Of a stretch of 64,000 nt of DNA, positions 1-64,000 are shown in pieces (the stretch's first letter is position 1; every line of letters starts with the position of its first letter). Made by a program: the position numbers and the translations under genes. Under the pieces are notes generated by a model that was not told the DNA's origin, searched no databases, and saw nothing but the letters and a program-made list of their open reading frames with translations. Origin of the DNA: Stigmatella aurantiaca DW4/3-1 (GTDB taxonomy: Bacteria; Myxococcota; Myxococcia; Myxococcales; Myxococcaceae); assembly GCF_000165485.1 (NCBI RefSeq), contig NC_014623.1:3057501-3121500 (forward strand). Direction: 5' to 3'.

Positions 1-254
1 TGACGTGCAACCGAAGGCGCTCTGGAGGCACCCATGGCTCAGCGACCGAACTATGAGAGAAGCTCAGACTCGAACCATTTGCAATGGATGCATTGCCTCC
101 GGGTTTTGCATCCTCGCTGGGCGAGTTGCCAAGGTTTCCGGAGCGCTACCCTCAATTGTCGGATCTCACCCGAAAATGAGTAACTGGCCCTTGAAAGAAC
201 AAGAGGGGCAAGCCCCTTCTGTAGTCTGTGGACGTATCGCCAGATGAGAGTAAT

Positions 255-2021
255 ATGACTGATCACGAAGACCTGGGGCCCTTACCTAGGGCCGAGCGTA
301 GCAATGAGCTTGAGCGGGAATGCATCGCCGAGCTTCAGCGGCGCCTGCCAGTTGACCGACTAGTCTTTCGCCGTGAAGGCTCTGATGACTTCGGTGTCGA
401 TGGGGCATTGGAATTGCTCGTGGGTGGTTTTGCCACAAACTTCAGGGCTGATGCGCAACTCAAGGCAACTGACCACCCACAATTCAATCGCGATGGAACG
501 CTGTCGCTCGCAGTCGATGTGTCGAATCTGAATTATCTATTGAACGGCTTGAGCCCCATCTATCTCCTGTATGTCGCCCCGATGGGAGAGATTTTTTATG
601 CCTGGGGTCAAGATGAAAAGAGGCGAATCGAGACGAGTAGCTCACGTTGGCGTGAACAGAAAACCGTGGTTGTACGATTTGCCCGGCGTATGGATGTCGC
701 AGGGGTGGATGATATTTGTGAGAGAATCAGGGAGGAATCCTCGATTCGTCGAAGTTTGGATGGCGACCAACGCAAGGGCAAGCAGGATGCTCTGACATCC
801 GAACCGCCGGAACAGCAGGCTCGGGCAAAAGAATTTGAGAGTGAGCGTGCCCGGCAGATCGAGGAATCTAGAGCATATTCAAAGCAGCTCTATGAGGAAA
901 AAAAGAAGGCCAAGCCCAAACTTAAAAGACACTGGGAAAAGGTGCTTGATCAGAAGCTCAGCAATCGAGAACTGGAGGGCTTCGCCAATAAGCTTCAGTT
1001 CTTCGATGTGCATGAGATTATGGAGGCGATCAGTATTGCTGCCAGCAAGGAGCTCGATAGCTATGTGCCGTACGTGCATGGTATTTTGAACCGATGGCGC
1101 GATGCCCCGGCGTCACGGTCGCAGGTCGGCCGGGGGCGCGATTCGCAGCCGCCTGCCACTTTGGCAGTAGGCCGACGAACTGCGAAACAGGCGTCCCCAA
1201 TTAGCACTGCATCCGAGCAAAAAGTGACGGCGACCTTGCCCCCGTTTCAGCAGAGTCCGGATAAGGAGGAAGCTGGCGAGCGCTCGGATTTCTTTGCTAT
1301 GGCTCTGTTTGAGGACCTTGAGCCGAGCGAGCCGGATAAACGCTATACGCTCGTTCGTTGGCACATGCTTAACTTTGAAGATGGCGTGCTTGACGCCTCG
1401 GGAGCGGAGTCTTGCTCCTTTCCGTATTTTCACATGGCGGCAGCACACATTCCACCAAGCTCGATTCCGCTCGAGTCCATGAGTCTTGATGCAAAGATGC
1501 GTCCCCAAGGCTGCTCTCCATTGCGAGAGATGCAAGGATATGTGACTTCTTGGATGGTGAGCAAGGATGACATGAGGAGCCACGATCCCCAAGCAGCTAT
1601 GGAGCGATGGGTTCGCGGCACGAAGGATGAAGATATCCAGAAGCATTCGAACCCAAAAGGGATGTACATATTGGGTCTTTGGGTTCACAAGCCGACGAAC
1701 AATGAGCATGATCTTCGAGGATATCTTGTATGTCGTGCCAAGATCGTGGGAGAAGGAGAGGAGCCGAAGTTTCAATCTCGAGGGACGTGGCATCTGCACG
1801 AGGCCATCTCCTGGCTACCCTCGCCCACTCTGATGATGCCCGATTGGCGAATGTATGCCGATGAGAAAGATGTGCCAGCTCGACGTTTTGCTATGGAAGA
1901 CAAGCCAATAGCCACCTGGTATGCTCCAACTGAAGTTGTTGAGGAGCAGTCGGATTCGTGGGGTGAACACTCAGGCGACGCGGCACCTCAACAGAAACGG
2001 GCGGCAAGGCTGAAGCGCTAG
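255..2021 (+). CDS. DUF4365-type putative nuclease protein
   Basis: 588 aa from the ATG at 255; an in-frame ATG at 228 would add nine residues but has no better ribosome site. The first 75 residues look like a DUF4365 / PD-(D/E)XK-type fold: a helix with E20/E22, then DDFGVDG (44-50) and the QLK motif (68-70), which in this family supply acidic residues and a lysine for metal-dependent DNA cleavage. Residues about 190-260 are highly charged and probably coiled. The C-terminal 300 residues (PDWRMYADE, HEAISWLPSP) match nothing I recognise. Codon use is less GC-biased than the phage genes, suggesting a transferred gene. Stand-alone DUF4365 proteins are often found in defence islands; that role here is inference. 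Confidence 0.7.
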   Translation: MTDHEDLGPLPRAERSNELERECIAELQRRLPVDRLVFRREGSDDFGVDGALELLVGGFATNFRADAQLKATDHPQFNRDGTLSLAVDVSNLNYLLNGLSPIYLLYVAPMGEIFYAWGQDEKRRIETSSSRWREQKTVVVRFARRMDVAGVDDICERIREESSIRRSLDGDQRKGKQDALTSEPPEQQARAKEFESERARQIEESRAYSKQLYEEKKKAKPKLKRHWEKVLDQKLSNRELEGFANKLQFFDVHEIMEAISIAASKELDSYVPYVHGILNRWRDAPASRSQVGRGRDSQPPATLAVGRRTAKQASPISTASEQKVTATLPPFQQSPDKEEAGERSDFFAMALFEDLEPSEPDKRYTLVRWHMLNFEDGVLDASGAESCSFPYFHMAAAHIPPSSIPLESMSLDAKMRPQGCSPLREMQGYVTSWMVSKDDMRSHDPQAAMERWVRGTKDEDIQKHSNPKGMYILGLWVHKPTNNEHDLRGYLVCRAKIVGEGEEPKFQSRGTWHLHEAISWLPSPTLMMPDWRMYADEKDVPARRFAMEDKPIATWYAPTEVVEEQSDSWGEHSGDAAPQQKRAARLKR

Positions 2022-2126
2022 CGTACTCGGTCAAATGAGCCCAGCCATTATTGTGCTCATGGCCCAGATTCATAGGCCCCGGCTGTTGCTTCTCTCCGCT
2101 TCGGGGGGCTCAGCGCTGACGAGCAG

Positions 2127-2726
2127 GTGCCGCGCGCGACAGGGCCCACGCTCCAGGTCCTGGAAGAGCGATTCGGCATCACCTCGGCCCGGACCGCACG
2201 CGCGGCCCAGCGGCGTGATGCGGCCGACGCGCTCGCGGACCAACTCGAGGCGGGTTGCGTGCACTTCGTCCTGCCGCACGTGGTCTTCACCCTGGAGGGG
2301 CTGAAGGTGCCGCCACTCCAGGCCGTCAGCGACAAGCAGCTCGCCTACGCGCGGGCTCTCCGCGCGAGCGCCGTCCATGGTTTGGGGGCATGCTGGAGGT
2401 GCATGAAGCCGGGCGGGTGACGGTGATGGAGGAACCCCAGGCCAACCCCCTGCAGGCGGTGCGGATGCACGGCACCCTCGTGGTGGTGGAGAGCCTGGCA
2501 CATTTATGGCGGTGCGGGGCGTCTGGTGCGTGTCGAAGCGTCCGAGGGGCGGTGGCATGCCAGGCCGTGGGTGGAACTCCCAGGCGCGCTGCTGGCACAC
2601 GGGCTGGAGAAGCGGGGAACCTCGTGGTGGGGACGACGAATCAGCGACTCGATGAAGTCGTGCGTGGCCGAGTTGGCGCATTCGCTCATGCCCACGTGCT
2701 GCGCGTCACGGGGGACGGGCGCGTAG
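2127..2726 (+). pseudogene. Frameshifted remnant of an unrecognised protein
   Basis: Protein-like sequence moves between two plus frames: frame 3 up to about 2390 (ERFGITSARTARAAQRRDAA onwards), frame 2 to about 2510 (MLEVHEAGRVTVMEEPQ, VVVESLAHLWR), then frame 3 again (VRVEASEGRWHARPWVELPG). Joined, these read as one continuous protein of about 200 residues, so I call a gene broken by two indels. I do not recognise the family. Antisense ORFs over the same interval look like composition shadows. Confidence 0.4.
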
Positions 2727-2820
2727 CACCCTTCGAATCCGACGGACGGTCTTGACGCTACCGCGCGGGAAAGGGCGCCCCTCCCGGGGCAGGAGGGGGC
2801 CTGGCGCGGGCAGGGGGGCG

Positions 2821-3516
2821 TTAGGCGCGCCGCGTTCGCGAGCGGAACTCGCTGGCCCAACGCTGGGCAGTGGCCGTGGCGCGCTCGCTCTCCGAGGCAA
2901 GGTGATTCGCTTCTGACTTCCCAGCAGGCGTTGGCGCCCCAGGGCTGGAGGCGCCGTCTGCCCCCTTCTTTCGCACCCACATGCGAGGGGCCGGTTTAAC
3001 TGTGGGGGCCAGTGTAGCAGGCGCGACGTCGGCCTTGGGCCTGCGCCCGCGCGGGAGAATGACTTCGGGGATGCTGTGGGGCGCGGCATCCTCCACCCAT
3101 GCGGAGTGCAAGAGGCCTGTGGCCACCATGAGGCGCCGCTTCTGGTAGTGGGCGGCGCAGTAGCCCTGGCTGCGGTGGATGCGCTGGCAGCCGATGACGG
3201 CGCATGCCCTGGCCGTAGACGCGGGAAACGGGAGCAGGGGAAGGCGCTTCGGTTGAGCCGGGGGCGGAGTCCTCGCTTCGTGGCCTGGTCGCTGGCGCGA
3301 CACTGCCTGCTGGCGCCCTGGGGCGAAGCGCTTCGCCACCTCGGCCAGTCTTGCGATAAGGCTGGCGAGTGGGCGCGCCAGCTCTTCATTGAGGGCGGCG
3401 CGGAAGGCCGACTCAAGAGAGCCCGCGGACTTCGGAGCGGACAGGCGGAGCGGCTCCCTCGTGGAAGAGGATGAACCGTGAGCCTTCGAAACAGGAGTGT
3501 GCGGGGTTTTTTGCAT
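2821..3516 (-). CDS. Hypothetical protein with a Cys/His cluster
   Basis: 231 aa. The N-terminal 90 residues are Ser/Ala/Arg-rich with a predicted amphipathic helix (ALNEELARPLASLIARLAEV). The centre carries CAVIGC, then GYCAAHYQKRR, i.e. C-x4-C-x9-C-x2-H, a likely zinc knuckle. The C-terminal third is low-complexity Pro/Ala/Lys-rich sequence. This layout suggests a DNA- or RNA-binding accessory protein, but no family can be named. No operon partner: its neighbours are a decayed gene on each side. Confidence 0.5.
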   Translation of the reverse strand: MQKTPHTPVSKAHGSSSSTREPLRLSAPKSAGSLESAFRAALNEELARPLASLIARLAEVAKRFAPGRQQAVSRQRPGHEARTPPPAQPKRLPLLPFPASTARACAVIGCQRIHRSQGYCAAHYQKRRLMVATGLLHSAWVEDAAPHSIPEVILPRGRRPKADVAPATLAPTVKPAPRMWVRKKGADGASSPGAPTPAGKSEANHLASESERATATAQRWASEFRSRTRRA

Positions 3517-3612
3517 GTGTAGCTTTGCTCGCCGTGCTGTGTATCCGGGGCGAATGCGCGTTGAGAAGGGAGAGGGCTAGATCCAAGGAGTTGAAGGCGG
3601 CTGGGGACAGGT

Positions 3613-4270
3613 TCAGCAGCTCTTCCAGTCAGAGCCTCGCGACGCCCGACTCCATATCACGGAGTGGGCGACGGATTTAGTGGTGAGGCGGACTTTTGCC
3701 GGTACAACCATGCCAGGATTAAAAGGGTCGTGGATGAAAGCATCCCGCTTAGAGGTGCCAACTCTGCTTGCCTGGACTGACGTGAAAATGCACACGCCCG
3801 TTCCTTCCATTCAGGAGCAGGCTGTGTCATCGCCAGCAGGCACTCCGTATCCGCCGTTGAAATCAGCATCGATTGGCTCTCTGGGGACAGGCTGTCCTTG
3901 AAAGACATGCACCGCCAGCCGCCAGGCGCATTGAACCAGTCGCCCTGACAGCAATAGACCCACCAGAGCCTTTTAGTCTCCTCCTGCGGCTCTGGGGGGG
4001 GGCCTCCTGGATTTGAGCTTCAAAGGCCGCGAAGGCAGATGGAAGTTCATTTGTGCAAAAGCGTTGCAGTCGCCCGTTTGCCATCTTGGCGTCAGCGGTA
4101 CGCTGCGCAAGCCGGAGGCAGTTCATTCCATTGGCCGACTTCCAACAGGCGTCCTGCTCGAATGAGGCAGCCGGGGCCTTGGTGGCCGCCGCGGTCGCGG
4201 AGATGAGCAGCACGCAAAGGGTGTGAAAGCGCAGGAACAGGACTGCCCGGGTGGACCTGCTGAACCTCAT
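3613..4270 (-). pseudogene. Secreted small protein, frameshifted at a C9 tract
   Basis: The ATG at 4270 overlaps the stop of the upstream NACHT gene by four bases, so it was probably its operon partner. It begins with a signal-peptide-like segment (FLRFHTLCVLLISATAAA) and continues as a Cys-containing secreted protein (QDACWKSANGMNCLRLAQ). Frame is lost at a run of nine G on plus (3994-4002). The next frame reads KRLWWVYCCQGDWFNAPGGW, and a further shift leads to WMEGTGVCIF-type sequence ending at 3613. Either a decayed gene, a homopolymer sequencing error, or a slipped-strand switch. Confidence 0.4.
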
Positions 4271-7200
4271 AGTGTCGCGCTTCCCGCCTTTGACGGCTGG
4301 GCTGCGGGAATCAGGTGGCGGAGTGCCTCCAATAGCTCCTGGCTGGTTCCATCTTCATGGAGCCGGAGTTCGAGATCTGTGAGACTGATCCCAAGTCGCT
4401 TCATCCATTCCTGGCAAACCTTCCGGCACAGCACCTCTTGTCCTTGCCAGGCCTTCATAATGGTTGCCAGGACCGAAAGTTCATTCTGCAGGTTGAATGG
4501 AGCGTCGTGCGTGACCTCGCGGCGGATCTTCTCCTGCAGGGCGTCGACAGCCTTCGCGATTTCGGGTCTGTCGTCGGCCCGTGCTTGACCGAAATGAGAA
4601 TATTCAAGGAGTGCGATAACCAGAGCTTCACTGGGAGGTTCCATTTCTCCCATTCGGTGGATGGCAGCCCTTCTTCCTTCCAGCATGACCAGGGGGGAAA
4701 TGAGCACGCGCAAGGCCAGAGAAAGCTGGGCCAGGCGGAAGGGACCCGGCGGCGCTCTCGTGACGAGCAGTAGCGCGCTGATGTTCGAGTAGCAGAATTT
4801 AGCGATCCACCATGTCGTCAGAAGTGCCAGCACGATGGCGGGAAGCCATCCCAATGCCTTCTGTAAGACAAGGGTCTGTCTTGACAAGGGTTTGGCATGG
4901 AACGCCCCTGTAGCCGAGAATACGCGTCCGAGCAAACCGGGGTAGGCCGCCAGGGTTTTTCCAACAGCGAATGCGACGGTAACCGTCCCCAATCCCCCCA
5001 CGAGGATGTACGCGAGGATACGGCGAGTCCTAGGGCTCGGGCGGCGAATTTTGAAGGACAGCCTTGGGTGAAGATAAAGCGCACAGGCACAGGTCGCGCA
5101 CGTCCATGCTAATAGCCAGGGCGAGAATCCCTCCCATAGGGAGCCCAGCGTCGACCCCATCAGGCCCGCGACGACACCCCATCGCAGGGACTTGGATGGC
5201 GACGCCAACCAGGCTGCGAGCCACCGGGAAAACGCGGCAACGAACATCACGAGCACGCTGCAAGTCACCATGGTGGAGGATCTGCCGGGGAAGTCCAGCA
5301 CCTGGAGCATCAGGGCGGCACGTGGTGGGTTTTCAGTGAAGAGCCATTTGAAGAGCAGCGCCGTGAGTGCGACCCCGGTCCAGGTCAGGAGCGCTGCGCC
5401 ATGAACAATTAATACCAGGAACTGGCTGACCAGCGCCGAAGGGGTGGCAGGAAGGTGCCGCCTCCGTGAGAACTGGGCGAAGTAGAAGAGGATGCTCACC
5501 ACGACGGAGAAGAATGCGGAGCCCGCGCCAACAAGAAACCCGGCGGCGACCGACCAGCAGGCCGTGAGACCCACCATGAGGCCCAGATGCAGGAAAACCG
5601 ACAGCCTGAGCAGGCTGCGGAGTTCGACCAATTTGGGCTCATCCGCAAGGTAATCACGCAACCTTGGCGAGTTCAGCCACAGATCACGATAGACCGCCTG
5701 TTGTAGCATGTGAAGGGCGAGTCTGCGCTTCGCATGTGTGTCATCCGCCGCTCGGCTCGCGAGCACCTTGAACGCGGCTTCCTCTCTCCAGATCTCCGTG
5801 GAGGTCAGCGCGGCCTCGATACGAGGCGCAAGCTGGGAGTGACTGATCAGGGCACCTCGTACCGCGCGAAACAGGCGCCTCGTTCGAAGTTCGGTAAGCG
5901 GATGATTGGGAGCCTCCTGCTCCAGTCCGGCCAGCAGCTTCGCCATGCGCGTGACGACGGGATGGTCCTCGGGAAGCCGTGCGGCTTCGAACATCCGTCC
6001 CATCAAGATCAGCCTGGACTCGTAAGTGAACTCCGCGGCGACGTCGGCACTCCGAAGTGCCGTTCCAGGAGACACGCCAAGGTGTTCGTCCGCCTCGTCC
6101 AAGACTGCTTCCGCGAAGGTGGACAGGTCGGCACCGGCTTGCGCGACTAGGAGGTAGACCTCCTCAAGCCAGGGATTGTCGATGTTGGCTCCGAGCCATT
6201 CCTCCCGCTCTTCGGGCGGGGCCCGGGTCAGCACGAGCGCGGCGAAGAATTCCTGAAGCCTTGGGTGGAGGAAGCGAAGGGCGCCCGTAGCCACGTCGCG
6301 CTTCACAAAGCCGGTGAGCTGCGCAAGGTCGACCCATCTGGCGCCTTCCTCGGGATCGATCCTGGCGTGTGCGATGGTTTGATGGACGGGGACGGCGGTC
6401 CCTACTCCCGCGCAATCGAGCATGGCAAGGCCCAGCCGCCCTAGACTCTCCAGGAGCACGATGCGCTCGACGCTCGGGCGCAAGCTCACGGCACGGTCAA
6501 GATGGGGATCCACGAAGCCCTGGAAGAGCTCGGCACGAGATTCGGGCAGTATGCCCCTGGCCACGATGTACCGCCCAAGCAGCGTGAGGAAGAGGGGGTT
6601 TCGCGCGAGTCCCGCCAGGGGTGATTGGGGCGCCAGGACTTGATGAATGAGGTCTCCCCTGCTCCACCAGGGCACCTTCAGGACCCGGCGCAGGAAGGTC
6701 CTGGTCTGCCGAGGAGAGAGGGGCGAGAGGCGGACCTGATGCACCTTGAGCTGGCTACGAGGAAAGTCGTGGGTCCTGCATGAGACCAGGATCCGGCACA
6801 GGGTCTGGCGCTGCATGAAATCGCGCAGTGTGGCGACGCGCGCTGAAAAGTCCGCGCGTGGCATCTCATCCATGCCGTCAAAGAGCAAGACCAGCCGTCC
6901 CGCGGCGAGGGATTCCTCAACGAGAGGCATGAGGGCTCGCTCGGGCGCGGGGCCATTCGCAAGGCGCTTCTGGATGAACTCCTCGACGGGGAGGGGCGCG
7001 CCTGCCCGGTATTGGGTATATGTCCCCAGGGAGAAGTACAACGGCAGGGGGGCTTGTGGATTCTTCAATGCTGCCTGGACTAGCTCACGCGCAAGCCGAC
7101 GCATGAGGATGCTTTTTCCCGCGCCGGGTTCGCCCAAGAGCGCCAACACGCGCCCTGTTCTGGGCTCATTCAACAAGTGAAAGAGCGAACGGCGTGTTCG

Positions 7201-8673
7201 TCTGATAAGCCGACGAAGGTGTCGTGCGAAGGCAGGAACCGGGTGGGTCTTCTCCCCTTCGAAATCGGGATGGGGGTCTACCGCGGGCGTGGTGATGTCC
7301 TTGCTCAGCTCGATGTATGCGTCGGGCGAAAAGAGGTTCTCGTCCTCGAGTTGCTCCAGACGGGCCAGGAGTGAACGGAGGTAGCGCTCCCGTTCGAAAC
7401 CGCCGGGAGCCGCCCGGTTGGGGCCTGCGGACGATTCCAAGCCTTGGATGAGCGTCGCGAGCTCCTGGACGACCTTCGCGTAGCCCTGCTCCAGGGGGCC
7501 TTCGGTCAATGCCTTTCCGTGACTCGGAAGGCCTTGCAGGTGGGCGAAAGACGCGTCCTGCCAGTGGCAGGGCTCAATAAAGATGGGGAGTACCCGGGCC
7601 TGGCCTAGCTCGTGTCGTTCCAGGGCTCGTTTGAGCTCGATGTCCCAACAATAGTTCGACGCCAAGAACCCCTGACTTACCAGCACGAGAATCAGGTCCG
7701 CGCTCTCCAGATGAAGATGCACGTCAGGCTCCCATTGCGCTCCGATTGCGATTTTCCGGTCATACGAAAGCTTGATCCGTCCGGACCGGATCAATGGAAA
7801 CAGGTGACGTTCGAGCGCGATTCGATGAGGCGTGTCCGCGTGGGTATAGGAGAAGAACAGCTTCAAGGGCCGGTGCGACTCGTCAGCTGTTTCGGGCTCC
7901 GGCTGTGTCTCAATGTCGGCGGAAGCCCGCTCCAGCGACGCGAAGACGATGCTCCCTAGTGCATCGCGTGTACAGGAAAGCCGCCCTGTGCCAAACCGGA
8001 GGCACTGCGCGATGACCAGGGGCCATACCAGCGGTGCGCTGTCTCCAATGCGCGGGATGTCGCCCAGCATCATGAGTGCAGACTGCTCATGAGGCGCATT
8101 GGCCTCCACATCCATGACGACAACCCTGACCTTCTTGCAGAAGTGGACGAACCTGTTCTCTGTCATGGGGAGGGAACCGAGGGCCATAAACGCGTCCGCC
8201 ACGTCCTGCCGGAAATCCTGCAGGACCTTGTCCTCTTGTTTCGAACGGGGATTGTCCGGGTAGCCCGCCTCGTTCAGCCGGATGGAGAGGAGGAGCTTCT
8301 TGAGATCATCCTTGATGCGCTGGGAGGCCCGCGGAGAAACGATGAGGACGAAGTGCTCGTTCTCTCCTGGGTGAACGAGAAAGCGGGACACGAACTGGTC
8401 CAGGACGCCGCGGAACTCGGAGTCCTCACCACTGGACAGATTAAGTGAGCGCTTCACCTGGACAAGAAGTGAATGGCTACCGGCGCGGAGCAGGAGGTCG
8501 TCGATGGCCGCAGAGGTCTCCCACGACAGGGACTCACTGACGAAAGGAGCGTCGAGTTCAAGATCTTGCGCGAGGTCCTTCCCCTTGAGCAGGGCCACGG
8601 CGAACCACGCACTCACGCGCTGCTGGAACTCGATGCCCCCATGTGTCGCGGCACCGCCACCTGAGTTCGACAT
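4267..8673 (-). CDS. DUF4297-like nuclease + TIR + NACHT + membrane domain, STAND defence protein
   Basis: 1468 aa, intact. (1) Residues 1-130: GGIEFQQRV opening, D58/D59 and VQVK (71-74), the PD-(D/E)XK layout of DUF4297 nuclease effectors. (2) About 270-405: TIR domain, LKLFFSYTHAD, CWDIELKRAL with E346 at the position of the catalytic glutamate used by NAD-cleaving TIRs. (3) About 505-815: NACHT ATPase, Walker A GEPGAGKS (514-521), Walker B LLFDGMDEM (596-604), and FLHPRLQEFFAAL. (4) About 1020-1310: several hydrophobic helices, probably six to nine membrane spans, then a soluble tail. Family knowledge: STAND NTPases sense phage proteins and switch on a fused effector. Two effectors in one chain with a membrane module instead of TPR/LRR repeats is unusual. 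Defence role is inferred. Confidence 0.85.
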   Translation of the reverse strand: MSNSGGGAATHGGIEFQQRVSAWFAVALLKGKDLAQDLELDAPFVSESLSWETSAAIDDLLLRAGSHSLLVQVKRSLNLSSGEDSEFRGVLDQFVSRFLVHPGENEHFVLIVSPRASQRIKDDLKKLLLSIRLNEAGYPDNPRSKQEDKVLQDFRQDVADAFMALGSLPMTENRFVHFCKKVRVVVMDVEANAPHEQSALMMLGDIPRIGDSAPLVWPLVIAQCLRFGTGRLSCTRDALGSIVFASLERASADIETQPEPETADESHRPLKLFFSYTHADTPHRIALERHLFPLIRSGRIKLSYDRKIAIGAQWEPDVHLHLESADLILVLVSQGFLASNYCWDIELKRALERHELGQARVLPIFIEPCHWQDASFAHLQGLPSHGKALTEGPLEQGYAKVVQELATLIQGLESSAGPNRAAPGGFERERYLRSLLARLEQLEDENLFSPDAYIELSKDITTPAVDPHPDFEGEKTHPVPAFARHLRRLIRRTRRSLFHLLNEPRTGRVLALLGEPGAGKSILMRRLARELVQAALKNPQAPLPLYFSLGTYTQYRAGAPLPVEEFIQKRLANGPAPERALMPLVEESLAAGRLVLLFDGMDEMPRADFSARVATLRDFMQRQTLCRILVSCRTHDFPRSQLKVHQVRLSPLSPRQTRTFLRRVLKVPWWSRGDLIHQVLAPQSPLAGLARNPLFLTLLGRYIVARGILPESRAELFQGFVDPHLDRAVSLRPSVERIVLLESLGRLGLAMLDCAGVGTAVPVHQTIAHARIDPEEGARWVDLAQLTGFVKRDVATGALRFLHPRLQEFFAALVLTRAPPEEREEWLGANIDNPWLEEVYLLVAQAGADLSTFAEAVLDEADEHLGVSPGTALRSADVAAEFTYESRLILMGRMFEAARLPEDHPVVTRMAKLLAGLEQEAPNHPLTELRTRRLFRAVRGALISHSQLAPRIEAALTSTEIWREEAAFKVLASRAADDTHAKRRLALHMLQQAVYRDLWLNSPRLRDYLADEPKLVELRSLLRLSVFLHLGLMVGLTACWSVAAGFLVGAGSAFFSVVVSILFYFAQFSRRRHLPATPSALVSQFLVLIVHGAALLTWTGVALTALLFKWLFTENPPRAALMLQVLDFPGRSSTMVTCSVLVMFVAAFSRWLAAWLASPSKSLRWGVVAGLMGSTLGSLWEGFSPWLLAWTCATCACALYLHPRLSFKIRRPSPRTRRILAYILVGGLGTVTVAFAVGKTLAAYPGLLGRVFSATGAFHAKPLSRQTLVLQKALGWLPAIVLALLTTWWIAKFCYSNISALLLVTRAPPGPFRLAQLSLALRVLISPLVMLEGRRAAIHRMGEMEPPSEALVIALLEYSHFGQARADDRPEIAKAVDALQEKIRREVTHDAPFNLQNELSVLATIMKAWQGQEVLCRKVCQEWMKRLGISLTDLELRLHEDGTSQELLEALRHLIPAAQPSKAGSATL

Positions 8674-8943
8674 GGACGCCTTGATAGCACTGCTTCACCA
8701 GGATGACAGTACGAAGGGATCTTGAGAAGCTCAGCCCGTGTCGCCGAGGGATTTCCAAGCCCAATGCCCCTAAGCCATGGTCGCTCCCAGCGTCAGGTTT
8801 CAGGCAAGCGCCTTACTCCTACATCTGTCGGAGTACCGTTGCGAAGTCCTCCTTCACTTCTACGTGGGTGCCCGCAAGCGCCCTGAGAAGCGCTACCGAC
8901 ACGAGGGGCTCGGTGGCTTGTTTTCTCGTCGCTATGGCGGGCC

Positions 8944-9738
8944 TTACTCGTCCTGATTTGGAGCGAAGAGGGCAGCGACCTCTGGAGCCCCCGTCTCGAC
9001 GAGATAGCGGCGGATGGCGCGTCGGAAGAACTCCGTCCGACTCGGCATACCGGCGTTGCGCCACGCCTTGTCGAGGCCCTCCAGGGCCTTCGCCTCGAAG
9101 GAGAGGGGGATGACGCGCTTGCCATCCTCGCGCACCTTCACCTCGCGCTCGGGGCGATGGCCCACCGGGATGCGGCCCTTCTCAGCCTCTCGGATTTTCC
9201 AGAGGAGGTAGGCCTTCGAGTCGCTGCCAGTGGGGCGGCCGACGACTTCGAGGTACATGGCCTGGAGTTGCTCGACGGTCATCGCCGAGAAGCGCCCGCG
9301 GGGAGGCTTGGTGGCGGGTTGGCCCGCGGCGCTCGCGGAGGTGGTGGCGGCGCTCGCGGAGGAAGTGCTCTTGGCCGGGGCCGGGGCAGGCGTGGCCCCC
9401 TTCTTGCCGCTGCGCGAGGGCGTAGCGCCAGCGGGCGCCGGAGCGAAGTCCTCGGCCTTCTTGCCCTCCTGGGACTGGGTAGCCTGCTCTGCGGGCGCCG
9501 TGGCCTGGTGGGCCTTGGCCTTCTCTGGAGCGCGGCCCTTGGTGAGCTTGATGGGTGCCTGCTCCTGCGTGGCCTTGGGTCGTTCGCGGGCGGCGAGCGC
9601 CTCCTCGATGCGGCGGATGAGCCAGGTGCGGTTGGGGCTGCGGGTGGCCTCGCCGATGACTTCGCGGTAGCGCGCCTGCAGCTCGGGCAGGCGCATCTTC
9701 TGGAGGGAGGGGTGGGAAGTGCGTGCGTGGGGGGACAT
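8944..9738 (-). CDS. DUF2924-like repeats with C-terminal ribbon-helix-helix
   Basis: 264 aa. Two related segments, LPELQARYREVIGEATRSPN with a following RRIEEAL (about 18-47) and LQAMYLEVVGRPTGSDSKAY followed by LLWKIREAE (about 158-188), match the DUF2924 pattern of phage and transposon proteins. They are separated by a 90-residue Ala/Pro/Lys linker. The last 60 residues (VIPLSFEAKALEGLDKAWRN, SRTEFFRRAIRRYL) look like a ribbon-helix-helix DNA-binding domain. Likely a phage-borne DNA-binding regulator at the distal end of the tail region. Start is the ATG at 9738 with AGGAGAAATCACC just upstream. Confidence 0.6.
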   Translation of the reverse strand: MSPHARTSHPSLQKMRLPELQARYREVIGEATRSPNRTWLIRRIEEALAARERPKATQEQAPIKLTKGRAPEKAKAHQATAPAEQATQSQEGKKAEDFAPAPAGATPSRSGKKGATPAPAPAKSTSSASAATTSASAAGQPATKPPRGRFSAMTVEQLQAMYLEVVGRPTGSDSKAYLLWKIREAEKGRIPVGHRPEREVKVREDGKRVIPLSFEAKALEGLDKAWRNAGMPSRTEFFRRAIRRYLVETGAPEVAALFAPNQDE

Positions 9739-9973
9739 GGTGATTTCTCCTATCGGTTGGGCGTTGGGTACACGTGTGCCCTCACACGCCCGAGCCCGGG
9801 CAGTCGCGTGGGGGCGTGCCCCGGCATGGGGCGGACAGTGTTTGAAGGGGCGGGCGAAGGCTCTGGGAGGGGGGCGAGGGGAAGGCCTCGTCAGCTCACG
9901 GAGTCATCATCTCCCGCGCGCTCAGTGCCTGCGCGTGAGAGCCATACGCGCTCTGTTTCGTGCGTAAGGCAAG

Positions 9974-10270
9974 TCATTGTGCGCTGGGCTTTTGCAGATG
10001 CGCGAAGCACTCCAAGTCGATGGCGCGAGGGTCGACATGCACGAAGCTGGTGTTGCCATCCCAGCGAAGGGGCATCGCGTCGATGCGGTCCTCGGCCGTG
10101 ACGCCTCCGAGACGCGCCAGCGCCTCGTCGTCAGTCACGTAGTAGCCTTCCGCGTCCGGGTCCGCATCGGGGCGGAGTCCGCCGCGCAGCACGGCGAAGA
10201 TACGGACTTTCTTCCCGTGGAGGCCGGGGATTTCGTTGCCGAGGTAGGTGGTGTCGGTGCCGATAACCAT
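9974..10270 (-). CDS. Hypothetical phage protein, 98 aa
   Basis: Start chosen at the ATG at 10270 (MVIGTDTTYLGNEIPGL), which has GGGAG seven bases upstream; an ATG at 10309 lacks a ribosome site. The sequence is compact and globular-looking (KKVRIFAVLRGG, GYYVTDDEALARLGG, WDGNTSFVHVDP) with no Cys motif or membrane segment. No family recognised. Same strand and spacing as the neighbouring tail genes, so probably a prophage accessory gene. Confidence 0.55.
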   Translation of the reverse strand: MVIGTDTTYLGNEIPGLHGKKVRIFAVLRGGLRPDADPDAEGYYVTDDEALARLGGVTAEDRIDAMPLRWDGNTSFVHVDPRAIDLECFAHLQKPSAQ

Positions 10271-10399
10271 GTGTATCTCCCAGCGCGTGTTGGCGGCGCG
10301 TGAGGACATACACGCTCTGCTGTCTGGCTATAGCAAGTCGAGAAGGGAGGAATTGTGCTGGTGTTGCGCCCTTGCCCGTGTTGCCGCGATGCCGTGTGC

Positions 10400-10837
10400 T
10401 TACTGACTTGACACATCCGAGCCGCGGTGCGACTCGCCGGGCGGCCTCTCGATTCTCAAGCCCTGCGGGAACCAGCGCTCACGCGCCTCCTGCGTCAGCG
10501 GACGCACCACAATCTGCCTGGTGCTTTCCCCTCTATGCTTGAGCGTTGTGTGGAGACGCCCACGCTGGACGAGCTCGGCGTGGAGGTGGTCGACGAGGAG
10601 CCCGTGAAGGTGGCCGAAGCTGCCAGGCGCCGGATGCTCCGGCTCGCCTTCGGCCGCGCGGATGAGGAACTCTGTGGAGCGGCAGGAGGGGCACGGCGGA
10701 AGTTGGACGAGGCTGTCGTCCACATTCTCCCGGCGGGCGACGCCCACCTCCAGGGAGTCGAGGGAGAGGCGATTGCCGGTGCCGCACCGGACGCAGCGCT
10801 GAAACACGTTCTCGGCTGTGACTTCGTGAATGGCCAT
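10400..10837 (-). CDS. Zinc-ribbon phage protein
   Basis: 145 aa from the ATG at 10837 (MAIHEVTAENVF), preceded by GAGGACATC. Two CxxC knuckles, CVRCG near residue 15 and CPSC near residue 49, form a likely zinc ribbon. A His-rich middle follows (GHLHGLLVDHLHAEL) and an Arg-rich C-terminus. It lies eight bases after the tail-fibre stop and is probably cotranscribed with it. Function unknown; a fibre chaperone or a small regulator are both possible. Confidence 0.55.
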   Translation of the reverse strand: MAIHEVTAENVFQRCVRCGTGNRLSLDSLEVGVARRENVDDSLVQLPPCPSCRSTEFLIRAAEGEPEHPAPGSFGHLHGLLVDHLHAELVQRGRLHTTLKHRGESTRQIVVRPLTQEARERWFPQGLRIERPPGESHRGSDVSSQ

Positions 10838-10844
10838 GATGTCC

Positions 10845-12755
10845 TCACGCGACGGCGGTGTATGAGCCGAACCAGTACGTCGCGGCGAGAGCTTGGAGGT
10901 TTTGGTGGCTGTAGAAGGCGAAGCCGTCTCTGTCCGGCACCATGACGGTGGGGTTGCCGGCAAAGTTTCCGCTGGTGGCGTAGGGGCTGAGGGTGATGGA
11001 GGAGGGCCCCCTGGGAAATCGACTGCGGAAGGTTACGGAGCCACCGCCGACCAGCAAGTCATGCGGGACGGTGTCGCTGTTGCAGAACTCGATGCCAAGG
11101 CGGCCTACCTCGCTCACGCTGCCCGTCACCTCGAAGGAGGTGTTGTTGGAAGCGCTATTCATGGGCAGGCGCAAGGTGCGCGTCCAGGTGGAGAAGGTGG
11201 CGGTGAGACTGGCGTCGTGGAGGAACTCGGCCTCGTTGCGCGAGAGGCGGAAGCCGCCTGCAGCTGCTCCGGTGGTGTCCCGAGCCCAAGCGCTCCCATT
11301 CCAGGCGGCGTTGACGGTGAACCACACCGAGTCGCTGTCGGCGTAGAGGCGCAGTCGCGCAGCGACGCCCCCAGCGCCCTGCGAGTCGAGGAGTAGGACG
11401 CGCCCTGCGCCCAGGACGGGCTGGAGGATGGCCTTGTGCTGGCCTGAGGCCGCCTCGTTGCTGCGGAAGTGCCCTCCGCTGAAGGCTCCGAGGCCTTCGG
11501 CGAGGGCCGCCTCGACGGTACTCGCCGTCAGCAGGTTGCCCGTATCCGCGACGGAGACGGCGGAGGCCGCGTGGGCCTCCGCCGCCTGGGTGAGGTGCCC
11601 GTTGAGGAAGCCCAGCAGCGCGGCCACCTGCTGGCGCAGGCTGCTGGAAGGAAGGGTATGGGGCGTTCCGGTTAGCGCGTCTCCTCCGATGCGAGATGCA
11701 CCGGGGCTTCCGGCCGTCGTCTCTCCGAGGCGGGTGACGACTTCCTGCAACTGGGCTTGGACGCTGGTGCCGCTGACGTAGCCATGCGGCGAAGCGCTGA
11801 TGGCGCTGGCGTGGTGGGCGCCGGTGGCCGCGCCCTGGTGGGTGTTGACGAAGCCCAGCAAGGAGGACAGCTGCGCGTCCACGGTGCCCGCCGGTAGGAG
11901 GTTGGGCGTACCGGGCACCGCATCCGCGCCCACGCGGGAGGCGCCAGGTGTGCCAGCGGTGGCCGAGGAGAGCTTGTCCACGACTTCGTCTACCGCCGAC
12001 TGCACCGTGGTGGCACCAACGAAGCCATGGGGCACGTAGTCCACGGCACCGGCCTCGTGTCTCTGGGCGGCGCCTGAGAAGTGCCCAGCCAGCTCGGCGT
12101 CCACCTCGTCCAGCGTTGCCTGCACCGTCTCCGCGCTGGGATTCAGGACTTCCCAGGTGCCGCTCTCCACGGCCACCGAGGTGCCCCGGGCGAAGATGAA
12201 GGCCTGCCGTCGAGAGGTGTCCAAGTCCGTGGCGAGAATCTGCGTCTGCCCGGGGCGGCGCCGGACGTCACACAGCAAGAGCTCGTCGGGCTGGAGGGCG
12301 GGCTTGGGCGCCAAGCCCGCGGGGCCCTCCGGCGCCTGGCGTACCACCCACTCGAAGGACTCGTCGCGGCGGAAGTACACCTGCTGGGAATTGCCGTCCG
12401 TGCGTGGCTCGGACAAGAGGCGGGTGAAGCGCAGGAAGATGCCCACCCACCTCTCGTTGCTCGCCGTGGAGACGTCGGTGGGGATGCCCGACATGTCCAC
12501 GGCGCAGTCCACCGTCTGCCCGGTGCCGAAGAAGATGCGCTGGCCGAGGTTATCGTAGGCGCGGGCCGGGGCCGTCAGGTCGACGGAGAGGTTGGGCACG
12601 GGGGAATGCGGTGCGGGCACGGCCCCGGAGATGACGCCGTGGATGCCCAAGTCCGAGGCGAGGTTTCTATCGGCCTGCTCCAACTGCGCGAAGGCCAAGT
12701 CCAACTCGGCCTCCGTCACCTTCTGCCTGAAGAAGAAGTCCAGCCTGTTGCTCAT
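10845..12755 (-). CDS. Tail fibre/collar-like protein with internal repeats
   Basis: 636 aa. The N-terminus (about 1-200) resembles a phage fibre attachment domain (LDFFFRQKVTEAELDLAF, GIHGVISGAVPAP). Residues about 205-425 are built from repeated units of about 90 residues: a helix (TVQSAVDEVVDKL, SVQAQLQEVVTRL, TVEAALAEGLGAF), then GTPGASR/GSPGASR, LLPAGTV/TLPSSSL, LLGF and a histidine patch. The last 200 residues form a beta-rich tip. Expected role: host-receptor binding. It starts 21 bases after one copy of the 32-bp late element and has GGAGG before its ATG. Confidence 0.75.
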   Translation of the reverse strand: MSNRLDFFFRQKVTEAELDLAFAQLEQADRNLASDLGIHGVISGAVPAPHSPVPNLSVDLTAPARAYDNLGQRIFFGTGQTVDCAVDMSGIPTDVSTASNERWVGIFLRFTRLLSEPRTDGNSQQVYFRRDESFEWVVRQAPEGPAGLAPKPALQPDELLLCDVRRRPGQTQILATDLDTSRRQAFIFARGTSVAVESGTWEVLNPSAETVQATLDEVDAELAGHFSGAAQRHEAGAVDYVPHGFVGATTVQSAVDEVVDKLSSATAGTPGASRVGADAVPGTPNLLPAGTVDAQLSSLLGFVNTHQGAATGAHHASAISASPHGYVSGTSVQAQLQEVVTRLGETTAGSPGASRIGGDALTGTPHTLPSSSLRQQVAALLGFLNGHLTQAAEAHAASAVSVADTGNLLTASTVEAALAEGLGAFSGGHFRSNEAASGQHKAILQPVLGAGRVLLLDSQGAGGVAARLRLYADSDSVWFTVNAAWNGSAWARDTTGAAAGGFRLSRNEAEFLHDASLTATFSTWTRTLRLPMNSASNNTSFEVTGSVSEVGRLGIEFCNSDTVPHDLLVGGGSVTFRSRFPRGPSSITLSPYATSGNFAGNPTVMVPDRDGFAFYSHQNLQALAATYWFGSYTAVA

Positions 12756-12775
12756 GCCTTCACCCTCCAGAGGAG

Positions 12776-12807
12776 GGCAAAGGCAGGCCGTGAGAAATCG
12801 GGGACAT
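12776..12807 (-). promoter_or_regulatory. Late bipartite element, copy 1 (fibre gene)
   Basis: On minus: ATGTCCCCGATTT, ten bases, GCCTTTGCC. It ends 21 bases before the fibre start. Three other copies have the same 32-bp length and spacing. Candidate phage late promoter. Confidence 0.55.
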
Positions 12808-12819
12808 GCTCTGCGGGCT

Positions 12820-13212
12820 TCAGTGCAGCCTGGTTGTCTCGCCCAACTCGCTGAGTCCCAGCTCCCAGTGCTCAGGGAGAATGGGCGGCAGGGGCTCCAC
12901 CAAGTCCACGAAGTGGGTGTGGGCGGGCTTGAGGTACTCGACGAGGGCGCGCAGGCGGTGGCGCTCCGAGGGCGAGAGGAGGCGCTCCACCTCGACGTTG
13001 AAGGCGTAACGGGCGAAGCGCTCCGAGGGCCCCAGTACCCAGACTACAGCTTCCAGTTCGATTTCTTCGGGTATTGTATTTCTTGAAAGACAATCTTTAT
13101 GGAGCCTGGAGGTCGTCTGGTGTCCCCTGGGCTCACGAGTATATAGCCAGCTATGGCTCGATCCGTAGTTATAATTCCCCTGGAATGCAGGCCTTCCTAC
13201 GGCGGATGGCTC
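12820..13212 (-). pseudogene. Truncated second copy of the tail gpI 3' end
   Basis: An open frame without a usable start runs from just after a TGA at 13213-13215 to its own stop at 12820. Its last 73 residues ([20 protein letters not shown] onwards) repeat the C-terminus of the next gene nearly perfectly. The upstream 57 codons are unrelated and AT-rich ([30 protein letters not shown]). No start or ribosome site is visible, so it is a silent fragment or cassette. Confidence 0.55.
12836..13042 (-). repeat. 207-bp direct repeat, copy A
   Basis: Identical to 13259-13465 except for three substitutions by eye (204 of 207 bases). Copy A belongs to the silent fragment. The 216-bp spacer between the copies is clearly AT-richer than the flanking genes. 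Confidence 0.9.
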
Positions 13213-13242
13213 TCAATCGACATTTCTATTCCAATCGTTGAA

Positions 13243-14580
13243 TCAGTGGAGTGTCGTCGTCTCACCCAACTCGCTGAGTCCCAGCTCCCAGTGCTCAGGG
13301 AGAATGGGCGGCAGGGGCTCCACCAAGTCCACGAAGTGGGTGTGGGCGGGCTTGAGGTACTCGACGAGGGCGCGCAGGCGTTGGCGCTCCGAGGGCGAGA
13401 GGCGGCGCTCCACCTCGACGTTGAAGGCGTAACGGGCGAAGCGCTCCGAGGGCCCCAGTACCCAGTCGACGCCCAATTCGGACTCACCTAGCACGAGGGT
13501 GTCTGAGGCGAAGGGGGAGATGGTCTTCACCTCGACTCCGAGGAAGAAGCGGATGGCGTTGCGTAGGCCCAGCGCGGTGCCCTTTTGCTGGTACATGGCC
13601 ACGAGGATGGAGGCCAGCCGCCGCCGGGCGAGGACGTCCAGCTCGAAGGCGAAGGGGTTGCCCAAGTCTTGGAGGATGGCGTCCAGAAAGGCCTCTGGCG
13701 CGCGCTCCAAGTCGAAGAAGTCGGGGAAGGCATCCAAGTCGGAGAGGAGCAGGTCCGTCACCTCCTGGAGACAGGAGATGAAGCGGTACAAGTCGCCCGT
13801 TACGTCATCGCGGCGGTTGTGGCGGGGCAGCATGTCCCAGAGCTGGAAGCTCCGGGCGGGTGGCCGGGCAGGCCGGAAGCCCGAGAAGGTGGCGCGGTGG
13901 TAGGGGGCGAGCACCGGGTTGCCGTGTGCGTCCGTCACTCCTTGTACGAGTGCCTCGTACACCACGTCCGGCGTCATTTCCGTGTCGAGGACGAGGTGGA
14001 CGAGAGTGCAGTCGGCTGCGGCCTCAAGGGAAGCCACTGGGACTGCGGGAGCGCCGCGAGGCGTGAAGGTGAAGTGCGCCGTGGACGGCACCCGCACGTC
14101 CTCGTCGAAGGCGAGGCGCACCGACTTGGGCCCCACGGCCTGAGCACCCACGAGACGGGGCGCTGTCCTGTCCTCCACGGTGAAGGTGTACGTCTTGTCG
14201 AGGAGGTGCTCGCCGCCGGCCGTGGCGGAGACGACGCGCACGGAGACGGTGGCCTGGCTGGCCAGTGGCACCGTCGGGTGGAGCACCACACGCAGGGTGT
14301 CCGCCGTCTGTGTCACCTCCGCCAGGGGCCCGGCGAAGGCGGGTTGCACCTCGACGCTGGTCCCACCCTCGAAAGCCAAGAGGCCGTCCACCCAGACGCG
14401 CGTGGCCGCCCGGGCAATGCCGTCCACGCCGACGTCCACCACCTCCAGCGCCAGCGTGGAGTCAACGGGGATGTCCGCCGCTCCTGGGCTCGGAGCACGG
14501 TTGAGGAGGAGGGGGCGGCGTGTCTCGGCGAAGAGGGAGACGGTGTCGACGTAGAGGGCGGGCAGCTCAACCGTGGCCAT
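13243..14580 (-). CDS. Phage tail protein I-like with N-terminal Ig-like domains
   Basis: 445 aa. Residues about 30-235 form two beta-sandwich Ig-like regions of bacterial surface-protein type ([36 protein letters not shown]). Residues about 240-430 match the P2 gpI family: [53 protein letters not shown] and the [10 protein letters not shown] end. P2 gpI sits at the baseplate edge and connects to the fibres, so the Ig-like part may present the fibre or bind the host surface. GAGG lies ahead of the ATG. Its last 69 codons are duplicated downstream as a silent copy. Confidence 0.8.
13259..13465 (-). repeat. 207-bp direct repeat, copy B
   Basis: The functional copy, forming the 3' end of the gpI-type tail gene. 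See copy A at 12836-13042. Confidence 0.9.
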
Positions 14581-14589
14581 AGCAACACC

Positions 14590-14985
14590 TCACGGGGAGA
14601 CGATCTCCAGGCGGACGCCCACCGTGTGGACGCCCGAGAGCTTCGAGACGTTGGCGGCCATGTCAGTGACGAGGCGCTCGCAGCCAGGGCGCCCGAGGTA
14701 GCGGGCGTATTTCACCCCGCCCACGACGAGGGAGGCTTCCCACGCGAGGCCTGGCGGGGGCCCTGCCGGAACACGGAAGCGCAAGGCGCAGCGGACGAGC
14801 GCCAGGCCTGTGACGTCCACTGGCTGCGTCACCTCGGTGAAGTCGCCAGGGGCCAGCTCGAATCTGCGCCCAGGCTCCTCGTCTCCGAGGACGAAGAGGT
14901 ACTCGCCCGAGGCGGGCGTGGCCCGCTGGGGCCGAATGCGCCCCTGGCCCAGGCCGAGACGGCTGGTGAAGGCGGTGAGGGCCAT
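14590..14985 (-). CDS. Hypothetical baseplate-region protein, 131 aa
   Basis: Compact beta-rich protein (LALVRCALRFRVPAG, WEASLVVGGVKYARYLG) with no Cys cluster or membrane segment. It lies four bases after the preceding gene and nine before gpI, inside the baseplate operon; a structural role at the baseplate periphery is the natural guess. Family not recognised. Confidence 0.6.
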   Translation of the reverse strand: MALTAFTSRLGLGQGRIRPQRATPASGEYLFVLGDEEPGRRFELAPGDFTEVTQPVDVTGLALVRCALRFRVPAGPPPGLAWEASLVVGGVKYARYLGRPGCERLVTDMAANVSKLSGVHTVGVRLEIVSP

Positions 14986-14989
14986 GACT

Positions 14990-15685
14990 TCACACCTGCC
15001 GGGAGAGCTCGAGCGAGTCGAAGTAGGCCCGGCGGGTGACGTCCTTCACCGCGAAGCCGAAGCCGCCACGGCCCGAGGTGAGGGGCTGGCTGCCGGAGTT
15101 GATGCCGAGGGCGTCGTCGATGAAGTCGGCCATGCCCGGCACGGGCTGCCAGTCAGGGGGCATGCCAAGCGGGTGCGCGGCCAGGTCGTTCTGGAAGGCC
15201 TTGAGGACGACGTCGCCGTTAGCGTTGACGATGACGTCCAGTCGCAGGTGCAGCCAGGTGCCCTGCGAGAAGCTGGCGGAGGACTTCAGCAGGACACCGG
15301 GTCCGTCCGCGTCGGGAAGCCCCGTGGCCACCGCGCCCTTGCGCAGCACCACCCGGTGCGGCTCGTCGTCGGAGAGTCCCAGGAGGTAGGCGGAGTCGTT
15401 GACGGAGGTGCCCTGGCCGCAGAGGTAGAGGAAGGGGGAGAAGCCGGTGGGGCCGCCGCCGGGCCCGCGCTGGAGGCAGGCGCGGATGCTGCCGCCCTTC
15501 GCCATGGGGGCGAAGTCAGGGAGGTTGGCGAAGAGGGCAACGGCGCCCTGCGTGGCGGTGAGGGAGTTGAAGGCGAAGAGGAAGTTGCCGCCGCCCGGGG
15601 GACGGGCAATGCCCGCCGTCACGCCCCTGTCCACGGTGGCGATGTCCAGTCCGCCATTGAGGTAAGTCCAGTCTGCGAGTGCCAT
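14990..15685 (-). CDS. LamG-like beta-sandwich phage protein
   Basis: 231 aa from the ATG at 15685 (MALADWTYLNGGL), which has GAGG upstream; the longer frame from 15727 lacks support. The sequence GGNFLFAFNSL, SFSQGTWLHLRLDVIVNANG and AYFDSLELSRQ has the strand pattern of LamG/concanavalin-like jelly-roll domains, where a WxHLRLD strand and a FD-x-L terminal strand are typical. Probably a baseplate or fibre accessory protein that binds a sugar or another tail protein; inferred only from pattern and position. Confidence 0.5.
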   Translation of the reverse strand: MALADWTYLNGGLDIATVDRGVTAGIARPPGGGNFLFAFNSLTATQGAVALFANLPDFAPMAKGGSIRACLQRGPGGGPTGFSPFLYLCGQGTSVNDSAYLLGLSDDEPHRVVLRKGAVATGLPDADGPGVLLKSSASFSQGTWLHLRLDVIVNANGDVVLKAFQNDLAAHPLGMPPDWQPVPGMADFIDDALGINSGSQPLTSGRGGFGFAVKDVTRRAYFDSLELSRQV

Positions 15686-15692
15686 GGTGTCC

Positions 15693-16223
15693 TCACTGCG
15701 TGGTGGCTGTGGGCCACCCGGTGTCAAAGTCCTCGGAGGGCTCCGTGGTGTTGAAGAGGGCCACGCGCGCTGTCACGTCTTCCCAGCGCCAGGCGAAGGC
15801 CTCGTTGGTGTGCCAGCGCTGCTCGAAGTCCTCCCGCGGCGAGTTGTTGAAGTGGCCCAGCACGGAGGTGACGTCCACCCAGTCCGCGAGGAAGGGCCCC
15901 TGGCCCCATGTCTCGACGGCCTGCCCCTCGAAGTGGTGCGGGACGAGCTGCGCGGGCGGCAGCTCGAAGAGGAAGCCATCGTTGTCCCAACCTCGGGCGA
16001 AGGACTCGAAGCCCTCGCGCTGGCCGGAGAAGAAGGCGAGGGCGACGGAGACGTCGGAGAGGGCGGCGCGCCACACGTACCAGCGCTCGAAGTCCTCGCA
16101 CGCCTCCTCCGGCACACCGAAGCCCGCCAGAGCTTCGAGGCGCGTCACCGCCGTCAGCGTCCAGTGCGCCGCCTCGCCGGGCCGGGCGCCCGCGTCCTCG
16201 AAGCTGGGGTTGAGGAGGGCCAT
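15693..16223 (-). CDS. Baseplate-region protein with EDFE/GW repeats
   Basis: 176 aa. Four degenerate repeats share an acidic-aromatic core followed by tryptophan: CEDFERWYVW, EGFESFARGWDND, REDFEQRWHTN and SEDFDTGWPT. The repeats are about 35 residues apart, suggesting a small solenoid or repeated binding loops. It starts right after the gpJ stop. Family unknown; structural by context. Confidence 0.6.
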   Translation of the reverse strand: MALLNPSFEDAGARPGEAAHWTLTAVTRLEALAGFGVPEEACEDFERWYVWRAALSDVSVALAFFSGQREGFESFARGWDNDGFLFELPPAQLVPHHFEGQAVETWGQGPFLADWVDVTSVLGHFNNSPREDFEQRWHTNEAFAWRWEDVTARVALFNTTEPSEDFDTGWPTATTQ

Positions 16224-16224
16224 G

Positions 16225-17772
16225 TCAGAGGAGCCTCCCGGTGTCCCCGTCCTGGAGAGTGACGCTGCCCAGCACTGGCAGCTCCCGCACCGTCAGCTTC
16301 ACATCCGCGGGCAGGCCGTTCAGCGTCAGGTCCATTCGCGCGTCGCCCAGCTTCCGCACTCCGGGCACGTCGCGAACGATGTTGAACACGTCCGACCAGG
16401 CCACCTCTCCGGCCGGGAAGCCCTGGGCGTCCTTGAGGTTGAATCCGAAGTCGATGCGCGGGTTGGGCGTGCCGTCCGGCTCGCTGATGCGGAAGTGGGC
16501 AGCCAGCGCCTGGCGGACGCGCGAGGCGACATCCTGGGCCGAAGCGCCCTGGCGCAGGAAGAGGCGCGCGGAGACGTCCACGCTCCGATACACCGGCTCC
16601 TGGACGCTCACCTGGAAGGTGAGGGTGCAGGGGAAGACTTCCGTTACCTGCCGCAGCACTTGGGCCTTGAGCGCGGGCGAGGGCGCCCCGCCGCCCTTGG
16701 GCACCACGTAGAGGATGCCGGCATTCTCCGGAATGGTGGCGTCCTCGTTGGACGTCAGCATGAGGGCGCGGGCCACACCGGGCAGACGCCGGGCGTTGAT
16801 TTCGAAGTCTTCGCGGGAGACGGTGCGTGTCAGGGCCCGGAGGCTCTCCGGGGCCAGCAGCTTCGCGGAGGCGACCGTCTGCCTATCCGCGCCACCCGAG
16901 GCAGGAGCGGGGTTGTGGACGGACACCTGCACCGCGTGGCCGTGGGCGTCCTTAAAGCTGCCCTCCATGACGACGAGGCGCCCCGCGTCCACGTTGCCGA
17001 CCGCGCCGCCCCCCGTCTTGTACACCACCACCACGGTGCCAGCGGGCGGCAGGCCGTTGGTGCCGGTGCCGAAGCGGACGGTGGCCTTGTCCCCCTGGTC
17101 GACGCTGACGAGGAAGTGGGTGTCGCAGGCGCGGGAGTTGAGGAAGGTGTCCACCTCACTGAAGGCGCCCTGGGTGGTGGACACGCGGGCGGAGCCGTCG
17201 ATGTAGGGGGCGAAGTCCAGGTGCGCTTCGAAGTCGGCGAGGCCGCGGGCGTCGAAGAGCTGGGTGTGCGTCTTCGAGTGCTCGGCCACAGCGAGGACGC
17301 GGGGCGGGTTTGCGCCGGCCGGAATGGTGGCGGGGGTCAGCAACTGGAAGCGGACGGCCTCCGTCACTTCCTGAGTGCGGACAACGGTGCCGGCGGGGAA
17401 CGTGACGGGGGCTGCTGGAGGCAGGGCCAGGCGCAGCTCCACCTCGGCGGTGGCTGCCTGGGCACCGTGAAGCCGGTAGCCCAGCATGCGTGCCAGGGCG
17501 ATGACGTTGCGGCGCTGAGTGGCGGTGGAGAGGCGCGATTCGCGGGCGAGGTTGTCCTGGTAGCTGCCAAGGACGTCGCCAACGAAGGCGTACATCTCCA
17601 GCAGGACGTTGCCGAAGCTGGCGACTTCGAAATCGCTCCAGTCGGCGAAGACGCTCTTCACGAGCGCGACGAGGCGCGCGCGCAGGGCGTCGAAGTCGCG
17701 GTGGGTGTAGTCGGTGGACGCAGGGAGAAGTGGCACGTCGGCACCAGGAGACAAAGCCTTGCCGCAGGGCAC
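16225..17772 (-). CDS. Baseplate J-like protein
   Basis: 515 aa. The N-terminus ([54 protein letters not shown]) is diagnostic of the P2 gpJ / Mu gp47 baseplate family, and the C-terminal [20 protein letters not shown] matches the trimerisation region. It forms the baseplate wedges that clamp the sheath. The start is uncertain: GTG at 17772 (used here) or GTG at 17736 ([10 protein letters not shown]). The shorter start would place a variant late element directly upstream. Confidence 0.9.
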
Positions 17773-17791
17773 TTAGCGGAGACGGGGACAT
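17750..17791 (-). promoter_or_regulatory. Variant of the late element at gpJ
   Basis: On minus: ATGTCCCCG, a longer 25-base gap, then GCTTTGTC. Both halves resemble the four perfect copies, but the spacing is ten bases longer, so function is doubtful. Confidence 0.25.
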
Positions 17792-17995
17792 CGGTTTGGT
17801 GCCCTCCGCGCGGCATGGTCGGCGAACGGCGCGGAGAGGCTCCCATCGCCCAGGGGGACTGATGCCCTCCTTCCAAGCGTAATGCGATGCGTCATGTGCT
17901 CGCGTGGCTGTGCGCTTGACGGCTGTTCAGGTCCTCGGTAAGGTTTCGCATATGCGAGGCTTGCGCGATGCGCACGAAAGGCCAGGGCGACGCAA

Positions 17996-18409
17996 ATGAC
18001 AGGCAACGCAATTAAGGAGCTTCGGGGAGCGCTCGCAATGAGCCCGGGCGATTTCGCTCAGTTGCTTGGGGTGAACCCCTCGACGCTGTACCGGTGGGAG
18101 GCCGAAGGTGAGAAGGAGGTAAAGCCGGATCCGAACGCGACCCGCATTCTCGCGGCGCTGCATCAAGCCCGTGCGAAAAGCGGTGGCGAGCACCTCAAGG
18201 CGTCCCTTGGAACGGCGCTCCTGCTCGGGGGAGGGCTCTTTGCCCTCTTCAAGCTTCTGGAGCAGTTGTTCTCAGGCGACACGTCCACGTCGACGACCCC
18301 AGTCGTCACAGCACCGCCTGCGACGCCAAGCCCTACTCAAGCGCCGTCATCGGCGACGGATGCCGCCGACGGTCAGAAAGGAGGGGGGGAGACGACGAAA
18401 GGACGATAA
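17996..18409 (+). CDS. XRE-type HTH protein with a membrane anchor
   Basis: 137 aa. Residues 5-45 form a helix-turn-helix (ELRGALAMSPGDFAQLLGVN, STLYRWEAEGEKEV). A hydrophobic segment follows (about 65-88, ASLGTALLLGGGLFALFKLL), then a Pro/Thr/Ala-rich tail that would be exported. A DNA-binding domain tied to a single membrane span suggests a membrane-tethered regulator. It opens a plus-strand cassette inserted between minus-strand baseplate genes, so it is not part of the structural operon. Confidence 0.65.
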   Translation: MTGNAIKELRGALAMSPGDFAQLLGVNPSTLYRWEAEGEKEVKPDPNATRILAALHQARAKSGGEHLKASLGTALLLGGGLFALFKLLEQLFSGDTSTSTTPVVTAPPATPSPTQAPSSATDAADGQKGGGETTKGR

Positions 18410-18422
18410 GAGCGAGGATGCC

Positions 18423-18662
18423 GTGAAAATTGAGGGGGTGGAGCTGGAACTCCAACCCCTCGGAACAACGACTGCTCGGCTTGAGTGGCCCGGCAGGACT
18501 GCGCGAACACTGATGGTATCTGCCATCAGGCACGTCCTCCGTCAAGGCGACTTGAGCGAGCGGCTCACCGCGGTCGTTGAAGGCCGCACGCAATGTTGGA
18601 ACAACGGAGTGACGAAGCATGCTTTCGAACGAAGTCGTCGAAGCTGTGTACGACAAGTGTGA
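18423..18662 (+). CDS. Hypothetical protein, 79 aa
   Basis: GTG start at 18423 with GAGG five bases upstream. The product (KIEGVELELQPLGTTTARLE, ARTLMVSAIRHVLRQGDLSE) looks like a real globular protein, and codon use matches its neighbours. It overlaps the following HNH gene by 44 bases in another frame, a long overlap that lowers confidence. No family recognised. Confidence 0.4.
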   Translation: MKIEGVELELQPLGTTTARLEWPGRTARTLMVSAIRHVLRQGDLSERLTAVVEGRTQCWNNGVTKHAFERSRRSCVRQV

Positions 18663-18927
18663 CGGGAAGTGCCGTTACTGTGGAAAGAAACTCTCATTCA
18701 GCAACTATGGCTTGTATGGGGCGCGTGGGTCTTGGCAGATTGACTATTCGCGCTCCAGGATGAATGGCGGGACCAATCATATGAACAACCTCTTTCCTGC
18801 ATGCATTCCATGCAACCAGGAAAAGGGAGGGCGGAACGGCAAGTCGTACATTCAGGCGCGTCGTGCGCAAAATCAACACGTGCCCACTCCTGAGAAGCCG
18901 TGCCTTTGGGAATGGCTGTTCGGCTAA
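18619..18927 (+). CDS. HNH endonuclease, 102 aa
   Basis: Complete small HNH protein: KCRYCGKK knuckle near residues 16-23, SWQIDYSRSRMNGG carrying the central aspartate in place of the first His, and NNLFPACIPCNQEKGG with the distal Asn and CxxC. Such ββα-metal nucleases cut DNA non-specifically or as homing enzymes. It sits in a plus-strand cassette between baseplate genes, a typical place for free-standing phage HNH genes. Confidence 0.8.
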   Translation: MLSNEVVEAVYDKCDGKCRYCGKKLSFSNYGLYGARGSWQIDYSRSRMNGGTNHMNNLFPACIPCNQEKGGRNGKSYIQARRAQNQHVPTPEKPCLWEWLFG

Positions 18928-18950
18928 CCCAGGAAAGGGGATGTGAGACA

Positions 18951-19253
18951 ATGCGATTCCAAGAGCAGAAGGGTTACAAGACCTTTGTCGATCGGACTGG
19001 GCGCTCGCAGTTTGTGCACCGGCGAGTGATGGAGAAGAAGCTTGGTGGGCCCATTCGTCGCAGGCGAGTGGTTCACCATATCAACGGAGAAAAGGGAGAC
19101 AATCGGCCAGAGAACTTGGTTGCGGTCTCTCGAGCGGTGCATTCTCGCCTTCATGGGCGGCATCGAAATGCCTGCTTCCGATGCGGTCGCACGTCGCACT
19201 GGTCATCGAATTGCTTCGCGGTGACGGACTTTACTGGTCGACCCTTGATGTAA
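18951..19253 (+). CDS. HNH homing-type endonuclease with CCHC zinc knuckle
   Basis: 100 aa from the ATG at 18951 (MRFQEQKGYKTFVDRTGRSQ); a longer frame from 18900 has no support. The core VHRRVMEKKLGG, RRRVVHHINGEKGDNRPENL is the phage HNH_3 pattern, with HH and N as catalytic residues. The C-terminus adds CFRCGRTSHWSSNC, an exact C-x2-C-x4-H-x4-C zinc knuckle as in retroviral nucleocapsids and RNA-binding proteins. That pairing is uncommon and suggests nucleic-acid targeting by the knuckle. Second HNH gene in the cassette. Confidence 0.75.
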   Translation: MRFQEQKGYKTFVDRTGRSQFVHRRVMEKKLGGPIRRRRVVHHINGEKGDNRPENLVAVSRAVHSRLHGRHRNACFRCGRTSHWSSNCFAVTDFTGRPLM

Positions 19254-19470
19254 CGGGGTAGTGCATCGGCGAACATTGCTTGGCAGGGAACTCGGGATGC
19301 TTCGGTTACGTGCATCCCGAGTTCCCAAATGGATGAATCTGACGAGGGCTGTTGGTGTTCTGATCTGCTTGTGAAAGACGCATCAAGCCTCGGCTTCGGA
19401 GCGTGTCGCAACAGGTCGCGCCTTGTTAGTGAGAAGAACCCGGCTCAAGAGAAGTCTCAAGGGTTCATGT

Positions 19471-19851
19471 TCACCAGTGGTGGGTCACGTCCACTGCGAC
19501 GTCCGTGCTGTGAGTACGGACATGAATGCGAAGCGTCAGTGTGGCTGCGTCCTGCTCGACGCGGACTTGCACGAGCTGGACGCCAGGCAGCCAGCGCGCG
19601 AGGGCGTCGCGGACGTACACGCGCGCCAGCTCCGCCAGCACGGCGTTGTTGCTCTGGTGTCGAAGGCGCGAGAGGCCCGCGCCGAAGCTGGTGCGCCAGG
19701 GCAGCTCGCCGGTGGAATGGGGCGTGGCGCCTTCCGTCAGCAGCACCTGTCGCACCTTCGAGGCGAGCAGCTCGGCCCCGGTGCCCGTGGCGAAGTCGCG
19801 CTTTCGGTCTCTGCGAAAGGGGACGAGGAGATTCTGGGGCGCTCGACTCAC
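19471..19851 (-). CDS. Baseplate wedge protein, gp25/gpW family
   Basis: 126 aa from a GTG at 19851 with GAGGAG six bases ahead. LLTEGATPHSTGELPWRTSF, GAGLSRLRHQSNNAV and DALARWLPGVQLVQVRVE match the T4 gp25/GPW lysozyme-like family, which nucleates sheath assembly at the baseplate. It should be the partner of gpJ, from which it is now separated by the plus-strand HTH/HNH cassette. Confidence 0.85.
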   Translation of the reverse strand: MSRAPQNLLVPFRRDRKRDFATGTGAELLASKVRQVLLTEGATPHSTGELPWRTSFGAGLSRLRHQSNNAVLAELARVYVRDALARWLPGVQLVQVRVEQDAATLTLRIHVRTHSTDVAVDVTHHW

Positions 19852-19861
19852 GACGTTCTCC

Positions 19862-20536
19862 TCATGGAATGGGTATGGCAGCGCGCACCTGCTGCAGCGT
19901 GCGGACGATGACGTCGAGGGGCGCAACGGCCTGTTCCAGCGCGCTCCCCTCGAGGCTGGAGAAGTCCGGCACCTGGGGGCCGCCCACAATGCCAAGGAGG
20001 ACGTTGAGGAGGGCCATGAGCTGGGAGAGGGCGGCCAGGGCCTTGCCGACGTTGGCGGCCTCCTGCGCGACGTTCGCCTCTGCGCAGCCGGCCACCGCGA
20101 GGAGGCCCGCGTCTCCAAGCTGGGCGGCGCGAAGCCGGGCCCGCGCGACGCTCGACAGGCGCAGTTGCAGGTGGAGGAGTTGGCCACGGGCGTGCCCCAG
20201 CTCGCCCAGGACGATGTCGATGACGCCCACCACCGCGAGTGGCACCGAGAGCTGGGGGACGAGGCGGAGCAGCTTGGACACCTTCTCGGCCAGGTTCGGC
20301 AGAGCCGCGGCGATTGCCGTCGGGTCGGGCGGCGGCCCCAGCGCGTCAGGTATCGCCTTCACGACTTCGACGAGGGCGAGCACCGCGCCGATGATGTCGA
20401 AGAGGGGCGTGAGCGGCGCGAGCGCCGGCTGGACGGCCTGCAGGAGCTGGTGGTGCTGCAAGGTGGCGCCGCCGGGCAGGGTGAGCGTGGGTGCCTCGGG
20501 CAGCGGGGGGATGTGGATGCAGATGGGCAATGGCAT
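19862..20536 (-). CDS. Hydrophobic helical baseplate-region protein
   Basis: 224 aa from the ATG at 20536 (MPLPICIHIPPLPEAP). Almost entirely amphipathic or hydrophobic helices: LFDIIGAVLALVEVVKAIPD, LSVPLAVVGVIDIVLGELGH, LMALLNVLLGIVGG. It lies between gpV and gp25 and ends 11 bases before the gp25 start. No clear signal peptide. The position suggests a hub or spike accessory protein that packs against the tail tube or later inserts into a membrane; this is inference. Confidence 0.55.
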   Translation of the reverse strand: MPLPICIHIPPLPEAPTLTLPGGATLQHHQLLQAVQPALAPLTPLFDIIGAVLALVEVVKAIPDALGPPPDPTAIAAALPNLAEKVSKLLRLVPQLSVPLAVVGVIDIVLGELGHARGQLLHLQLRLSSVARARLRAAQLGDAGLLAVAGCAEANVAQEAANVGKALAALSQLMALLNVLLGIVGGPQVPDFSSLEGSALEQAVAPLDVIVRTLQQVRAAIPIP

Positions 20537-20543
20537 GCGGGCC

Positions 20544-21122
20544 TCAGAGCGGCTCAGCAATGGGGCGCACCACACGGCCAGCGATGGTGACCTGGGCCGC
20601 CTCCAATGAGATGGCGCCTACGGCGCGCAGGGTGAGGGCGGTGGTGGCCTCCAGGGTGACGGTATTCTCCTCCGCGTCGAAGGTGAGGCAGTCGCCCGTC
20701 TTCCGGTTGGTGAGCTTCAGCTTCCTCTTTCCCGCGGACTCGTCGAGTTCGACACGGAAGGTGGGCGTGGCGAGGACTCGGTTGTCGGGCGGAGACACCT
20801 GGGCCTCCTCCGGCACCTCACTCTGTCCGCCTGGCTTCCCCCAGTGCGCGCTGAGGTAGTAGGGGGCGTCGACGTCGCCCTGGTTGAAGAAGACGGCCAC
20901 CTCGGCGCCGACGTGTGGCACCGCGAAGAAGCCCGTGTCCTTGGCGCCTCCACCGGAGGTGCCCAGGGGCCAGGCCCAGGCGGACTCGGGCTCGAGGACA
21001 CCAGGGATGCACACGCGGACGCGGCCGAGCTGCGCCTCGTCGTCGCGGCTGGTGACGTAGCCCACGTACATTCCGAGGAGGCGCGTGTCATGGGCGAGGA
21101 TGTCGTCGTCAAAGGTGCTCAT
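20544..21122 (-). CDS. Baseplate spike protein, gpV/gp45-like
   Basis: 192 aa. The N-terminal OB-fold ([40 protein letters not shown]) matches the P2 gpV / Mu gp45 family and phage-related VgrG-like spikes. The rest is a repetitive beta-helix ([40 protein letters not shown]) that would form the membrane-piercing needle. Placed between gpD and gp25, as in other contractile tails. Confidence 0.85.
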
Positions 21123-21131
21123 GGTTCGCTT

Positions 21132-22415
21132 TCACTTCGGGGGGCTGATGCCCGACTCGGGGTCCCCGGCGCCGATGGTTTGCCCGTTGCTGCGGTACTC
21201 GACGTGCGTGGTACCGGACTGCTTGTCGACGACCTCCATCTCCGTCAACACGCCGCCCTTCGCGGGCATGCAGACGTTGGGCTGACCGCCCTGGGGCTGG
21301 CCTTGCTTCTCGGGGCTGGCTTGCTGCCGGCGGCCGGTGCCGTCGCGCGACAGCTTCAAGTCCGTGGTGTAGCCGGAGGAGGAGAGGACGTGCTTCGCCT
21401 CGGTGACGTAGTACCGGCCGGACAGGAAGCTGGAGATGCCGCGCACCTCCACGACGGACTTCGCGCGCAAGGAGGGGTTGCCCACCACCTGGAGGGACAG
21501 CTTCACCGTGCCGGCTTCGGCGCGTCGGAAGCGGGCCTCGGACTCGCGCTGGGCTTGGGCAGGTGTCGAGGCTGAGGTGGGCTGGACGCTGGTGGTGCTG
21601 TTGCGGAGCTGCAGCGATGTGGTGCCCGTGCGCTTGTCCACCACCTCGAGGAAGTCCGCGAGGGTGGTGCGCTCCACGGTGGCACTGCTCGCCTGGGCTT
21701 CGATGTTCGCCTTGGCCATGGCGTCCCGGCCACGGACGCCCACCTGGCCCACTCGGCGGCCCAGCTCCGACTCGACGTTAACGGAGAGGATGTCGCCTCG
21801 GCCCGCGTCCGCGTACCACCACAGCACCTGGGTGGGGGCGGCGGCCTGGTTGCGCGGGCTGAAGGTGAGGCCCTTGTCGTCGACGTGGAATTCGAACTCC
21901 TCCCTCGCAGCCAGGCGGCGGAGAAAGCGCGCATCCGTCTCCCCGGCCTGGTGGATGGTGTCGAAGGACTCTCCGGTGTCCTCGACATGGACGGAGTCCT
22001 CCTCGTAGCCGTACTCGGCGGCCACCTCGCGCACCACCTGGGCGCGCGTCTTGCCCTTCCAGGTGCGCGCCTTCGCCTCGCGGTGCATGAGGGCGCTGAG
22101 GGCCTGGCCCTCGACGGTGAGCACCTGGAAGCCCTTCAGCTTCTTCACCACCACTCGCCGCGGAGGAGCCATGAGCCTCGGGTAACCCCAGGACACCTCC
22201 AGCACCGTGCCGCCCACCAGCTCCGCCCTGTCGAAGAGGGCCAGGTCGAAGTTGTCCAACTGGAGGGACAGCTTGTCGGCCTTCGTCGCGCTGTCCTCGA
22301 AGGTGAGGCCGAGGACGCGGCCCTCAAGGGAGAGGGGCTCGCCGCCGCGGGCCCTCTCGTGTGCCAGCAGCGTGAGGCGCACGCCAGGCGCAGTCCTGTC
22401 GAGGGGCCGAGTCAT
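21132..22415 (-). CDS. Late control D / baseplate hub protein, gpD-like
   Basis: 427 aa from the ATG at 22415, overlapping the LysM gene stop by four bases. The hub signature is present: LGLTFEDSATKADKLSLQLD, VVVKKLKGFQVLTVEGQALS, AAEYGYEEDSVHVED, FLRRLAAREEFEFHVDDKG. Hub proteins of this family (P2 gpD, T4 gp27) trimerise below the tube and hold the spike. The C-terminus adds a tail with VSVELD-like spacing lost but GRYYVTEAKHVLSSSGYTTD retained. Order LysM-gpD-gpV fits. Confidence 0.88.
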   Translation of the reverse strand: MTRPLDRTAPGVRLTLLAHERARGGEPLSLEGRVLGLTFEDSATKADKLSLQLDNFDLALFDRAELVGGTVLEVSWGYPRLMAPPRRVVVKKLKGFQVLTVEGQALSALMHREAKARTWKGKTRAQVVREVAAEYGYEEDSVHVEDTGESFDTIHQAGETDARFLRRLAAREEFEFHVDDKGLTFSPRNQAAAPTQVLWWYADAGRGDILSVNVESELGRRVGQVGVRGRDAMAKANIEAQASSATVERTTLADFLEVVDKRTGTTSLQLRNSTTSVQPTSASTPAQAQRESEARFRRAEAGTVKLSLQVVGNPSLRAKSVVEVRGISSFLSGRYYVTEAKHVLSSSGYTTDLKLSRDGTGRRQQASPEKQGQPQGGQPNVCMPAKGGVLTEMEVVDKQSGTTHVEYRSNGQTIGAGDPESGISPPK

Positions 22416-22753
22416 TCGCCAGCCCTCCGCCGCTGCTCGTTGAGGATGACGTCGGTGAGGACGCGCAGGGAAGGAATGAAGAGGCGCCGCCCGGCCTCCA
22501 GCTCCAGCGTCGCGTCGATGATGGGCTCCGGCTGGAAGTCGGCGAGGGCCCACCAGAAGCCGCAGGCGCGCGGGAGGGGCGCGAAGTAGCGGCCGGCCAG
22601 CCCCCAGAGGGAGTCGCCCTCGGCGACGAGGTGGACGCGCGTGTCCGCGTGCGGCTGGAAGCCGTAAGGCACCCTTTCGCTGAGGAAGAGGTGGCCGGCC
22701 TCGTCCCGCAGGCCGAGGGAGAAGGAGTAGCGGCTGCCAGCGTGAGGGGCCAC
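22412..22753 (-). CDS. LysM tail protein (gpX/gp53-like)
   Basis: 113 aa from a GTG at 22753 with AGGAGG seven bases upstream. The core VHLVAEGDSLWGLAGRYF is a LysM domain, which binds glycan chains; it is followed by PACGFWWALADF-type sequence and LEAGRRLFIPSL. In contractile tails such proteins sit at the tube-hub junction. In extracellular injection systems the CIS-tube and LysM parts are usually one protein; here they are two adjacent genes with a one-base overlap. Confidence 0.8.
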   Translation of the reverse strand: MAPHAGSRYSFSLGLRDEAGHLFLSERVPYGFQPHADTRVHLVAEGDSLWGLAGRYFAPLPRACGFWWALADFQPEPIIDATLELEAGRRLFIPSLRVLTDVILNEQRRRAGE

Positions 22754-23265
22754 TACGGCACCTCCTGGCGGAGCTGTTCGGAGGTGACACGGGTATCCAG
22801 CACCTCCTCGAAGGTGACGGTGGCGGTGTAGACGAGGACGCGTCCGTCGGCGGCGAACTGGCGGTACTGGAACTCCACGCTGGCGACGACGCACTCCACG
22901 GTGAGGACGCCGGGCCAGAGGACGAGGACACGCGGCGGTGCTGTCGCAAGCACACCCTCGGTGCCCGCTGGGGGCACGGTGAGGGCACGCAGGAAGCCGC
23001 GGAACGCCATGATGTTGGACGTGTCGGCCTGCTGCGTGGCGAAGAATGCGTCGAGGTAGAACTCCACGCCTGCCAACTGCCTGTTGGACGTGCCCTGAAA
23101 CTGGAGCACCTGATGGGAGAGCCCTGGCACCGCGAGGCGGTTCCAATTCACCTGGAGCTTCTCGGTGAGCTGCGTGGGGTTGAAGAGGCACTCCATGGCC
23201 TCGCCGGTGAGGACATTCACGAGGAGGCAGCGAGGAGGACGGGCGAAGCCGGCAGCGATGGACAC
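22753..23265 (-). CDS. CIS-tube-like protein
   Basis: 170 aa from a GTG at 23265. The N-terminal part reads as the CIS_tube domain known from Afp7/Pvc7-like proteins: [20 protein letters not shown], then [20 protein letters not shown], and a [20 protein letters not shown] strand. The family joins the tube to the hub. The start codon lies 15 bases after the tape-measure stop, in the same operon. Recognition is from sequence pattern only. Confidence 0.7.
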
Positions 23266-23279
23266 GTGGGGCCCGCCTT

Positions 23280-25964
23280 TCAGTACGCCGGCATGGGGGA
23301 GAAGCTGCGGGAGGCGGCGTCCCTCTCGGCGCGCGCCGTAGCCTGGGCAAGCACTTCTCCGTCCACCTGGACACTCACGAGGACGGGCGGCGCGGGAGGC
23401 GCGTCCGGCTGCGACGAGAACACCTCGGCCTGGGGCAGCGAGGCCTGGAGGGCTGCCACCGCCGGCATGGACGAGGACTCCAGGGGCCACTCCGCCGGCA
23501 AGGTGGAGGCCGTCGAGGCGACGGGCGCCGGGGCCGAGCCGGGGGAGTCCTCAAGGCCGAAGGCGACGGACAAGTCCCGGTGGAGGGTAAGCCGGGCCGT
23601 CCGCAGCGCCTGCTGGAGGCCGGTGTCCTTGCCGAAGAGGCTCGCCACCGCGTCCACGACACCGAGGATGGCGCCCACCAACTCCAAGAGGACGCCGGAG
23701 ATGGCGTCCACCACCCCGAAGACGATGAGCTTCAGGCCCGTCCACGCTTCGGCCCAGTTGCCGGTGAGGGCTCCGCTCAGCATCAACACCACACCCCAGA
23801 AGACGTCGACGATGCCGGAGAATGCCGCCAGGGCTGCGTTGAGGATTCCCCCCACCACCGACACCACGAGGGAGACGGCGGACACCAGCACGCCCACGAC
23901 GCTGGTGATGTTGCCGATGGCAAACCCGATGGCTTCCCCCATGAGCGTCCACCCACTGGTGCCCTGCTGCACAGCGGAGGTGGTGCCAAAAAGGCCCGAG
24001 AGTGCCCCGCCGAGGACGCGGCCCAGGTGCGCTAGGCTGCCCAGGAGGACGTCGACGCCGGCCTTCATGTAGCCCCACTGTCCCGCCAGGCCTTCCACCA
24101 CCTCCGCGGCTGCCGTCATGCCGAGGACGACGAAGTCGAAGACGCGGACGAGGGCGCGGCCCACCGTGGCCCCCGCGTTGCCGAAGGCGGCGAACTTCGC
24201 GGCTGCGGTGGCCGCGTCGTCCCTCTCGGAGAGGAAGCCCAGCGCTTCGCCCACTCGCCCTAGCGTCGCCTGGAAGGCCTCGAGGGTGGGGCGCGCGGCT
24301 TCCAGGCCGGCAGAGAAGCCGTCAGCGATACCAGAGAAGAAGCTGTGGATGCGATGGCCCCACAGGTAGAGGTTGATGAGGAAGTCCTTCAGGCCGGCGT
24401 TCTCCGCCCGGCCCAACTCCTCCCGCACCGCGCCGGAGAAGCCGCCGTCCTCGAAGAGCTGGACGAGGCCGCGGAAGGCGAGCGTCACCTGCTCCTGCAC
24501 ACGCCGCGCGAAGTCGCCCAGGCCACCGAGGTTGTGACGGAAGGCGTAGGCGAGGCCGGCTGCGGCGACGCCCAGGAGGACGACAGCGCCCACGGCCGGA
24601 AGCACCGTGGCGAGAAGGCCACCCAGCGTGAGGCCCAGCACCTTGAGGCCCACCACCATCAGCGCCAGGCCCACCTTCGCGGCGATGACGGCGCCGACGA
24701 GGGTAGCCAGGGCACCAGCTCCGAGCGCGAAGGCTGCGAAGGCGCGCTTCACCGGGCCGGGCAACGCCTGGAAGACACCCAGCACCTGCTGCACCGCGCT
24801 GGCGACGAGGGTGACGAGGGGCTTCAGCACCTGGCTGAAGGGCTCTCCGAGAACGATGGCCAGCGTTTCCAGGTTCCCGGACAACAGCGTCTTCTGCCCC
24901 TCGAAGGTATCCAGCATCTGCTCGCGGAACTTCGTGGCCGTGCCGCCCGCATTCTCGAACTGGTCGCGCAGGTACTTGAGGGCATCGGCGCCTCGGACGA
25001 CTTCGCCGGTGTCCTTGCGGATGCCGTTGGAGAACTGCGTGAGGATGGCATTCACGCCACCGAGCGCTTCGCGGCCGAACGCCTTCAACAGGAACGCGGA
25101 GCGCTGCGCCGCCGTCATGCGCTCAAGGGCGGGCGACAGCTTGTCGAGGATGCCGAGGAAGGAGAGGAAGTTGCCCTTGGAGTCGGTGACAGCAACGCCC
25201 AGTCCGCGCAGGTGCTTTTGGACCTGGGGGTCGGCCATGCGCTCCATGGCCACGGCCACGGCGGTGGAGGCTCGCTCCACGCCGGGGACGACGTTCTTCA
25301 CGAGGCCCAGGGCGATGAGCGTCTCGGGCAGGGACTGGTTGAGGGCCTGCGCACCACGCGCGGCGGTGCCGAGGGCTAGGGGCAATTCATTCGCGCTGAG
25401 GGCGAAGACGTTGACGGCCTGGAGCATCTGGTCGACGGAGACGCCGGCATCGTCGACGGAGATGCCGAAGGCCTTCATAGCCTGGGAGGCGAGGCCCGCC
25501 GCACCCTGGGGAGTCAGCTCTCCCAGCGAGCCTCCGGCCAGGTCCAACACCGGCAGCAGCAGCTTCATGGCCTCAGCGGCTGTGAAGCCGGCCTGGGTAA
25601 GTTCGCGCAGGCCCAGCACGGATTCGGTGGGAGTGAATTGCGTGGCGAGGCTGGCCTGGATGGCAGCGTCACGTAGCTGCCCAAGCACCTCGGCCGAGGC
25701 GCCGGAGACGGCGGCCACGCCCGCCAGGGCTTGCTCGAACTGGCCGGCGACGTTGGCCAGGGAGAGGGATGCGCCCACGGTGACGGCGCCGGCCGTGAAG
25801 ATGGCCATGGCCACGCCGAGCCGTTGGAATGCGGTTTCAATGCGCGCAGTGCCGAGCCCCACGCGCCTGTCCAGGCTCGTGAAGTTGCGCTCCAGCCCCT
25901 GAATAGTGCCGGAGGCCAAGTCTCTCGCGGTGAAGACGAAACCCAGGCCGAGGTTGTTGAGCAC
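23280..25964 (-). CDS. Tail tape measure protein
   Basis: 894 aa, the longest structural gene. The N-terminal half matches the TP901-type tape measure core: [80 protein letters not shown]. Long hydrophobic stretches around 420-500 and 640-770 ([40 protein letters not shown]) would form the DNA or protein channel. Its length sets tail length. It lies directly after the two chaperone frames. Confidence 0.92.
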
Positions 25965-25967
25965 GTG

Positions 25968-26273
25968 CTACCTCCGCTTCGCGGACTGCTCCAAGGCCTT
26001 CGCCTCGCGACTGCGTTGCTGGCCGATGCGCTCGAGGAGCCAGTCCCTGTCCGAAGTGGGCAGCTCCAAGGCGTCACCGAGGGGAACAGCGAGGCCGCTG
26101 CCGCCGTGCTGGTGCCAGCACAGGTTGAAGAGGCCCTCGCGCCACGTCTCCAGCGTCACGCCGGGGAAGAGGTGGAGCGCTCCCGCCGCCTCGTCGTACG
26201 GGCTTGCCCCGGAAGGAAGAAGCCCCGGTCGAAAGGGAGCTCCACCTCCTGGCGCATGAAGCATTCGGGGCAC
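25968..26273 (-). CDS. Second tail-chaperone frame, DUF6760-like
   Basis: The protein-like part is about 80 residues, [20 protein letters not shown] followed by [34 protein letters not shown]. It resembles the short DUF6760 proteins that follow gp26-like genes in contractile particles. There is no convincing start: the only in-frame ATGs (26273, 26264) lie inside the preceding gene without a ribosome site. The frame is -1 relative to that gene, overlaps its last 118 bases and ends four bases before the tape measure, so expression by ribosomal frameshift or reinitiation is likely. Confidence 0.5.
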
Positions 26274-26929
26274 TCGACTTCGAGGGTGGTGTCCACCCCG
26301 CAGTCGACGCGGTCGAACTCGTCGACGAGGAAGTCGGCGTCGCGCAGCGTGAGGTCCTCAAGGAAGCGGCGCTTGTCGCGCGCGTCCACTCCGTCGACGT
26401 CCAGTACCCGGTAGGCGAGAACGGAGGACAACAGCTTCTCGGGGGCCGCGCGCTGGAGCTGAGGCAGGCGCCGCTCGTCCTCACCCGTCAGCAGCTTGAA
26501 GCGCACCCGCGTGCCGGCGTCCGGCAGCGTCGTCTCGAACCGGTTGCCGGACATGAAGGCCGCGCGACTGGTGTCTGAGAGGGCACGCATCGGCAACTGC
26601 GTCAGGTCCAGCTCCCAGTCGATGCGGGAGCGGCAGGCGGCATTCTGGCAGGGGACGGCGAAGGCGTACTCGGGGCCGTAGGTGAGGACGCGCACTTGGA
26701 GCAGAGCATGGAAGCGATCCCCTTGCAGCACTCGGCCCCAGTCCGCCTTCCCATCGGGGAAGGCGTAGGGACCAGCGTCCAGCAGTTCCTCCCAACACGC
26801 CGAGAGCAGCTCATCCACCTGTCCGCCGCTCTTCGCCAGCTTCCTGTCCGCGAGGACGCGCTCCTCTCGCACTCGCATTCCCCGAATACGGCCCGTCAGC
26901 CCCGAGGGGCATGAGATGATGTCCGCCAT
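26156..26929 (-). CDS. T4 gp26-like baseplate hub assembly chaperone
   Basis: 257 aa. Two zinc half-sites, [20 protein letters not shown] (about 89-110) and [20 protein letters not shown] (about 220-240), match the T4 gp26 / PF12322-type family found next to tape measure genes in SPO1-like phages and injection systems. Central segments [17 protein letters not shown] and [15 protein letters not shown] fit. First gene of the tape-measure block, 18 bases after late element copy 2, with GGAGG ahead of the ATG. Confidence 0.75.
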
Positions 26930-26946
26930 GTCCTTCCTCCGGGAAG

Positions 26947-26978
26947 GACAAAGGCTCCGAACTACAAATCGGGGACAT
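26947..26978 (-). promoter_or_regulatory. Late bipartite element, copy 2 (tail chaperone block)
   Basis: On minus: ATGTCCCCGATTT, ten bases, GCCTTTGTC. It ends 17 bases before the start codon at 26929; the intervening bases include GGAGGAAGG. Confidence 0.6.
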
Positions 26979-27020
26979 GCGAGACCGGGAGGGCCCTTCG
27001 GCCAAGCGGTCCCCCGTGGT

Positions 27021-29159
27021 CTACACGTCGGCGCGTTGTCGCGTGCCGGCCAAGTACTCCTTGAGCTCGGACTTCATCGCGGTGGTTCGAGCTTCGACGA
27101 CCACCCGGACGTCGGCCGTAGGCTTCCCGGTGGGATCGACGAGCGTCGGGTCTATGCCGAGCTCCTTCGTCCAGTCGTCGACCTTGAGCGTCCCGGTCTT
27201 GAAATCGTGAACCCGCTGCAAAAATGCGCCGAGCGGCTCGGCCCCCTTTGCGATGTTGAAGGACTTCTCGAGCAAACAGCAATTGCCGAGGGCGTTCATC
27301 GTCGTCGACAGGTCGTCGGCGCTCAGCGCGCTATCGTCCTCGGGGTCAACCTGTGGTTGCGCGCCAGGCAGCGTCTCCCAGAGCTTGACCGCCACAACGT
27401 GGTCGACATCGAAGCTCAAGCTCCCGCGCTTCGACTCCCGGAGAGAAATCGCCGACGCCTTCCATCTCTGCGTATCAATCCGATGCCAGAGCCACAGTGG
27501 CAGATAGTAATCGTGCACTCGGTCGCGGGTGAGGACTGCGAGGTCGTCGATGTACTTCGATGATTCGGCTTGCAGCGCACCGTTCCACGCTTCCATGCGG
27601 GCCTTGAGTACAGCGATGACGTCGTCGGGCGCGGAGAGTGACGAGATCTTCGTCCAGTCGGCGGCTAGGTCCTTGACATAATCGGCTAGCGCCTTGTCGG
27701 TCGACTTTCCCCATCGGCCCGACCACTGCGACATGAGAATCCACCGATCACAGTTGTTTCCGAATGCGGCGTCGAGGGCCTTTTCGAACCCGTCCTTGGC
27801 CAGCACCGATAGTGGGTGCGTCGCAAGCCACTGTCGGCCAAGCAGCCGCCAGGCGAGCAGCAATGTGAGGACGTTTAGTGACCGATAGTGCGTGCCGAAA
27901 TGGAAGCTTCGGTCGTCCACGAGCTTCGCGCCTTCGATGGCATTCGTCGAGACAGTTTCCCAGCTATTCACCAGGTCCTGTGCCATCGGCCGCACCTTCT
28001 CGCCGCGAAGCAGGTCGGTTGCCGTCAGCAAGGCGCCATCTCCGTGGAGTACTGACCACATCGCAGAGACGGAGCCGACGAGTGCATCGATGTCAATGTT
28101 CACCTTCTCTTCGGCAAGCGCTTCGCTCAGTTCTTCGAAGCATCGGCCCGCAGTGCGATTGCCGGTCTTGCTCGCATCCCAGCCGGTCTTGATCCAGGCG
28201 AATGTGATCTCCTGACGCGTGAGAGCGCGACCGGCCGTGTTGAGTCTGGTGAAGATGTTGACGATGGCGTCGTTGTAGAGGTCCTGGCTGAAGACCTCTG
28301 CGTTGAACGGCGCGAGCTGAAGGTAGGACACCTTCGACAGCTTAATCCCAACGAGTGTCACAACTAGTTCGGCGAGCGGCTCAAGCACGTCGTCGATGAC
28401 ATCCTTGGGGACATCATGCAATTCTAGGAGTGGCTTGAGCTTGTCGCGGAAGTACTTCTCAAACAGGCCAGCCTGCGTCGACGCGAGATCCCATAGGCGG
28501 CTTAGGCGAATGAATCGCCCCTTATTCTCCGCGTCATGCGTGCTCGCGATTGGATGCTTGTAGTTGACTGGTCTCTTCAGTGTCGACCGGCCCTCGGTGG
28601 GGCTTTGGACAACCCATGACAATACGTCGCGGAAGTCAACGTTCGCGACGCCGCCCGCTGACTTTACACGATCGCGGAACGACCACACGTCGAGGCAAAG
28701 GTGGCCCATCGACCAGTGGCGCCTTGCGTTACGCCCTCGAGGCCGCTCTGCGTCGAGGACTGTCGACCACTCTTGGTCTAGTAGACGAAAACCCCAGCTA
28801 TCACCGCCGAATGCGAGCAAGAGGCTTTGCAAGCGCTGTTGGCCATCAAGGACCATGCGGAATTCCGCTGGCGGGTTGCTCTTGCTGACCTGCTCGTCGC
28901 CGAACTCGCCGGTGCGGTCTGCAACACGCCAGAATGGCCGCGACGGAATCCTTGCGAGGTCTTCCTTGTGCACCTTCCAGAGGAGTAGGGTGCCGAACGG
29001 CCAACCGCGGAGTAGCGAGTCAACGAGAAGCGTGACTTGGCTTGGTGTCCAGACATACGGGCGCTGAAGGTCAGGCACGAGCAGCGTCGCGCCTTGGTCG
29101 GAACTCGACCCCTTGAGGAGTTCGTGCAGTGGCTCGGACCCTTCATCATAGATTTTCAT
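27021..29159 (-). CDS. DUF262/DUF1524 (GmrSD-like) restriction-type protein
   Basis: 712 aa from the ATG at 29159, preceded by AGGGG. N-terminal DUF262: [34 protein letters not shown] and the [11 protein letters not shown] signature, a ParB/Srx-like NTP-dependent fold. C-terminal DUF1524: [20 protein letters not shown] and [17 protein letters not shown], an HNH-related nuclease with the DH pair and distal Asn. This is the domain order of GmrSD-type IV enzymes, which cut modified phage DNA. It lies between the tube and chaperone genes on the late strand with lower GC, so it is a transferred moron; superinfection exclusion is inferred. Confidence 0.85.
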
Positions 29160-29248
29160 AGGCACCCCTGAACGGAGAGCCTCTATTGTACGTGTGTCCG
29201 AGCAGGCGCAGGAGGTGGTTCAGTAGTGACCCGGGGCTATGTCAAATC

Positions 29249-31057
29249 TCACCGTGGTTTGGTGGGCGCGCGGCGCCGTGTCCGGCTTGCGCCGGCCGGT
29301 TTCCGCGCGCCCCCAGCCGAACCCGGCGTGCACCTTTCGTTGTGCACCGGGCTCTCCCTCGACGTTGACGCGAAGTCGGGGGTCTTCATCCACGCGTGTC
29401 TATACCGTTCAACGCGCTGACGCACCATCTCGAATGGGACGGTGCTGCCCTCGCGCCATCGCCACGTACGGCCGCCTGGCTTTCGCCAGCCGTATTGCGC
29501 GTAGAGGCGTCGCATGCCGACCTTTGTGTGCTTGGCAGTGAGCCATCGGCGAATGGTCCACCACACGTGTGAGTCGAGGGCGGCGAAGACGCGCTTCGCC
29601 CCCCATGCGTGACGATAGTAGTTGCTCCACCCGCGCAGGGTTGGGTTGAGCAGGTCGAGGCGCTTCTTGAGCGTCGCGTTGCGCGTATCGCCGCGGAAGT
29701 GCTCTCGGACCAACGAGCGCAGACGCTTGCTGCGCTCCTTGGGGATGACGCACTTGCTGTTCCACCCGTACATCGGGCTTCGCTGCACTCGAACATGGTG
29801 CCCGAGGAAGCGCATCGGGCTCGTCACTGGTGTGATGGCCGTCTTCGCTTCCGAGAGTTCCAAGTTCAGCGTCTCCTTGAGGAGCGCTGCGAGAGCGGCC
29901 TTCTCTGCGAGCGCAGCCGTACGGGCCCGTTCATGACTGCCGGGACCGGGCTTCGCACCCACGAGAATAATGAAGTCATCTGCGTACCGGATGGGGACGA
30001 GCACGAGTCGGCCGTCTCTTCGCGACCGCCTGTCGTTGTTGCGATTCTGCGCTGCTCGTAGCTGTACCATTCTCGTGTCGTGCAGGAGCGTCGGCGTCCG
30101 GCGAGGCCACACGTGGCGCTCGTACCGTTCGTCGATGACTGCCAGCGCGATGTTCGCGAGAAGAGGTGACAAGATTCCGCCTTGGGGCGTGCCGGTGCTG
30201 CTGCGGAGGAACTGCTCCTCCGCCATGACACCAGCCTTCAAGAACGCCACGATGAGCCGATTCACCTTCGTATCGCCGACGCGACGGCGAACCCGCTCCA
30301 TCAGACCGTGATGGTCGATGTTGTCGAAGCAACCCTTGATGTCCCCTTCGATGGCCCACTGGTATGGGAGTCGAATCTCGGTCCCGGCTTCGGTGTTGGC
30401 GTGCTGAGGGAGGAGCAGCTTGCGCAGCTCCTCCAGTGCCGCATGCGCGCTTCGACCGGGCCGGAATCCGTACGAGGACGGGAAGAAATCCGCCTCGAAT
30501 ATCGGCTCCAGGATGTTCTTCACGGCTGCTTGTACGACCCTGTCTCTCACGGTCGGGATGCCCAGGGGGCGAAACTTCCAGGGCTGTCCTGGCTTGGGGA
30601 TGAGGACGCGCCGGACGGGGCAAGGTCGGTATGCGCCGGAGCGCAGTTCCTTCCGTACCTCGTCGATGAACGTGTCCACCCCTTTCGCTACGACCTTCCT
30701 GGCCGTGAGACCGTCTACGCCTGCTGTGCGTCGTCCTCGATTGCTGGCGACTCGCGCAAAGGCAGTCCGCAGGTTGCGGGGGTCGGTAATGAGGCCCCAC
30801 AGCTTGCAGAAGACGTAGACGGGGTTTTCATAACTTCGCGCGTACAGCTTCCGCTGCTCGTTCAGGAGCCAGCTCCGGTCGGAACTGGATGCCACATACG
30901 TGGCTTTCCCCTGCGGCTTTGGCGCCGTACTCGTTGACTGCCTCCCTTCGCCATGTGCACGGCTCTCCCGCGCTCGGACTACTACGGAGGCTCCGTCCCT
31001 CGCGTGAGACGTCGCCGGACTGGACGGCTTGCCGGGCTTCGCGGGCTCGGCGCTCAC
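29249..31057 (-). CDS. ltrA: Group II intron reverse transcriptase/maturase
   Basis: 602 aa from a GTG at 31057. RT blocks in order: WKFRPLGIPTVRDRVVQAAV (160-179), SSYGFRPGRSAHAALEEL (194-211), WAIEGDIKGCFDNIDHHGLM (234-253), GTPQGGILSPLLANI (289-303) and the active-site YADD (358-361), so the enzyme looks catalytically intact. The maturase X domain follows (GWSNYYRHAWGAKRVF, RRWLTAKHTKVGMRRL). No HNH/En domain is seen before the end, as in intron classes that use nicked or single-stranded targets. The frame continues through domain V to its stop at 29249. The first 55 residues are low-complexity and may be untranslated. Confidence 0.9.
   Translation of the reverse strand: MSAEPAKPGKPSSPATSHARDGASVVVRARESRAHGEGRQSTSTAPKPQGKATYVASSSDRSWLLNEQRKLYARSYENPVYVFCKLWGLITDPRNLRTAFARVASNRGRRTAGVDGLTARKVVAKGVDTFIDEVRKELRSGAYRPCPVRRVLIPKPGQPWKFRPLGIPTVRDRVVQAAVKNILEPIFEADFFPSSYGFRPGRSAHAALEELRKLLLPQHANTEAGTEIRLPYQWAIEGDIKGCFDNIDHHGLMERVRRRVGDTKVNRLIVAFLKAGVMAEEQFLRSSTGTPQGGILSPLLANIALAVIDERYERHVWPRRTPTLLHDTRMVQLRAAQNRNNDRRSRRDGRLVLVPIRYADDFIILVGAKPGPGSHERARTAALAEKAALAALLKETLNLELSEAKTAITPVTSPMRFLGHHVRVQRSPMYGWNSKCVIPKERSKRLRSLVREHFRGDTRNATLKKRLDLLNPTLRGWSNYYRHAWGAKRVFAALDSHVWWTIRRWLTAKHTKVGMRRLYAQYGWRKPGGRTWRWREGSTVPFEMVRQRVERYRHAWMKTPDFASTSRESPVHNERCTPGSAGGARKPAGASRTRRRAPTKPR
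29264..29356 (-). ncRNA. Group II intron domains V and VI
   Basis: Domain V on minus (29356-29319): GAGAGCCCGGTGCAC, loop AACGAAAG, GTGCACGCCGGGTTC, the expected 34-38-nt hairpin with a GNAA-type loop. After a six-base linker, domain VI (29312-29264) is closed by GGGCGCGCGG pairing perfectly with CCGCGCGCCC. Both lie inside the maturase reading frame. Confidence 0.75.
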
Positions 31058-31472
31058 GTGAGGTTCCCAGGTTCACGAGGTTGACCCTTGATGCTGTAGG
31101 TGGCCAGCTCTACCCCTGATCGCGCGGACTGCTCTCCGTTTCGGGGCAAGGGAGCAGCGTGTCCAGAGTGGACACACGCAGCCGGAGAACTAAGACCGGC
31201 CGCGCTCAGGCGACATTCCCGCGTGAGCGGGCTTTCTTTCCGTACAGAGGCTTGCATCGCTGACTTCAGGTGAGAGGGACACCGCCCTCTCGTCTTCACC
31301 ATGGCATCTGTGGTAGCCCGCCTGGGAGAGCAGTGCCCTCCGTGCGGACAGTTCAGGCCGTTCGGCTTTTGCAGGCCGCCGGTTCCATCTCGGCGACGTT
31401 CACGGCCCCCTTCTGCACCCGGCCCGACCCGGGCGAGGATGACGTCTTCTAGGTCATCGGTCTTCCTCCTGC
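31058..31472 (-). other. Intron 5' RNA region, no gene seen
   Basis: 415 bases between the tube stop and the maturase start. ORFs here lack ribosome sites and protein-like composition. Content is consistent with intron domains I-III (several short GC stems and GAA-rich loops), but I could not fold it or locate EBS motifs with confidence. Confidence 0.45.
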
Positions 31473-31940
31473 TTATCCTGGCGCACCCAGCTCGAAGAAG
31501 TCGTAGGTGAGGGTGACGGACTCGATGACGTTCTCATCCGACTCGTTGTCCCATTCGCCTGCGACGAACTTCACTGGCCAGGCGTGCGCGAGGCTCCACC
31601 GGCGCAGCGTGGTGCCGTCCCTGTCCTGCTGGACGATATCCAGGTTGCGCTTGTAGAGGCTGTCCGGAAGGCCCAGGCCGCTGGTGGTGTGCACGACGTC
31701 CTGGAACCAGTCGAATAGTTCGTGATCCTGCGTGGCGCCGCGCTCGAGGGTGACGTCGGAGAACGTGAGGCGCCCCGGGGACTTGTTGGGGATGAGGCTG
31801 CCGCCCTCGAAGTATTGGATGTTGGCGACCTCGACGGACAGCTCGGAGCATTTTTGAAAGCCCGAGTGCCCGAGGCCGTCGGCCTCGCACAAAAACTTGA
31901 AGCGCTTATGGAAGCTGCGCGGCTGTCCGATGATGGCCAT
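31473..31940 (-). CDS. Tail tube protein, gp19-like
   Basis: 155 aa. [40 protein letters not shown]-type spacing ([20 protein letters not shown]), [11 protein letters not shown] and [20 protein letters not shown] are typical of the T4 gp19 / conserved phage tail tube family shared with injection systems. It stacks as hexamers inside the sheath. The last codons as written (ELGAPG) read into the putative intron 5' end; splicing would replace them with ELDGEI or ELANHGEI, depending on the exact 3' splice site. Confidence 0.9.
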
Positions 31941-31951
31941 GGCGAGGCTCC

Positions 31952-34169
31952 TTACAGGCCCGCCGAAGCCAGCTCGGCTTCGAGGGCGCGGGTGTCCTGG
32001 GCGATGCGCAGGACAATGAACTCGGCAGGCTTGTTGGTGGCGAGCCCGATGCGCGCCACCAGCTTGCCGGCGAAGACCACGGACGGCGGATTGAGCGCGT
32101 CCGAGACGTCAACGAAGAAGGCCTTGGCGGGCTCCTGACTGCGGAAGGCCCCGTTCTTCATCTGCGCGAGCAGGAAGGCGGCAATGGAGCGCCGTACCTG
32201 GGCGCGCAGCCCCTCGGTGTTGTTGCGGTGCCGGGCGAATTGCAGCCCCGACTTGAGGCTGCGCTCGATGAAGGACACCCCGCGCCGCTCTGCGACGTAG
32301 GGGAAGTTGCCGCTGGCCTTCAGCGTGCGGCTGCCGTCGATGAAGCGCGGCAGGCCGGGCCCGGTGGTGAGCGGATTGATGCGGCGGGGGTAGACGAGGT
32401 CCCGCTTCTTCTCTTCGAGGCACTCCTTGGACTCGAAGCCCAGGACGCCGAACATGCGCCCGGCCTCGATACCCGCGGGAGCCTCGTACACACCACCGGG
32501 GCGCGCGCCGTCGTTGCGCGCGAAGACGCCGGCGATGATGCCGGAGGGTGGGATGACGAGCTGCTCGAGGTTGCCGAAGACGCCGCGGGCGGGGTTGAGC
32601 ACCTTGACGCGGGGCCAGTAGAGGGCCGCGTGCTCAGAGAGCCCTTCGAGGGCGGCCTCCTGCGAGACGTAGGAGACGATGTCCGTGGCGCTGTAGCCCG
32701 CGGGCGAGTCGAGGACGGCGAAGACGAGGCCGTCGCGCGCCACCTCGCAGTAGCGCACCATGGCGTTGTGGACGGCGGGCGTGGCGCGCCCGGGTACCAG
32801 GAGGAGGGAGAGGTCCTGCACTTCGTCGAGCGCGTAAAAGACCGCTCCGGCCGGCCTCCGAGCCGATGAAGTCCGCGTCGTCCAGGCCGACGAGGCCGTC
32901 CGCGCCGCCCGAGAGGGCAACCGTCTGCACGTCCGGAATCGCGTCCGGTTGCACCATGAAGGCCCGGACGTAGGTGGAGCCGGTTCGCTCGTCATTGAGG
33001 ACGCGCTCGACGTAGCGTGCGTCGCCCTGGGCCGAGGAGAGGTTGGGGAAGGACTCGCGGTAGGCACCGTCCTCGAGGACGAGGACGTCGAAGGTTTCGG
33101 GAGCTCCATTCGTCGGGGGCCGCACCTCCACCTCGAGGCGGTTGGCGTAGGCGCCCGCATCCCTGGCCTCCAGGTGGAGGACGTCGGTGGCGCCGGAGGC
33201 GTCGCCTGTGTGCAGCAGCGCGTCGAGTCCGAGGCCGGAGCCCGCGTCTCCCTGCACACGCAAGGAGGCACCAGGCCCCGTGGACTGGGTGAGCAACTGC
33301 AGGGCCCCCAGGGAGGACGGTGCCACTCGGACACCGGCCACCGCTGCCTCCACGAGGGCGCGCACCTCGGCCAGCTCGACGGCGCGCAGGCTCTGGACGT
33401 TGCCGCTCCCCACCTGCGGGCCGCCCGCGAAGCCGAAGACGGTGTTGGCCACCGCGTCGCCCACCTCCAGGCGGCTGGAGGCGCCCTGGGTGTCGCTGGC
33501 GATTCTCAGCACGCCGGCCTCCACGGTGGCGCGTCCGCCGATGAGTCCCGCGTTGAGGACGGCGGCCACCTCCTGGGCAGTGGCCTGGGTGATGTCGCCG
33601 AAGTCCTCCTCGCTGAAGGGGATGAAGACGTCCCGGCCGTCGTCGACGCGCACCCGGAGCGACTGCCCGGCAGTGAGGGTGTAGGGGCCGGGACGGCCCG
33701 CGGAGACGGAAGCCGCGGTGCCGGAGAAGACGACGTCCACTGCCTCGGCGGCGTTGGCGGACACCTCCAGGCGCTGGCCGTTGGCCAGGGTGAAGGGGGG
33801 ACGCAAGGTGCCGCGCACGACGGCGGGCGTGGGCCCGCCGCCCGTGGTGAGGGCCGCCGCAGCAGGCGTGGCCGTGTGCGACTCGGGGTCGGAGGCGTCC
33901 TCGTAGTGGACGGTGCGCACCGCCCAGAAGTGGCTGCCGCCCTGCTCGAAGAAACCCATGGCGGCGAGGGCCAGGTCCGAGTCCGGCGTGAAGCCGCCGA
34001 AGGTGGCCTGGTAGTCCTCGAAGGAGGTGCACAGCACGGCCTGGCCGATGGGGCCTCTCTCCGCCAGGCCTACGGCCCCCACGACGGAGGTGGGCGCCGA
34101 GGGAATGCCACGGACGCGCGGCTCCTCCTCCTCCACGACGACTTTCGACGACAGCAACTCACGACTCAC
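31952..34169 (-). CDS. Contractile tail sheath protein, one reading-frame break
   Basis: About 738 aa from a GTG at 34169 ([24 protein letters not shown] upstream). The N-terminus [20 protein letters not shown] and the C-terminus ([40 protein letters not shown]) are sheath hallmarks, with a large inserted beta domain between. Frame breaks near codon 444: GGT CTT TTA CGC runs out of frame, whereas dropping one T of 32836-32839 restores [20 protein letters not shown], exactly the sheath consensus. Either a +1 slippage site, a real mutation, or a sequencing indel. Same TTA context as terminase and capsid. Confidence 0.88.
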
Positions 34170-34495
34170 GAGGCACCTCGCTTCTTGCGGGACACGCGCG
34201 CCGACACCTCCGGCGCGGCAGAGGGGGGCGACGACGGCGGGGCCGCGGGGGCTTGCCGCTTCAGGGCGACTTCGCCCCGGCGAATGGCAGCCGCCACCGC
34301 AGCCACGGAGAGCGCGGCCTCGGGCACGTCCTCCAGCGACACACCCGTGGCCAGGGTGAGGGAGGAGGGCAGGCGCCGGCCGCCACGTCCTGGTCGCACG
34401 CTGCAGGCACATTCGCCGCGCGCGACGCAGTACGACTCATGGGGCAGGAGGAAGGTGACGAGCCTGCCCAGGGCGTTGGTGAGGGTGACACTCAT
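34166..34495 (-). CDS. Small conserved-looking phage protein, 109 aa
   Basis: MSVTLTNALGRLVTFLLPHE followed by SYCVARGECACSVRPGRG, a Cys pair, then an Ala/Pro/Arg-rich tail ending in SRKKRGAS. It overlaps the sheath start by four bases and the upstream gene stop by four, so the three are translationally coupled. No family recognised. Small proteins just upstream of sheath genes are often assembly factors; not demonstrable here. Confidence 0.6.
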   Translation of the reverse strand: MSVTLTNALGRLVTFLLPHESYCVARGECACSVRPGRGGRRLPSSLTLATGVSLEDVPEAALSVAAVAAAIRRGEVALKRQAPAAPPSSPPSAAPEVSARVSRKKRGAS

Positions 34496-35394
34496 GGGGT
34501 GCCTCCAGAGAGAGAGTCCGTTTCGAGGTGCGTCCCGGCGACGGCCTTGCCGAGGTCGAGGGGCAGGCCCGAGTCCACGTCGAAGCCGCGCACCACCAAG
34601 CCCCAGGTGAAGGCGCGCACGTCGTCGCGGCTGCCGAGCTGCGTGCGCACCTCGCCGTCCGCGTCCATTTCCCAGCGGACGGTGCCGCGCGAGGCGTCCT
34701 CGGCGTCCCTCGGCATGGCCAGCCAGCGGTTGCGGTTGAGGAAGGTGGCCACGGCGGCCATGAGGTTGAAGAGCTCGGCGGTGCGCTCGGAGGCCACCGT
34801 GAGGGTGAAGGCCAGGTCCACCGTGTACGCGGGGCGCCTGCGCACCAGCTCCGCGCCGGAGGGGCCCTGCACGACGTCCTCGTGCAAGACGTTGGTGGAG
34901 TAGCGACGACTCTCGCGCAACGTGGGGCCTGACAGCACCACGGAGGGCAGCGCGGCCATGGCGATGACGTTGAGGCCGTCCGCCACCGTGTCGTCGTAGT
35001 CGACGGAGACGCTGGCGCTGACGTTGGCCACCACCTGGCGCTTCAGCTCGCGCAGCAAGGTGCGCACGAGGCGGGTGAGGTCTGCTTCCTTCGCGACGCG
35101 TGGGCGCAGGTAGCGGTACGCGCCTGGAAGGACAGCGGCCTCGCCTGGGACGGGGCTGCCCTCCGCGGAGAGGTTGAACACCTCGACGTCGACGGTGCCC
35201 ACCGCGTGGGCCGGCGTCCTCACGTCCGCGAAGTGAGTGCCCAACTCCACACGAAGCGACAGTACTTCGGCGGCCACTCCTCCCAGGCGCACGGCCACCC
35301 GCGCGGCGAAGCCAGTGCCGGCGAGGCGGAGAATGTCGCCGCCGCTGGTGGGTCCCGAAGAGGGCGTCACGGAGGTGAGGGAGGGGACGGCCAT
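34492..35394 (-). CDS. IPT/TIG plus tail-terminator-like protein
   Basis: 300 aa. Residues 1-85 are an IPT/TIG Ig-like domain (SLTSVTPSSGPTSGGDILRL, GTGFAARVAVRLGGVAAEVL). The rest, LVRTLLRELKRQVVANVSAS, VDLAFTLTVASERTAELFNL and MAAVATFLNRNRWLAMP, resembles the DUF4255/Pvc16 or gp3-type tail terminators that cap sheath and tube. Position just before the sheath supports this. The Ig-like domain would decorate the tail neck. Domain calls are from pattern only. Confidence 0.6.
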   Translation of the reverse strand: MAVPSLTSVTPSSGPTSGGDILRLAGTGFAARVAVRLGGVAAEVLSLRVELGTHFADVRTPAHAVGTVDVEVFNLSAEGSPVPGEAAVLPGAYRYLRPRVAKEADLTRLVRTLLRELKRQVVANVSASVSVDYDDTVADGLNVIAMAALPSVVLSGPTLRESRRYSTNVLHEDVVQGPSGAELVRRRPAYTVDLAFTLTVASERTAELFNLMAAVATFLNRNRWLAMPRDAEDASRGTVRWEMDADGEVRTQLGSRDDVRAFTWGLVVRGFDVDSGLPLDLGKAVAGTHLETDSLSGGTP

Positions 35395-35999
35395 TACCCG
35401 GGCCCTCCGAGGCCCAGCTCCTTCGCGACGCGCGCGAGGAAGCGGCGGCTGGCGCCCTGGCGAAAGCGTGCGAAGGCCGGCCGCAGGAAGGGCCGCGCGG
35501 GCGTCTGCGTCACAATGACGCCGCGCCCCCTGCCACTGTTACGCGACTCGCCGGCCAGGCCGGCCTGGCGCAGCAGCGCGAAGAGGAAGCGCCGCATTCG
35601 CGGCGTCATGGGCATGACGACGGGCGGCCCCCCGTACTCCTGGAGCTGCGCCACGTCGACGAGGGACTCGCCGTCCGGACTCTTCGCCGACCGCGAGACG
35701 CCGATGAAGGCTTCGTCGCCCTCCACGACGACGGAGATGGAGTTGCGCAGGGCGCCCGAGACGAGGAGGGACTTCGTCCCGCTGAAGCCCGCGAACTGGC
35801 GCGCCGCGAGCGTGAGGGGAGAGGGCGGGCGGAGCGGCTCTCCACCTGGCGCCTGTTGGGTGAGGCCCTGCACCACCTCCTTGCGTAGGGCGTGCGCCTC
35901 CTGGCGCAGGGCCGTCTGCAACGCACCCTCAAGGCGCGACGAGCCCGCCGCCAGCAGTTGGCGGGCCCGTGCCCAGTCTCCGGTGCGCGAGACGGCCAT
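35394..35999 (-). CDS. Phage virion morphogenesis / tail completion protein
   Basis: 201 aa from the ATG at 35999 ([16 protein letters not shown]). Central [20 protein letters not shown] followed by QLQEYGG, then [18 protein letters not shown] and [20 protein letters not shown]: this is the pattern of Mu gpG / HK97 gp10-type tail completion proteins (GxPxxxYAxxxEYG..., RPFLRPA). It joins tail to head. One base overlap with the next gene. Confidence 0.75.
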
Positions 36000-36006
36000 G
36001 GATGCC

Positions 36007-36651
36007 TCAGCCCTGCTTGGCCCGCAGGTGGGGGACGTGCGAGTTGAGCCACTCCAGGGCCACGTTCGTGGCCTCACTCACCACGGCGCCGTGGCGGACG
36101 GACACCGAGGTGAGGGCCAGGGTGTGCGCAGCGACTTCGACGTCCTCCGGCTGGCAGCCGTAGTGCTTGAGGCCCTCGGCGATGGGGCGCACGGCGGGCA
36201 GGGTGCCGTAGCGCCAGGAGTGCAGCTCCAGGTTGCAGGTGTACGCCTCGGCCTCGTAGCGGGCGCGCGCTGAGGCGCTGGTGAGGTAGGCCAGCTCGTA
36301 GCTGGGGCCCTCCTCGTCGTGCTGGACGACGTGCTGGTGCTCGTGGACGCACACCACCACCTGGGCCCACAAGTCCCAGCCCGACTTCGGCACGCCCACC
36401 TCGAAGGGCAGGTAGAGGGTGCGCCCCACGGTGGTGGCGTACTTCTCCAGGAAGCGCTGCCTGTCGAGGATGCCCATGCGCTGAAGCGCCTCGGCCGCGA
36501 GCTGCATTTCGAGGGAGTCGGCCTTGTTGGCCGTCTTGGTGCGCAGGCGCGACTGCATGTGCTGGTAGAAGGCCCACACCTCTGCAGGTTGAATCTCGCC
36601 GCGCTGGAAGAGGCCGCCCACGCCAGGCAGGGACTGGAGGTAGCCCTTCAC
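36007..36651 (-). CDS. HExxH putative metallopeptidase
   Basis: 214 aa from a GTG at 36651. [18 protein letters not shown] contains HEHQH (103-107), an HExxH zinc-peptidase motif; [12 protein letters not shown] (130-140) offers a downstream Glu as third ligand. The N-terminal half is helical ([20 protein letters not shown]). It lies among head-tail joining genes. Metallopeptidases in contractile particles can be loaded effectors or maturation enzymes; neither can be chosen from sequence. The 5' end overlaps the lipoprotein gene by four bases. Confidence 0.6.
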
Positions 36652-36956
36652 AGGACACCGCCTTCCTCGGCGCCCGCGTCCACGGTGCCGGCGTCGAAGG
36701 TGCCCGCGTCTACGGTGGCGGGCAGACAGGTGTGGCCGGCGACGCCCTCGTCGTTGACGTAGGCGCACGTGAAGGCGGCGTTGCTGTGCTCGCTGACGGC
36801 GTCGCAGTCGGCGAGCACCTGCCAGTTGCCGTCGCCGTTGCAGATTTCGGCGACGTTGCCGGCGCAGCGTGTGGACACCGGCGCGCAGCCGTCCGGCGCG
36901 CGGCAGCGGGTGAGCAGAGCAGTGGCGAGAAGTGGGGCGAGTAGCAGTGCTTTCAT
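36648..36956 (-). CDS. Secreted Cys-rich small protein
   Basis: 102 aa. Signal-peptide-like start (MKALLLAPLLATALLTRC); the C at 18 could be lipidated though TRC is not a textbook lipobox. Seven further Cys (APDGCAPVSTRCAGNVAEIC, ADCDAVSEH, FTCAYVND, HTCLP) suggest disulphides. The tail repeats DAGTFDAGTVDAGAEEG, encoded by 15-bp repeats. Such sequences are common in myxobacterial secreted proteins, so this may be host-derived cargo in the head-tail operon. It overlaps both neighbours by four bases. Confidence 0.6.
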   Translation of the reverse strand: MKALLLAPLLATALLTRCRAPDGCAPVSTRCAGNVAEICNGDGNWQVLADCDAVSEHSNAAFTCAYVNDEGVAGHTCLPATVDAGTFDAGTVDAGAEEGGVL

Positions 36957-37477
36957 GTGAGTCCTCGGGCCTGGGGCCTGTCGTTGAAGGTGACGAGCAA
37001 GAGATTCCGGCGAGGCCTCCGGCGGTGGAGTCCGAAGCCCGTGGGGCGCGCCTCCGTGACGTACAGCCCGGGAGGTGTCCTCACGGCCTGCACGAGGGTG
37101 CCTGCGACGTCGTAGAGGGCGCCCAGCCTGTCGCTGGGGCGGATGAGGGCGTCCCCAGTGGCGGCGTCGACGAGGCCAAGGCGCTCCAAGTCGCGGAAGT
37201 GGAAGACGAGCTCGAGGCTCGTCCGGGGGCTGTTGCCGGAAGGAGTCATGCGCAATGACTCAAAGGCATCCGGCTCCACCTGGCAGGGGACACGCACGGG
37301 CGGAAATTCGCGACGGAAGGCTTCGGCCAGACCGTCGTCGTCGCCGTCCACCAGCACCGGCTCGTGGAAGTCCGCGTCGTACCCGCTGGCATGGGGGCCC
37401 GGGCCGGGGCCCGCCATGGCGGCGGTGTCCAGGCGGTGCAGCTCCGCAAGGAAAGGGAAGATGAGCCTGCCCCTCAT
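36953..37477 (-). CDS. Head-tail joining region protein, 174 aa
   Basis: MRGRLIFPFLAELHRLDTAA, then DGDDDGLAEAFRREFPPVRV, and LELVFHFRDLERLGLVDAAT. No Cys cluster or membrane segment. Its place, between the connector-like gene and the tail completion genes, fits a head closure or neck protein, but the family is not recognised. Start and stop both overlap neighbours by a few bases, typical of a translationally coupled operon. Confidence 0.6.
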   Translation of the reverse strand: MRGRLIFPFLAELHRLDTAAMAGPGPGPHASGYDADFHEPVLVDGDDDGLAEAFRREFPPVRVPCQVEPDAFESLRMTPSGNSPRTSLELVFHFRDLERLGLVDAATGDALIRPSDRLGALYDVAGTLVQAVRTPPGLYVTEARPTGFGLHRRRPRRNLLLVTFNDRPQARGLT

Positions 37478-38115
37478 CAGGCCGCTCCGGGCAAGGGGGG
37501 CTTCACGTAGGGGGCGAGGAAGGTGTCCACCTCCGGCTCTCCGGTGAGAGGCCGCACCGCGGGGCGGACAGTGTCGAGGCGGTAGCTCTGCTCGCGCGTC
37601 CGCTCCTCCACCACGCGCCAGCGCGTGCGCTCCTCCAGGGACGCCTCGTCCGCCAGCGGGGAGAGGCTGCGCAGGACGAGGAGCATGCAGGCGCGGCGGA
37701 TGGCGGGCGGCGTGCGACCCTCGGGCGTCCCGTCCGCCTCGGTGTAGCCCCAGCGCGCGCCCACCGTGACGTTGCCCTCACCACGCGGGAAGACGCGCCC
37801 ATGGCGGAAGGTGAGGCGAGGCCCGTCGAAGCCCGGGCTCACCGGGGCCCCCCCCACCACCAGGCGCTCCTTGGAGAAGGACACGTCCTCCCCGTGGAGG
37901 GCCAGGCGGTAGAGACGGATGGGTGGCACCGGCAGCCAGAGGGAGGGGGTGCCGCGCCCGTCGAGGTGCAACGTCGCCGAGCGCGGCTCGAAGTGCCACC
38001 CCGTCACCCTGTCGATGGTGCGGGTGGCCTCGTCGAGGAGGAGGGCCAGGCGGGTGTCACCCGCCATGGCCGGTGTGACGCCCTCGGCGCGCATGTCGGC
38101 TACCGTGGCGTACAC
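37477..38115 (-). CDS. Head-tail connector-like protein
   Basis: 212 aa from a GTG at 38115 with GGAGAAGG upstream. VYATVADMRAEGVTPAMAGD followed by TRLALLLDEATRTIDRVTGW is the usual opening of gp6-like/DUF1320-type connectors, in which two helices are followed by a beta region (PIRLYRLALHGEDVSF). The C-terminal helix (PPAIRRACMLLVLRSLSPLA) also fits. Sits just after the capsid block. Confidence 0.65.
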   Translation of the reverse strand: MYATVADMRAEGVTPAMAGDTRLALLLDEATRTIDRVTGWHFEPRSATLHLDGRGTPSLWLPVPPIRLYRLALHGEDVSFSKERLVVGGAPVSPGFDGPRLTFRHGRVFPRGEGNVTVGARWGYTEADGTPEGRTPPAIRRACMLLVLRSLSPLADEASLEERTRWRVVEERTREQSYRLDTVRPAVRPLTGEPEVDTFLAPYVKPPLPGAA

Positions 38116-38116
38116 G

Positions 38117-38494
<378 letters not shown>

Positions 38495-38502
38495 GGTGAG
38501 CC

Positions 38503-39443
38503 TCACAACTGCACGTTGATGGCCTTGGCCGTGCCGGACTCCTCGGCGAACTTCGCGTCGAAGCGCAGCGTGGCCACCACCTTCAGCGTGCCCTCGGAGA
38601 TGTCGCGCGCCGACTCGATGCGAATCTGCCGCCAGATGCCGACGTGGATGTTCTTGGGATTGGTCAGCAACACCGCCGTGCGGTCATTCGTCGCACCGAG
38701 GTTCTCCGGCCAGAGGGGGATGGGCCGCACCGGGACGCCCGAGTAGAGGACCGGCGCATCGCCCTCGAGGAACTTGTCGCCGACCGCCGTGGCCCGCTCC
38801 GCGAGCGAGTTCCGGTAGTCCAGGTCTGCGTCTACGCTGGTAAGAGGAACCCCATGCTGCTCTTGTCGCGCAGGTGCTCCGAGGGCAGCGACTTGAGCAA
38901 GTCGCCCAGGACGTCCTTGCTGATGGGCGCGCCGGCCGCGTCCACGACGTTGCTGGTGGCCTGCTTCAGGACGCCGTCCAACGTGGCCAGGAACGGGTCC
39001 GCCGAGGCCGTGTCCCCGTTGACGAGGATCTCCTCCATGTCGCGGCTGATGGCATCCGCGAGCATCTCCATGAGCGTCTGTCGCAGCTCGCCGCGCTCGA
39101 TGCTGTCTTCGAGCACTTCGTCGGAGAGGCGCACCTCGCCCTTGAAGAGCTTCGCGTCCAGCTCCACCTGGGAGAGGTCGGGCTTCACGCGCTGGGCGGC
39201 GGGGACGGCGGTGGCCTCCTGGCCCGGGCGGAGGATGCGGCTGCCGAACTTCAGCTTGGAGAACTGTTGCTTGGGCGCCGCCATCGGGACAACGGTGCAC
39301 TGCTGCAACAGGACGGACTGCTTGATGAGCAGGCGCATGAACTTCTGCGCCTGCGCGGGCTGGAGAATGCCGCCGCCCGCCGTGAGGTCGGCGAGGGCCA
39401 GGTCGGCCTTCTCCAAGAGGGCACGGTTATCGATTCGACTCAT
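38503..39443 (-). CDS. Major capsid protein, one reading-frame break
   Basis: About 313 aa in two frames. The N-terminal 200 residues ([60 protein letters not shown]) are a HK97-fold capsid with the long helix and E-loop region. Frame is lost at TTC CTC TTA CCA GCG TAG (TTA at 38841-38843). The C-terminal domain continues in the -1 frame ([40 protein letters not shown]). A -1 slip, a one-base loss, or a two-base insertion near CTTAC would all explain it. The truncated form would lack the P-domain half. Confidence 0.85.
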
Positions 39444-39488
39444 GAGGGCTTCCTTCAGCGTTGAGGCTTTCTGGGGGCGGGTGGGACG

Positions 39489-40174
39489 TCAGACGTCGTG
39501 GAAGGAGAGGGCCTTGTCGACGCTCTCCCGGTTGAGGGGCTTGTTGAGGTCGAGGGGCCAGCCGACGTCCTCGACGGGGGGCTTGGGCGGGCGCTCTGCG
39601 GGGGTGCTGCTGTTGGGCAGGCCGTGCTGCTTCTCCACGCGTCCCAGTCGCTGGTGCTGCTCCTTCACGGAGCCTTCCAGCGCGCGGACGGCGTCGGTGA
39701 GCTTCGTCAGGCCTTCCATGACGCCGGAGGAGGCGTCGGGGCTCGGCGCGGGCGGAGCCGGCTGAGGAGCCGGCGCGGGATTGGCGGCCTTGGTGCGCGC
39801 CTCGACCTCGTCCTCGGAGTCGTCTTCGTCCTCTTCCAGGGCGTCGGCGAGCGCGCGCAGGTGCTGGGCCACCTCCACCACGCGCACGCCATCGATGCCG
39901 TCCGTGGAGGTCAACGCCTCGACGAGTGCCGTCACCGCTTCGAGGGCCTGTTGGGCTGCGGCGAGGAGGGCGTCATCGGCCTTGGAGGTGTCCGAGGCGG
40001 CGCGGTTGTCGCCCTCGGCCTGCGAGATGTCCTGGGGAGCGTCGTGCATGGTGTCTCCGTCTCGCTTCACCAAGAGGAAGCGGTGCTTGTTGGCGGCCCT
40101 GTCCACGAGGGACACCTCCTCCACCACCATGTCGACGAGGCGGTGGACGGAGGCGGGACCTTGGGTGGTGCTCG

Positions 40175-40178
<4 letters not shown>
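39489..40178 (-). CDS. Scaffold-like / second XkdF-region protein
   Basis: 229 aa. Opening [20 protein letters not shown] followed by [11 protein letters not shown] is the sequence that usually follows the XkdF protease domain in one chain; here it is a separate gene overlapping the upstream stop by four bases. The remainder is Ala/Glu-rich helix ([20 protein letters not shown]), an acidic stretch ([13 protein letters not shown]) and a coiled segment ([20 protein letters not shown]), as in capsid scaffolds. Likely cleaved during head assembly. Confidence 0.65.
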
Positions 40179-41519
<1,341 letters not shown>

Positions 41520-41527
<8 letters not shown>

Positions 41528-41705
41528 CCTGGAGGCCCTCCGGGTCGAAGCCCCACGCCAGCTCTCCCGAGGTGGGGAGGTTGAGGTCGCGAGGCCAGAC
41601 GATGGGCGTCGCCTCGGCCTTGGCCGTGGAGGTCGACTCCTGCGTCGTCGCTTTGCCCTCCGGCGTCGGAGGTGAGGTGGGGGTCGGTGTCGAGGTGGCC
41701 TGCAT
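41520..41705 (-). CDS. Small protein before the methylase-protease gene
   Basis: 61 aa, MQATSTPTPTSPPTPEGKAT then IVWPRDLNLPTSGELAWGFD. Low-complexity N-terminus, conserved-looking C-terminus. It begins 20 bases after late element copy 3 with a GGAG site, and overlaps the methylase-protease start by eight bases, so it may mainly couple translation. Function unknown. Confidence 0.55.
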
Positions 41706-41725
41706 GGCGTTTCGTCTCCGAAAGA

Positions 41726-41757
41726 GACAAAGGCCCGCGGCGCGAAATCGGGGACAT
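41726..41757 (-). promoter_or_regulatory. Late bipartite element, copy 3 (protease/capsid block)
   Basis: On minus: ATGTCCCCGATTT, ten bases, GCCTTTGTC, ending 20 bases before the 61-aa gene. It sits between the MuF stop and that gene. Confidence 0.6.
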
Positions 41758-41760
41758 CAC

Positions 41761-42840
41761 TTAAGTGACGGCGAGCGTCGTGGTGCGGCAGAGGCCGTGG
41801 TACGGCGGGAAGCCCACGCCCGCGTCCGCGAGCTGCCTGTCCGAAGCGAGCGAGCGGAACTCGCCGACGTCGTCGCGTGTGCCGACGGCGGAGCGGAGCA
41901 CCTCGGCCAGGCGCGTCTGTTGGCCTCCTCGGTTGACGTAGAGGACGGCGCGCCCAGTGTCCGCGTCGAGGCGCTCCCTCACCCAGGGCAGCTCCTGCTT
42001 CACGTCCTCCGGCTGCTCGAGTGACTCCAGTCGCTCGAAGCGCTGGAGGGCCTCGCCCACTGAGAACGTCTTCCCATGGAGGAAACGGCACACCTGGGTG
42101 GTGGCCTCGTCGAGGACGGCCTCGATGCGGTAGCGGCGGATGCCGGCCTCGGCGTAGCTGCTCATCTGACTGAAGGAGCGCCCCTGGCCGATGAAGTGGC
42201 TTGCCACCACCTCCCAGTAGAAGGGCGCTCGCTCGATGAGCGCGCCGCGTGCGGCCCGCTCCAAGGACTCGGCGATGTCGCTTCGCCCGAGGCCTGCTTC
42301 CAGTCCCTCGGCCAAGAGCCGCCGTGCCTCCTCGCCGAAGGCGTCCAGCCGGCGCCCGTACTCGTCCCGGACGAAGTTGCCCTGGGTGCGGACGATGTGC
42401 TGGGCAACGCGCTTGTCCATGGCGTTGAAGCGGGCGGCGAGGGCGAGGCCCTGCTCGCGGCGGGCATGGCTGCGGGTGGACGCCACCACCTCCTGGGCTG
42501 CGTCACCGAGGGGCGCCTGGATGCGGGAAGGGATGACGGCTGTCCGCCGGCCCGCGGCCTCCAGGGACTGGGAGACGAGACGCCTGCGCTGGGCCGCCGA
42601 CGTCTTCCTCCAGTCCACGTCAAGGACGGCCACCGCCTCCCGCATGACGTCCACGTCCGCTCGCCCGACGGCGCGGCGAAGGCGCGCGGCGAGCAGGGCC
42701 ACGGCGCGGTCCATGCCTGCGGCGGTGCCGACGTCCAGGGCCTTGGCCACCGGCAGTCTCAGGACGTCTCCCAGGAGGGCGTCCGCCGCCTCCCGCGCTT
42801 CGTGCAGGAGGAGGAGGCTGTCAGCGGGGACCGTGCACAC
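41761..42840 (-). CDS. MuF-like head morphogenesis protein
   Basis: 359 aa from the GTG at 42840 (CTVPADSLLLLHEAREAADA), with AGGAGG six bases upstream. The C-terminal part carries the phage MuF signature: ALIERAPFYWEVVASHFIGQ, RIEAVLDEATTQVCRFLHGK, FPPYHGLCRTTTLAV; C and H residues form the typical LDxxTxxxCxxxxG...HPxCR layout. MuF proteins bind the portal and enter the head, and can be fused to toxins; no toxin domain is evident here. Confidence 0.82.
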   Translation of the reverse strand: MCTVPADSLLLLHEAREAADALLGDVLRLPVAKALDVGTAAGMDRAVALLAARLRRAVGRADVDVMREAVAVLDVDWRKTSAAQRRRLVSQSLEAAGRRTAVIPSRIQAPLGDAAQEVVASTRSHARREQGLALAARFNAMDKRVAQHIVRTQGNFVRDEYGRRLDAFGEEARRLLAEGLEAGLGRSDIAESLERAARGALIERAPFYWEVVASHFIGQGRSFSQMSSYAEAGIRRYRIEAVLDEATTQVCRFLHGKTFSVGEALQRFERLESLEQPEDVKQELPWVRERLDADTGRAVLYVNRGGQQTRLAEVLRSAVGTRDDVGEFRSLASDRQLADAGVGFPPYHGLCRTTTLAVT

Positions 42841-43098
42841 AGGGCACCTCCTGCGCCACCAGCTCCACGGGACTGCGGCGCCTGGCGCGCACTTCGACAC
42901 CCGCCGGAGTGGGGGAGAAGACGACGTCGTGGCTGGCCGCGCACCTGTCACACAGGGCGAAGACGAGGAGGCCGTTGCGCCACAGCGTCGTCGTCTCCTC
43001 CAGGGGACCGCGCTTTCGGCACATGCGGCACTCCAGGACACCGCGCTCGGCGTCGGCCTGGGCCTGGAGCACCCACGCGCGCTGAAGCTGCTCAGGCG

Positions 43099-43102
<4 letters not shown>
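42821..43102 (-). CDS. Zinc-ribbon protein between portal and MuF
   Basis: 93 aa: LECRMCRKRGPLEETTTLWR and VFALCDRCAASHDVV give two CxxC knuckles about 28 residues apart, a zinc ribbon. ATGA overlap with the portal stop and a 20-base overlap with the MuF gene indicate coupled translation. A small Zn protein at this position may act in head assembly or DNA packaging; not recognised further. Confidence 0.65.
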
Positions 43103-44894
<1,792 letters not shown>

Positions 44895-44898
<4 letters not shown>

Positions 44899-45095
44899 AG
44901 ACGGTCCTCCACGTAAGCCAGGAGGCCCGTGGGGGTGTGAGAGATGGCGCGAACGCGCTGGCCGCGTGCCGCCAACTCGGCGTGGACTGCCTCCAGCAGT
45001 CCGTCGTGGGTGGAGGACTCGACGGTGAACTCCGGCCCGGGGTGTGGCGCGCCCGAGGGAGAGGCGAGGACGAAGACTCTGACGACGCTCTGCAC
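44895..45095 (-). CDS. Small protein before the portal, 66 aa
   Basis: Chosen start: GTG at 45095 (VQSVVRVFVLASPSGAPHPG) with GGGAGG close by. The C-terminus reads LLEAVHAELAARGQRVRAIS then HTPTGLLAYVEDRL. It overlaps the portal start by four bases. The frame is open farther upstream to the late element copy 4, so a longer product from a non-standard start cannot be excluded. Function unknown. Confidence 0.5.
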
Positions 45096-45192
45096 ACAGG
45101 CCTCCCGGACCAAGTGGAGGCAAGGCGCGCGGTGGGAGGGGTGCCCTCGATGTGCGAGGGCGTTGGGGGCCGCGCGCCTCACCTCCAGCGAG

Positions 45193-45224
45193 GACAAAGG
45201 CTTCGGGCCCCATTTCGGGGACAT
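45193..45224 (-). promoter_or_regulatory. Late bipartite element, copy 4 (portal block)
   Basis: On minus: ATGTCCCCGAAAT, ten bases, GCCTTTGTC, with the same TGGAGG sequence following as in other copies. It precedes the portal block by 98 bases when the 66-aa start at 45095 is used. Confidence 0.55.
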
Positions 45225-45506
45225 CGATGCGTTCTTGGGATGGACAAGACGGCGGGACACCTTGTCCTTCTTCAAGATTTGGAGCGTGGCTGTGCGCGAC
45301 AGCCAGGGGCGGTTCCGGTGGCGGGGATGTCGTAGATCGCTGCTCGTGAGTTCGCACGACCAGCGCCATGTGCCGGACAGCAGTGCCCAATCCGTGACTG
45401 GCTGCTGGAGTCTGCTGCCCCTGTTGAGCGGTTGAATCTCCGCAGTAGCACCATCCCTAGGGAATGACGCTTCAGGGCGCAGCAGACCAAATGGAGTTGC
45501 TCGCTG

Positions 45507-46448
45507 CTACGTCGGCGCCTTCTCGGCACGGGCACATTGCTGGATGCTGTCGAGGCGGATGAAGAACTCTTGCCCTTCGCCAAATTGCCCGATGTTGAGG
45601 GGGACACGCGCGTGCGGATTATGGACGAAGATGAAGTCGTGCCCGGCCACGCAGCCACGAGTCTCAGGCCGATTCTTGGGGCCGTATGGATCGAATAGAA
45701 CGCCGGTGACTTCACCTGCGTCTGGTGTGAGGAAGAGCCGTGAAGGCACGTTGCTTCCACGGCTCTTACGGAACGAGGGGCGAGGCATCGGTGGCCCTCG
45801 TCTTGACCGACCAGAGTGAAGGTCAACGAGGAACGGCGAATCGCCCAGCCCGAATAGCACCTTTACGATCAACGGTGCTTCTCCTGGCGTCTGATGGTCT
45901 GTCAGTGGAATCTGAACCCCGCTGATGGCGATAATGAGGCCATCGTTCGGGGCCACCAGTTGGGCCTGGATGGCTCGCTCAAACTGCTCGCGCTTCTTGG
46001 CTATCGAGTTCAGATAACGAAGGCCGGTGGTCCGTTCGATCTCGGCCCCAAACAGAAGCGTGTCGTTGGGTGCCCATACTTGGTCGGCACCCTCTCCGCT
46101 CCGAGGTGCGGTTGCTTCGACCCAAACGGTACGTCCTTCTTTAAGTCGGATCCCATAATCCATCCCAGCGCCCCGTCGCGGGGACGGAACCAAGTCGATG
46201 CCCCAGCCGGCCAGTATGCAGGCAAGCCGCATTTCCCAGATTCGTTCTGGGCACTCCGCTGGGAATCGCGCCAGGAAGTCAGGGTCCGCCAGTCCTAGTT
46301 GCTTGAACTTGGTCCAGCACTCTTCGAGGTACTCGCAGTCAAGTTCGCAGTCGTCACGAAGGTGTTTGTAGGTGGTATAACCCGGTTCCTCTAGATCGGG
46401 ACCTGTGTAGTGGAACAGCTCGCTAGGCTTGGGGCTCACTCGTGGCAC
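45507..46448 (-). CDS. Unrecognised protein, possible PD-(D/E)XK-like fold
   Basis: 313 aa, lower GC than the phage genes around it. ERIWEMRLACILAGWGIDLV followed by GMDYGIRLKEGRTVWVEATA has an E...D...(E)xT spacing reminiscent of restriction-endonuclease folds, but the usual lysine is absent, so an inactive or different fold is equally possible. The C-terminal half includes VKVLFGLGDSPFLVDLHSGR. Minus strand, between the terminase-side cargo and the portal block: a moron by position and composition. Confidence 0.45.
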   Translation of the reverse strand: MPRVSPKPSELFHYTGPDLEEPGYTTYKHLRDDCELDCEYLEECWTKFKQLGLADPDFLARFPAECPERIWEMRLACILAGWGIDLVPSPRRGAGMDYGIRLKEGRTVWVEATAPRSGEGADQVWAPNDTLLFGAEIERTTGLRYLNSIAKKREQFERAIQAQLVAPNDGLIIAISGVQIPLTDHQTPGEAPLIVKVLFGLGDSPFLVDLHSGRSRRGPPMPRPSFRKSRGSNVPSRLFLTPDAGEVTGVLFDPYGPKNRPETRGCVAGHDFIFVHNPHARVPLNIGQFGEGQEFFIRLDSIQQCARAEKAPT

Positions 46449-46763
46449 GCCTCCTCACGTAGGCCAATTAAGCGCCAGAACGCTGATGCCCACAAACAAC
46501 CTGGTCTGGGGGCGCTTCCCACGGCTGCTTCGTGACGCACGAGGACCCCTCCTCCACGCCGGCTATGAGGGATTGGAGTTCTGCGTCCACTGCCGTGCGT
46601 AGCGCGCCGACGACGCCCCCCGACGCAGACTGGACGTCCTGACGCGCGCTGCGTCCTCACCAAGAGCCGGTCGCCCGAATCTGCCTCTCCATGGCAGGCC
46701 CGGCCTGGCATCGCCGTCCATGACGAACACGTTGAAGCCCCTCTTCAACGCGGAGGAGACACC
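46449..46763. other. Intergenic, no gene seen
   Basis: 315 bases between divergent genes. It should hold the promoters for the 45.5-kb gene (minus) and the lysin-like gene (plus). No element I can name; a minus ORF here lacks protein character. Confidence 0.4.
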
Positions 46764-47666
46764 ATGGACACCTACCGTGTCGCGAGGTTGCCCGCGCGGT
46801 TGCATGGCTTCGCACTGCCGGACACGAGCACGCAGCCCGGAGGCTACGTCGAGGCGGGGGACCACCTCGTGCTCGAGGAGAAGGCCAACCACCCCACGCC
46901 TGACACCGACTACGCCCGGCTGCTGGTGTCGAAGCTCGGCGTGCTCGATACCTGGGTGTGCACGCGCTGGCGCACGCAGCGCTACGCAACGCTCGTCTCC
47001 CAGGAGCGCGCGCCTGCCATGGCCCGGCTGTCGTTCGACAGCGAGCCGCTGGCCATCTCGGAAGAGCGGTTCACCACGCTCCTGGGGGCGTTCCTCGACT
47101 ACAGGTATGACGGGAGCCGGGCGTACTACCCGTGGGCGCTGCCGGGCGTTCGTGTCCAACTCGCGCCGCCCCGGTTGAACAACTGCTGCACCTTCGTCGA
47201 ATGCTTGTTGGTGAAGGCTTTCTCCGAGGCGCACGGCGCGGCCTTCTCGTGGGACATGCGTCGCCACCGGCAGATGATGATCGCCTCCACGGCCGACTAC
47301 TTCTCCCCGGTGACGGCAGCCATCGAGTCCGGCATGGCCCTGCCGGCGCCATCGGCGGATGTGCCGCCCCTCCCCTGGACACTCATCCAGGGGTGGCGCA
47401 GCCAGTGGGGCTCTGGGCACACGTTCCTCGTCGTGGACCACCACGCTGAGACGGACAAGGCGCTGGTACTGGAGTCGAACTTCGCCTTCGGGCTCGACGG
47501 CGTCGGCTACCGAGGCCTCGGCAACCTGCGGGACATTGGACTCCATCCGCCTGCGCAGTGGTGGACGAGGAGCGAGGTGTGGACGTGGCGCCGCATCTGC
47601 TCGACGTACCCCTTCCGGCGGCAGGCCTGGCTGAAGGTCAAGGCTCACAAACCGCCGAACCTCTAA
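46764..47666 (+). CDS. SH3b + NlpC/P60-like putative endolysin
   Basis: 300 aa; GGAGGAGACACC precedes the ATG. Residues about 1-75 (GGYVEAGDHLVLEEKANH, VSKLGVLDTWVCTRWRTQRY) look like a bacterial SH3 cell-wall-binding domain. Residues 125-300 look like a cysteine amidase: LNNCCTFVECLLVKAF provides the nucleophile, SGHTFLVVDHHAETDK the His, and VLESNFAFG a polar third residue, the C-H-N order of NlpC/P60. Function inferred: peptidoglycan hydrolysis at lysis. A decayed second copy lies at 49.3-49.8 kb. Confidence 0.6.
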   Translation: MDTYRVARLPARLHGFALPDTSTQPGGYVEAGDHLVLEEKANHPTPDTDYARLLVSKLGVLDTWVCTRWRTQRYATLVSQERAPAMARLSFDSEPLAISEERFTTLLGAFLDYRYDGSRAYYPWALPGVRVQLAPPRLNNCCTFVECLLVKAFSEAHGAAFSWDMRRHRQMMIASTADYFSPVTAAIESGMALPAPSADVPPLPWTLIQGWRSQWGSGHTFLVVDHHAETDKALVLESNFAFGLDGVGYRGLGNLRDIGLHPPAQWWTRSEVWTWRRICSTYPFRRQAWLKVKAHKPPNL

Positions 47667-47825
47667 TATGACCCGGTCCCTTCGGACTCATTTCCAAGGG
47701 AATGGGGCGCTCTGGCGGGGGCTCCGACAGGAATAGGGAGGCAGTGACCGAGGCGCACTAATAGTGCGGGTTGGCCTCGACTTTCTCTGCGGGGGCGAGC
47801 AAGCTTTCGCTTGGGAGGGATCCCC

Positions 47826-49091
47826 ATGGCACTTCGAACAGCCTCAATTGTGGTCCTCTGCATGTTTGCATCCCCGGCCGCCACTCAGCCTGCGCCACCT
47901 GAAGAGCGCTGCGCAGACGTCCTAAGAGTTGGATTGCAAGATGTTTTTCAATTCAGCGGAAGCTACTCGCTCGAACGCGCGATGTACCAGAAATTCTGCT
48001 CGGATGAGAGCACGACGCTCGGGAGGAGTGGCGACCTTGAAGTGGAGGGGTACGGAGCCTTGGGCCTCTCGCAGAATGACGAATTTAAGAAGAGCATTTG
48101 CGACACGAAGACCGATGATATCAAGCTGAATACAGCTATCGCCATGTACTCGAAGTACCTATCTAGATACACACCAAATGCTATCGCGGCGTGGTCTGAG
48201 TGCATTCAGAATGTGCGCTCAAGCGGTGAGGAGAGCGGAGCGTTCGCAAAGGTCACGAGCTATGATCCAAAGGATGGACGTTTCGTTCTGGAGCTGGGTT
48301 GGCGTCGCATCGGCACGTCCGTGCCGCCACAAACAAGGTCCTTCGAGTTCGGGACGGTAAAGTGTACCGGTCCGCTTCCAAAGGCGAATGATAGGCTGGA
48401 CGAAGGTGCCGAGCGGTTCAGTTGCCAACGAGCGGTGACGCCTGGCTCGCCTCGACAGATGTTGATCTGGAACCTTAAGCACAAGGCTGGTAACCGGCAG
48501 CTAAAGATGACTGTGTCAGATGGGCCGATTCTCCCTGCCATTACACAGCTATGCGAGCGTCCTGATGCTTGGCGTCATAGGCAATGCAACCGCTGCGATG
48601 CGGACCTCACAAAGGATCCTAGGAACTGCGGCTCATGTGGGACTGTTTGCGCAGGCGGACAGTGTGCCGACGGATTCTGCACGTCCTGTGTGCTGGCGTT
48701 CGAGGAAAAGACGCACGCGCCGACGGCTGTTTCTCCGGTGTACCAGTTGACCTGCAAGAATATGCGCCCGGGCACTCTAGTCTCCGTAGCCGGGTCAGGA
48801 ACGATGGACTCTACCCTGGACATCGCGAGCAACGCGGGCAGGGGAATCAAGTACTGGACCGATTCGCTTCTCCAGAGTTCGCTGTGCACAGCGCCGCTCA
48901 ACGGATTGCTTGATGGCGAGCGGCCACCTAAGCTGAACTTCGCGTGCGCTGGTACTGTTCCGAAAAGTGCCGGCTACCGTGGAACGGATGTCACAGCCGA
49001 CGTCTTTGTGAGCAGATGCCAGCGCGACTACGGAACTAACGTTTGCCTGATGAAGAGCGACTGGAAGCTCTCCATCGGAGCGCAACAATAG
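47826..49091 (+). CDS. Secreted Cys-rich protein, myxobacterial type
   Basis: 421 aa from the ATG at 47826, with GGGAGG seven bases upstream. Signal peptide (ALRTASIVVLCMFASPAATQ). The centre holds CNRCDADLTKDPRNCGSCGT followed by VCAGGQCADGFC, a Cys-rich knot common in secreted myxobacterial proteins. The remainder (LELGWRRIGTSVPPQTRSFE; VYQLTCKNMRPGTLVSVAGS) has no assigned domain. GC is lower than in phage structural genes. Probably host-derived cargo between lysis and packaging genes; function unknown. Confidence 0.65.
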   Translation: MALRTASIVVLCMFASPAATQPAPPEERCADVLRVGLQDVFQFSGSYSLERAMYQKFCSDESTTLGRSGDLEVEGYGALGLSQNDEFKKSICDTKTDDIKLNTAIAMYSKYLSRYTPNAIAAWSECIQNVRSSGEESGAFAKVTSYDPKDGRFVLELGWRRIGTSVPPQTRSFEFGTVKCTGPLPKANDRLDEGAERFSCQRAVTPGSPRQMLIWNLKHKAGNRQLKMTVSDGPILPAITQLCERPDAWRHRQCNRCDADLTKDPRNCGSCGTVCAGGQCADGFCTSCVLAFEEKTHAPTAVSPVYQLTCKNMRPGTLVSVAGSGTMDSTLDIASNAGRGIKYWTDSLLQSSLCTAPLNGLLDGERPPKLNFACAGTVPKSAGYRGTDVTADVFVSRCQRDYGTNVCLMKSDWKLSIGAQQ

Positions 49092-49334
49092 GCCGCCGTC
49101 CCGACGCTGCAGTGGTTGCGCATCACTTAATAGGTAGCGGGCGCGGCAAGTGGCATCGTCGCCCCCCGCGCATCGGTTCGTCGACGAGCAGCTTCCTACC
49201 GGCTTCGCCCAGGTCTCCGTGCGCCCTATCGCCAGCGCTCGGGCTGGGCATCAGCTTGAGCTCCTCCGTGGCCGCGCGCATTAGGTCATCGACGAGTGGC
49301 TCCTCACCAGTTCCGCCCCGACTGCCGCTGCCCA
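49092..49334. other. Spacer with no intact gene
   Basis: 243 bases between the secreted-protein gene and the decayed lysin copy. No intact gene seen; this interval shows no obvious similarity to the 5' part of the lysin gene. Confidence 0.35.
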
Positions 49335-49844
49335 CTGGCGCCACCCAAGCTGAACAACTGCTGCACCTTCGTCGAGGGCTTGTTGGTGAAGGCATTCTCC
49401 GAGGCGCATCGCGCGGCCTTCTCGTGGGACGTGCGTCGCCACCCCGGCAGATGATGATTGCCTCCACCCAGGACTACTTCTCCCGCCGTGACGGCGGCCG
49501 TCGAGTCCGGCATGGCCCTGATGGCGCCGTCGGCGGATGTGCCGCCTCACCCCTGGACACTTATCCAGGGGTGGCGCAGCCAGTGGGGCTCAGGGCACAC
49601 CTTCCTCGTCGTGGACTTCCACCCGGAGACGGACAAGGTGCTGGTGCTGGAGTCCAACGCTGCCTACGGGCTCGACGGCGTCGGCTACCGTGGCCTCGGC
49701 AACCTGCGCGACGTCGTCCTCCAGCCGCCCGCGCAGTGGTGGACGCGGAGAGAGGTGTGGACGTGGCATCGCATCTGCTCGACGTACCCCTTCCGGAGGC
49801 AGACATGGTTGAAGGTCGAAGGGTGCGGGCTCAGGGGGATTTAG
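49335..49844 (+). pseudogene. Decayed second copy of the lysin-like gene
   Basis: Matches the C-terminal 175 residues of the 46.8-kb gene (LNNCCTFVEGLLVKAF; SGHTFLVVDFHPETDKVLVL; GVGYRGLGNLRDVVLQPPAQ). The SH3 part and the start are missing. Two small insertions break the frame: CC in GCCACCCCGGCAG near 49445, and one base in TTCTCCCGCCGTGA near 49487. The nucleotide divergence shows the duplication is not recent. Confidence 0.8.
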
Positions 49845-50006
49845 CTCTACTCAAGCTGGCATACGTCACGAGAGCCTTCGAGTGGAGCTAACCAGTTAAG
49901 TTCGCTTGGACAGAGCAGGGATGCATGGCGGTTAGAAATCTGCTGATTGGCGCGTCTTGCCGCGCTGCGTCTGTCTGGGCGCTAGGTTTTATTGTATAGG
50001 GTAGCG

Positions 50007-51656
50007 ATGACTAGAGCTACGAGGCTGCCCTTACAGGTCGCATCCGTGTTGGCGCTGTTGGTCATTGCCGGGTGCGGAGCCCATTCTCAGGTTGTTCGGG
50101 ACTATGAGTCAAACGTCGACGGCTCCTTGATTGCGGACGATAGTGGAATTGGATGGGAAGTCGTTGATCGATTTAGGTTGGTTTCGGAGCCGCAGGGGAC
50201 CGAGAAACTCTTCAACCGATTTGTGTCCTATTACGGAACGGTCAGCAGCCAGATCAACAACGAAGGGATGTTGGAAACCCAGTGGGATGCAGCGGCAGGA
50301 AGGTACCGCGATGGTTATCTGGCTGTTGCCAAATGGAAGGTGAAGCTCAGCTTCAACGACGCGGGGATGTGCGAGTGGCGGGTCGGAGCGTATGCTCCTA
50401 CGCTTGCCCCCTGCAGGTCTTTCGTTGTTGAGGTTCCAAAAGGCGAAACAATGGTTGAGGTGCGTCTTGGCGGTAGTAATGGCGTCATCCGCCGCACGGT
50501 CCTTCGTCCTCGAGATGTATTGATCGCATCTTTGGGCGACTCGTATGCTTCGGGCGAGGGGGTTCCAGATTTACGCCAGTACGGTGGCTGGCTTTTTTGG
50601 AAATGGGCGGACGCGAAATGGATGGATGCGCGGTGTCGCCGCTCTTTGTTCTCAGCTCCCGGGCTTGCTGCTCTTATGTATGCGAAGATTAATCCGCATG
50701 TGTCGGTAACGCATCTTACCTATGCGTGTTCGGGAGCAAAGATGAGTGAGGGCCTTCTCGAAGAATATGAAGGAGCATCGCCACCCGAATCCGCTGCGGC
50801 CCTTCGGCCTCAAGTGGACGAGTTCATTGGCGATCTTGAAAAGGCGGGTCGAACTCCTGATTATCTGACAATCTCGGCTGGCGGAAATGACATTGGTTTT
50901 GCTGACATCGTGACTGCCGCGGCTACGGGTAGTGTTGATGATGTGAAGAAGGTTGTTAAGCGAAGCGTGAGGTGTGGCGTCATGTCTGTGGCCGAGGATG
51001 CGCTGACGCTCAAGGCGAAGCTCGATTCCTCTCGATTCATCCGCGGACAGACGCAAATTCTTCTCACTGAGTACCCTAACCCGACAAACCTCTGGAGGCT
51101 TCCTGAAAACTCCGTAGGGATTGTGGGAACGAAAGAGGAGTTTAAGGAGGACTGTGCTCCCAGTAAGGGCAAGATAAACTTTGTTCCCTCGGCGTGGGTT
51201 TTGGGGATGGTGATGCAGATATCGAGGGAGGAACTCAGGGAGATCAATGAGAAGGTTGCTGCGCCCTTGAGTGATATGACAACGCGACTTGCTGATGCTG
51301 TGGGCGCTCGCAGGGTGAGCGGAATTGATGAGGAATTCAGGCTGCATGGGTACTGCGCCCCAGGGCTCTTTACTCCCAATGGGATTGTACGGTGGGTGAA
51401 TACAGTGCGTGACTCAAGCCGGATGATGGGGCTGGTCAAACTTAGTGGGGCGATGCATCCCAATATTCGCGGTCAGGCAGCGATTGCAAGACACATTCTT
51501 GAGAAGATTCGTAGTGCGGAGTGCGCCGACGGGAAAATTGAAGAAGGGACTCCTGTGCGTGCGAAGCTATGCCAGGGGGACTCCTGGCGTGCTGAACTGC
51601 CAGGGTTTGGGCCGGGCCCGGAGCCGCTTCCGGCAAGCAAACAGTTTCCCAACTAA
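50007..51656 (+). CDS. SGNH/GDSL-hydrolase lipoprotein
   Basis: 549 aa from the ATG at 50007. Lipoprotein signal ending VLALLVIAGCGAH, with C23 as the lipidated residue. A beta-rich domain occupies about 30-160. SGNH blocks: IASLGDSYASGEG (nucleophile Ser), LTYACSGAKMSEGL, TISAGGNDIGFADI (GxND), and SGAMHPNIRGQAAIARHI (catalytic His). Members are secreted lipases, esterases or carbohydrate deacetylases. Lower GC than the phage body and plus strand, so likely cargo of host origin; might alter the cell surface. Confidence 0.8.
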   Translation: MTRATRLPLQVASVLALLVIAGCGAHSQVVRDYESNVDGSLIADDSGIGWEVVDRFRLVSEPQGTEKLFNRFVSYYGTVSSQINNEGMLETQWDAAAGRYRDGYLAVAKWKVKLSFNDAGMCEWRVGAYAPTLAPCRSFVVEVPKGETMVEVRLGGSNGVIRRTVLRPRDVLIASLGDSYASGEGVPDLRQYGGWLFWKWADAKWMDARCRRSLFSAPGLAALMYAKINPHVSVTHLTYACSGAKMSEGLLEEYEGASPPESAAALRPQVDEFIGDLEKAGRTPDYLTISAGGNDIGFADIVTAAATGSVDDVKKVVKRSVRCGVMSVAEDALTLKAKLDSSRFIRGQTQILLTEYPNPTNLWRLPENSVGIVGTKEEFKEDCAPSKGKINFVPSAWVLGMVMQISREELREINEKVAAPLSDMTTRLADAVGARRVSGIDEEFRLHGYCAPGLFTPNGIVRWVNTVRDSSRMMGLVKLSGAMHPNIRGQAAIARHILEKIRSAECADGKIEEGTPVRAKLCQGDSWRAELPGFGPGPEPLPASKQFPN

Positions 51657-51750
51657 TTGATGGCTGAGAGTCTACGACGAGTCGGGACTCTCAGTGCCTG
51701 CTCCGGGAGATGTTTCGGACGGCTGGGGGCGCCGCTTGGCGAGCGGCGAC

Positions 51751-53236
51751 TCACCCAATCACCCGCACCCCAATCTCTCCGGTCCCTCGCCGCTCCGGCC
51801 CTCGCTCTCGCTGACAGGCGAGGACGACGGCCCAGAACTTGTCCGCGTGCCCGCGGTTGGTGCGTTCAGCGTCGAAGGACACCTTCCCCGAGGGCAACAC
51901 GCGCCTCTTAATAGAGTGAATTTGCCCGACAAGCTCACGCTCGCGCGGCAGGGTGACGTCGCGGCGCTGGAGCAGAATTTTGAAGTCGGTCGCCCAGCGC
52001 TCCTTGGACTCGTTCGTGAAGTTCTCCGCCACCACCTGGGGGAAGTCGCGGGCGAGGTTCTCCGCGAGGTTCATGCCGATGCCGCTCCGGTCGACGCTGA
52101 GGCGCGCCACGGGCAGGACGGAGAGGAAGCGGCGCAGATGGGCCTCCTGCTCCGCGAAGGGGACGCCCTCGAAGCTCTTCAGCATGCGGCACGTGAAGCG
52201 GCCCGCCACCTCCTCGAAGACGGCCAGCTCCGAGCGGTCTCGCGTGCGGCCTATGTCGAAGCCCGCCACCAGGCGCCCCTGGGGCACGGGCACATCGGAG
52301 GTGTCCTGGGCGAGCGGTAGCTCGTCGGTGGTGCACGGGAGGATGAGCTCGTAGGGCAAGAAGCTGTAGGACTCGTCGACGTAAAAGGCATTCGAACTCC
52401 TGCTGGAAGTCCTCCTGCGGCAGGGAGTCGAACTGCTCGATGAGGACGGGGCGCCCGAAGCGGACGACGCGCTCCTCGGTGGACATGAGGGGGGCTTCCA
52501 CCGCGGCGCGTCGCACGTCCAGGCTGAAGAAGCGGCACAGCCACCAGGGCACCTGCTGGCGCGTGTGGTGCGGGTACTTCCGCAGCTCCTGCGAGGCGAT
52601 TTCCCAGAAGATGCCGCGCCGGCCCAGCGGCGTGCTGCAGCCCGTGAGCTGCCCGTGAGAGCGCAGGATGAGTGCGGTGCTGCCGGTGTAGACCTCGCGG
52701 TCGTTCACGTAGTGCGCAAGCTCATCAAGGTACGCATCCCCGCGCTTGCCGCGTGGTGGCTTCGAGGGCACGGAGATGATTCGCGAGAGCCGCCGGCCCT
52801 TGGCGTTCGACTCGAAGGCCAGCTCCGTCTTCGCGTCAGTGACGAGCTTCTTTTTGAATGCGAGGGGTAGCTCTTCGTACACCTGCCGGGCGATGAGCAC
52901 CTTCTCCACGGCGTCGCTGAGGTTGTACGAGACGAAGACCGCCGTGTGGCCGTCACGCAGGTGGCAGCGCGCGAGAGCCTCGAGGGCGAAGAGGAAGGAG
53001 AAGCCCACCTGGCGGCTCTTCGCCACCCAGCGGAAGCGGGAGCGATTGTCCAGCAGGGCCTGCTGGTAGGGCTCCAACACCACCGGCTCGCTGTCGTAAT
53101 GGCACAGGCCGGAAATGAATCCGGACTCGGTGGCCAGCCACTGGGTGAGGTCATCCTCGGTGCGTTTGACGATGCCGAGTGTCAAGGTGCCCTCTCTGCT
53201 TGTGTCGTTGCTTTCTTTCGGCACCAGAGCGTGCAT
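51751..53236 (-). CDS. Terminase large subunit, one reading-frame break
   Basis: About 494 aa from the ATG at 53236; TTG at 53185 with GAGAGGG is an alternative. ATPase: [20 protein letters not shown] (Walker A-like, 68-87), [11 protein letters not shown] (167-176, Walker B). Nuclease: [34 protein letters not shown] and [12 protein letters not shown] supply the acidic residues. Frame breaks after codon 284: TGC CTT TTA CGT; reading on one base later restores [18 protein letters not shown]. The A-run on plus is 52383-52386. This is the same +1 context as in the sheath gene. Function: ATP-driven DNA packaging and cutting. Confidence 0.88.
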
Positions 53237-53265
53237 GGCCGCGTCCTCTTCACGACGGAGTCGCC

Positions 53266-53880
53266 ATGTCTGCCTATGCCGCTGTCACTCGCCCACCTCG
53301 CACTCTCACAGAGAAGGAGGTGGTGCTCCTGCTGCGCGTCACGGGGGAGCACCGGGATGGATTCCGGGACCACTGCCTGTACAGCCTCGCGCTGGCCTCG
53401 GGCCTTCGCGAGCATGAGCTGGTGGCTCTCAACATCGGAGACATCTTCGACGAGCGTGGACGCGCGCGCCGGCACGTTCCGTTGCGCGTCTTCAAGGGTT
53501 GCCGCCGTCACCCGGGCACCCAGGAAGTCGTCCTCTCGGACACGGTGCGCGCGAAGCTGGAGAAGCTGCTGCGCCTCAAGCGCTCGCAGGGGCATGAAGT
53601 GGGGCTCCAGGCGCCGCTCTTCTTGAGCCGCCTGGGACTGCGCCTGTCCACGCGGCAGGTGCGCCACGGCTTCAGCGTGTGGCAGGAGCGCGCGGGCCTG
53701 GAGCGGCACCTGAACTTCCACGCCGTGCGCCACACTGCGTGCACCGGGGTGTACCGGAGGACGAAGGACATCCGCCTCACTCAGCGGTTCGCGCGCCAGC
53801 GCAGCATCGAGTCCACCGTCATCTACACGCACCCCTCGGACGACGAACTGGTGCGCGTGACGCAGGACCTGCCCTGCTGA
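53266..53880 (+). CDS. Minimal tyrosine recombinase
   Basis: 204 aa from the ATG at 53266. Only the catalytic domain is present: [20 protein letters not shown] with R48, [16 protein letters not shown] with H152 and R155, and [13 protein letters not shown] with the nucleophile Y187. The segment that normally reads LGHxxxxTT is [10 protein letters not shown] here, so the second His/Trp is missing. It lacks the usual core-binding N-terminus. Placed back to back with the terminase, whose ORF begins 30 bases away. Integration/excision is the likely role, possibly with reduced or altered activity. Confidence 0.75.
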
Positions 53881-54008
53881 TGGGTCGTGCCGCCTCCGCG
53901 CTGAGCGCCCGCGAGAGCCCCTGGACGGGCCGCGGTGCCGCGCGGAGGCGGTGAGTGGAGGCTGTGCGCGGAGTCCGCCCAGGCTGCCCCTGGCGCAACC
54001 GGCGAAGA

Positions 54009-54034
54009 AAGTGAACAGCGCGAGGCGTTCACTT
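54009..54034. repeat. AAGTGAAC inverted repeat 1
   Basis: AAGTGAAC, ten bases, GTTCACTT: a perfect 8-bp inverted repeat. Continues into ACCGG, which is also shared with the second copy. Confidence 0.6.
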
Positions 54035-54863
54035 ACCGGGCGCAAATGAACGGGCGCGGGGTGTTCACTTTTTCGGGGCTGACCCTCTCGAAAAGGGCCC
54101 CAGGTACACGCCCCGGCGGCGCATCCCGCACGAAAGATCGCACCACCCCCCACCCTGGCGTCAGGGGTAGGCGGGGTAGGCGTGCTGGCGTCATCGGTAG
54201 GCATGGTTGCGCCCGGCCGGGGCAGGCGGTGAAGGTGACTGCGGAGGAGCTGGGCCGGGCGACGGGCGGCAGGAGGCCCAACCAGCGGAAAGCGGCCATT
54301 GGCCTCGGCGCTTCGGCCCCTCACGAGGCCTCGTAAGCGCGCGAAACAGCGTGGGGGCGGTGACGCCGAATGGCCGCCTTTACCTATTTCCGGCCATTCG
54401 GCTCGGCTCGGGTAACGGCACGCGCGCCCAGGTGCGCGCGGGGCGGAGGGCTGGTGCTTCGAGAGCAGCTCGGGGGCTCGTGGGGCTCACGAGGGAGACA
54501 AAGGCCTGCGGCCCGAAGCGCTGGGGGACACGCGCGCACGAACGGGGCGCCACGCGGCGACGGGCGCGGCGCGCGGGGCTGAACCGGGGCCGCGCCAGGT
54601 GGGCCACGTGGCGGCCAACGGGGCGCAGCGGAGTAGGGCGTCCCGGGCCGGGGAAGTGAACGGGGCGCTGGCGTCCGGCCCGCTGGACGAAGTGTGCTTC
54701 CGGGCGCGAGTTCAGGCCCAAACTCGTACCGCGGCGCTCATGGACCTGGTGGCTGTCCGCCCTAACCTCGCGAAACTACGAAGGCTGTGGCGCCAGGCGT
54801 GTGCTTCTGCGCGCCAGGTGGAGCTCCCGGGGGAAAGTGACCAGGCCAGGCCTGGCGCGGCGA

Positions 54864-54906
54864 AAGTGAACGGCGAAACTGAACGCGAAAGTGCCCGCGT
54901 TCACTT
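54864..54906. repeat. AAGTGAAC inverted repeat 2
   Basis: AAGTGAAC, 27 bases, GTTCACTT, just downstream of the small-terminase stop. GCGTTCACTTACCGG (54897-54911) repeats 54025-54039 exactly. Confidence 0.6.
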
Positions 54907-54920
54907 ACCGGAGGGTGCCC

Positions 54921-55895
54921 TCAGTCGGGGTCGGCGGGGGCCGCGACGTCCGTGGGTGGCGCTACGGGGGCGCCGTCCTTGGGGCTTCCCGGCGAGGCTG
55001 TGTCGAGGTCCTCGTCGTCGCTGCTCGCCACCTCTGCGTCCACCTCGCCGCGCACGGCGGGCGTCGTCTCGCGCGCAGCTCGCAGGGCCTGGGCGTGTCG
55101 GGCCTGGAGGCCCTCCAGTGAGAAGCTGGCGTGCAGCTCCTGGCGGGAGTCGGCGCCGCCTTGGACGAACTCCTTGAGCCTCACCATGGTGTTGAAATCG
55201 GTGGGGTTGTCGACGCGCACGCGGCCCTCGGACAGCGCCTCCTCGAAGCCGAGGAGGTAGCCGTCAATCATCTTCAGGGCGTCGTCCTTTGAGACGGCGA
55301 TGGCGGTGGCGCGCAGCTCGATGAGCTTCGCATCCGCCTTGGTGGCGATGCGCGTCTTGGCCTCCTCGCGGCGGCGCAGGCAGTTGTGCTCCTTCGCGTA
55401 GTTGGCGACGAGCGAGGTGGCGACACCGAAGCGCTCCGCCAGCTCGCGGTACGAGGCGTAGGACGTCATGGTGGAGCCGTCGGGAAGCGTCTTCACGTCG
55501 CCGAAGACGAGGGCGCGGTCCAGCTCCTGGCGTGGGAGCGCGGGCTCCTCGGACTTGCGGGGGCGGCCCGTCTTTCGCTTCGGAGGAGGAGGCGCTTCGT
55601 CCGGCGCGGGCGTCTCGTCCAGCGCGGGCGTCTCGGCCGGCTGCTGGCCCGCGAGGAGACGCTTGCGGCGGCCGAGGCAGTCGTGCTGCTGGGCGTACTT
55701 TGCGACGGCGCTGTGGGCGACGCCGAAGCGCTCTGCCAACTCGCGGAGAGAGGGGAAGCGCCGCTTCACACGGCCCCGCGTGGTGGGCACCTCTTCGCCC
55801 TCCACGAGGAGCCGGTCCACCTCGTCATGAGGCAGCCGGGGGCCTTCGGCCTTGGTGGGGCGCCCCAGCTTCTTGAGGGGCTTCTTCTGGGCCAT
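54921..55895 (-). CDS. Small terminase candidate with two AT-hook/HTH modules
   Basis: 324 aa from the ATG at 55895. Two tandem modules: [20 protein letters not shown] plus [20 protein letters not shown] (about 8-70), and [20 protein letters not shown] plus [20 protein letters not shown] (about 108-175). Each has an AT-hook (GRPxK) and a helix-turn-helix. A helical segment ([20 protein letters not shown]) and an acidic tail follow. Small terminases use HTH domains to recognise pac/cos; doubling with AT-hooks is unusual. Position beside the large terminase region and late strand support the call. Confidence 0.65.
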
Positions 55896-55903
55896 GCCTT
55901 CCC

Positions 55904-56713
55904 TCAGCAGCCACTGGAGGGCTGCGCTGCGGTGTCCACGGCCTGGGTGCGCAGGCGCTGCATCAGCCGCGTGCGCTGGCGCTTCAGGCGCTGGTACACC
56001 CGCTCGACCTCGGTGGTGTCGCCCTCGACGAGGCGGCTGGCGTAGGCACGCAGCTTCTCGCGCCGGACGACGGTGGCCATGAGGACCTCGATGTCGCTGT
56101 GAGGCAGGGTGCCCCGGGCCAAGTGCACCAGCACGGCGTCGCGCTTCACGAAACTGCGGCGGACGCTGGGCCGCCTGGGGCTCTCCACCGGCGCGGCGTG
56201 ACGGGTGTCCGGCAGCCACTCGGCGAGCTGCTGCTGCGTGTACGTCTCGTGCTGTTCCGCGCGCTCCTTACGGAGGTGCCGGAACACCTCGCGCGCCGTC
56301 TGCTGGCGCAGGCGGACGGCCGTCCAGTCACCCCAGCGGGAGAGAGGGAAGGCGCGCGCGACGGAGAGGAAGGTGGCGAGAACGAGCTGGTCCAGGTCCT
56401 CCCGGGGCACCGCGCTGCCGAGGAGGCGGCGGCGCAGGCGCCGCAACATGGGGGCGTAGGCTGCGGCGAGGCTCGCCGTCCACGCGGGGCTGGAGGAGGC
56501 CTGCATTTCGGCCACCAGGGCCCGGGTGAGGGCTTCCCGCTCCGGGTACGTCTCCTCGCGCGCGTCAGCCAAGGCGGCCAGCACGGATTCGAGCGTGGCA
56601 TGACGCGCGAAGGCCGGCCGCTGCGTGCGCGCAGCCGCGAAGACGGACTGGTGCCGAGGGGAGAGCGCCTCCACACGCAGCAGGCCCAGGAGGTGGCCGA
56701 AGAAGTCACTCAC
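55904..56713 (-). CDS. Sigma-70/ECF-like phage transcription factor
   Basis: 269 aa; start chosen at the GTG at 56713, which overlaps the nuclease stop (GTGA) and has GGGAGG upstream. [20 protein letters not shown] followed by [20 protein letters not shown] and [16 protein letters not shown] resembles sigma region 2 (core binding and -10 reading). The C-terminus, [20 protein letters not shown] then [19 protein letters not shown], could be region 4. Weak but consistent match. If correct, it could read the late 32-bp elements, since it lies just ahead of the packaging and structural genes. Confidence 0.5.
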
Positions 56714-57048
56714 CGAGGACGGGCCTCCCACCACTCGCGCAGCAGCTCGAGGAAGTCATCCAACTGCATGGTGACGAGGGGCGGCTGCCCGTCGTCCTTG
56801 CACACGGCGAGAGGCCATCGGCCCGGCGGGCACGTCTCCACCGCTTGGCGCATGGCCTCACGGACGTTGGTGCGCTGGTGGGCCTTGGCCTCCAGCCAAA
56901 AGCACGGCACCTCGACGTCGGACACCTCCTGTCCAGTGCGGTATTGGAGTCCTCGGCGGATGACAGCCTCGGGCATGGCGTCGCGGAAGCGGTGGACGAG
57001 GGCCCTCTCGAAATCTGCACCCTTACGACGGGAGGCTGCGCCGCTCAC
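56710..57048 (-). CDS. Small PD-(D/E)XK nuclease (Holliday-resolvase-like)
   Basis: 112 aa from a GTG at 57048 with GGAGG upstream. SRRKGADFERALVHRFRDAM opens with the E of the fold, and QEVSDVEVPCFWLEAKAHQR gives D...ExK: the D, E and K line up with PD-(D/E)XK enzymes such as Hjc-type resolvases and VRR-NUC. Overlaps the exonuclease stop by four bases. Likely role: resolving branched DNA before packaging or trimming replication intermediates. Confidence 0.65.
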   Translation of the reverse strand: MSGAASRRKGADFERALVHRFRDAMPEAVIRRGLQYRTGQEVSDVEVPCFWLEAKAHQRTNVREAMRQAVETCPPGRWPLAVCKDDGQPPLVTMQLDDFLELLREWWEARPR

Positions 57049-57704
57049 GAGACACCTCCCGACTCCTCCAGCAGCCGCTCCATGTGCCCGCCACGGCTCA
57101 TGCGGACGGCAAGGCGGCGAGCCACCTCCAGCGCGCAGCGGGCGTCCGCCATGGCGCGGTGAGGCGTGGGACGGTGGAGGCCGAAGTGCTTGGCCAGGGC
57201 GTTGAGAGAGAGGGACTCCACCTCGCCCGTGGCGAGCAGCGGCCACGCGAGGCTGGCGGTGTCGAGGCGGTGGTAGTCGACGGAGGGCAGGGGCAACTCG
57301 GTGCTGCGGTAGCCCTCGACGAGGAAGCCCCAGTCGAAGCTGGTGTTGTGGCCGGCCACGAGGGTGCCCGCCAGGAGAGGCGTCACGGTGGCCAAGACTT
57401 CCCGCAGGGGCAACGCGTCCCGCCACTCCTCGTCGGAGTAGCCGCACACGGCCAGGGCCTCGGGGTGGGCGTCGGCCAGCCGCGTGGGCTGCACGCGGGC
57501 CTCGTACTCCGCCAGCACCTTGAGGCTGCGAGCGTCGACGCGGAGGATGGCCACCTCCAGCACCTCGTGACGGGAGGCATCGAGGCCCGTCGTCTCCAGG
57601 TCAATGAAGGCGAGCGTTCGCAGGTGCGGCGGGAGGCTGGGGAAGAGCAGTGGAGGGAGGGGCGAGACAGGGGTGGTGTCGGAAGCAGGGTGAGCGGGCA
57701 GCAT
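57045..57704 (-). CDS. DEDD 3'-5' exonuclease (DnaQ-like)
   Basis: 219 aa; GGAGG precedes the ATG. ExoI TLAFIDLETTGLD (D35, E37), ExoII VAGHNTSFDWGFL, ExoIII PHRAMADARCALEVARRL. All four acidic residues and the His of the DEDDh type are present. The first 25 residues are Pro-rich. Standalone proofreading or DNA-processing exonuclease; its neighbour is a RecB-family nuclease. Confidence 0.88.
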   Translation of the reverse strand: MLPAHPASDTTPVSPLPPLLFPSLPPHLRTLAFIDLETTGLDASRHEVLEVAILRVDARSLKVLAEYEARVQPTRLADAHPEALAVCGYSDEEWRDALPLREVLATVTPLLAGTLVAGHNTSFDWGFLVEGYRSTELPLPSVDYHRLDTASLAWPLLATGEVESLSLNALAKHFGLHRPTPHRAMADARCALEVARRLAVRMSRGGHMERLLEESGGVS

Positions 57705-58880
57705 CTATGCGACCTCCTTGGCCCAGATGCGGGGCGAGTGGTGTTTGGCGGCGAGGGAGTCCAGCTCGGCCTTCAGCAGCGCGATGCGCGCGGTGCCCAG
57801 GCGCTTGCCCGCGTCCTTCAGCAGCGCATCGAGGGCCTTCTTCTCGACACTCGCGAGGCGCTGCATCAGCTCTTCACGGGAGTGGCCAGTGGCCCGGGCC
57901 AGCACCGCGACGGTGGGCTCCAGTGGGTAGTCGAGGCTGGTAGTGTTGAACATGCGGTAGCGCGTGCCAGCGAGGACGAGTTCGTCCTGTTCGGCGAGGT
58001 GGGCCCGGAGGACGCCCTCCAGCTCCGCCTTGCGCGCGTTGAGAATCTTCGCGATGTGGGCGACCTCCTGTCGCTCGCGGGCGACGGACTCCAGGTCGGA
58101 GGTGTCCTCGCAGACGACTTCACGTCGGCCCTCCAGCGCCTGGGCATAGGTGGGGCAGTTGCGCCGGTGGTCGCAGTACACGCAGTTGGGGTTGAGGCGG
58201 GCGGGGAAGGACTCCGCCTTCTCCATTTGCTGGCCCAGCGTCTCGACGTAGGCGAGGGCGGCGTCCAACTGCTCCTCGGTGCGCGTCGTCTCCTGCCGCA
58301 CGCCGTGGCGCAGCATCCACATGGACAGGCGCACCTTCTTCGCCCAGGGCCACATTCGGCGCGCGGCGAGGGCGTAGAGGCTGAGCTGGAGGCTGGAGTC
58401 CAACTCCTCGCGGGTGAAGAGCTGGTGGTTGGACTTGTAGTCCATGACGTGGACCGTCTCGTCGTCCACCCAGTCGACCCGGTCGATGAAGCCCAGGACG
58501 GTGAAGGGGCCCACCGGCAGGCGGAACTCCTTTTCCACGGCGAGGATGTCGCGGGAGTCCACGCGGCCCTGCTGGCGGACGAAGTCCTGGAGGATGCCGA
58601 GGCCCTGCTGGAATAGGTCCAGGCCGGAGAGGCCCGAGGCGGCCCACTCTTCACGGTAGAGCTGGAGGGCGCGCTCCTCGGAGAGCGGGCCCGCGTACTC
58701 GGTGTCGATGACTTCCTGGAGGAGTCGCTCGAGGACGGCGTGTAGCGCCTTCCCGAAGCTCAGGGGGACGCCGGGCTCGGCGGTGTGCTTGTCGAGGTAG
58801 TGGAGCCGGTAGGACAGTGGGCAGGCCTCGAAGCGGCTCAGCCGGCTGTATGACAAATGCTGGTTTCGCAGGGCGCTCAT
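57705..58880 (-). CDS. RecB/Cas4-like nuclease
   Basis: 391 aa with GGAGG before the [55 protein letters not shown] and [13 protein letters not shown] are the RecB-family (PD-(D/E)XK) motifs, with D and K in the VMDYKSN strand. [19 protein letters not shown] plus C20 gives the four Cys of a 4Fe-4S cluster, as in Cas4 and AddB. A C-terminal helical part follows. Family members resect DNA ends; in phages they help recombination and replication. Confidence 0.85.
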
Positions 58881-59010
58881 GACGTGGGCCTCCGGGCCGG
58901 TGCAGTGGCGTGTCGCGAGTCAGTCATCACGCTCTTTTCGAGAGACACATCAAGTTGATACGGGGAGGCAGCGCGGCCCGTTGCGTGTGTTTCACAGTCG
59001 CGAGGCACGC

Positions 59011-59622
59011 TCATTGCGATACCTCGTCAGCGGAGGCTGGGCGCTTTTCGAAGGACATGACGCGCGAGCCCGGGAAGGCAGACAGGACGCGCACCAGGGT
59101 GGCGGCGTGCTCCGGGGTGAGTTCCTTCCGGGCCTGGCCGGTGTAGGCGGGGACGAGCCACACCTCGCCGTAGGTCTCGGAGCGGAAGCACACCTCGGCG
59201 TTGAGGGCCCTGAAGCTGGCGATGTCCTCGTCGGTGAGGCCGCGCAGGGCGGAGGGCGGGGACTCCGCGTCCAGCTCCTTCACATCGGGAGACGGAGTGG
59301 GCGGCGCGGACTTGGAGGCGGGAGCCGGGGCGAGCTTCTTCGAGCCTGCCTCGGACAGGGGATGGCCGAAGAGATCCACCGCAGCCGTGGCGGACTTCGC
59401 CGGAGGAACGGGGGCATGCGGCGCGGCCACGTCACGATGAGGCCGGGCCTGCCGATTCACCTTCAGCCATTCGGTGCAGGTGGAGATGCTGGCCAGGGCG
59501 CAGCCTCCGCCAGTCCGGTAGTGCAGGCAGTGCTTGCCCTCGCCGCGGACATACACTTCGCACGTCACGCCAGGCGGACGTTGCTGTGCGGCGGTGGGCT
59601 GGAGGAGGTGTGTAAGGGCCAT
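59011..59622 (-). CDS. Orphan early protein, 203 aa
   Basis: Start at the ATG at 59622 (MALTHLLQPTAAQQRPPGVT). The N-terminal part has CEVYVRGEGKHCLHYRTGGG followed by CALASISTCTEW, a Cys/His cluster (C, C-x-H, C, C) that may bind metal. The middle is Pro/Ala/Ser-rich; the C-terminus (YGEVWLVPAYTGQARKELTP, EHAATLVRVLSAFPGSRVMS) is globular. First gene of the minus nuclease operon, 35 bases after the 46-bp element. Family unknown. Confidence 0.6.
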   Translation of the reverse strand: MALTHLLQPTAAQQRPPGVTCEVYVRGEGKHCLHYRTGGGCALASISTCTEWLKVNRQARPHRDVAAPHAPVPPAKSATAAVDLFGHPLSEAGSKKLAPAPASKSAPPTPSPDVKELDAESPPSALRGLTDEDIASFRALNAEVCFRSETYGEVWLVPAYTGQARKELTPEHAATLVRVLSAFPGSRVMSFEKRPASADEVSQ

Positions 59623-59656
59623 GCGCGGATGTCGGCGGCGCGTGTCTGCCGATACA

Positions 59657-59702
59657 TCCAAAAAGCACCCCATCCCTCCGTTTCGGGACAAGAAATCTTT
59701 TT
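59657..59702 (-). promoter_or_regulatory. 46-bp element, minus copy
   Basis: On minus: AAAAAGATTTCTTGTCCCG, then AAACGGAGGGATGGGG, then TGCTTTTTGGA. 42 of 46 bases match 61893-61938, which is in the opposite orientation. It is placed 35 bases before the first nuclease-operon gene, suggesting a promoter or operator. Confidence 0.6.
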
Positions 59703-59796
59703 GCCCGATTTCTTTTTCGATTTTCGCGCAGAGGAGCAGGGCGGCGTTGTGCATTCGCGCTGGGGCGCTCCCTCAGATTTCTGAACCACTTTCGCC

Positions 59797-60075
59797 CTGT
59801 GGACAGCTCCGGGACAGCCCGTGGACAGGTGTCTGTCCACAGTTTTCGTGAGTGATTGCGAGAAGATAGGTCACTGTGGACAGTGTGGACAGGTTTTGAA
59901 GAGTACCCCTACGTCATGTGCACGCGCATGCGAGCGCGCGTGCGAGTGCGCGCCCGCGCATGCGTGGCTCTCCCCATAAAAGCTGTCCACACTGTCCAGA
60001 GTGATGTTTTCCTTAAAGAATTCATGGAGATAAGTGTGGACAGCTTGCTGTCCACACCTGTCCACGCTGTCCACA
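59797..60075. other. Candidate replication origin: DnaA-box-like iterons
   Basis: Eleven copies of TGTGGACAG or its complement CTGTCCACA (with one-base variants) at about 59797, 59819, 59833, 59874, 59883, 59983, 59992, 60035, 60048, 60058 and 60067. High-GC DnaA boxes read TTGTCCACA, one base different. An AT-rich stretch (60003-60036) lies among them. The cluster sits between the divergent early operons. Origin function is inferred; a phage initiator or operator array is the alternative. Confidence 0.6.
59917..59967. repeat. Alternating purine-pyrimidine GC tract
   Basis: About 50 bases of nearly perfect GT/GC alternation (TGTGCACGCGCATGCGAGCG and onward). Such tracts can adopt Z-form or extrude cruciforms; it lies in the middle of the iteron cluster. 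Confidence 0.6.
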
Positions 60076-60943
60076 CCCACTCGTGAAGTAAAGACTGGTG
60101 CGGCTGACTGTGAAGGAGTGGGCGGGCGAGGCACGTGGCGCCGAGTGGCGCGTCTTCACCATGGCCTGCGCATGCCCGCAGGACGGCCGGAAACGGCCTC
60201 CACGCGCGTGAAGGGGAGGAGGGGCTGGTTGCTGCCAGCCCTCCGTGCCGCCTGCGCCCTGTCAGGGCTGTCGCGCCTCCACGTGAGGGGCGCGAGTCCC
60301 ACCGGCAGCCAGCTCTCCCGTGAAGCAACGGCGATGATACAGAGAGAGAAGATGTTTCACTTCGCGCACGCCCGAGTGCGTGGACGGTTCAACGCTCCCG
60401 GCGCCGACGGAGTCCGAGCGGCGACGTGCGGGCATGAAAGTCGCAAGTCGCGCGGCCGTGTCCTCGACGGCACAGCGGTCAGTCTGGATGCTCTCGCTGG
60501 AAAATTCGAGCGCAGCAAGAGCGCCACTGAATGCGTGACTGTCTGGCTATTGGGAGCTTGGGAGGGGGTTGATACATGGATAACAAGTATCGCCATGAAG
60601 CGCGGAGGGGCGTTGGCGACATGGGAGGCCTCAAGGCGCGTTTTTCGTCACGCCGTCACGCCGTGGTCACGCCCAGGTTGCACCGTGTCGTGCGTATCGA
60701 GTGGAGGCATGTTTCAGCCGAGGTCCCGTCCTTGGCTGCGTGGGGGCAGCGTGAATTCCAGACTCAGCAAGGTATGCAGAACTGTTGCGAGTGGAGCGCT
60801 CCCGCTGGTGGCGCCAACGAGCCCGCGCGCCGTTCATCATGGGTGTGGGCTGTGCCGTGGGAGCACCGTCCCAGCTTCTTTGGGCGCGCCCCGCTTCCGT
60901 TGCCGTGCCCCCAGGCGGAAGGGGCCCGCCTGTTACCGTAGCG
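60076..60943. other. 870-bp region without a supported gene
   Basis: ORFs on both strands lack ribosome sites and protein-like composition. It separates the iteron cluster from the sigma-like gene and probably holds early regulatory sequence. A plus frame from 60334 is the least unlikely ORF. Confidence 0.4.
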
Positions 60944-62017
60944 GTGTCTCTGGGTGGCCCGGGCGCGCGTAACGCCCGCCTCTTCCGACGACTGACGCGC
61001 CGCAGCCACGAGGCTCCCACCGAAGAAGGGGCTGCCTCGGAGGCGCTGGCGGCATTTCCTCAACGGGGCTCGGCCTTGTCTCCCCTCTCCCCCGGCACCT
61101 CCCGCGCGCCGAGCGCAGGGCCGGGACGGCATGCACCTGTGAGTCGTGGTTGGGATGCTCTCCATCGAGAGCTTGGCGCGGCCCTCCAGACGGCCGAGGC
61201 GCGGCGCGCCTATCGCCTGGTGCGGAGCAACTGGGAGGCGCTCTCCGGTTTCGAGGAGCCGGAGGCCCTTGTTTCATTTCTCACGGCACGAGAAGGCGAC
61301 TCTCACGTCAAGGATGGCTTACTCGCGGGCCTCGTCGTCATGGTTCAGACGGGAGCCGCTGCCAGCTTCTTCGTGGCCTTGTTGTGGCTGAGCCTGTGGC
61401 CCGGGTTGGACAGCGTGTATCGCCGATGTCTCAGGCGCACGGAGCAGCCGCCCGCGGAGGTGGTGTCCTCGGTGGCCGCGTCATTCATGGCCCTCGTGGC
61501 ACGCGTCAATTTGTCAGGCGTCCATCGCGTGGCGGGGACACTCGTGCGCGGGACCGAGCGCGATGTCCTCAAGGCCTGGCACAAAGAGCTGGTGGAGCAA
61601 CGCCGCCGCGCGCGCCTTGAGTCGCTGACGGACGTGGACGGCGGGGCGCCCTCGGTGCAGTGGCTCACTCCCCTCGTCTCGCGAGCCCGCTCCTTCAACG
61701 CCGAGGTGGAGGAGCTGCGCGCCTGGCTCCTCCCGCTGACTGGGGAGGACACTGAGCTGGTGGTGTCCCTCGTCCTTCGCGAAGAGGACGTTGTCGAGGT
61801 GGCAGCGAGCCTTGGGGTGTCGCCCGAAACGGCGCGCAAGCGCGTCCGGAGGGCACTGACTCGCCTGCGGAAAATGAAGAATAAAATCCCCGAAAAAGAT
61901 TTCTTGTCCCGAAATGGCGGGTGGGGGTGCTTTTTAGAGTTTGTGGATTCTGAAACAACCGAGAGGGAGCGGCTGAGGGGAGTCACGAATCGCATGTCCC
62001 CTACGCGCGCCGCCTGA
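60944..62017 (+). CDS. Sigma-like regulator with region-4 HTH
   Basis: About 357 aa from a GTG at 60944; the start is uncertain (a GTG at 61139, reading SRGWDALHRELGAALQ, is possible). The C-terminal EEDVVEVAASLGVSPETARK followed by RVRRALTRLRK is a clear sigma-70 region 4 helix-turn-helix. Helical segments ahead (DSVYRRCLRRTEQPPAEVVS; DVLKAWHKELVEQRRRARLE) could be region 2, but the -10-reading motif is not convincing. Its 3' end carries the second copy of the 46-bp element inside the reading frame, which suggests self- or cross-regulation of the operon downstream. Confidence 0.6.
   Translation: MSLGGPGARNARLFRRLTRRSHEAPTEEGAASEALAAFPQRGSALSPLSPGTSRAPSAGPGRHAPVSRGWDALHRELGAALQTAEARRAYRLVRSNWEALSGFEEPEALVSFLTAREGDSHVKDGLLAGLVVMVQTGAAASFFVALLWLSLWPGLDSVYRRCLRRTEQPPAEVVSSVAASFMALVARVNLSGVHRVAGTLVRGTERDVLKAWHKELVEQRRRARLESLTDVDGGAPSVQWLTPLVSRARSFNAEVEELRAWLLPLTGEDTELVVSLVLREEDVVEVAASLGVSPETARKRVRRALTRLRKMKNKIPEKDFLSRNGGWGCFLEFVDSETTERERLRGVTNRMSPTRAA
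61893..61938 (+). promoter_or_regulatory. 46-bp element, plus copy
   Basis: AAAAAGATTTCTTGTCCCG, AAATGGCGGGTGGGGG, TGCTTTTTAGA; 42 of 46 bases match the minus copy at 59657-59702. It lies within the end of the sigma-like gene, about 200 bases before the plus-strand early genes. Confidence 0.55.
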
Positions 62018-62135
62018 CTTTGGGGGAGTAACGGGGCCACCCGAGCCCCAATCCAATCCTGCTTCAACGTGCCCTGTCCGCCTCAGTGGGCAGCGACGCC
62101 CCTGTATTGCCTTCAACCGGGAAGGACTGAATTGA

Positions 62136-62489
62136 ATGAAACCAGCCGCGCGAGACAGTTTTGAGCACGATGAAACATATGTGCGCTTCACCGCGCGCAT
62201 CGACGGGCACCGCCTGCGGGTGGTGAGCCGGGGCGATGCAGGGCCGGGAGCGGAGGGGCGCGCCGCGTGTCTCTGCTGCGAATGCGAATGCGAATGCGAA
62301 GGGGCAGGGGCCAACGACTATGTCCGCATGCCGGGCCTCTTCCGCCGCTGGGAACTCGAGCACGTCGTCGACAGCACGGCGGACTTCAACGTCGAGCCGA
62401 CGGGCTGCACCGCGGACGGCACCGAGTTGTTCTCGGTGTACCGGCGCGAGCGCCACGCCTCCACCACGCACTGCCAGAAGGAGGAGTAA
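62136..62489 (+). CDS. Cys-rich early protein, 117 aa
   Basis: GGAAGGA lies upstream of the ATG. KPAARDSFEHDETYVRFTAR, then a Cys tract CLCCECECECEGAGAND encoded partly by four TGCGAA hexamers (62277-62300), then MPGLFRRWELEHVVDSTADF. The hexamer run may vary in copy number without breaking the frame (each adds CE). Adjacent to the ssDNA-binding-like gene. Function unknown. Confidence 0.6.
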   Translation: MKPAARDSFEHDETYVRFTARIDGHRLRVVSRGDAGPGAEGRAACLCCECECECEGAGANDYVRMPGLFRRWELEHVVDSTADFNVEPTGCTADGTELFSVYRRERHASTTHCQKEE

Positions 62490-62494
62490 GCACC

Positions 62495-63232
62495 ATGGCG
62501 AACAACATGTGGGAGCAGACGGCCGCGATGGCCAAGCAGCACGAGCAGCAGGGTGGTGCCTGGCTGAAGCTCGCGAATGACGGGGACACCGCCGTCGTCG
62601 TTTTCCTCGGGGAGCCGCACCCGCGCGAGGTGGTTTTCATCGACAACAAGTTCGTCCCCTTCGACGAGAAGATGAAGGCCCAGGGCCACAAGCCCTCGCT
62701 GCGCGTGGCCCTCAACGTCGGCGTCTATGGGACGCGCGAGGTCAAGGTGATGGAGCAGGCCGTCACCTTCTTCAACACGCTGATGGAGCTCCGGGCGAAG
62801 TACGGCCTGGAGAAGTGGGCCTTCGAGGTGAAGCGCAGAGGGGCGGCCAAGGACACGAAGACGACGTACAGCATTCTGCCGGACCGGCAGCTCACGGCAG
62901 AGGAGGCTTCGGCCTTCCAGGCGTTGCAGCAGCATGACCTGCCGAAGCTGTACGCGGCGGAGGCGGAGGGTGCGGCGAGCGGCGCGTCGCCCGCGGGCGC
63001 TCCCAGCGCGAAGGCGAACGAGCCCATCGACGTGAAGCTGGCGCAGGCAATCGCCACTGCTCTGAAGGCCCTGCCGCGCGAGGCCGTCGACCGCTTCCTT
63101 CAGAAGTTCGCCGTCCAGCGCATCCGCGACTTGCCGGCGTCGAAGGGCGAGCTGGCGCGCGCCTACGTCGACTCCCTCGTGGCCGAGTACTCCGCGGAGA
63201 GCGTCGCGGACGTGGATCCCTTCGGGCCGTGA
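62495..63232 (+). CDS. Putative phage ssDNA-binding protein
   Basis: 245 aa; AGGAGGAG precedes the ATG. GGAWLKLANDGDTAVVVFLG, EPHPREVVFIDNKFVPFDEK, KPSLRVALNVGVYGTREVKV and KWAFEVKRRGAAKDTKTTYS are typical of a phage family related to gp32-type single-strand DNA-binding proteins (OB core with basic loop). The C-terminal part is helical and ends in an acidic DVDPFGP tail, as SSBs often do to recruit partners. It is placed just before a helicase. Assigned by sequence pattern. Confidence 0.6.
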   Translation: MANNMWEQTAAMAKQHEQQGGAWLKLANDGDTAVVVFLGEPHPREVVFIDNKFVPFDEKMKAQGHKPSLRVALNVGVYGTREVKVMEQAVTFFNTLMELRAKYGLEKWAFEVKRRGAAKDTKTTYSILPDRQLTAEEASAFQALQQHDLPKLYAAEAEGAASGASPAGAPSAKANEPIDVKLAQAIATALKALPREAVDRFLQKFAVQRIRDLPASKGELARAYVDSLVAEYSAESVADVDPFGP

Positions 63233-63319
63233 GCCCTCGCCGCTGAAGTCGGTTGCCGTAGCCATGCGTGAAGGGGGCCTGCTGCGTGCCCCCGACGCGC
63301 CTCACTGAGGACGACAAGA

Positions 63320-64000
63320 ATGGTGGAAGACTTCTCCGAAATGCACGGGGACGGGGGACGTGTTGTCTCTCGCACCCAGGACTCCCACGTGGGCGCCGCT
63401 CCGTCCGCGCCTGCGCGCGACGCGAGCACGGCCACCGGCATGAGGACGCTTCGCGTGCGGGTGGACGCCGGGCTGCGGCTCGCGGTGGGCGACGTACCGC
63501 CCAAGGTGCTGGAGGGCCTATGCCGGGCGCTCTCCCTGCCCAACCCTGCCTTCCTGAAGCTGGTGCGGCTGCGCAAGCGCCCGGGAGCGGAGCCCCAGAC
63601 GCTGTACTTCTTCCGCCAGCAGGAGCGGGAGCTGGTGCTGCCGCGCGGGGCCATTCACCTGCTGCGCCGGGCTGCGGACGAGGCCGGCCTGACGCTCTCC
63701 TTCGAGGACGCGCGGGTGCTGCCACCCAAGCGCCTGGCGAAACTGCCGGAGGTGCCCCTGCGCGACTACCAGTCCGCGGCTGTGGAGCGACTGGTGAAGG
63801 CGACCCAGGGGATAGCGGTGCTGCCATGCGGGGCTGGGAAAAGCGTCCTCGCCGTCGGCGCAATCTCTCGGCTCCGCACGCCGACACTCATCCTCGTCCA
63901 CACCTTGGACCTGGCGGAGCAGTGGAGAGAGCACGTGCGTGAGCGCCTGGGCCTGGAGGCGGGCCTCGTGGGCGCGGGCGAGGAAGAGGTGCGGGCCGTC
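63320..64000 (+). CDS. SF2 helicase (XPB/UvrB-like), truncated by window end
   Basis: At least 227 aa, still open at the window end. Start ATG at 63320 with GAGGACGA upstream. VPLRDYQSAAVERLVKATQG (Q-like motif), IAVLPCGAGKSVLAVGAISR (Walker A GAGKS), TPTLILVHTLDLAEQWREHV (motif Ia) place it among DEAD/DEAH-type SF2 helicases, of XPB/SSL2 style. An N-terminal region (PKVLEGLCRALSLPNPAFLK) resembles the damage-recognition-like domain of that group. Likely replication or repair helicase for the phage. Confidence 0.85.
   Translation, partial: MVEDFSEMHGDGGRVVSRTQDSHVGAAPSAPARDASTATGMRTLRVRVDAGLRLAVGDVPPKVLEGLCRALSLPNPAFLKLVRLRKRPGAEPQTLYFFRQQERELVLPRGAIHLLRRAADEAGLTLSFEDARVLPPKRLAKLPEVPLRDYQSAAVERLVKATQGIAVLPCGAGKSVLAVGAISRLRTPTLILVHTLDLAEQWREHVRERLGLEAGLVGAGEEEVRAV

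Follow-up and report, generated by a model that had tools for sequence, protein, structure and literature searches.

Probable programmed forward frameshifts at in-frame UUA codons in three virion genes of myxobacterial prophages

Three virion genes of a contractile-tail prophage in Stigmatella aurantiaca DW4/3-1, encoding the terminase, major capsid and tail sheath proteins, very probably depend on obligatory programmed forward ribosomal frameshifts of +1, +2 and +1, respectively, at CTY-TTA-C sites. Conservation and selection are the grounds on which we call these shifts programmed. That the step is translational, that it proceeds by re-pairing in the P site and that the capsid shifts by +2 rather than −1 are what we infer from the sequences. 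Because the breaks are conserved across many bacterial species, they seem to be an intrinsic property of these genes and not damage, and may serve as a switch.

Results

The window, the 64-kb stretch analyzed here, is part of a 10.26-Mb single-contig genome and carries the prophage on its minus strand. Its genes include terminase, portal, Mu F-like protein, a methyltransferase-protease fusion, capsid, neck protein, sheath, tape measure and baseplate hub. Profile matches (PHROG, Pfam) confirmed the identities of terminase, sheath and capsid, each match being split at the break in its gene (Table 1). No DNA match was found among isolated phages, and at the protein level there were two, at 38–40%. 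The N-terminal part of the prophage terminase is identical to that of viral contig IMGVR_UViG_639857000. Rfam searches of the window returned no matches at gathering scores.

Table 1. Parts of the three interrupted virion genes and their shift sites, in window coordinates
Feature	Coordinates	Strand	Evidence
Terminase large subunit, 0-frame N-terminal part (ATPase), ending at the shift-site CTT	52385..53236	-	PHROG and Pfam terminase matches; 284 codons checked
Terminase putative shift site CTT TTA C, +1	52381..52387	-	Present with 1-nt surplus in 26/26 close homologues
Terminase C-terminal part (RNase H-like nuclease), +1 frame, beginning TAC GTC GAC	51751..52383	-	Terminase_6C, phrog_5713; dN/dS 0.14
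Major capsid protein, 0-frame N-terminal part	38844..39443	-	Phage_capsid; phrog_1623 positions 3-202
Capsid putative shift site CTC TTA C, +2 (or −1), GGGG just upstream	38840..38846	-	2-nt surplus in 23/23 close homologues; SD-like pairing
Capsid C-terminal part, shifted frame, beginning ACC AGC GTA GAC	38503..38841	-	phrog_1623 positions 200-304; dN/dS 0.11
Tail sheath, 0-frame N-terminal part	32838..34168	-	phrog_15814; coding phase
Tail sheath putative shift site CTT TTA C, +1	32834..32840	-	In 17/26 close homologues
Tail sheath C-terminal part, +1 frame, beginning TAC GCG CTC GAC	31952..32836	-	Tail sheath PHROGs; dN/dS 0.17

Each gene breaks frame at an in-frame TTA. An earlier note made from the sequence alone had placed breaks in these three genes, and all three lie on the minus strand where it put them. 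The terminase reads GAA TGC CTT TTA CGT CGA CGA, and its nuclease half resumes one base on as TAC GTC GAC GAG (YVDE). The sheath, whose open reading frame extends from 34412 although homology and coding phase start near 34168, reads GGT CTT TTA CGC. The capsid reads GGG TTC CTC TTA CCA and resumes two bases on. The terminase break falls between the ATPase and nuclease parts, while the capsid and sheath breaks fall inside a single domain. Annotation can go astray at such breaks: the match of phrog_22646 to the terminase 0 frame (51935-53236) runs up to residue 391, about 107 residues beyond the break, so this family seems to have been built from truncated translations.

The site motif is marked by its position rather than its abundance. 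CTTTTAC occurs in the window only at the terminase and sheath sites (1.06 occurrences expected by chance), and CTYTTAC only at the three sites and in one opposite-strand copy at 45763 (3.31 expected). On the prophage strand, in-frame TTAs with a clear upstream coding signal comprise the three sites and those at 48088, 49039, 51145 and 51166, which sit in weakly coding stretches. As the earlier note had supposed for high-GC genomes, TTA is very rare in the host, at 33 of 104,182 codons or 0.32 per 1000 (230 ORFs called in 400 kb). Among the 32 host TTAs with both neighbours, none is preceded by CTT and one by CTC.

Substitution phase located the frame changes independently of the motif. Frame calls from 24 overlapping sets of relatives, two of which cover the same phage, placed changes at 52380/52379 in the terminase, with 443 nt of open 0 frame beyond, and at 32840/32839 in the sheath, with 204 nt beyond. 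A third change, at 38869/38868, fell 26 nt away from the site in the capsid. The remaining direct frame changes lay less than 50 nt from a stop codon, except for three short blips (86, 40 and 51 nt). In the window the capsid 0 frame stops 3 codons past the TTA, so proximity to a stop does not by itself mark the capsid site.

In a scan of in-frame TTAs, 66 of 72 in phage regions coincided with a frame change, against 0 of 3 in host regions; all 66 belong to the same three genes, and the phage loci overlap, so they do not count as distinct sites. Control codons in phage regions coincided with a frame change at 4/122 TGT, 2/45 ATA, 21/268 AGA and 45/1390 TTG positions. Counts were raised for CTT (119/929) and CTA (51/220), which we take to be due to lying in or beside the same sites.

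The terminase break is universal among close relatives. A search of 96 family genomes with the terminase N-terminal part found 37 places in 25 genomes. All 25 close terminases (at least 87%), from 15 genomes, require +1 at CTT TTA C. Genome G093 has one more copy, which is decayed and retains only residues 1–44 and 241–284 of the N-terminal part, 2.4 kb apart, but keeps CTTTTAC and the +1 step ahead of an 89% identical C-terminal part. With this copy included (a second G093 piece, residues 2-46 of the same decayed gene, was left out before counting), all 26 close terminases are broken at CTTTTAC, across 16 of the 96 genomes and four genus codes. The ten distant terminases (at most 79%) are all single-frame and do not have the site.

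Two further collections, which overlap with each other and with the family genomes, gave the same division. Among 43 terminase loci in genome_contigs, 15 of 15 close ones are broken (Myxococcus, Corallococcus, Citreicoccus and a Myxococcaceae MAG); 26 of the 28 distant loci reach the site and all 26 are unbroken, the two falling short being left out. In viral contigs, five close loci are broken and nine distant ones unbroken.

The capsid follows the terminase, and the sheath is polymorphic. The capsid search yielded 35 places; 22 close copies and one clipped by a contig end, 23 of 23, have CTC TT/AC with a 2-nt surplus, while none of ten distant capsids has it and all ten are unbroken (G076:1-105 and G109:C39, which end short of the site, were left out). 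Among 26 close sheaths, 17 have CTTTTAC with a 1-nt surplus and nine have CTC TAC or CTT CAC with no surplus; distant sheaths are unbroken in 9 of 9 (matches below 40% and G091, which covers residues 150-294 only, were left out). Nine close sheaths do without the shift, which is thus dispensable in this gene. Mapped on a tree of the sheath C-terminal part, the broken and unbroken states require five changes, and well-supported branches force two of these, so gain, loss or exchange of the sheath site must have happened repeatedly. Uninterrupted close relatives, which the earlier note proposed as a disproof, number 0 of 26 for terminase and 0 of 23 for capsid.

Selection past the breaks acts on the shifted frame. 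Pooled dN/dS in the terminase (28 distinct sequences) was 0.19 for the N-terminal part, 0.14 for the C-terminal part in the shifted frame and 3.05 for the same stretch in the 0 frame. The corresponding values were 0.45, 0.17 and 3.64 for the sheath (17 sequences) and 0.10, 0.11 and 2.12 for the capsid (22 sequences). Purifying selection is thus seen past the breaks in the shifted frame but not in the 0 frame. The 0-frame tails themselves are variable in the terminase, which stops 11–149 codons on, and in the capsid (3, 59 or 86 codons); the sheath 0 frame stops 67 codons on in 16 of 17 copies.

The site stays fixed while its surroundings diverge. Around the terminase site, third positions vary at 229 of 260 codons upstream and 172 of 197 downstream, and CTTTTAC is constant in every close locus read. 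This invariance is drawn from loci gathered by protein matches on both sides of the break; the dN/dS sets were gathered by the site motif and so are no test of it. In all three genes, re-pairing would land exactly on the residue that comes next in unbroken homologues. As the note proposed, terminase and sheath share CTTTTAC and would regain frame by +1. A conserved frame change and site amid diverging flanks, and purifying selection in the new frame, are two hallmarks of programmed frameshifting that these genes show. The GTMGACG-like sequence downstream, which the note had offered as a shared signal, was rejected: unbroken terminase and capsid homologues also carry it, and there it encodes VD.

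The direction of the capsid shift is the point on which an alternative survives best. Either −1 or +2 restores the frame, as the note recognized, and −1 is the commoner direction among known cases in excerpts of a recoding review (PMC5009743). We consider −1 unlikely and +2 the best reading. A −1 shift would add a leucine, whereas +2 gives the exact length of all ten distant unbroken capsids; pairing after −1 would be poor at CTC or TTA, whereas CTC to CTT is cognate; and the other two sites shift forward.

Separate synthesis of the two halves is a considerably weaker proposition. C-terminal parts could be made from internal starts and assemble with their N-terminal partners, and the terminase break does fall at a domain boundary. 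The capsid and sheath breaks, lying within one domain, do not. No start codon is conserved in the shifted frame between −90 and +57 of the terminase or capsid site, the commonest being present in 5 of 28 terminases and 1 of 22 capsids. All 17 broken sheaths have a C-frame GTG 15 nt in, though this encodes a valine shared with unbroken copies.

Slightly less probable again is a change at the RNA level, by polymerase slippage or editing, or decoding by a tRNA that reads four bases, either of which would likewise restore the frame. A run of four Ts is short for polymerase slippage, and the capsid site has no run. No tRNA gene was found in the 64-kb window, and a single four-base-reading tRNA cannot yield both +1 and +2.

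That the prophages are dead and the genes pseudogenes is a shade more doubtful still. Multiple breaks in essential genes would suit mutational decay, and the G093 copy is truly decayed. But the break falls at the identical base in every close terminase (26 of 26) and every close capsid (23 of 23), and dN/dS past the breaks is 0.11–0.17, where a pseudogene would be under relaxed selection. There is next to no chance that the breaks are sequencing or assembly indels: the terminase and sheath sites do have a short T run, but the same breaks recur in genomes assembled into one or two contigs and in numerous drafts of differing origin, some with SPAdes-style names, distant homologues lack them, and the capsid has no run to explain two extra bases. 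Decay and indels, the alternatives that the note itself had raised, are both rejected because break and TTA occupy one position in many separate assemblies, with purifying selection on both sides.

Forward re-pairing at UUA would explain all three sites by a single rule. The ribosome would decode CUY with tRNA-Leu(GAG), and the next codon, UUA, which its rarity suggests is slow, would wait in the A site. During the pause the peptidyl-tRNA-Leu would release its codon and re-pair 1–2 nt downstream, from CUU to UUU in terminase and sheath (+1) and from CUC to the overlapping, fully cognate CUU in the capsid (+2). Reading would restart at UAC or ACC and yield the full-length virion protein, so that re-pairing while UUA waits could account for both +1 and +2.

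The host appears equipped for such slippage. Its prfB gene reads GGGGG CAT CTT TGA C, so +1 slipping on CUU is to be expected in the same cell. The note's appeal to slippage at a slow TTA, by the logic of prfB and Ty1, gains support from this signal and from the retention of break and TTA. Among 47 host tRNAs found are one tRNA-Leu(UAA) and one tRNA-Leu(GAG) gene, and the idea that the host has no tRNA for UUA was accordingly discarded. That UUA has a tRNA to read it counts against the model.

The shift may be aided, as it is in prfB, by Shine-Dalgarno (SD)-like sequence that lies a short way upstream in the capsid and sheath genes. At the capsid site its pairing is about −5.9 kcal/mol at a spacing of 0-2, against 1.6 to −2.2 at a spacing of 0-4 in five distant capsids and −8.6 in host prfB; the sheath has pairing of about −6 close by. 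The terminase sequence lies 5-9 nt off and is also present in unbroken homologues. Pairing of equal strength occurs at 10% of other positions in the sheath gene, 12% in the capsid and 25% in the terminase, so SD-like sequence lends modest support. No conserved downstream structure stands out at the sites. The 56 nt past the terminase site are the least structured among the windows compared, and upstream stretches rank at 6-13%.

The prophage has a relative nearby. A second terminase copy, 93% identical over the 201 bases searched, lies 101.8 kb on, and a second related prophage, oriented like the first, is found some 102 kb downstream (L003, L004; G000:C1:3182000-3221999). Its terminase and capsid are broken and its sheath is unbroken. 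Excerpts of a myxophage review (PMC6070905) describe Mx alpha of M. xanthus as also occurring in successive units, of about 80 kb each.

Other genes in the window bear on its wider content. One ORF at 40175-42091, in the head module, joins a D12 adenine methyltransferase to a head maturation protease, an unusual fusion. An insert between tail genes (26964-31520) is missing in most relatives compared (mean coverage 0.7 sets) and encodes a reverse transcriptase (29249-31057, phrog_1423) and a GmrSD-type nuclease (27021-29165), and is thus perhaps a spot for defence cargo. Near the prophage, 4267-8673 encodes a 1468-aa protein with TIR and NACHT domains, likely a defence or signalling protein.

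Discussion

A suspected UUA bypass in the terminase of Streptomyces phage phiHau3 was already known; new here are the occurrence in myxobacteria, the involvement of three virion genes within a single phage, a probable +2 shift and deep conservation. A natural +2 frameshift would be unusual. Smith et al. 2013 is reportedly the primary paper on terminase bypass in phiHau3 and prophage StrepC.1.

The Streptomyces phages show their surplus as short inserts. In the terminase genes of phiHau3, GreenWeasel and BroPlease, GGC is followed by 10 extra nucleotides, TTACTCCGGT or TTACCCCGGT; this insert begins with TTA and has no counterpart in Zemlya or Danzina. A further insert of 10 nt, TTAACGGTCC after TCT and likewise starting with TTA, occurs in phiHau3 and GreenWeasel but not in BroPlease. 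Each insert (L243:2614-2623 and 2924-2933; L266) closes with a codon that specifies the same amino acid as the take-off codon. The GreenWeasel terminase gene is annotated as three pieces and that of BroPlease as two. Excerpts of the recoding review state that the phiHau3 and StrepC.1 terminases may bypass, exploiting UUA (PMC5009743).

The myxobacterial terminase site resembles that of phiHau3 in the gene concerned, in a UUA right after the take-off codon with which the surplus bases begin, in the forward skip and in a high-GC host with a developmental cycle. It differs in that 1–2 nt are skipped rather than 10 and landing codons overlap the take-off codon instead of lying separately some 10 nt on, and in that three virion genes are involved, against one in the Streptomyces phages, of which we examined terminase alone. 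The terminases are unrelated and the hosts belong to different phyla, so the same gene has met the same codon in two phyla.

Other known sites share parts of this arrangement. As in prfB (excerpts of PMC3711429), CUU occupies the P site before a codon whose slowness we take from its rarity, the terminase and sheath shifts would be +1, and a GGGG just before the capsid site may act like an SD sequence. Unlike prfB, the A-site codon is the sense codon UUA, not the stop UGA, there is no release-factor autoregulation, the capsid shift would be +2 and the terminase SD-like sequence lies further off. Ty1 (CUU AGG C; excerpts of PMC5009743) likewise puts leucine CUU in the P site and a rare sense codon in the A site, but this yeast retrotransposon makes a Gag-Pol fusion and re-pairs on UUA via a tRNA of another anticodon.

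Phage PSA also has forward frameshifts in two structural genes. Its shifts, at a proline codon adjoining a pseudoknot or a stop, add a version of the protein with an extended C terminus. A complete and conserved 0-frame product was not found at the myxobacterial sites, where tails vary and the capsid break is mid-domain. Because the break lies inside the core protein, the shift would be needed for the main product, unlike in PSA.

We found no report of frameshifts in prophages or terminases of myxobacteria in the open-licence papers searched. Excerpts of PMC3711429 do not mention capsid or Myxococcus, those of PMC10885494 do not mention terminase, sheath or Myxo, and those of the myxophage review PMC6070905 mention neither frameshift nor terminase.

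The sites may connect virion production to the state of the cell. If decoding of UUA competes with the shift, output of virion protein should rise as charged tRNA-Leu(UAA) falls, and on this hypothesis the sites could act as a gate that responds to the condition of the cell. Alternatively, selection may only keep virion genes low in lysogens. Excerpts of the 2016 recoding review state that no starvation-specific product of a hungry codon was known, that regulatory bypass would broaden interest and that UUA in Streptomyces phages was the best candidate (PMC5009743).

We tentatively suggest, while thinking it somewhat less probable than its opposite, that phages of multicellular, high-GC bacteria with a developmental cycle have converged on forward re-pairing gated by UUA. 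Those of Streptomyces and those of myxobacteria would each have set UUA frame traps in essential virion genes and make virions only when tRNA-Leu(UAA) is scarce, because of the growth stage, because the cell starves or because the tRNA itself is attacked. In myxobacterial phages there would be as many as three of these locks, including a natural +2 shift. A shortage of charged tRNA-Leu(UAA) would, if UUA decoding does compete with the shift, increase the output of all three proteins at once. Regulation through UUA can be tested directly in this prophage family, which offers three sites within a single phage, sheath alleles that are naturally broken or intact, and copies in the genetically tractable Myxococcus.
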